Part shown: positions 1 to 34,317 of the stretch, piece by piece | Layout: each line of letters opens with the position of its first letter | How positions within the stretch are numbered: position 1 is the stretch's first letter | From: Gallionellaceae bacterium | GTDB taxonomy: Bacteria; Pseudomonadota; Gammaproteobacteria; Burkholderiales; Gallionellaceae | DNA: 34,317 bases | Direction: 5' to 3' | Assembly: GCA_003151655.1 (NCBI GenBank) | Contig: PLYB01000275.1 | Span: 1-34,317 of the forward strand | Notes under the pieces: model-generated | What the model was told of the DNA's origin: nothing | Seen by the model: the letters and a program-made list of their open reading frames with translations, nothing else | Databases searched by the model: none | Program-made: the position numbers and the translations under genes

Positions 1-2664
1 GTTGCGCTCGATGACGAGCACCGTGTTGCCGCGATCGACAAGGCGATGGAGCACGTGCAGCAGCATGCGCACGTCCTCGAAGTGGAGGCCGGTGGTCGGG
101 TCGTCGAGGATGTACAGCGTGCGGCCGGTCGCGACCTTCGAGAGCTCGGTCGCGAGCTTCACGCGCTGCGCCTCGCCGCCGGAAAGGGTCGTGGCACTTT
201 GTCCCAGCGTGATGTAACCCAAGCCTACATCGAGCAGCGTTTTCAATTTGCGCGCGATGATCGGCACCGCTTTAAAAAACTCGTACGCATGCTCCACGGT
301 CAAGTTCAGCACCTGATGGATATTCTTGCCCTTGTACTGCACCTCCAGCGTTTCGCGGTTGTAGCGGTGACCGTGACACACGTCGCAGGGCACATATACA
401 TCAGGCAGGAAGTGCATCTCCACCTTGATCACGCCATCGCCCTGACAGGACTCGCAGCGTCCACCCTTCACGTTGAAAGAGAAGCGCCCCGGCCCATAGC
501 CGCGCTCACGTGCCGTAGGTACGCCCGAAAACAGATCGCGAATCGGGGTAAACAGTCCGGTATAAGTCGCCGGATTGGAACGCGGCGTGCGCCCGATAGG
601 CGATTGATCGACGTTAATTACTTTGTCGAAAAATTCCAGCCCCTCGATTTCGGCATAAGGCGCAGGCTCGGCATTGCTGCCGTACAGATGCTTGGCCACC
701 GCGTTATACAAGGTGTCGTTGATGAGTGTGGACTTACCCGAGCCGGATACACCCGCGATGCAGGTGAGCAGGCCGATGGGCAGATCAAGCGTCACATCTT
801 TAAGATTGTTGCCACAGGCCCCGATGATACGCAGATAGCGCTCGGGATCGGGCTTGAGATTTTTGGTGGGCATCTCGATACTGCGCCGACCGGAAAGATA
901 ATCACCGGTGAGCGATTGCGGGTTGGCGATCACTTCTTTGGGCGTGCCTTGTGCCACCACGATACCGCCGTGTTCGCCTGCGCCCGGCCCCATATCCACC
1001 ACATAGTCGGCAGTGAGGATGGCATCTTCGTCGTGTTCCACCACAATCACACTGTTGCCCATATCGCGCAGACGCTTCAGCGTGTCCAGCAAACGGTCAT
1101 TATCGCGTTGATGCAGGCCGATAGAAGGCTCGTCCAGCACGTACATCACCCCGGTCAAGCCGGAGCCGATCTGCGAGGCCAAACGTATGCGCTGCGACTC
1201 ACCACCGGACAAAGTCTCAGCGGAACGATCCAGTGACAGATAATCCAAGCCCACGTTGTTGAGGAAGGTGAGGCGGCTGGCAATCTCCTGCACGATCTTC
1301 TCGGCGATGGCCTGTTTGTTGCCGGGCAAAGTAACGCCTTGGAAGAAAGTCAGCGCCTGCTTCAGCGGCAGGGCGCTAAGTTCGAAGATCGCTTTGTCGG
1401 CCACGCGTACATGGCGCGCTTCCTCGCGTAGACGCGTGCCTTTGCAGTCCGGGCAAGTGCAGCCGTTGAGATACTTCGCCAACTCCTCGCGTACCGTGGG
1501 CGAGTCCGTTTCTTTGTAGCGCCGCTCCAGATTGTTGACGATGCCCTCGAAAGAATGTTCGCGCGTCATCTTCTTGCCGCGCTCGTTCAGATATTGAAAA
1601 GAAATTTCTTCGCGCCCACTGCCGTACAGAATTACCTGCTGTATTTTCTCCGGCAGGGTTTCGAACGATTGCTCCAGATCGAAATCGTAATGCTTCGCCA
1701 GACTGTCCAGCATTTGATAGTAAAACTGATTACGTCTATCCCAACCCTTGATCGCTCCACCGCTCAACGACAGCTTCGGAAAAGCCACAATGCGTTGCGG
1801 ATCAAAGAAAGTGATATTGCCCAACCCGTCGCACTTCGGACAAGCGCCCATCGGGCTGTTGAATGAGAATAAACGCGGTTCCAACTCTTGCAGCGAATAA
1901 TTGCAAATAGGGCAGGCGAACTTGGCCGAGAACACATGCTCCTTGCCCGAATCCATCTCCACCGCCAACGCGCGACCATCGGCGTGACGCAGCGCAGTCT
2001 CAAACGATTCAGCCAAACGCTGTTTGATGTCAGCGGCCACTTTCAATCTGTCCACCACGATTTCAATGGTGTGCTTCTTGTTCTTTTCCAGTTTGGGCAA
2101 ATTGTCCATCTCGCAAATCTTGCCGTTCACGCGCAGGCGCACAAAGCCTTGCGCGCGCAGCTCATCAAACAAATCCAATTGCTCGCCCTTGCGCTCCACA
2201 ATCAGCGGCGAAAGGATCATCACCTTGGTACCTTCCGGCAGCGCCAGCACATGATCCACCATCTGTCCTACCGACTGCGCCTGCAACACCAGATCATGCT
2301 GCGGACAATATGGATCTCCCGCGCGCGCAAACAGCAACCGCAAATAATCGTGAATCTCCGTCACCGTACCCACCGTGGAACGAGGATTGTGCGAAGTAGC
2401 CTTTTGCTCAATAGCAATAGCAGGCGAAAGCCCTTCGATCAGATCGACATCCGGTTTCTCCATCAACTGCAAAAACTGCCGTGCATAAGCCGAAAGCGAC
2501 TCTACATAACGCCGCTGCCCCTCGGCATACAAGGTATCGAAAGCGAGTGAAGACTTACCCGAACCGGATAAGCCAGTGATCACTACCAACTGATTGCGCG
2601 GTAGGTCGAGGCTGATGTTTTTAAGATTGTGGGTGCGGGCACCGCGAATTTTGATGTATTCCAT
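1..2664 (-). CDS. uvrA: UvrA excinuclease ABC subunit A (3' end truncated by window start)
   Basis: Minus-strand translation from ATG at 2664 reads [65 protein letters not shown], a canonical UvrA N-terminus. Window start reads GNTVLVIE on the minus strand. Not in the ORF track, probably because it has no stop inside the window. Confidence 0.97.
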
Positions 2665-2859
2665 GTAAGGCCGAGAGTCCGAAAAACGACTGGACAATAT
2701 ACGCGAAAATTGACACTTCCCCAAACGCTTAAATAGCCGCTCGTTGAGTATGGGGTGTCAAGATGCTTTCGCAGTTATGGGTATATTAAGCACACCGCTG
2801 TCGGCTGGCTGGCCGACCTGTTAAGATACGCACCTTCCAAATTTTCACTTGATTGCTTT

Positions 2860-4302
2860 ATGTCGGCTGCATCTTCCGCGATGACCCCCTTTGAACGCCG
2901 CGCCAGTATTGGCTTGGCGGGTGTTTATGGCCTGCGCATGTTGGGTTTGTTTATCATTTTGCCGATCTTTGCTTTGTTTGCGGAGACGCTGCCGGGTGGT
3001 CAGAGCCATTTCTTAATTGGTATTGCGCTGGGCGCGTATGGCTTGACGCAAGCGATTTTGCAAATTCCGGCGGGGTGGTTGTCTGATCGTTACGGGCGCA
3101 AGCCGGTGATTGTGATCGGGCTGCTGTTATTCGCGGCGGGTAGCTTTATCGCGGCTTCGGCGGACGACATTTACTGGATCATCGCCGGACGGGTGATTCA
3201 GGGCGCGGGGGCAATCAACGCGGCGGTGATGGCGCTGACTGCCGATCTCACGCGCGAAGAGCATCGCACCAAGGCGATGGCGATGATCGGCATCACCATC
3301 GGTATTACTTTTTCGATCTCGATGGTGTTGTCGCCGTTGCTGTACCACTACATCGGCATGTCCGGCATCTTCGAGTTGATCGGTGTGTTGGCATTTTTAT
3401 GCATCGCGGTGGTGCTGTGGTTTATTCCCAATCCAACAATCACGCGTTTCCATTCCGACACCGAAGCCAATACCAGCAAGCTGGCCGAGGTGTTGCGCAA
3501 TAAAGATTTGCTGCGCATGGATTTCGGCGTGTTCACTTTGCACGCGATCTTGATGTCGGTATTTATGCAAGTGCCGTTCATCTTGCGCGCCGACGGGCTG
3601 GACGCGCAGCACCAGTGGCAAGTCTATTTGCCGGTGATGCTGATTGCCTTTGCGCTGATGGTGCCGCCCATTATTCTCGCCGAGAAAAAGGCGAAGATGA
3701 AGCAGGTATTTATGATGGCAATCGCGTTGGCGGCGGTGGCGCAACTTGCGCTGATATTTTTGCAAGGCAGCGTGTGGGGCGTGGCGATTTCGCTGCTGTT
3801 GTTCTTCATTGCCTTCAACGTACTGGAAGCGACGCAGCCCTCCATCGTCAGCAAGATTGCACCGCTGGCCGCTAAGGGCACGGCGATGGGCGTATTCAGC
3901 AGCGTGCAATTTCTGGGCGCGTTTTTCGGTTCGGCGATGGGCGGCTTGTTGATGCAGTTTTATGGCGGCAATGCGGTGCTGATCTTCGCGGTGGGCATGT
4001 TGCTGCTGTGGCTGGCCGTGGCCTCCACCATGCATCCGCCGTTGCCGCTGCAAACTAAAATGTATCATTTGCCCGAGTTGACTGAAGAAGCGGCGCGCAA
4101 GATTCAGCAGTCTCTGGCACAATTACGCGGTGTGCGCGAAGTGCTGGTCGTGGCAAACGAACAAATCGCCTGTATCAAGGTGGAGTTGAGCGGATTCGAT
4201 GAAGAGTCGGTTGAAAATTTAGTGCGGCCCTCTCCCCAACCCTCTCCCAAAGAGGGCGAGGGGGCAATAGTGAAAAACGTAACAACATTAAAGGGGATAT
4301 GA
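2860..4302 (+). CDS. MFS transporter (YajR-like, with C-terminal cytosolic domain)
   Basis: Multi-TM MFS protein with [12 protein letters not shown] motif. ATG at 2860 or 2881 is more plausible than 2755. The last ~25 aa are encoded by a repeat element. Confidence 0.85.
4228..4263. repeat. REP-like palindromic repeat inside the 3' end of the MFS CDS
   Basis: CCCTCTCCCCAACCCTCTCCCAAAGAGGGCGAGGG; self-complementary CCCTCT/AGAGGG; translates as [13 protein letters not shown]. Confidence 0.75.
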
Positions 4303-4303
4303 G

Positions 4304-4771
4304 ATGTCGGTAAACAAAGTGATATTGGTTGGACGTTTGGGCAAAGATCCCGAGACCCGTTACATGACCAACGGCGAAGCCGTAACTAACGCCACCTTGG
4401 CGACTTCCGAAAACTGGAAAGACAAGAGCGGCGAAAAGCAGGAAAAGACCGAGTGGCATAACCTCGTGTTTTATCGTCGCTTGGCAGAAGTGGCGGGCGA
4501 GTACCTGAAAAAAGGCGCGCAGATTTACGTCGAGGGCAAGATACAAACGCGCAAGTACCAGACCAAAGAAGGACAAGAGCGCTACACCACCGAGATCATC
4601 GTCGATCAGATGCAGATGCTGGGCGGCAAGTCGAGCGGTGCGGGCAGCTTTGAAGTAGTAGAAAATCAATCGTCGTCATCCGCTCCTGCACGCAGCGCGC
4701 CTGCCGCCAAGCCTGCGGCACCGGCAGCCAAGAGCAACTTCGATAACTTCGACGACGATATCCCGTTCTGA
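4304..4771 (+). CDS. ssb: Single-stranded DNA-binding protein
   Basis: [38 protein letters not shown]... and acidic C-terminal tip DDDIPF. Confidence 0.98.
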
Positions 4772-4797
4772 TTGATATAAAACTGAAAGTGTAAACT

Positions 4798-4831
4798 AAG
4801 CCCCTATGCCTTTTGGTGTTAGGGGCTTTTG
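4798..4831 (+). terminator. Rho-independent terminator after ssb
   Basis: AAGCCCCTA ... TAGGGGCTTTT hairpin with T-run. Confidence 0.75.
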
Positions 4832-4846
4832 TTCGTATAAGACTCG

Positions 4847-7800
4847 TTAATGTGGTGCGGCTTCCTGAGTCCCCACCAGATTTGAGGCCAGCAACATATA
4901 CATAGCCGGTACCACGAATAGCGTAAACAGTGTGCCAATCGACAGGCCGGTGAATATGACCAAGCCCATGGCGTGACGGCCGGAAGCACCTGCACCGAAG
5001 GCAATAACCAGCGGCACTACTCCAAACACCATGGCGGCTGTCGTCATCAATATCGGGCGCAAACGTATTGTTGCCGCCCCTACAATTGCGTCAAGTTTGC
5101 TGAGGCCGGTACTGCGTAGCTGATTGGCCACTTCGACAATAAGAATGCCGTGTTTGCTAATCAACCCCATGAGCGTGACCAGCCCTACTTCAGTGTAAAT
5201 ATTCATTGAGGAAAAGCCGAGGAAGATAAATATCATGGCACCGAACAGTGCCAAAGGTACCGACACCAGAATCACGACAGGATCGCGGAAACTTTCGAAC
5301 AGCGCAGCCAGTGCCAGAAACACAATAATGACGGCGAACAGCATGGTTGTCAGAAAGCCGCCCGACTCTTGCATATATTGCCGCGACTGGCCGGAGTAAT
5401 CTACCGTGTAGCCGATTGGCGCTACCTGCTTCACGGTGTCGCGCATGAATTGCAGCGCATCGCCTTGCGACGACCCAGACACGCCTGCCAAGGTCACCGA
5501 ATTGAGCTGCTGAAAGCGTGTGATAGATTCGGGGACAACTTCATATTTGAGGCTGGCTACTGTGCTAACCGGAAACATGCCGCCGCTGGGTGTCTTGATA
5601 TAGTAATCGAGTACTTGCGCAGGATTCAGGCGATCGGTTTGCAAGACCTGCGGAATCACCTTGTAGGAGCGCCCTTCAATCGAGAAGTAATTGACATAGC
5701 CGCCGCCCAAGGCAGCGCTGAGCGCATTTCCCACATCTTGCTGCGTCAAGCCCAGCGCGGTGATCTTCTCACGATCTACCGTGACGATAGCTTGCGGTTT
5801 ATCAATTTTCAGATCGCTATCGAGGAAGAAAAACTTGCCCGAGGCTTTGGCTTTTTCCAGCACTTGCTGAGCCACCTCATTGAGATTTTCAAAAGGCTCG
5901 GTCGTGGTTATCACAAACTGAACCGGCAGGCCGGAAGAACCCGGCAACGGCGGAAATTGAAAAGCCGCCACGCGGGCACCGGCCACTTTATTCCAGCGCG
6001 CCTGGAGGTCTTGTTGAATTTCATGGGCGCTGCGTGAGCGCTGATCCCAAGGCTTAAGCAGGACACCGCCAATCCCCGCGTTCAAGGTTGGCACCCCGGT
6101 AATCTGAAACATTTGTTTGTACTCGGGTATGCTCTTGCCGATTTTGAAAATCTGGTCTGCATAGGTTTGCATTTGCTCGGTCGTTGCCGTCGGTGAGCCG
6201 ACCACTTGCGACACGACGACACCCTGATCTTCTTCCGGAGCCAGTTCTGACTTCGACATTTTGAACATGACCAAAAGCAGCACGAACAACAATCCCCCCA
6301 TCACGATGATGACCGGCCAGGTTGTCAGCAGGCTGCGCAGTGTGCGCTGATAGGTTTGGCGAATCTTTTCGAAAGCCCGGTCAATCAACTGCACAAAACG
6401 GCCACTGTCCTGTTCCTTGTTGAAGAAGCGCGAACACATCATGGGGGAAAGCGTTAGCGCAACAATACCGGATACCGCCACGGCTCCCGCAAGGGTAAAG
6501 GCAAACTCCGTGAACAGCGCACCGGTTAGTCCGCCTTGAAATCCGATGGGGACATATACCGCGATCAGCACGATGGTCATCGCCAGAATGGGGTTGCCGA
6601 GTTCCCTTGCCGCGATGAGTGCCGCGTCCAGTGGCAACGCGCCTTGTTTCATGTGGCGGTCAACGTTTTCGACCACAATGATCGCATCATCCACCACCAG
6701 ACCGATGGCGAGTACCAGTGCCAGTAAAGTAAGCAGATTGATGGAGTAGCCAAGCAGCAGCATGATGAAAAAAGTGCCGATGAGTGAAAGCGGCATTGCA
6801 ATCACCGGCACCATCACCGCGCGAAAGCTGCCGAGGAAAATGAAAATCACTGCGGTGACGATCAGCAGTGCTTCGACCAGTGTTTTGATCACCTCGGTAA
6901 TGGAGTTGTTGATAAACTCGGTCGAGTCATAAACAATTTGACCGGTAAGTCCTACCGGCAATTGGCTGCGAATGTCGGGGAAGGCATCGCGTACAAGTTT
7001 TGCCACCTCGAGAATATTTGCCTCAGGCGCAACCTTGATGCCGATAAATACCGAGCGCACGCCGCCGAAAGCGACGTTGAAGTCATAGTTCTCCGAACCC
7101 AGCGTGACCGTCGCCACATCCTCCAGATGCACAATGGCATCGCCATTTTGTTTCACGGCCAGTTTCTTGAACTCTTCCACCGTATGCAGGTCAGTGCCGG
7201 CGGTCAACGGAATGGTGACCATTTGGCCTTTGCTGGATCCAAGCGCCGCGAGAAAATTATTTCTACTCAGCGCGGCACTGACATCGGCAGCAGTAATGCC
7301 ATGCGCCGCCATCTTGCCGGAATCCAGCCACGCACGCAAAGCGAACTGACGGCCACCAAGAATCTCGGCGGTCTGCACTCCATCAATAGAATCCAACTTG
7401 GGCTTGACCACACGCAACAGATAGTCGGTGACGTTATTGGTTGGCAAGGTGTCGCTATAGAATCCCATTATCATGGCATCCAACGTCTGCCCGGTTTGTA
7501 CGGTTAATACGGGCACCTGCGCTTGGGGGGGCAACTGATTTCTGACTGAATTAACCTGAGAGTTGATTTCAGTGAGTGCGCGATTGGCATCGTAGTTTAA
7601 GCGCAGAGTTGCCGTAATGATTGAAACTCCGCTTCTACTGGACGAAGACAAATAGTCGATTCCCTGCGCCTGAGCGATGGCGCCTTCGAGAGGCTGGGTA
7701 ATAAATCCGGCAACCGTCTGGGCGTTGGCACCAAAATAGGCTGTCGTTACCGTCACTACCGAATTCTGCGTGCGCGGATACTGATTGACCGGCAGGCCGA

Positions 7801-7888
7801 ACAGCGAGCGCAGCCCGAGCACGACAATGAGCAGGCTCACAGTCGTAGCCAGAACAGGTCGGCGAATAAAAAAGTCAGTGAAGTTCAT
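4847..7888 (-). CDS. RND (AcrB/MexB/MdtB-type) multidrug efflux permease
   Basis: MNFTDFFIRRPVLATTVSLLIVVLGLRSLFGLPVNQYP..., GLVVDDAIIVVENV; ~1013 aa HAE1-type RND. Confidence 0.95.
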   Translation of the reverse strand: MNFTDFFIRRPVLATTVSLLIVVLGLRSLFGLPVNQYPRTQNSVVTVTTAYFGANAQTVAGFITQPLEGAIAQAQGIDYLSSSSRSGVSIITATLRLNYDANRALTEINSQVNSVRNQLPPQAQVPVLTVQTGQTLDAMIMGFYSDTLPTNNVTDYLLRVVKPKLDSIDGVQTAEILGGRQFALRAWLDSGKMAAHGITAADVSAALSRNNFLAALGSSKGQMVTIPLTAGTDLHTVEEFKKLAVKQNGDAIVHLEDVATVTLGSENYDFNVAFGGVRSVFIGIKVAPEANILEVAKLVRDAFPDIRSQLPVGLTGQIVYDSTEFINNSITEVIKTLVEALLIVTAVIFIFLGSFRAVMVPVIAMPLSLIGTFFIMLLLGYSINLLTLLALVLAIGLVVDDAIIVVENVDRHMKQGALPLDAALIAARELGNPILAMTIVLIAVYVPIGFQGGLTGALFTEFAFTLAGAVAVSGIVALTLSPMMCSRFFNKEQDSGRFVQLIDRAFEKIRQTYQRTLRSLLTTWPVIIVMGGLLFVLLLVMFKMSKSELAPEEDQGVVVSQVVGSPTATTEQMQTYADQIFKIGKSIPEYKQMFQITGVPTLNAGIGGVLLKPWDQRSRSAHEIQQDLQARWNKVAGARVAAFQFPPLPGSSGLPVQFVITTTEPFENLNEVAQQVLEKAKASGKFFFLDSDLKIDKPQAIVTVDREKITALGLTQQDVGNALSAALGGGYVNYFSIEGRSYKVIPQVLQTDRLNPAQVLDYYIKTPSGGMFPVSTVASLKYEVVPESITRFQQLNSVTLAGVSGSSQGDALQFMRDTVKQVAPIGYTVDYSGQSRQYMQESGGFLTTMLFAVIIVFLALAALFESFRDPVVILVSVPLALFGAMIFIFLGFSSMNIYTEVGLVTLMGLISKHGILIVEVANQLRSTGLSKLDAIVGAATIRLRPILMTTAAMVFGVVPLVIAFGAGASGRHAMGLVIFTGLSIGTLFTLFVVPAMYMLLASNLVGTQEAAPH

Positions 7889-7897
7889 GACTATGCC

Positions 7898-9049
7898 TCA
7901 GCGCTCTTGTGGCGTGGGGTTGGGGTTGTTCGACGGTTGCACAGTATTGTCGATCACAATGAGGGCACCGTTTTTAAGCTTGATCTGCCCGCTGGTCACC
8001 ACCATTTGTCCCTCCTGCAAACCGCTCGTAATAGCCACCTGATCTCCGCGAGTTTCACCCGTGACTACAAAAGCCTGCTGAACTTCGTAGACAGAACCCT
8101 GTTGCGATGTGGTATTCCCTGCCCCTCCGGCCGCTGCGGGTTTTACAATAAACACCGTTGAACCGTAAGGGTTGTAAGTGATTGCCGTCAGTGGCAGCGT
8201 CAGGTAATGTTTTTTAGTGCCTACATCCACCATCGCATTAGCAAACATTCCCGGCAGCAATAAATGTTTCGGATTGGCAATGGTTGCTTGAATCTGCACA
8301 TTGCGCGTGGCTGTATCAACCTTCGGGCTAATTGCGGTAATTTTGCCGTGAAAGATATTATTTTCGGATGAGTCCGTATTGACATTGACCACCTGATCAA
8401 TGGACAGTTCACCGACTTTCTGCTGCGGCAGATAAAAATCTATATAAATAGGATCGATCGCCTGCAAGGTCACAATTTTGTCGCCTGGGTTTAGATACTG
8501 CCCAGGATTGATAGCAGTGATTCCCATTCGACCTGAAAAAGGCGCACGAATGGTCTTTTTTTCGACCAGCGCTTGTTGCTGAGCTGCCAGTGCGGTCTTG
8601 CTTTTCAGGTCTGCCATATCGGCATCGACCTGCGCCTGAGTAACGTTCTGCGACATTAATTGCGTCTGATCACGTTTCAAAGTAATTGCGGAGAGTTCGG
8701 CAATGGCCTGCATCGAAGTTAATTGAGCTCGTTCCGAATCAGCATTGAGTTGCACCAGCACCTCACCGGCTTTTATATTTTGCCCGGATTTAAAATTGAC
8801 CTTACGCACCTGCCCTGCAACTTCGCTGCTTAAATCCACTCCATGCACCGCAGTCAAAGTACCCACCGATAACAGCTGCGGCTGCCACTCCTGCGTCGCA
8901 ACAACCACCGCAGTCACCGTTTGCGGTTCGGGTTTTGGGGAATTGGCGATTAATTGTTGGATGTGCAGGAAAAAGCCGAAAGCCAGAGCGGCAATCAACA
9001 CCACCACACAGCCCAGCATGATTAACATTCGTTTGGTCATTGGCTTCAC
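7898..9049 (-). CDS. RND efflux periplasmic adaptor (HlyD/MFP family)
   Basis: N-terminal TM, lipoyl-like half motifs (GQNIKAGEVLVQLNADSERAQL, IRAPFSGRMGITAINPGQYLNPGD); directly upstream of the RND permease. Confidence 0.93.
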   Translation of the reverse strand: MKPMTKRMLIMLGCVVVLIAALAFGFFLHIQQLIANSPKPEPQTVTAVVVATQEWQPQLLSVGTLTAVHGVDLSSEVAGQVRKVNFKSGQNIKAGEVLVQLNADSERAQLTSMQAIAELSAITLKRDQTQLMSQNVTQAQVDADMADLKSKTALAAQQQALVEKKTIRAPFSGRMGITAINPGQYLNPGDKIVTLQAIDPIYIDFYLPQQKVGELSIDQVVNVNTDSSENNIFHGKITAISPKVDTATRNVQIQATIANPKHLLLPGMFANAMVDVGTKKHYLTLPLTAITYNPYGSTVFIVKPAAAGGAGNTTSQQGSVYEVQQAFVVTGETRGDQVAITSGLQEGQMVVTSGQIKLKNGALIVIDNTVQPSNNPNPTPQER

Positions 9050-9251
9050 CTCGAATAATCAAGTCACGAATTCATTTCATGAAAACACATCTTTCAAAAT
9101 GAGAGTTTGGATCCAATCGTACTGAAGCGGGCAAGATGATGCTACTCAGATTGGGGCTCATGAGCAAGTTTAATTCTATTTTACAAAACTGCTGACTTTC
9201 AAAACGGGCTAGACCGATTTTGCTACCGCAAATTTTGAATGCAACAAGGTC

Positions 9252-9267
9252 TGTAGCAAACCCTACA
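9252..9267 (+). promoter_or_regulatory. NifA upstream activator sequence
   Basis: TGT-AGCAAACCCT-ACA, exact TGT-N10-ACA, about 125 bp upstream of the predicted sigma54 start. Confidence 0.8.
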
Positions 9268-9332
9268 ACCCTTCACCTGCGTTTTATTTCGTACAGGTGG
9301 GTTGAGCGTGTTGCCTTATAAATAGCGATATT

Positions 9333-9345
9333 AAACAATTTATTA
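9333..9345 (+). promoter_or_regulatory. IHF-like site between UAS and sigma54 promoter
   Basis: AAACAATTTATTA, 12/13 match to WATCAANNNNTTR. Confidence 0.45.
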
Positions 9346-9361
9346 AGTATCCTGCCGTGAC

Positions 9362-9377
9362 TGGCACGTAGCTTGCA
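9362..9377 (+). promoter_or_regulatory. sigma54 (-24/-12) promoter of the iscA-nifUSV operon
   Basis: TGGCACGTAGCTTGCA: exact TGGCACG-N4-TTGCA. Confidence 0.92.
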
Positions 9378-9412
9378 GACTATCCGGTACAAACCACTGA
9401 TAGGAGCAAGCC

Positions 9413-9736
9413 ATGATCAATCTGACCCCCAACGCAATCTCTGCTGTAGAGAAATTCATTAAAGGCTCTGCCACCCCCGTAGCCGGGCTGCGCATCGCGA
9501 TTTCCGGTGGCGGTTGCTCCGGTTTTCAATATGGTATGTCGCTGGAAGAGGCCAAGAGCGAAGACGACACGGTGCTGGAGTATGGCGCGGTGACGCTGCT
9601 GGTTGATCCTTTGTCAGCTCCTTTGCTGGAAGGCGTGACGGTCGATTTCGTGGATAGCCTGAACGGCAGCGGTTTCAAATTCGACAACCCGAATGCCAGC
9701 GCCAGTTGCGCTTGCGGTTCATCTTTCTCGGCTTAA
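9413..9736 (+). CDS. nif-associated IscA/HesB-type iron-sulfur assembly protein
   Basis: A-type carrier with GGGCSGFQYG and C-terminal CACGSSF motif; immediately precedes nifU. Confidence 0.93.
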   Translation: MINLTPNAISAVEKFIKGSATPVAGLRIAISGGGCSGFQYGMSLEEAKSEDDTVLEYGAVTLLVDPLSAPLLEGVTVDFVDSLNGSGFKFDNPNASASCACGSSFSA

Positions 9737-9750
9737 TTTAGGAGCGCGCC

Positions 9751-10638
9751 ATGTGGGACTACTCGGACAAAGTTAAAGAACACTTTTTTCAACCGCGCAA
9801 TGCCGGTGTGCTGGAAGGCGCTAACGGTGTGGGCGATGTTGGCTCGATCAGTTGCGGTGATGCGTTGCGCTTGATGCTCAAGGTAGAGCCGGAAACCGAC
9901 ATTATTCTCGCCGCGCATTTTCAGACTTTCGGTTGCGGCTCGGCCATCGCGTCTTCTTCCGCGCTCACCGAAATGATCAAGGGCAAGACGCTGGATGAAG
10001 CGTTGAAGGTAAGCAATCAGGACATCGCCGATTATCTAGACGGTCTGCCGCCGGAAAAGATGCACTGCTCGGTGATGGGGCGCGAAGCGTTGCAAGCGGC
10101 GGTCGCCAACTATCGCGGCGAAGTGTGGAGCGACGATCACGAAGAAGGTGCGCTGGTGTGCAAATGTTTTGCCATTGATGCGGTGCTGATCGAAGACACC
10201 ATTCGCGCCAATAATTTGTCGTCAGTGCAGGACGTAACCAATTACACCAAGGCGGGCGGAGGCTGTTCTTCCTGCCACGAAGGTATCGAAGAAATATTGG
10301 TGAAGGTGATGACCGAGCGCGGCGACAGCTTTAATCCCGGCGCGCAACCGAAAGAAGCGGCAGCGCCTGTCGGGATGACCAATTTGCAACGCATCCGCAG
10401 GATTGAGGCGGTACTGGACTCAGTGCGTCCGCAACTAAAGCGCGATGGCGGCGATATCGAGCTGGTGGATGTGGAGGGCAAGACTATCTACGTCAATATG
10501 ACCGGTGCTTGTGCCGGTTGCCAGATGGAAGCGATGACGTTGCAAGGCATTCAACAAAAACTGATGGAAGAGCTGAAAGAATTCATCAAGATTGTGCCGA
10601 CCAAAGTGAGTTCACTGACACGGGCAATGAAGGGCTAA
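9751..10638 (+). CDS. nifU: NifU Fe-S cluster scaffold
   Basis: N-terminal IscU-like domain, central bfd-like [2Fe-2S] domain, C-terminal Nfu domain (CAGCQ). Confidence 0.97.
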
Positions 10639-10646
10639 AGATTTAC

Positions 10647-10729
10647 GTAGGATGGGTTGAGCGCAGCGATACCCATCAATCTGCAAATGATCACAAACGA
10701 TGGGTATCGCTGCGCTCCACCCATCCTAC
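10647..10729. repeat. Paired inverted REP element between nifU and nifS
   Basis: 31-nt arms GTAGGATGGGTTGAGCGCAGCGATACCCATC (10647-10677) and its reverse complement (10699-10729) with one mismatch. Confidence 0.9.
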
Positions 10730-10766
10730 ATTGTCAATTTAATTGAAGTGACAAAAGGACATCAAC

Positions 10767-11975
10767 ATGACTGCCATCTATTTTGATAACAACGCAACCA
10801 CGCGGGTAGATCCCGCTGTGGTGGAAGCCATGCTGCCGTATTTCACCGAGCAGTTCGGCAATCCGTCATCGATGCACAGCTTCGGCAACAAGGTCGGGCT
10901 GGCGATTAAAAAAGCGCGTATGCAAGTACAAGAGTTGCTTGGCGCGGAGCATGACTCCGAAATTATTTTCACTTCCTGCGGCACGGAGTCGGATTCGACT
11001 GCGCTGATCTCCGCGTTGAAGGCGCAACCGGAACGCAAAGAGATCATCACCACTACCGTCGAACATCCGGCAATTCTTACCCTGTGTACGCATCTGGAAA
11101 AAGACGGCTACAAAGTGCATCTGCTCAAGGTCGATGGCAAAGGTCGTCTTGATCTGGACGAATACAAAAAGCTGCTCACCGATCAAGTTGCCGTGGTGTC
11201 GGTGATGTGGGCGAACAACGAGACCGGCACATTTTTTCCGGTGGTCGAAATGGCCGAACTGGCGCATGCCGCCGGTGCGATGTTTCATACCGATGCCGTG
11301 CAAGCTGTGGGTAAAGTGCCGCTGAATTTGAAAGACACCAAGATCGACATGTTGTCCGTGTCCGGTCACAAGCTGCATGCACCTAAAGGCATCGGCGTGT
11401 TGTATCTCAAGCGCGGTACCAGATTCCGTCCGCTGCTACGCGGCGGTCATCAGGAGCGGGGCCGCCGTGCAGGTACCGAGAACACGACTTCGATTGTTGG
11501 TCTGGGCAAAGCGGCCGAGATGGCGATGGAAGCGATGGCTTTCGAGAATACCGAAGTAGCGCGTCTGCGCAATAAACTGGAAGCCGCTATTCTTGCCAAA
11601 GTGCCGCGTTCTTTTGTCACCGGCAACCCGGATAACCGTTTGCCGAATACCAGCAACATCGCATTCGAGTTCATCGAAGGCGAAGCGATTTTGTTGCTGC
11701 TGAATAAATTTGGTATCGCGGCAAGCTCCGGTTCTGCTTGTACTTCAGGCTCATTGGAGCCGTCGCATGTGATGCGTGCCATGGGCATTCCATACACTGC
11801 CGCTCACGGCACGGTGCGCTTTTCACTCTCACGTTACAGCACAGAAGCCGAAGTGGATCGCGTGATTCAAGTCGTGCCGGAAATCATCGCGCAACTGCGC
11901 AAGCTGTCGCCGTATTGGGATGGCGACGGCCCTGCGGCGGAACCGGAAAAAGCGTTCGCGCCGACTTACGCATAA
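10767..11975 (+). CDS. nifS: Cysteine desulfurase NifS
   Basis: [18 protein letters not shown]..., PLP lysine motif [24 protein letters not shown]. Confidence 0.97.
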
Positions 11976-11985
11976 GGCTATCGCC

Positions 11986-13131
11986 ATGTCCCGCACAATC
12001 ATTATCGACGACACCACCCTGCGCGACGGCGAACAGACCGCCGGGGTGGCGTTTACGCTGGAAGAGAAGTTGGCTATCGCACGCCAGCTCGACGCGATGG
12101 GCGTGCCGGAGTTGGAGGTGGGTGTTCCGGCGATGGGACATGATGAACGCGAAAGTATCAATGCGGTTGCGGCACTGGATTTGAAAGCGAAGCTCATTGT
12201 ATGGTGCCGCATGTGTCAGGCCGATCTCGCCTTATGCGAGCAACTCGACGTACACATGGTTGATCTCTCTATTCCCGTTTCTGATATTCACCTCGACAAA
12301 AAATTGAAGCGTGATCGCGAATGGGTTATAGAAACTATATATGACGTGGTGCTACGTGCGCATGATTTCGGCCTGGACGTGATCGTCGGCTGCGAAGATG
12401 CTTCGCGTGCCGATCCGGAATTTATGTTGCGCGTTGTCGAAGCCGCGCAGATGTGCGGCGCACGCCGCATTCGTTATGCCGACACGCTCGGTGTGATGGA
12501 ACCGTTCGGTGTACATAAGGCTATTTCTGCTTTGCGCGGTGCGACGGACATGGAGATCGAAATGCACGCGCATGATGACTTCGGTCTCGCCACGGCCAAT
12601 AGCCTCGCTGCCGCAGTCGCCGGAGCAACGCACATCAACACTACGGTAAATGGTCTGGGTGAACGCGCGGGCAACGCGGCGCTGGAAGAAGTCACTATCG
12701 GCCTGAAAAAACTTTACAGCATGGATACCGGCATTGATCTGTCGCATTTTCCGGCATTGTCAAAATTAGTCGCGACGGCCTCTGGGCATCCCGTGCCCTG
12801 GCAGAAGAGTCTGGTGGGCGAAGGCGTATTCACGCATGAGGCGGGCATTCATGTCGATGGTTTACTCAAGGATTTGGACACCTATCAAGGTTTCGATCCG
12901 GTCGAAGTCGGTCGCCACCATAAGCTGGTGGTCGGTAAACATTCAGGTACTCACGGCATTATTGCCGCCTATTCCACCATGGGGCTTTCACTGAGCCAGG
13001 CTGAAGCGCGCGCACTGATGCCGGACATCCGCACTTTCGCCGAGCGCGCCAAACGTTCTCCAGCCGACCAAGAGTTGTTGTTTCTTTATCAACGCTACAT
13101 CGGGCGCACCCAGCCCGGTGCAGCGTACTAG
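11986..13131 (+). CDS. nifV: Homocitrate synthase NifV
   Basis: [23 protein letters not shown]...; start corrected from ORF-track 11920 to ATG 11986, just after the nifS stop. Confidence 0.96.
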
Positions 13132-13140
13132 GAATTCATC

Positions 13141-13923
13141 ATGGACAACGTGATGATTGCAGAAAACGTGATGCTCAAACCGGCACAACCCTCCCTGCTG
13201 AAGCTTTTGCGTGAAGACGTGAGCTGCGTCTTCACGCGTGACCCAGCCGCCCGTTCGCGCTTTGAAGTGCTGACTACCTATCCCGGCGTGCACGCCATCC
13301 TGCTGCAACGCATTGCACATCGCCTGTGGAAATTTGGACTGCGTTATTTGGCGCGATTGCTTTCCTGGTTTGCGCGCTTTATCACCAACATCGATATTCA
13401 TCCGGGCGCGACCATCGGACGGCGTTTTTTTATCGATCATGGTGCCGGCGTGGTGATCGGCGAGACAGCCGAAATCGGCGACGACGTGACGCTGTATCAC
13501 GGTGTCACCCTCGGCGGTACGACATGGAACAAAGGTAAGCGTCACCCGACTCTTGCCGATGGTGTGGTGGTCGGCGCGGGCGCAAAGATATTGGGCGCGA
13601 TCACGCTGGGTAAAAACGTGCGCGTCGGTGCAAATTCGGTGGTGGTCAAAGATGTGCCTGCCGAGCGCACGGTAGTCGGCATTCCCGCCAAAATCGTGCT
13701 GCGCACCGAGGATGCCAACGCCGAGAATATTTACGGCATCAACCTCGATCATCATCTGATTCCAGATCCGGTAGGGCGCGCCATCGCCTGTTTGATGGAA
13801 CGCATCGAAGTGTTGGAAGGACAATTACGCAAACAGGGCGAAGCGGTGAACGGGCAATGCCGCACTTGCGACGCGGATGATTTGTGCGGCACGGAAGTCG
13901 CGCGCGTTATCAGGAAAGCATGA
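13141..13923 (+). CDS. cysE: Serine O-acetyltransferase (nif-associated CysE)
   Basis: Left-handed beta-helix CysE signature [43 protein letters not shown]. Confidence 0.96.
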
Positions 13924-13924
13924 T

Positions 13925-14458
13925 ATGGATCTGCTTGATTTTGAACAAGCCGAGTTGTATTTCGATGAGCCGATCAGTGAGGAGGTCGAGCACTTGGTTG
14001 CTATGGCGGCAGCGAATTACGGTAATGAAGATGCCGAGTTGATGTTGTTGCGCGCCAATTTTATCGCCCCTCAGCATCTCGTCGTGCTGGTTGCATTGTA
14101 TCGCTACTATTTTTACCAGCATCGTCTGGAAGACGCGCTGCTGGTGGCCGAAAGCACTTTGGCCGTGGTCGGTCGCCGACTCGAGTTTCCCGATACCTGG
14201 CGCTACTTGCGTGAGGCCAACGTCGGCGAAGGTGTGATGCGCTCGATGGGATTGGTGCGCTTCTATCTCATGCTGCTAAAGGCGACTGGATACATCCATC
14301 TGCGTCTGGGCCAGTTTGCAACCGGAAAAGCAATGCTGGAAAAATTAGTGGAACTGGATAGCCATGATCGCATCGGCGGCAAAGCTTTACTGGATGTGTT
14401 GCATCAATCGATGATTAACGAAATAAATGCGGAAAGGAATCCGAAATGGACGAACTGA
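13925..14458 (+). CDS. Uncharacterised nif-operon helical/TPR-like protein
   Basis: ORF with ATG at 13925 directly after cysE, overlapping nifW start by 13 nt; helical repeat-like, no family recognised with certainty. Confidence 0.8.
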   Translation: MDLLDFEQAELYFDEPISEEVEHLVAMAAANYGNEDAELMLLRANFIAPQHLVVLVALYRYYFYQHRLEDALLVAESTLAVVGRRLEFPDTWRYLREANVGEGVMRSMGLVRFYLMLLKATGYIHLRLGQFATGKAMLEKLVELDSHDRIGGKALLDVLHQSMINEINAERNPKWTN

Positions 14459-14778
14459 CATTAGACGAAGCGTTGGAGGAATTAGTCTCCGCTGAAGATT
14501 TTCTGGAGTATTTCGGTATTGAGTACGAGCGCTCGGTGGTGCAAGTGAACCGGCTGCATATTTTGCAACGCTTCCATAATTACCTTGGCAAGGAGAGCCA
14601 GCCCGAGGGGGATGATGCGCGCCGCGCGCTGCATGCCAAACTATTGCAGCAGGCCTATCAGGATTTTGTGAAGTCCGATGCGCTGACGGAAAAAGTTTTC
14701 AAAGTATTCCACATGCACGAACCGAAAACCCATTTCGTGCCGTTGACTTCGATCACGGTGAATAAAGCGGGTTCGTGA
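14446..14778 (+). CDS. nifW: Nitrogenase-stabilizing/protective protein NifW
   Basis: LEELVSAEDFLEYFGIEYERSVVQVNRLHILQRFHNYL typical of NifW. Confidence 0.93.
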   Translation: MDELTLDEALEELVSAEDFLEYFGIEYERSVVQVNRLHILQRFHNYLGKESQPEGDDARRALHAKLLQQAYQDFVKSDALTEKVFKVFHMHEPKTHFVPLTSITVNKAGS

Positions 14779-14795
14779 TGAATGCGATTGCTCTT

Positions 14796-14878
14796 ACCCC
14801 CATCCCAGCCTTCCCCCCTGAGAGGGGGAAGGAGTTTAGTTCCCTCCCCCTCTCAGGGGGAGGGCTAGGGAGGGGGTG
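14796..14878. repeat. REP-like C/G-rich inverted repeat pair between nifW and nifZ
   Basis: CCCCCATCCCAGCCTTCCCCCCTGAGAGGGGGAAGG ... CCCTCCCCCTCTCAGGGGGAGGGCTAGGGAGGGGGTG. Confidence 0.85.
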
Positions 14879-14914
14879 AATCTTTGATGGACACAGACAA
14901 CCAAGGAATTCCCC

Positions 14915-15391
14915 ATGCTGCCTAAATACGAATTCGGCGATGAAGTGCGCATCATCCGCAATGTGCGCAACGACGGCACTTATCCTGGTGTGGCCACCGG
15001 CACGCTACTCATCCGGCGCGGCTCCACCGGCTTTGTGACGAACGTAGGCACTTTCTTGCAAGACCAGTTAATCTACTCGGTCAACTTTCTTGAGCAAAAC
15101 AAGATCGTCGGCTTTCGCGAAGAAGAACTGATCAGCATCGACGAACCATGGGTGCCCAGTAAATTTGAAAGCCGCGAAAAAGTTCGCAGCAAGATTACTT
15201 TGACCGTGCGTGGTGAAGTGCGGGTTACGCCCGGAATGGAAGGCGAGATACTGAAAGTATTTCGCGATGAAAATGAGGGGGTGCAATACCACGTGATTTT
15301 TCACGATCAAGTTTTGCAAGTCCCCGAGGCTTCTTTGGAGGCAACCCGTGTCTACGATGATGAGGAGAAAAGCAATGCCGCAAGTCATTGA
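14915..15391 (+). CDS. nifZ: NifZ family protein
   Basis: MLPKYEFGDEVRIIRNVRNDGTYPGVATGTLLIRRGSTGFVTNVGTFLQDQLIYSVNFLE. Confidence 0.94.
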   Translation: MLPKYEFGDEVRIIRNVRNDGTYPGVATGTLLIRRGSTGFVTNVGTFLQDQLIYSVNFLEQNKIVGFREEELISIDEPWVPSKFESREKVRSKITLTVRGEVRVTPGMEGEILKVFRDENEGVQYHVIFHDQVLQVPEASLEATRVYDDEEKSNAASH

Positions 15392-16223
15392 ATCCGGCGT
15401 GGCCTACCTTGCGCTCAAGGCCGCGCAAAAACTTTACAGCAAAGCTCCCGCCGCTTTGCAACCGGACGAATTCGAGCGTGTGCAAAAAATGGCGCAGCAA
15501 CAACACAAACTCGAAGCTCGTGTGCTGGTCACACCGGAGGCGCGCGATGTGATGGTGCCGCCATCGACGATAGAGCTTGCCATGCAAGAGATACGCGGAC
15601 GCTATCCGAACGAAGAAGAGTTCATTGCTGATCTGTCGCGTAACGGGCTGGATGAAGCGAGCTTTGCCATCGCGCTGGAGCGCGAATTGAAAGTCGAAGC
15701 CATTCTGGAAAAAGTCGGCACGCAGGCAGCTAAAATAACTGACATGGATGTGGAGTTATATTACCAATACCATCCCGAACAATTTCGTCGCCCAGAGACG
15801 CGATTGGCGCGCCACATTCTGATCACTATCAATGAATCCATCGTAGACAATACGCGTGCGGTTGCGAGTGAGCGTATCACCGCCATTGCGGCACGGCTGC
15901 TCAAAGAGCCGCAGCGTTTCGAAGAGCAAGCGCTAAAGCATTCAGAATGCCCTACCGCGTTGGATGGCGGAAAATTGGGCGACCTGCCACGCGGTAAACT
16001 TTTCCCGGAACTGGACAAAGCTTTATTCGAGTTGAAATCAGGCGAAGTGAGCGGAGTGCTGGAATCTGAGCTGGGTTTTCACGTGTTGCGTTGTGATGCC
16101 ATCACCGAAGCGAGCGTGTTGAGTCTCGATCAGGCACGTCCGCATATCCGCAAGCTGATGGAACAGAAACGCAAACGCGTTTGCCAGCAGGCTTGGATCA
16201 AAGGATTGTTGGAGAGCAAGTAG
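15375..16223 (+). CDS. nifM: NifM parvulin-type peptidyl-prolyl isomerase
   Basis: MPQVIESGVAYLALKAAQKLYSKAP..., C-terminal parvulin/rotamase domain (ARHILITINES, GGKLGDLPRGKLFPELDKALFELKSGEVSGVLESELGFHVLR). Start ATG 15375 overlaps nifZ. Confidence 0.93.
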   Translation: MPQVIESGVAYLALKAAQKLYSKAPAALQPDEFERVQKMAQQQHKLEARVLVTPEARDVMVPPSTIELAMQEIRGRYPNEEEFIADLSRNGLDEASFAIALERELKVEAILEKVGTQAAKITDMDVELYYQYHPEQFRRPETRLARHILITINESIVDNTRAVASERITAIAARLLKEPQRFEEQALKHSECPTALDGGKLGDLPRGKLFPELDKALFELKSGEVSGVLESELGFHVLRCDAITEASVLSLDQARPHIRKLMEQKRKRVCQQAWIKGLLESK

Positions 16224-16247
16224 GGCAGGAAACTTCCTCCTTCCTTG

Positions 16248-16347
16248 TAGCCTGGATGCAACAACGTGGAATCCGGAGGCTGTCAGGACGCAGCGGTTGT
16301 CTCAATGTTCAGTAGAGTGCCATGAATCCCGGATTTCATCCGGGCTA
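16248..16347. repeat. REP pair after nifM
   Basis: GTAGCCTGGATGCAACAACGTGGAATCCGG ... GAATCCCGGATTTCATCCGGGCTAC, inverted. Confidence 0.7.
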
Positions 16348-16430
16348 CGTTCGCTATAAAAGATGCGGTGCGATTGTTCAACCCTAGCTCACCTCCGCAA
16401 GCGATTGCAGACCCCCAAAAAAACATTCCC

Positions 16431-16460
16431 TTGACGGAATTATTCCATAAGGGGCATACT
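16431..16460 (+). promoter_or_regulatory. Putative sigma70 promoter/operator of the higBA-like module
   Basis: TTGACG-N18-CATACT just before ATG 16467; near-palindrome GGAATTATTCC inside the spacer. Confidence 0.4.
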
Positions 16461-16466
16461 TGTTCA

Positions 16467-16835
16467 ATGAAAAAATGGGATGTTGAATACACGGACGAAT
16501 TCGAGGATTGGTGGAATCAACTTTCCGAAGACGAACAAGAATCAGTTGGAGCATCCGTGGGGTTGCTGGAAGAGTGTGGCCCAAACCTGCGCTTCCCTCA
16601 TAGCAGTGGGATAACAACATCCAGGCACGATCACATGAGGGAGTTACGGACGCAGCACGAGGGGCATCCCTACAGAACACTTTATGCTTTCGACCCAAGG
16701 AGAGCCGCAATATTACTGATTGGTGGCGAGAAAACTGGTAATGACCGATGGTATGAAGAGTTTGTGCCGGTTGCTGACGCTCTCTATGATGACCACTTGG
16801 ATGAATTAAGAAAGGAAGGGCTGAACGATGGCTAA
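16467..16835 (+). CDS. HigB/RelE-like (phage Gp49-like) toxin
   Basis: MKKWDVEYTDEFEDWWNQLSEDEQESVGASVGLLEECGPNLRFPHSSGI...MRELRTQHEGHPYRTLYAFDPRRAAILLIGGEKTGNDRWYEEF. Start corrected from 16368. Confidence 0.88.
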   Translation: MKKWDVEYTDEFEDWWNQLSEDEQESVGASVGLLEECGPNLRFPHSSGITTSRHDHMRELRTQHEGHPYRTLYAFDPRRAAILLIGGEKTGNDRWYEEFVPVADALYDDHLDELRKEGLNDG

Positions 16836-17160
16836 AAAATTTACAGAATTGCGCGCAAAAATGTCTCCAGAATCCAAAGCTCGCGCCGAAGAAAAAACAA
16901 GATTAATGCTGGAGGAAATGCCGCTGAATGAGCTACGTCAAGCGCGTGGCTTGTCTCAAGCTACATTGGCTAAAGTACTCAACGTTCAGCAACCCTCGAT
17001 TGCGAAACTGGAACACCGGGCGGACATGTACATCTCAACCTTGCGGAGCCATATTGAAGCCATGGGCGGCATGCTGGAGATTGTTGCGCGCTTTCCAGAT
17101 GGCAGTGTGAAAATTAACAATTTCGAGAGCCTAGACGAAAACAAAAAAGCAGCTGCATAA
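16828..17160 (+). CDS. HigA-like XRE/HTH antitoxin
   Basis: MPLNELRQARGLSQATLAKVLNVQQPSIAKLEHRADMYISTLRSHIEAMGG; overlaps the toxin gene. Confidence 0.9.
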   Translation: MAKKFTELRAKMSPESKARAEEKTRLMLEEMPLNELRQARGLSQATLAKVLNVQQPSIAKLEHRADMYISTLRSHIEAMGGMLEIVARFPDGSVKINNFESLDENKKAAA

Positions 17161-17430
17161 GCAGTGAAGAAAACGTCACAAGACGCACTCCGAGACCGGT
17201 CGTAGAAAGACATACGGTGCAATGCGCTTTGCTGTAAGGAAGGGGGGGCACTGGTGCCGGACAAAAGTTTCACGTAGCAAACGCCGGATATCCCCCGGCC
17301 TCCCCCTTGCGGGGATATTGACACACTACATCGATGCGCCTTACGCGGGCTCCAATTCAGTTGGTTTCGGTTAGAATGTCCCTAGCCCTTTAGGGGCGAA
17401 AAACCTTCAACTAACTCAAAGCTAGAGAAC

Positions 17431-19053
17431 ATGCGCACATCAACGCTGCATTATCTGTTTGGTATTGTCATTGCCGTCTTCTGTCTGAGTGCCATTCCCC
17501 AACAATCTCAGGCTGCCAACAAGGGAGTAAACAAAGGATTCCAGCAAGCAGAGAAAGAGCGTCTCGTTCTGATGCCGCTACGAGTGCCTGACGAAGACAA
17601 GAATCTTACCGGTGCAATGGAGACCGCTTTAGTTAAAGGGCTGCAACAGAAGTACGATGTTTATTCTGGCGAACAAGTTTCGCAAAAGGCGCATGAGATA
17701 TTCATGAAGGAATCGCGCAACACAGCGCATAAGGAATGTGACGAAACGAAATGTATGCAGAACATCGCCATGGCATTTCAAGCAGAATTGATTGCGACAG
17801 CTAATGTTACCAAACAAGATGGAATCTACTTTTTGGCGCTGAGCATTCAGAATATCTTTGATAATAAAGTGGTGGATTCAGAATCGTTGCCTTGCAAAAA
17901 TTGTGATGCAGCTCAAGTGATTGATAAGCTGAAAGAGCTCGTTGGTATTTCATCTCAGGAAGCGACTGATAGCGCAGTTGAGAGGGCAGCGGCTGCAGGA
18001 AAGATAAAGCTGCAGCAACTTCAACAAGCTCAAACAGATCGAGAGCAAGCCATGCGGAATGCAGACGCTGATGAAAGAAAGCGCCTTCAAGCAGCCAAAG
18101 TTCGTGACGATGAAGAAATTGCTAAATTAAAGGCGGAAGCTGATACTCGTAAAAATAGTCACGCAGTCCAAAATCGTAAAGACTACCCCACCATCCAATC
18201 TGCTGCGGATGAAATTAAACAGTTAAATGATCGCATTAGTAACATTGAGGTGGGATACCAAAAGGAAGTAGATCGGATACGCTCGCAAATAAGCCATCGT
18301 TATGACTTACAGCTTGATACATTGAACAAAGAAACTGCTGGTGAGTTTGAAAAGCCACAAGAGTTCAATGCAAGACAGCAAGAACGTCGTAATGAATTGA
18401 AACGCCAGCACGATAATGAAAAAATCCCAACAGTCACTGATCTTGCCTCCGGTGAAACTGAGCCAATTCGCAAATTTATTCATGATTTGCAAGAAACAGA
18501 ATATGTGCTAGGGGCAGAAAGCCTTGTGGCGACAATTGGGCAGTACGATTCTATTTCTCAAAAGTTTCCAATTCACATCCACAGCAATATCCCCTCAGTT
18601 AACTTGGATCTGGATGCAAGTATTCCGCTTCCCATTGAGAATGCAAAATTGTATAAACCGCAGTGGCAAGCTGGTTTGGTTCGTATAGAAGCTACGGTAA
18701 AGCCTGGTGGGAGTCCATTTTCTATGGCATTAGTGAACGATGTGGACAACTCAAGATTGAGTTTTGCTAATGGGGCTTTCATGTCGGTATCTGATCGAGA
18801 GAAATTCGATCACGATGAAGCAGAACGTAAAGCGGCGGCTCAAAGATCATGGGCTGAGCAACAAGCAAAGCAAAACCAAAAATTAGGTACTGATAAAACT
18901 AGGAATGTGACAAGCTATACGCTACTTTGGGCTGGTATCGCGACCGGTGCAAGTGGAAATCTTCCTGTATCTTTAGTTTGCTTTGTTGCTTCATATTTTT
19001 TGGCTACAGATCAAGCTAGAGATGACTTCTTTAAAGACATGAGAAATCATTAG
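17431..19053 (+). CDS. Exported coiled-coil protein with C-terminal hydrophobic segment, function unknown
   Basis: Signal-peptide-like N-terminus (MRTSTLHYLFGIVIAVFCLSAIPQQSQA), Lys/Glu/Gln-rich coiled coil, hydrophobic segment SLVCFVASYFLA. Confidence 0.75.
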   Translation: MRTSTLHYLFGIVIAVFCLSAIPQQSQAANKGVNKGFQQAEKERLVLMPLRVPDEDKNLTGAMETALVKGLQQKYDVYSGEQVSQKAHEIFMKESRNTAHKECDETKCMQNIAMAFQAELIATANVTKQDGIYFLALSIQNIFDNKVVDSESLPCKNCDAAQVIDKLKELVGISSQEATDSAVERAAAAGKIKLQQLQQAQTDREQAMRNADADERKRLQAAKVRDDEEIAKLKAEADTRKNSHAVQNRKDYPTIQSAADEIKQLNDRISNIEVGYQKEVDRIRSQISHRYDLQLDTLNKETAGEFEKPQEFNARQQERRNELKRQHDNEKIPTVTDLASGETEPIRKFIHDLQETEYVLGAESLVATIGQYDSISQKFPIHIHSNIPSVNLDLDASIPLPIENAKLYKPQWQAGLVRIEATVKPGGSPFSMALVNDVDNSRLSFANGAFMSVSDREKFDHDEAERKAAAQRSWAEQQAKQNQKLGTDKTRNVTSYTLLWAGIATGASGNLPVSLVCFVASYFLATDQARDDFFKDMRNH

Positions 19054-19246
19054 GCTCATCAGATATTTTCAAATCATGGGGGGGCGAAATCGGTAAATTC
19101 CTCTGCCTAGTAAGTTCAGTATGCGAGGTTTCATTTGCACGCGCGGGCGTTCGCACATCAAACCACCTTGGCAAACAATGAAACCAATTTCTTTTTAATG
19201 ATCAGACTGATTGAAGCCCGTGGCAAACCATACAATTGCGAAAACT

Positions 19247-19262
19247 TGTAGGGTTTTTCACA
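19247..19262. promoter_or_regulatory. TGT-N10-ACA motif (possible distal NifA UAS)
   Basis: TGT-AGGGTTTTTC-ACA; ~270 bp upstream of the sigma54 promoter at 19503, further than usual. Confidence 0.3.
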
Positions 19263-19391
19263 GAGGGGCGTATCAATTTTGTCAGCAATAACCAATATCT
19301 GCCTTGTTGGAAAGCACCGTTTTTTAGGCTCCTTTGGTGAGTTTGTCGAAATATACCCATTGCTGCGACTAGGGTATGTGATTTTCATGTA

Positions 19392-19454
19392 AAAAGTATC
19401 TAGATATTATTTCATGAATATCTAGATATTCGGTGTGTGTATCTAGATACTTTT
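19392..19454 (+). promoter_or_regulatory. Triple palindromic operator/UAS array (TATCTAGATA x3)
   Basis: TATCTAGATA at 19397-19406, 19419-19428, 19440-19449 (22 and 21 bp pitch). Middle copy extends to 16-bp perfect palindrome GAATATCTAGATATTC; outer flanks AAAAGTATCTAGATA / TATCTAGATACTTTT. Confidence 0.8.
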
Positions 19455-19463
19455 CTACTTATT

Positions 19464-19476
19464 TATCAATATAATA
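19464..19476 (+). promoter_or_regulatory. IHF-like site
   Basis: TATCAATATAATA, 12/13 match to WATCAANNNNTTR, between the palindromes and the -24/-12 element. Confidence 0.4.
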
Positions 19477-19502
19477 AGTTTGTTTTTGGCGGTAAGATTT
19501 AC

Positions 19503-19518
19503 TGGCATTAATCTTGCC
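19503..19518 (+). promoter_or_regulatory. sigma54-type promoter for the sensor-CheW gene
   Basis: TGGCATTAATCTTGCC: TGGCA, exact GG-N10-GC spacing, TTGC -12. Confidence 0.75.
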
Positions 19519-19558
19519 CTCTTCTTGGGATTGGATTCAATTATCCGGAGGGGGTGAT

Positions 19559-22192
19559 ATGGGCGCATACGAGGGGATAGATGTCGATCAGGATTTGCTT
19601 GGACTGATCCGGATGATGGGCAAGGCGGAGGAATACCGCGAACGTTTGCAAACCTTGCAGTCGGTATGGGACAACCTGACGTTGCTCGGGCATCTTTCCG
19701 GTACGGCCACGGATATGTCCGATACCCGCACGGCTTTTCAGCAGTTGAGCAGCAGTTTGCTTAACCAACTCGGCCGCGAGACGTTGAAAAAGGCTACGCT
19801 GGCAATGAAGTCCAAGGCACAAGTGGCCGTGGACATCATGGTGCGCAATTTATTCGAGCGCACCGCCGACATCGGTTTTCTGGCGATGGACGACGATGTG
19901 CGCGAATACCTGTCCAAATTTGCGCCGCTTAAATCACGGGTGGTTGGCGAAGAGGCGCGCTTGGAGTTAGAGAAATACGATGCCAATCTGCTGGCGCGGT
20001 TCCGCGAGTACGTGCAAAAATATTCGGTGTACGCCAACATCATGCTGTTGGATACCGAGGGTAATGTACTGCTGCAATTGGATGAAAATAATCCGGTAAG
20101 TCATTCTTGTGATGCGCTGATCGCACAGTCGTTAACGAGCTCGCAAGCGTATGTCGAAACCTTCCGGCATAGCGACTTGCTGCCCAAGGAAGCCAATAGC
20201 CTGATTTATTCTTATCGCGTGACCGATGCCGAGGGACAGGAAAATCTCGGTGTGTTGTGTCTGAGTTTTCGTTTTGATAATGAGGCAGCGCGGATATTCT
20301 CCAATCTGGTTGAAGCGGAAGAATGGAGTGTGGTCACTTTGCTCGATCAAAATGGTACGGTCATTGCCAGCAGCGATACTTTCCATGTTCCGGTTGGAGC
20401 GAGCGTCGGCTATCAGTTGGGGCGTGATTGGAGCGTGACGCGATTTGCCGGAAGGCAATATCTGGCCGTTACGCGCGCCACCCAGGGTTATCAGGGCTAC
20501 ATGGGGCCGGGCTGGTATGGGCATGTGATGTTGCCGCTGGATCACGCTTTTGATCAGGAAGCAGGGCGTATGCTGGAAGCGGATATTCCGGAAAGTGCGC
20601 TAGAAGCGGTGATGAGCAATTCGAAATTGTTTAGCGAAGCATTGCGTGAAATACCTTTTCAGGCGGCCAGAATTCAACGCGCGTTAAATCGCTCGGTATG
20701 GAACGGTAATGTCAGCCAGAGCAGCGACAGCAAGGCACTGAATCCCGCATTCTCCAAAATATTATTATGGGAAATCAGTAATACCGGGCTGAAGACACAG
20801 GATGTCTTTGACCAGTCGATCAGCAATCTGCATCAGACCGTCGTATCGAGTATTTTGCAGGATAGCCAGTTTCAGGCGGCTTTGGCTATCGACATCATGG
20901 ATCGCAATTTGTATGAGCGTGCCAATGATGTGCGCTGGTGGGCACTCTCTTCGGTGTTTCGTCGGGCATTGTCTAATGCGGAGCCGGATGCGGCTGCGTT
21001 GCATGAAATTGCCAATACGCTGGAGCATATCAACGGGCTCTATACCGTGTACGATAATCTGGTGGTGTTTGATCGCAGTGGTCGCGCGCTGGCAGTGTCC
21101 AATCCCAGGTATCAGGAGTATTGCGGACAAGTGCTGGATGAAGAATGGGTACGCCGCACTTTGTCGCTGGGCGATAGCCAGAGCTACGCGGTTTCCGATT
21201 TTGTAGCCAGCCCGTTGTATCAGGGCAAACATACCTACATCTATGCCGCAGCGATCCGCGATCAGTCGGCGAGCCAGAGTGTGGTCGGCGGTATCGGCAT
21301 CGTGTTTGATTCTGCCCCCCAGTTTATGGCGATGCTGAATGATGCGCTGCCGCGCGACGAAAAAAGCGCGGTGCCTGCGGGCTGCTTTGCAGTATTCGTT
21401 GACCGCGAGCATCGCATCATCGCCTCGACATTGGACGAACTTCCTCCCGGAACACAGTTGGAATTGGAAGATACTTATTTCCGTATTGCTACTGGCGAAA
21501 GAAAATCCGGCATTGCTGAATTTAACGGAAATTACTACGCAGTCGGCGCATGCATGTCCAACGGCTACCGGGAATACAAAGGCGCTGGCGATGCGTACCG
21601 CAACGATGTCATCGCGCTGATATTCACTCCCTTGGGTGAATGCAACAAAGATGGCCGCCGGGGACACGCAAGTTCAAGGGGGCGGCTACGCAGTGCAGAG
21701 ATTAAAGCGGCTGGCGATAGCGAATGCATGGAGATCGCGACTTTTTATGTGGATAGTCATTGGCTGGGGATTTCGACTGAGTACGTGGTCGAATCTATCG
21801 ATATCAAAGGACTCACCGGTGTCCCCGGTGCCGGTGAAAACTTGCTCGGTTACATCATGTTCCGCGATAGCCTGATCTCGGTGGTCGGGTTATGGGGCAT
21901 GCTGGGCAAGGAAGACAAACGGCATAGTAACCACGAAAAGCAGATCGTCGTTTTGCGTTTGGGAGGCGAAAGCGATGCGCTGGTTGGTGTGATGGTGGAT
22001 GAATTGGGTGAAATTCCCGAGATCCCTTTGGAAAGAATTGAGAAGGTTTCGCCGATGCTTAGCGCGGGTAATCTGTTGGCGGATAGCTTGGTTAAACCCA
22101 GTGCCGGAAAAAGCTCGCGTGAAATGATCGTGGTGCTTTCGCCGGAAAGATTAAGACGAAAATTTACCAATTTCGCTGAAAAACAACCCTGA
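19559..22192 (+). CDS. Double sensor (Cache-like repeat) protein with C-terminal CheW-like domain
   Basis: Start ATG 19559 preceded by GGAGGGGGTGAT. Two related modules (AQVAVDIMVRNLFERTADIGFLAMDDDVREYLS / FQAALAIDIMDRNLYERANDVRWWALSSVFRRALS). C-terminal CheW-like EIATFYVDSHWLGISTEYVVESIDIKGLTGVPGAGENLLGYIMFRDSLISVVGL. No obvious TM segment. Confidence 0.8.
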   Translation: MGAYEGIDVDQDLLGLIRMMGKAEEYRERLQTLQSVWDNLTLLGHLSGTATDMSDTRTAFQQLSSSLLNQLGRETLKKATLAMKSKAQVAVDIMVRNLFERTADIGFLAMDDDVREYLSKFAPLKSRVVGEEARLELEKYDANLLARFREYVQKYSVYANIMLLDTEGNVLLQLDENNPVSHSCDALIAQSLTSSQAYVETFRHSDLLPKEANSLIYSYRVTDAEGQENLGVLCLSFRFDNEAARIFSNLVEAEEWSVVTLLDQNGTVIASSDTFHVPVGASVGYQLGRDWSVTRFAGRQYLAVTRATQGYQGYMGPGWYGHVMLPLDHAFDQEAGRMLEADIPESALEAVMSNSKLFSEALREIPFQAARIQRALNRSVWNGNVSQSSDSKALNPAFSKILLWEISNTGLKTQDVFDQSISNLHQTVVSSILQDSQFQAALAIDIMDRNLYERANDVRWWALSSVFRRALSNAEPDAAALHEIANTLEHINGLYTVYDNLVVFDRSGRALAVSNPRYQEYCGQVLDEEWVRRTLSLGDSQSYAVSDFVASPLYQGKHTYIYAAAIRDQSASQSVVGGIGIVFDSAPQFMAMLNDALPRDEKSAVPAGCFAVFVDREHRIIASTLDELPPGTQLELEDTYFRIATGERKSGIAEFNGNYYAVGACMSNGYREYKGAGDAYRNDVIALIFTPLGECNKDGRRGHASSRGRLRSAEIKAAGDSECMEIATFYVDSHWLGISTEYVVESIDIKGLTGVPGAGENLLGYIMFRDSLISVVGLWGMLGKEDKRHSNHEKQIVVLRLGGESDALVGVMVDELGEIPEIPLERIEKVSPMLSAGNLLADSLVKPSAGKSSREMIVVLSPERLRRKFTNFAEKQP

Positions 22193-22223
22193 CAACTTTG
22201 CGTTCGCAGATACTTTGCCGATG

Positions 22224-23114
22224 TCAGACTGATTGGTCGGTGATGCGAATCAGCGCCTGTGCCTGAATTGCGCAGGCACGGCTGGTATTGGCATCCAGGC
22301 CCTTCAACCATTTTTCTGGTATCTCATCCAGACCATACAGCGCACCGGCCAGCATTCCCGCAATTGCGCCGGTGGTGTCGGCATCGCCGCCGCGATTGAC
22401 CACGTCAATCAGGCAGTCGCGAAAATCATCGGTATCGAAAAAACTTTGGAACACCGCTTGCAGTGTATCCGCGACATAGCCGCTGGGGTTGCTGCTCTGG
22501 CGCACCGCGCGGAATTTGAATTCAGGGTGTCGTGCCGCGAGCGGGTGGGCGTGGGTGTGGAGCAGGTGATTTTTATCGGCTCCGCGTAGTGCGTCTTGCA
22601 CCATGAATACCAGACATTCGCAGGCGGCATCGGAAAGTGTGCAGTGATGAGTAACGTGAGCTTGTGCGCGAGATGCTGCGCGCACACCTTCTTCCGGCTG
22701 ACCAAAAGTGGCGAGAGCCACGGGCAATACGCGCATCGCGGCACCGTTACCCGCATCGTGATCGGAGTAGGGGGCTTCCGGATTACCTGTCTTGCGGAAT
22801 TGCAGTAAATTCCTCCGTACAGTGTTGCCTATGTCTACCGGTTTTGCGCGCATCCAACCATCGAATGCCTGTGCTGCCGCGAGAGCATCCACTTTATGAT
22901 GAGCTAGGATGGAGTTGCCGAGCGCGAGTGACATGGTGGTATCGTCGGTAACGTGTCCAGGCTTGAGGTGCAGCCAGCCACCTCCGCACAGGGTATCGTG
23001 TGTACCGTATTGCTCCGCGATCTCGCGCGGTGTCATGAATTCAACCGTCGAGCCGAGTGCATCACCAATGGCGAGGCCAAGGTAAGCGGCGATAGCGCGG
23101 TCATTTAGAGTCAT
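22224..23114 (-). CDS. draG: ADP-ribosyl-[dinitrogen reductase] glycohydrolase DraG
   Basis: YLGLAIGDALGSTVEFMTPREI, HVTDDTTMSLALG, NRGGDADTTGAIAGMLAGALYG typical of DraG. Confidence 0.92.
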   Translation of the reverse strand: MTLNDRAIAAYLGLAIGDALGSTVEFMTPREIAEQYGTHDTLCGGGWLHLKPGHVTDDTTMSLALGNSILAHHKVDALAAAQAFDGWMRAKPVDIGNTVRRNLLQFRKTGNPEAPYSDHDAGNGAAMRVLPVALATFGQPEEGVRAASRAQAHVTHHCTLSDAACECLVFMVQDALRGADKNHLLHTHAHPLAARHPEFKFRAVRQSSNPSGYVADTLQAVFQSFFDTDDFRDCLIDVVNRGGDADTTGAIAGMLAGALYGLDEIPEKWLKGLDANTSRACAIQAQALIRITDQSV

Positions 23115-23133
23115 TGAATATCCAAAAGTACAT

Positions 23134-23246
23134 CGTCATTCCCGCGCAGGCGGGAATCCAGCCAATCAAACAACTCCGGCGAAGCCGGACAAAACCCAAC
23201 TGCATATTTAATACAGCACTGGATTCCCGCCTGCGCGGGAATGACG
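23134..23246. repeat. 113-bp mini-element with perfect 28-bp terminal inverted repeats
   Basis: CGTCATTCCCGCGCAGGCGGGAATCCAG (23134-23161) and its exact reverse complement (23219-23246); inner CCGGCGAAGCCGG hairpin. Confidence 0.93.
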
Positions 23247-23253
23247 TGAAGGG

Positions 23254-23835
23254 TCACTCCTCCGGCCCGAAACAGGTCAGATAATCCGCACAATACTCAC
23301 AAGTCGGCGCACGACAGGCATTGATACCTTCGCGTTCGCACAACTGCTTGTAGAGGAATTTTTTCCATTTCATATCGTGCTCGTTCTTTGCTGCAAGCGA
23401 AGGGAAGTTTTCTGTCATCAGGCGACTGAGGTAGTCGCGCGAGCGTAGTCCGAGGTCTTGCCACAAGTGGTCGCTTGCCATGCATGCGGTAGTGACGATC
23501 TCTGCCATCCATTGTTCCGACATATTGTTGTAGGCGCGGTGTTCGAGCAGTAGCGCGAGCACATCGTCGCGTTCCAATGCGCGCGGGTCAGCGAGGTTGC
23601 CTATATTACGGATGGCCAGTGTGACTCTTGGGAAATGGCGCGCCAGTAGCGTGGAAAAATCTTTTTCATTCAAGCCTAGCCCGGGCGGTAATGCGCCCAC
23701 ACCTGACATTTGGCTGGAAATCATTTGTGCGAACAACTCATCATTCGGCAACCCGGCGGCATGCGCCATCAGTTCTGCATACAGAGTGTTGGGCTGTATT
23801 GGAGATTGCTGTTTGAACATGATATCGGGTTGCAT
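23254..23835 (-). CDS. nifQ: NifQ molybdenum-trafficking protein
   Basis: C-terminal C-x4-C-x2-C-x5-C motif (CRAPTCEYCADYLTC); position in nifB operon. The alternative first ATG at 23835 may be too far upstream; ATG (MFKQQS) at ~23820 also possible. Confidence 0.92.
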   Translation of the reverse strand: MQPDIMFKQQSPIQPNTLYAELMAHAAGLPNDELFAQMISSQMSGVGALPPGLGLNEKDFSTLLARHFPRVTLAIRNIGNLADPRALERDDVLALLLEHRAYNNMSEQWMAEIVTTACMASDHLWQDLGLRSRDYLSRLMTENFPSLAAKNEHDMKWKKFLYKQLCEREGINACRAPTCEYCADYLTCFGPEE

Positions 23836-23842
23836 GATGTTG

Positions 23843-24202
23843 TTACTTGCTCGGATATTCGATCAGCAAGTCTTCGTCGCGCAATACCATCTGGCAGGCC
23901 AAGCGCCATTCGGTAGTGATGACATCGTTCACCTTCATGGCATCAATTTGTGCTTGAGTGATCTTGCCTGAAGCTTTGAGTACGCTGATCTCGCGGTCGG
24001 TGAGTGGTCCCGCCATCGGGCCTTTATTGGAAAGATTGGTGACTTTTACCAGACAAGTCGAACATTCACCGTTCTCGCAGCCGAAGTCGATGGGGATATG
24101 GTTTTCTTTGGCGAGCGCCAGAATAGTTTTCTTGTGGCTACCGGCCACGGCATACACGGTTTTGTCTTTATGCAGCGGGCTGGAAAAAGTGATGTTAGGC
24201 AT
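23843..24202 (-). CDS. [2Fe-2S] protein resembling Azotobacter FeSII (Shethna) nitrogenase-protective protein
   Basis: MPNITFSSPLHKDKTVYAVAGSHKKTILALAKENHIPIDFGCENGECSTCLVKVTNLSN...LTDREISVLKASGKI...WRLACQMVLRDEDLLIEY. Confidence 0.8.
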   Translation of the reverse strand: MPNITFSSPLHKDKTVYAVAGSHKKTILALAKENHIPIDFGCENGECSTCLVKVTNLSNKGPMAGPLTDREISVLKASGKITQAQIDAMKVNDVITTEWRLACQMVLRDEDLLIEYPSK

Positions 24203-24235
24203 TGCGGTTACTCCTGTCGTTGAGATGAGAAATTG

Positions 24236-25019
<784 letters not shown>

Positions 25020-25031
25020 AATCTGCGATTC

Positions 25032-25286
25032 CTAGGCGGCCAGTTTCAGTAAAGGGATGCCGGTGAGTGAGCCGGGCGGATTGAGCGGCACGCCATCTTC
25101 ATTGAGAATTGCGCCTTCGATCGGGCAAATCGTGGCGCATTGCGGGTCGGCAAAATCGCTCGCGCATTCTGTGCATTTACTCGTGTCGATCAGAAAATGC
25201 GGCTTCGCTTCGTAGATCGCTTTGCTCGGACACAGCGGTTCACACGCCCAACAATTGACGCAGGATTCGATAATTTCAAGTGCCAT
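25032..25286 (-). CDS. fdxN: 2[4Fe-4S] ferredoxin (FdxN-like)
   Basis: CVNCWACEPLCP and CTECASDFADPQCATICP; directly downstream of nifB. Confidence 0.9.
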   Translation of the reverse strand: MALEIIESCVNCWACEPLCPSKAIYEAKPHFLIDTSKCTECASDFADPQCATICPIEGAILNEDGVPLNPPGSLTGIPLLKLAA

Positions 25287-25309
25287 GATCGTGTTCCTTG
25301 TTTAAATTT

Positions 25310-25340
25310 GTAGGTCGGGCTTTAGCCCGACCCGACCTAC
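25310..25340. repeat. REP palindrome overlapping the nifB stop codon
   Basis: GTAGGTCGGGCTTTAGCCCGACCCGACCTAC; the nifB TAG (25337-25339, minus) lies inside the right arm. Confidence 0.85.
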
Positions 25341-26842
25341 GCTACTTTCTGTTGCTCAGTTACTTTAACTTCCAACTTACCCGCAATTCGCATCTCTTCG
25401 TACACCGCAACGATGGCATCCTCGATGGCTTCCATCGCGTGTTCTCCGTTGGGCCGGATACCTGCTGCCTCCAGCGGCCCCCAAGGTTCGTAACCGACCT
25501 TGCTGCACAGCACCGCTTCGCAACCAGCCAGCACTTTCAGCGTTTTATCCAACACGCTTTCGCCGTCACCGCAGGTGTCGCCGCCTTCACAATAAGGCGT
25601 GGTCTTGCGGTGCCCAATGAAGCGCACGCCGGAAGATGAAGCTTCGTAGATCAGGAATTCACCCGCATGACCGAAGTGTTCGTTGATGAGGCCGCCCCCT
25701 TTGGTGGCGATTGCCATCAGCACCGGACGTGTCTCTATTTTCGGTTTGATGCTCTGAATGCTGACCAGTTGCGATTGCATTTCTTTGGCGAGACGTTTGC
25801 TCTCCAATTCTTCGTTGATGGCGGCATGCACCTCGGCGCGCATCTTCATCGCTTCGGGGTAATTGATCTCCATCGCCTCAATCTTGTCCATGGTGAACTC
25901 GGCACCGCGATCTTCTCCCAGCATGCCCACCGCATCGGCGCGACATTGGCGACAGTGGCGCATCATGTTCATGTCACCCGCACAGGCATCCTGCAACGTT
26001 TGCAACTCTTCGTTGGTCGGGCCGCGCTGCCCGGTCAGTCCGTAGTAAGTACCGTGCTCGGCTTCGGAAATGAGCGGCATCACGTTGTGCAGGAAAGCGC
26101 CCTTGGCTTTGACGATCTTCGAAACCTCTTGCAAATGTTTGTCGTTCACGCCGGGGATCAATACCGAATTCACTTTGACCAGAATGCCCTTGGCAACCAG
26201 CATCTCCAAGCCCCTCTGTTGTTGCTCGATGAGAATGGCAGATGCTTCGCGTCCCTTAATGCGTTTGTTTTTCCAGAATATCCACGGATAGATTTGTGCG
26301 CCCACATCGGGATCAACACAGTTGATGGTGATGGTGACATGGTCGATGTTGTACTTCGACAACTCCTCGATATGCTCGGGTAGCGACAAGCCGTTGGTGG
26401 AGACGCATAACTTTATATCCGGTGCCTGCTCGGAGAGCATACGGAACGTTGCAAACGTGCGCTCCGGATTCGCCAATGGATCGCCGGGGCCGGCAATACC
26501 CAGCACCGTCATTTGTGGAATAGTCGCGGCCACGGCCAGCACCTTTTTCACCGCTTGCACCGGATGATGCAATTCGGAAACCACGCCTGGACGCGATTCG
26601 TTGGCACAGTCGTATTTGCGATTGCAATAATTACACTGGATGTTGCAGGCCGGAGCGACCGCCACATGCATGCGCGCAAAGTAGTGATGCGCTTCTTCGG
26701 AATAACACGGATGGTTGAATACCTTCTGGCGAATATGCTCCGGCAAGTGGCTCATCTGATCGTTGGTCGTACCGCATGATCCGGCGGAACATCCTCCCGA
26801 CGAAGTGTCGGCTACTGGGTTGTTGATGACGGGTAATTGCAC
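25337..26842 (-). CDS. nifB: Nitrogenase FeMo-co biosynthesis radical SAM protein NifB (with C-terminal NifX-like domain)
   Basis: Radical SAM CNIQCNYCNRKYDC; C-terminal MAIATKGGGLINEHFGHAGEF. Start reassigned to GTG 26842 (AGCGGAGG-N5-GTG) because the ATG at 26887 lies within the sigma54 promoter. Confidence 0.96.
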   Translation of the reverse strand: MQLPVINNPVADTSSGGCSAGSCGTTNDQMSHLPEHIRQKVFNHPCYSEEAHHYFARMHVAVAPACNIQCNYCNRKYDCANESRPGVVSELHHPVQAVKKVLAVAATIPQMTVLGIAGPGDPLANPERTFATFRMLSEQAPDIKLCVSTNGLSLPEHIEELSKYNIDHVTITINCVDPDVGAQIYPWIFWKNKRIKGREASAILIEQQQRGLEMLVAKGILVKVNSVLIPGVNDKHLQEVSKIVKAKGAFLHNVMPLISEAEHGTYYGLTGQRGPTNEELQTLQDACAGDMNMMRHCRQCRADAVGMLGEDRGAEFTMDKIEAMEINYPEAMKMRAEVHAAINEELESKRLAKEMQSQLVSIQSIKPKIETRPVLMAIATKGGGLINEHFGHAGEFLIYEASSSGVRFIGHRKTTPYCEGGDTCGDGESVLDKTLKVLAGCEAVLCSKVGYEPWGPLEAAGIRPNGEHAMEAIEDAIVAVYEEMRIAGKLEVKVTEQQKVA

Positions 26843-26876
26843 GTTGTATCCTCCGCTAGGGTTTGCCTGTATATGA

Positions 26877-26891
26877 GCAAGCGGCATGCCT
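26877..26891 (-). promoter_or_regulatory. sigma54 promoter of nifB operon
   Basis: Minus strand AGGCATGCCGCTTGC: GG-N10-GC spacing, TTGCT -12; one mismatch at the first T of TGGC. Confidence 0.75.
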
Positions 26892-26907
26892 AGCCGAAAG
26901 CGCCTGC

Positions 26908-26920
26908 TAACTTATTGTTT
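26908..26920 (-). promoter_or_regulatory. IHF-like site in nifB promoter
   Basis: Minus strand AAACAATAAGTTA, 12/13 match to WATCAANNNNTTR. Confidence 0.4.
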
Positions 26921-26952
26921 TTATGTTAATGGATGATTGTGGTGCGCTCCGC

Positions 26953-26968
26953 TGTCGCAAATGGCACA
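26953..26968. promoter_or_regulatory. NifA UAS 1 of nifB
   Basis: TGT-CGCAAATGGC-ACA. Confidence 0.75.
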
Positions 26969-26985
26969 TGACACTCAATGAGGCT

Positions 26986-27001
26986 TGTGATGAAGGCGAC
27001 A
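26986..27001. promoter_or_regulatory. NifA UAS 2 of nifB
   Basis: TGT-GATGAAGGCG-ACA, 33 bp from UAS 1. Confidence 0.72.
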
Positions 27002-27241
27002 AAATACTGACTGGCACCTCATGCGCGAGAAGGGTTGAGCAAAGCAGAACAAAATGAAGGGCCGCAATTGAGTGTGCAGCCGACCTCGCCTCATTCAATT
27101 TTGTACGAGGCAGGAGGTGGGCTTGAGAACTCCAGCATTTCGAACCACCAAAAACGCTGTGATTTTTGCATCACTCCAGCCTACCGCTTGCCACCTTAAT
27201 GAATTGGCTTGCAATGACTCGCCCATGTGGAATAATGGCGC

Positions 27242-27514
27242 ATGGAATTTGAGGACAATCCCGTTAAAGCGGCACAGAACTTCAAGAAGCATAAAATCAG
27301 CTTCGAGGAAGCGGGGTCGGTATTTGGCGACCCCATGGCCTATACGTTTGCTGATCCGGATCATTCCATTGCCGAGGCACGCTGGCTGATGTTCGGCCTG
27401 TCCCGGATGGAAAGACTTCTTGCCGTCATTTATACTGAGCGCAACGGTAAAGTTCGTTTAATCAGTGCGCGGCTTGCGACTAAACATGAACGGAGTATTT
27501 ATGAAGAAGACTGA
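27242..27514 (+). CDS. brnT: BrnT-family (DUF497) toxin
   Basis: MEFEDNPVKAAQNFKKHKISFEEAGSVFGDPMAYTFADPDHS...RLLAVIYTERNGKVRLISARLATKHERSIYEE. Confidence 0.92.
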   Translation: MEFEDNPVKAAQNFKKHKISFEEAGSVFGDPMAYTFADPDHSIAEARWLMFGLSRMERLLAVIYTERNGKVRLISARLATKHERSIYEED

Positions 27515-27746
27515 AGAAATGCGTACCGAATATCGGCGCGAAGATTTGGGCAAAGGCGTGCGCGGCAAGCATTATGCGGACTACCAGAAGGGCAGTAACC
27601 TCGTCCTGCTCAAGCCCGAGCTGGCAAAAATTTTCCCCACCAATGAAGCGGTGAATGCCGCGCTCGAATCGCTGGTTGGTATCGCGCGTGCCGCCGCCAA
27701 GCTGCCACCGTCGGTTACACGAACACGCACGAAACGCGCTGCTTGA
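27501..27746 (+). CDS. BrnT-partner antitoxin (BrnA-like position)
   Basis: MKKTEEMRTEYRREDLGKGVRGKHYADYQKGSNLVLLKPELAKIFPTNEAVNAALESL; overlaps brnT. Start corrected from 27465. Confidence 0.85.
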   Translation: MKKTEEMRTEYRREDLGKGVRGKHYADYQKGSNLVLLKPELAKIFPTNEAVNAALESLVGIARAAAKLPPSVTRTRTKRAA

Positions 27747-27768
27747 TGTATCTATCGGAAATAATGGC

Positions 27769-27804
27769 GATGGGTATCGCTACGCTCCACTCCACCAATC
27801 CTAC
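27769..27804. repeat. Degenerate single REP copy (GATGGGTATCGC family)
   Basis: GATGGGTATCGCTACGCTCCACTCCACCAATCCTAC; same family as 10699-10729. Confidence 0.65.
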
Positions 27805-27813
27805 CGCGCTGTT

Positions 27814-27889
27814 GTAGGTCGGGTTTCACCCAGAGGGTACAAGAACCCCTGCGGGGTAACCCGACATGTCGGGCTGAAGCCCGACCTAC
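27814..27889. repeat. REP pair (GTAGGTCGGG family)
   Basis: GTAGGTCGGGTTTCACCC ... GGGCTGAAGCCCGACCTAC, same family as 25310-25340. Confidence 0.8.
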
Positions 27890-27910
27890 GTCCTAATCGA
27901 CAATCCGGGT

Positions 27911-28193
27911 TTATATTTGGCGTACTTTGATATTTAGCGTTTGGATACGATAAGCGATCTGGCGTGGTGTCATGTCGAGCAAACGCGCAGCTTTGGCTTG
28001 TACCCAGCCAGCCTGCTCCAACGCAGCAATGACTTTTTCGCGTTCATCGAGATTGGGATCGCCGAGGTCGAGATTTTGGATGGTTCCCCGGCTGGCTGAA
28101 ATCTTTCGGTAAGCAGAACTCCGTCGCGGTCAATCAGCGAGCCCTCGGTCATGACTGAGGCGCGCTCCAGACAGTTTCCCCGTTCACGTACAT
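27911..28193 (-). pseudogene. nifA: Truncated, frameshifted duplicate of the nifA 3' end
   Basis: Aligned with 30922-31213 of intact nifA: same stop context and HTH C-terminus ([30 protein letters not shown]), a 10-nt deletion, 5' truncated at 28193. Confidence 0.92.
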
Positions 28194-28643
28194 TTACTTA
28201 CCGTCGTTTTCTGCATACATCAGTTGAACCATTCCCTCAACGATGCGAATGTCACGGGGCGAGAGCCGCACCAGTTTGTCCAGCAATGGAAAAATTCCTG
28301 CGTATTGCGCCAAGCCAGCATATTCTTTTCCCAATACCACCAAGCCAGTCTGCTGCGCGGACAACGGCGCGGTTGAGTCCACTTTTTCACTCGAACCGTA
28401 GCGCAGCCACTGCGCCGATACGCCTAACCAAGTCGCAAGTGCCAGTAACTTTGGTTGCGTAGGAACCGCTTCCGCGAGTAACCATTTCCTGACGGTTTGC
28501 GCGCTGACGGGTTGCCCGGAATAGTGCTGGTTAAACGTGCGCGCAATCTGCGTCGGACTGCCGATAGGCTGGCCTATTCGCTTAATCTCTTGCGTGAGCC
28601 GTTTGCTGAAGGCAATTCGTTGTTGTTCACTGTTCGTTTCCAT
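28194..28643 (-). CDS. HTH (XRE/phage-repressor-like) transcriptional regulator
   Basis: FSKRLTQEIKRIGQPIGSPTQIARTFNQHYSGQPVSAQTVRKWLLAEAVPTQPKLLALATWLGVSAQWLRYG. Likely start ATG 28643 (METNSEQQ). Confidence 0.8.
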   Translation of the reverse strand: METNSEQQRIAFSKRLTQEIKRIGQPIGSPTQIARTFNQHYSGQPVSAQTVRKWLLAEAVPTQPKLLALATWLGVSAQWLRYGSSEKVDSTAPLSAQQTGLVVLGKEYAGLAQYAGIFPLLDKLVRLSPRDIRIVEGMVQLMYAENDGK

Positions 28644-28754
28644 AGGCAGAAAACTACCAAGCTTGGCAGTAACTATATAGAAACAAATGGTTTGCAACGG
28701 TAACTATTGGTTGTTACTATTCGCGTGTTGCGTTTTATAACAAGGGGGTGTGTA

Positions 28755-30185
28755 ATGAAAACAGAATCAGTGAAAGGGCGGTTGAAAGAGGTGTTCGTTG
28801 CATTAGCCATCGTGATGATGCTTACAGGCTGTTTGAGTGGAAGCGGCACAAGTGGGGGAGCAAGTGGCCCTACACTTTCAAGCATTGCCATCACACCTAC
28901 TACAACCACAGCTTCACTTGGCGCAGGGGTCCAGTTCACTGCTAAGGGAACCTTCTCTGACGGATCGTCATCTGACATCACAAACACAGCCATCTGGACA
29001 TCCTCTGCACCCTCTATTGCAGATTTTAGTTTTGGTGCAGGCTGGATATTTGGTGGTGCCATCGGCTCAACAAATGTTATTGCGTCTACACTGAGTGGCA
29101 TTTCTTCTGCCCCTACCGCTGTGTCAGTCGTTCCTGTTGTTTCAACCACGACACCCACGGGAAATCTCATTACCGGGCGATCCTCCCACACAGCTACCTT
29201 GCTGGCTAATGGCAAGGTACTCGTAACGGGTGGAAATAATAATAAAGGCTCTCTCCTGACAAGTTGTGAGTTGTATGATCCAGCAACAAATTCGTGGACT
29301 GCAACAGGGAACCTAATAACTGCACGTGAAAGCCACACTGCAACACTATTATCGAATGGCAAAGTGTTAGTAGCCGGAGGCTTGGATTCCTCTGTCAATC
29401 CTACGGCCAGTTCGGAACTATACAATCCGACCACAGGACAATGGACTGCGACGGGGAGTCTGGCGACTAAACTTTATGCGCACACCGCAACATTATTATC
29501 GAATGGCAAGGTATTGATTGCAGGTGGAAGTGCTGTGCTTAACGAGTACACAGGCACCACTAGCGCCGAACTATACGATCCAACAGCAGGCATTTGGACT
29601 ACGACGGGAAGCCTTACCAAAGGACGCACTAATAATACCGGCGTGAATTACACCGCGATGTTGCTATCGAACGGTCAAGTGTTGCTCGCGGGTGGGGGCA
29701 GTGGAATGGATCTGTTTGATCCAGCCACCAGTACCTGGACCGCGAGAAATCCTACACTCGATAGTAAGGAATATAATACTTTTTTTACTCTGCTAACAAA
29801 CGGTAAAGTGTTAATAATTGATTCATCAGGTAATGGTTCGATATTAACGCAACTGTATGACCCAACGACTGATACTACCACTGCAACGGCGAATCCTCCT
29901 TCGTATACAGGTGGGGCTTCGATCGTTACATTACCAAACGGCAATGTTCTAACTTTTGGCGGTAACCTTACTGGTAATGTTCAAGGAGTTTTTTCATCTT
30001 CTATCATTAATGTCCGGACATTAATGGTTAGAGATATGTACTCGGGAGCGAGCAAAATAGTAGGTGCGTCAGATCTTTTAACAAAATCGGAAGCCGAAAC
30101 AAAAGATACTGCCACTAAAGTGGGGGTGACTGCAGTTGGTATCGGAATACTTTACTGTGTATCGACTGGTAATTGCAAAAAATAG
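28755..30185 (+). CDS. Kelch-repeat lipoprotein with N-terminal Ig-like (BIG2-type) domain
   Basis: Lipobox MMLTGCLSG; repeated HTATLLSNGKVLVAGG...ELYDPTTGxWTATGSL kelch units. Start corrected from 28707. Confidence 0.85.
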   Translation: MKTESVKGRLKEVFVALAIVMMLTGCLSGSGTSGGASGPTLSSIAITPTTTTASLGAGVQFTAKGTFSDGSSSDITNTAIWTSSAPSIADFSFGAGWIFGGAIGSTNVIASTLSGISSAPTAVSVVPVVSTTTPTGNLITGRSSHTATLLANGKVLVTGGNNNKGSLLTSCELYDPATNSWTATGNLITARESHTATLLSNGKVLVAGGLDSSVNPTASSELYNPTTGQWTATGSLATKLYAHTATLLSNGKVLIAGGSAVLNEYTGTTSAELYDPTAGIWTTTGSLTKGRTNNTGVNYTAMLLSNGQVLLAGGGSGMDLFDPATSTWTARNPTLDSKEYNTFFTLLTNGKVLIIDSSGNGSILTQLYDPTTDTTTATANPPSYTGGASIVTLPNGNVLTFGGNLTGNVQGVFSSSIINVRTLMVRDMYSGASKIVGASDLLTKSEAETKDTATKVGVTAVGIGILYCVSTGNCKK

Positions 30186-30200
30186 GGAGCCAAAGCAAGC

Positions 30201-30232
30201 GTAGCCCGGATGAAGCGTAGCGAAATCCGGGA
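30201..30232. repeat. REP copy (GTAGCCCGGATG family)
   Basis: GTAGCCCGGATGAAGCGTAGCGAAATCCGGGA. Confidence 0.75.
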
Positions 30233-30274
30233 CTCGTTGCATACCCCTGATTGCTCCTTCATTCAATCACTGAT

Positions 30275-30559
30275 TCAAAACTTTTCCGGCCACGACATTG
30301 ACGTATGAACTACAGCTAGGATTTGTACTTCGTCAGTTTCAATCCGATAGGCAACAATGTAGGAGTAGGGGCTAACAACCAATTCGCGGCTACCTTCGCA
30401 TCTTCCGAGCCTGCCAACATCTGGGTAAGTTATCAGTGAAAGTGTGTGTTGGCGAATTGTGGTGATGACGCGGCGAGCGGCTTGCGGATTTTTGCGAGAG
30501 ATATATTCACGAATTTCGACGAGACAATCCCGCGCATTCGGGGTGTAACGTACTCTCAT
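30275..30559 (-). CDS. ParE/RelE-family toxin
   Basis: MRVRYTPNARDCLVEIREYISRKNPQAARRVITTIRQHTLSLITYPDVGRLGRCEGSRELVVSPYSYIVAYRIETDEVQILAVVHTS. Confidence 0.93.
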   Translation of the reverse strand: MRVRYTPNARDCLVEIREYISRKNPQAARRVITTIRQHTLSLITYPDVGRLGRCEGSRELVVSPYSYIVAYRIETDEVQILAVVHTSMSWPEKF

Positions 30560-30792
30560 GCCGCTTTATCTGCATGCTCAGCAAAGAATTGATCCATTTC
30601 AGCATCGGGTGCAAACTCTTTTCTATCAGCTTGTTCAAGCCCTTTTTGAATCCGTGTACGGATGTAAGCATCATGCTCTATGAATGCAGAAAGTGCTTCA
30701 TTGGCAAGCTCAGTTTCGTTTCGATGAGACTCCATGGCCAGATGATGTAACTTGGCTTTAATGTCTGAACTGATTTCCAATACGGCGTTCAT
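30556..30792 (-). CDS. RHH/CopG-like antitoxin
   Basis: MNAVLEISSDIKAKLHHLAMESHRNETELANEALSAFIEHDAYIRTRIQKGLEQADRKEF; overlaps the toxin ATG by 4 nt. Confidence 0.88.
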   Translation of the reverse strand: MNAVLEISSDIKAKLHHLAMESHRNETELANEALSAFIEHDAYIRTRIQKGLEQADRKEFAPDAEMDQFFAEHADKAA

Positions 30793-30921
30793 TGTTTATT
30801 CCCCAACATTGGTAGAACACATTCTAGCACTCAAGGATGAAATTACCACGTATAAGATCAGCCTGCGTAATCCGGTGGCAGATCTGGAGCATAGTTCGCA
30901 CAATTTTTCGCATGAAACAAA

Positions 30922-32475
30922 TTATATCTGCCGCACTTTAATATTCAACGTTTGAATACGATACGCAATCTGGCGTGGTGTCATGTCGAGCAAACGCGCA
31001 GCTTTGGCTTGCACCCAGCCTGCCTGCTCCAGCGCAGCGATGACTTTTTCGCGTTCATCGAGATTGGGATCGCCGAGGTCGAGATTTTGGATGGTTCCCC
31101 GGCTGGCTGAAATCTTCTCATCGATTCCGGTAAGCAAAACTCCATCGCGGTCAATCAGCGAGCCTTCGGTCATGACTGATGCGCGCTCCAGACAGTTTTC
31201 CAGTTCACGCACGTTGCCCGGCCAATCGTGGTGCATCAGCACGCGCAGTGCGGTATCGCTCAAGCTGAGAGTGCGACCTTGCTTGGTGCCGATCTTGCCC
31301 ACCAGAAAGCGTGCGATCTCGGGAATGTCTTCCATGCGTTCGCGCAAAGGCGGCAGAAATAACGGCATCACGTTGAGGCGATAGTACAAGTCCTCGCGAA
31401 ACTTTCCCGACTCCACTTCGGCTTCCAAATCGCGGTGGGTGGCGGCGACGACACGGACATCGACTTTTATAGTGCGCGTTCCGCCGACGCGTTCCAGCTC
31501 TCCCTCCTGCAACACGCGCAGTAATTTGGCCTGGAAAGATGCGGAAATTTCACCGATTTCATCGAGAAATACTGTGCCGCCCTCGGCTTGCTCAAAGCGT
31601 CCTTTGCGTTGTGCTACCGCGCCGGTGAAGGCACCTTTTTCGTGGCCGAACAATTCCGATTCAAGCAAGGTTTCCGGTAGCGCCGCGCAGTTGAGTTTGA
31701 CAAAACTGCCGCGCGCGCGCGGCGAGTTGTAGTGAATGGCGTTGGCGATCAGCTCTTTACCCGTTCCGGTCTCGCCGCGAATCAACACCGTGGTATTCCA
31801 CTTCGCCACCAGCCGCACTTGCTCGAAGATGCGGCGCATGGATTGGGTGTGTCCGATGATATTGTCGAAGCCGTATTGTCCGCGCACACTGCGCCGCAAC
31901 ACATCGCGCTCTTCGACGATCTCCATTTTTTCCTGTGCCACTTCATGAGACAGGCGCACGCTTTGTCCGATCAGATTGGCGACCATTTCCAGAAAGCGCT
32001 GGTACTCGTCGAGTTGTTTGGTGATGCCGGGAGCGGGTTGTGCGGCCAACACGCCGACTACCTTTTTCCCGATACGAATCGGCACCCCGACGAATGCGCC
32101 CTGCGGGTTGTAGATACCCATGCGGCTTAGAAAACGCGGTTCATCCATAATGCACTCGACCACGATGCTGTTGCCGCTCTTGAGAATGTTGCCGACTACA
32201 CCTTCGCCCGGCAGATAGCTCACTTCTTCGGTGACGGTGTCAGATACTCCATACACCAGCGATACCTGCAATTCCCCGCTGGCCGGGTCGATCAGGCTGA
32301 CCATGCCGCGATCAAGCGCCATCCCTTCGTGCAATGCGTGCAGAACGCCATCCAGTGTTTGTTTAAAGTTGAGCGAATGCGACAATACGCGGCTTACTTG
32401 ATACAGCGTTCCCAATTCCGCACGCAGCACATCAAGTTCCAATTCGGGCCATTTTTCCATGGGTGTATTAGACAT
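30922..32475 (-). CDS. nifA: Nif-specific sigma54 activator NifA
   Basis: N-terminal GAF, AAA+ with [15 protein letters not shown] and GAFTGA, C-terminal HTH. Confidence 0.97.
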
Positions 32476-34045
32476 GTGCGCCTCCTGCTGCGTAAGGCAG
32501 TTGTACTCGTACCCGACAACCGGCGCGATACCCCGGATCGATGTCGATGGTGCCGCTATGATGATTTACCACTTCTTGTGCCATGGCGAGACCCAAGCCA
32601 AGGTGCTTCCGAGCTGCGCCCTTGGTGGTGAAGAACGGTTGGAACACTTTATAGCGCAGCTCTTCGGCGATACCCGGCCCGCTGTCTTCGACGAACACCT
32701 CGATGTGATCGTTGCGTGGGGCGCAAACGATGCGCAGTTCGCGCCGACCACCGCGTCGTTCATTTACCGCGTCGATGGCATTCGATATCAGTTGCTTGAA
32801 CAAGTTGGAGAGTTGCGCAGAATGGCCTAAAGCCATCACAGGTTTGTCCGACGGCATCCACTCCACCACGATGCTGGCCCCGAGCAGGCTGGACGTGGTG
32901 AGCTTGAGTACATCGGCTAGCACTTCATTGAGATTAACTATTTGCATTGCTTCGACGCTTTGATCCGGGATACAGGCACGCAAAGTTTCGAGTGCTTCGC
33001 GGCCTTTCTGAATGGCATCTTCCAGTGTGCTGGCGGGAAGCCCTCCCGCACCTCCTTTAGCCAAGTTCGATGGTTGACCGGATAAGCGGCGTTCCAGCAT
33101 GTTGGCAGCGGCACTCAGCAGATTGAGCGGGCCTTCCAATTGGTACACGGCACCGGCCAGCGTTTCACGCAAGCTCTGAATGTGTTCCTGTTCGGAGAGT
33201 AGCGCGTGCAGACTGTTGATGCGCAGTGCTTCCTGCTGGCGCTTGAGTTCGCTGATGTCCTGAATGGTGAGCAGCAAATAGTGGCGGCGCAACGGTTCGT
33301 AAAATGCATCCGCGCCGACATCGTGTTCTTCGAACCACGATGCCGCACAGGAGAACCAGCGTGTCTGGCGATTGGACGACTCAATGCATACTTCGCGCGC
33401 GGCGATGTTGCGATGTTGTTCATAGGCTTTGCTAAACGCTTCACCCATTTGTTCGCGCAGTACGGCGAGTATTTTTACGGCGGGTTCTTTGCCAAGGTCG
33501 CCGATCAGTTTTTTGTATTCCTGATTATCCAGCAGCACGCGCTCCTTTTCGTCGAGCAGCACGATGGCGACTTGCGCCGCATCCACCACCGATTCGATTA
33601 GCGTCTTCTGGTTTTGTACCTGACGTTCCAAGCGATGCACTTCGGTTACGTCGCGTTGCATGCCAAGAAAATGCGTCGTCATGCCTTCTTCGCCCACGAC
33701 AGGAGTGATGGTGACATCGGCCAGATAGCGGCTGCCGTCTTTGCGCTTGTTCACCAGCAGGCCGGTCCACGGGCGCTGCCGTTGAATCTGCGCCCACAAG
33801 GTTTCGTATACCAGCTTGGGCGTGACGCGATACGACAGGATGGATTCGTTATGTCCCACGATCTCATCGTGTTCGTAGCCTGTGGTGCGCAGAAAGGCCG
33901 CGTTGGCGTACAAGATGTTGGCGCGCGCATCGGTGATGGAGATTGCCAATGCAGCTTGATCTGCCGCTTGCCGGAAGATGTGCGGCGGTACTTGGTCGGC
34001 AATGTCCTGTGCCGAGCTGGGTGGGGTGACGGGTGGCTTGGACAT
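32468..34045 (-). CDS. nifL: NifL redox/nitrogen sensor anti-activator
   Basis: Tandem PAS domains followed by histidine-kinase-like ATPase ([24 protein letters not shown]...[11 protein letters not shown]); overlaps nifA start. Confidence 0.95.
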
Positions 34046-34085
34046 TTAGACTCCGCTGCGAGTGATGAAAGATGATTAACGTTCA

Positions 34086-34100
34086 GCAATAAACATGCCC
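34086..34100 (-). promoter_or_regulatory. Candidate sigma54 promoter of nifLA
   Basis: Minus strand GGGCATGTTTATTGC: GG-N10-GC spacing, TTGC -12; ~40 bp upstream of nifL ATG. Confidence 0.5.
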
Positions 34101-34144
34101 AACAGCTTGCCAAGTGACACAAGCTCCGATGCCACTGGGGGGAA

Positions 34145-34160
34145 TGTCGGCTTTGCTACA
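34145..34160. promoter_or_regulatory. NifA UAS between nifL and the rightward promoter
   Basis: TGT-CGGCTTTGCT-ACA; suitably spaced for both divergent -24/-12 elements. Confidence 0.72.
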
Positions 34161-34266
34161 TCTGTGCATGGCATAACCTGACAACTACAAATCATTTTTG
34201 CACTTGTCTGGTGCATGGATGCATCAACCGCCTGATTTTGTACATCTCCATTTCTCGATCCGGCGC

Positions 34267-34282
34267 TGGCACGGCGCTTGCA
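34267..34282 (+). promoter_or_regulatory. sigma54 promoter for a gene beyond the right edge
   Basis: TGGCACGGCGCTTGCA: exact TGGCACG-N4-TTGCA. Confidence 0.9.
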
Positions 34283-34317
34283 AATGAACCTGTAAACGTG
34301 AAACTCGCGTAGCGATT

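Follow-up and report, generated by a model that had tools for sequence, protein, structure and literature searches.

What does a protein that joins two sensor modules to a CheW-like domain do in the middle of a nitrogen fixation gene cluster? The question is raised by an open reading frame in a 34,317-nucleotide stretch of DNA from a Gallionellaceae bacterium (contig PLYB01000275.1), referred to below as the window. A first-pass annotation had proposed that the encoded protein may tie the nitrogen-fixing state to chemotaxis or to CheA activity, an inference that we take up below after considering the protein, its relatives and its upstream region.

Domain organization of the fusion protein

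The gene and its domains, all on the plus strand, are as follows.

19559-22192, plus strand: coding sequence of a soluble tandem-dCache–CheW fusion of 877 amino acids (ORF, Pfam, alignment, AlphaFold2, Foldseek)
19718-20548, plus strand: module 1, residues 54-330, a 56-residue helix (54-109) and a dCache fold, with motif RNLFERTADIGFLA (alignment, AlphaFold2, profile comparison)
20744-21640, plus strand: module 2, residues 396-694, a 66-residue helix (396-461) and a dCache fold, with motif RNLYERANDVRWWA (Pfam, AlphaFold2, profile comparison)
21722-22162, plus strand: CheW-like domain, residues 722-868, with MFRD at the NLRG position (Pfam, AlphaFold2, Foldseek, alignment)

The motifs from which two related sensor modules had been proposed, VDIMVRNLFERTADIGFLA (residues 91-109) and IDIMDRNLYERANDVRWWA (residues 444-462), are both present. 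Pfam matches dCache_1 (PF02743) in two stretches of the protein (E 1.5e-15, 57.9 bits against a cut-off of 45), and comparison of the module 1 and module 2 profiles with hhalign (probability 99.5, E=2.5e-22, 266 columns) identifies the modules as homologous and the sensor unit, therefore, as a tandem duplication. Two sequences are near-invariant in 37 aligned homologues: RNLxERxADxGF (module 1) and DRNLYERxxDxRWWA (module 2). An AlphaFold2 model built on the alignment (pLDDT 83.1, pTM 0.75) contains the dCache fold with its long N-terminal helix, and Foldseek matched the Cache part to the dCache domains of DctB (3by9), Tlp3, CtaA and PctA in the PDB, so that the Cache-like folds anticipated by the first-pass annotation are seen in the predicted structure. 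The C-terminal domain is CheW-like, as had been claimed, with a Pfam match to CheW (PF01584) above the curated cut-off (E 3.2e-15, 56.4 bits against 23.5) and structural matches whose best include 2qdl and 2ch4.

The NLRG motif of CheW is a functionally important receptor contact. None of the 37 homologues carries it in our alignment; the fusion protein reads MFRD at this position and retains the Arg, as does about a third of the family, and LRG is kept in every row listed for the CheW paralogues of the host. It is these host proteins that carry the comparison, the E. coli and Thermotoga CheW sequences in the alignment serving as a guide only. Because the signature is lost, the usual receptor coupling is not to be assumed.

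No transmembrane segment is apparent in the fusion protein (maximum Kyte-Doolittle value of 1.46 over 19 residues), and an N-terminal hydrophobic stretch is absent from all 37 homologues (maximum 0.99). Hydropathy exceeds 1.6 somewhere in 12 of the 37; among the cases listed, the top peaks mostly fall in the final strand of Cache module 2, modelled as beta by AlphaFold2, and a missed transmembrane pair was ruled out on these grounds. The protein is likewise devoid of an MCP signalling hairpin, in agreement with the earlier description: a Pfam search found MCPsignal (PF00015) in none of the 37 homologues, and the MCP tip motif was not found in 72 rows. No Response_reg match was obtained in the 37 members, and neither a CxxCH heme motif nor an amino-acid-sensor motif was found in the 72 rows; no ligand motif was recognised. 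Cache modules had been described as normally extracytoplasmic, and a fusion without transmembrane segments as unusual. The first point stands as a tendency, since Cache domains are mainly extracellular (78% by prediction; PMC4822843), but an intracellular minority is documented, of which YkuI_C and Diacid_rec are examples (PMC4822843); a conserved cytoplasmic tandem Cache pair is thus unusual, though with precedent.

Distribution of the family and its nif-embedded clade

Relatives were sought in the genus and order of the host and across 84,980 scanned species genomes. This yielded 37 full-length homologues of 33-84% identity that align end to end, all of which match both dCache_1 (at E<=0.001) and CheW. 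Within the order, the fusion gene occurs in 50 of 399 genomes; outside it the family is rare, with four further occurrences among 321 genomes in the class. CheA, present in 286 of the 399 genomes, accompanies the fusion gene in 49 of the 50 carriers compared with 237 of the 349 other genomes (68%; p=5e-7, a value that ignores shared ancestry). The nifD gene, present in 57 of the 399, is found in 26 of the 50 carriers versus 31 of the 349 others (9%; p=4e-12), in 13/26 versus 14/133 when counted by genus (p=1.5e-5), and in 18 of 42 carriers outside the nif clade described below versus the same 31/349 (p=1e-7), all three p-values again ignoring shared ancestry. Since 24 of the 50 carriers have no nifD, the fusion protein is a member of a conserved family that is wider than nif. 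The host genome itself has 27 MCP-domain, 15 CheW-domain and three CheA matches.

In three gammaproteobacterial genomes the match spans the two Cache modules only, and stand-alone double-Cache ORFs, predicted to be soluble, were read in two of these (L194, 708 aa; L196, 674 aa), where they stop right after the second Cache module without a CheW domain. The existence of such Cache-only proteins makes CheW look like a removable output. In the literature searched on Cache, CheW and nif we found no account of a fusion of this kind, and this bacterial protein family is apparently undescribed so far, although the architecture may have been listed earlier.

The surroundings of the gene in the window are those of a nif cluster.

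9413-16223, plus strand: upstream nif genes, namely IscA-nif, nifU, nifS, nifV, cysE, nifW, nifZ and nifM (Pfam, ORF similarity)
22224-26887, minus strand: downstream genes for an ADP-ribosylglycohydrolase (DraG-like), nifQ, two 2Fe-2S ferredoxins, an ArsC-like protein and nifB (Pfam, ORF similarity)
30922-34045, minus strand: nifA (GAF-AAA-Fis HTH) and a nifL-like PAS kinase, a candidate activator system (ORF similarity)

The nif neighbours noted earlier are thus found on both sides of the fusion gene, and no che gene adjoins it in the window. Beyond the window the contig continues with rnf genes, nifHDK (nifD at C239:46910) and mod genes; of these, only nifD was scored with a profile, and we named rnf, mod and nifHK from reading the ORFs. 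We note several other features of this region. Between nifM and the fusion gene lies a Gp49-like/HTH pair that resembles a toxin-antitoxin system (16368-17160), and a small ORF within the nif region, at 27242-27514, reads like a putative BrnT toxin. A 540-aa protein with a signal-peptide-like sequence is encoded just upstream of the fusion gene (17431-19053); its paralogue (L115:1159-2295; 78% identity over 184 aa) lies at the opposite end of the nif region. On the minus strand at 27914-28105, a fragment matches the Fis-type helix-turn-helix at the C-terminus of the intact NifA (30922-32475) with identity over 64 residues, and an additional, weaker piece is found at 28063-28194; we read this as a partial nifA duplication, apparently a recent one.

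In a tree of the family, all 17 nif-embedded loci fall within one clade of 25 rows (SH-aLRT 93), most remaining members of which come from nifD-bearing genomes (Paludibacterium, Methylovulum and others), Steroidobacter and one MAG being the exceptions. The arrangement differs within the clade: in Gallionellaceae the fusion gene adjoins nifQ-nifB, in the Sulfuricella group it follows nifZ, and in two other groups it precedes nifE/nifN. In these relatives, nifZ and nifE/N were named from their similarity to proteins of the window and contig. Outside the clade, it is not found beside nif genes. The link between orthologues and nif proposed in the first-pass annotation is therefore real for one clade, and for nifD enrichment, but does not extend to the family as a whole. 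The exceptional MAG (L031, genome G743) holds the closest relative by identity (84%), the gene adjoining rnfE/rnfH-like and DraG-like genes; nifD was sought in this genome and not found, and the locus is possibly a decayed nif island or an assembly gap. In one Gallionellaceae-like assembly, the fusion gene is separated from the nif genes by a 549-aa ORF and by the gene of a 985-aa hybrid histidine kinase (L033:3929-8535), and a second copy of the fusion gene lies directly behind an apparent MCP end (L032).

Start site and upstream elements

Three elements precede the gene.

19397-19449, no strand assigned: the palindrome TATCTAGATA in three exact copies, spaced 22 and 21 nt, ahead of the promoter
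19503-19518, plus strand: sigma54 -24/-12 element TGGCATTAATCTTGCC (motif search and comparative enrichment)
19547-19554, plus strand: Shine-Dalgarno-like GGAGGGGG before ATG 19559 (sequence)

The putative ribosome-binding site ahead of ATG 19559 is strong. The element TGGCATTAATCTTGCC deviates from the sigma54 pattern at one position, and from its location transcription should start near 19530, which makes ATG 19559 the start codon. We discarded the upstream TTG at 19514 as a start codon, since it falls within the -12 element. A count of sigma54-like patterns over the whole window is at chance level (44 found, 44 expected); the site of the fusion gene owes its credibility to a comparative test across the family instead. 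Scored with a simple weight matrix of our own, a good site (>=13 of 15.3, within 250 nt upstream) precedes 41 of 74 family members versus 68 of 972 control genes drawn from these loci (7%; p=2e-24). The promoter suggested earlier is thus present and belongs to the family at large, but is not specific to nif: good sites are equally frequent in the nif clade (15/27) and in the rest (26/47), and sigma54 control was accordingly discarded as proof of a nif role.

NifA-type upstream activating sequences (UAS) are enriched only in the Gallionellaceae-like group to which the window belongs. The motif TGT-N10-ACA precedes the gene in six of seven such orthologues versus 7.5% of control genes (p=1.5e-6, a value that overstates the case because the orthologues are related). 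In five of them it lies 84-128 nt above the -24 element, and the UAS-like motif of the window itself is farther away than usual, at about 256 nt. The TATCTAGATA palindromes sit 54-106 nt above the -24 element, and their tandem, which looks like the operator of some regulator, is the sole one that a search of the genome found, so that no regulon could be defined. Among relatives, one exact copy occurs in locus L034, and degenerate forms occur there and in L031.

Possible roles and relation to known systems

The explanation that we favour, and to which we give about an even chance, is that the protein is a cytoplasmic sensor-adaptor that docks on CheA/CheW arrays and has come under nif control in one clade. 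The two Cache modules on their long helices would sense a small molecule or state inside the cell, the protein being probably dimeric, and the C-terminal domain would dock on the CheA/CheW ring in the chemosensory arrays of the host, altering kinase output when ligand-bound or when abundant. Transcription would be sigma54-dependent, a mode of control presumably inherited family-wide, to which nif control, perhaps through NifA, would have been added once, in the nif-embedded clade. Nitrogen-fixing cells would thereby add the fusion subunit and retune their taxis in response to oxygen, ammonium, energy or a metabolite. This reading draws on the near-restriction of the gene to CheA-bearing genomes, the domains and their folds, the duplication, the nif embedding in varying arrangements, the nifD enrichment among carriers, the sigma54 enrichment, the UAS, the MCP genes found next to some family members and the MCP, CheW and CheA complement of the host genome. 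Against it stand the lost NLRG signature, the lack of an adjacent che gene, the 24 of 50 carriers without nifD, the distance of the UAS-like motif and the failure to recognise a ligand motif.

Alternatively, though we find it rather doubtful, the CheW-like domain may serve only to dock on some other protein, for example a histidine kinase or an enzyme of cyclic-di-GMP turnover, with a role in attachment or metabolism and not in taxis. The loss of NLRG would fit, as would the neighbours of the gene: EAL (8) and GGDEF (5) are the commonest domains among 116 immediate neighbours, which also include MCP (4), none of the three being among the matches listed for 96 control genes five positions away, and histidine kinases directly adjoin the fusion gene in L058 and L033. 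The neighbour-domain enrichment is only suggestive, since the control list stops at 25 families and significance is lost under the least favourable assumption about the control genes (p=0.12). MCP genes adjoin the fusion gene in nif-linked Rhodocyclaceae. The CheA co-occurrence (49/50) argues against this alternative as well. An unlikely role is that of a sensor acting back on nitrogenase or nif regulation, for instance on NifL/NifA or on the DraG-like protein, without any part in taxis; the embedding of the gene in several differently ordered nif clusters and the excess of nifD among carriers are compatible with it, but half of the carriers lack nifD, and the CheW domain and its association with CheA would be left unexplained. 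That the gene is a decaying, functionless chemotaxis gene hitch-hiking in the nif island is very improbable, for despite several foreign or broken pieces in the nif region of the window the reading frame is intact in most of the Gallionellaceae-like nif group, with 74-84% identity, its promoter is conserved and the conservation of its motifs is very strong.

Cache is known mainly as an outside-facing sensor and CheW mainly as a coupler. If the sensor-adaptor explanation is correct, a cytoplasmic double Cache joined to CheW would allow a sensor to enter the chemosensory array without a receptor, and its recruitment into nif clusters would link nitrogen fixation directly to cell behaviour through a single gene. 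We tentatively raise the possibility of a new class of cytoplasmic input, in which a tandem Cache unit senses a metabolite, the fused CheW enters CheA arrays as a swappable sensor-adaptor, and nif switching in diazotrophs conveys nitrogenase status to taxis.

In layout, the fusion protein is analogous to CheV, a soluble protein in which a CheW-like adaptor domain is joined to its own input domain (PMC12691637, PMC4742279); the input of CheV is, however, a phosphorylatable receiver, whereas that of the fusion consists of two Cache modules, its CheW domain being C-terminal and diverged. With the dCache_1 chemoreceptors and kinases PctA, Tlp3 and DctB it shares the sensor fold (Pfam, Foldseek), but their modules lie outside the cell between two transmembrane helices (PMC4822843), which the fusion lacks; its module is moreover duplicated and its output is CheW in place of an MCP hairpin or a kinase. 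YkuI_C and Diacid_rec offer a precedent for cytoplasmic Cache domains (PMC4822843) but belong to other Cache families. The fold of its C-terminal domain is that of single-domain CheW (Foldseek 2qdl, 2ch4), to which the fusion adds a 720-residue sensory region and from which it differs in the loss of NLRG. Finally, the MCP genes mcpA and Aer have been reported in the nif cluster of fosmid DX-1A-14 (PMC3912193), another instance of chemotaxis genes within a nif cluster; these encode receptors, whereas the product of the gene described here would be a sensor-adaptor without a receptor hairpin.
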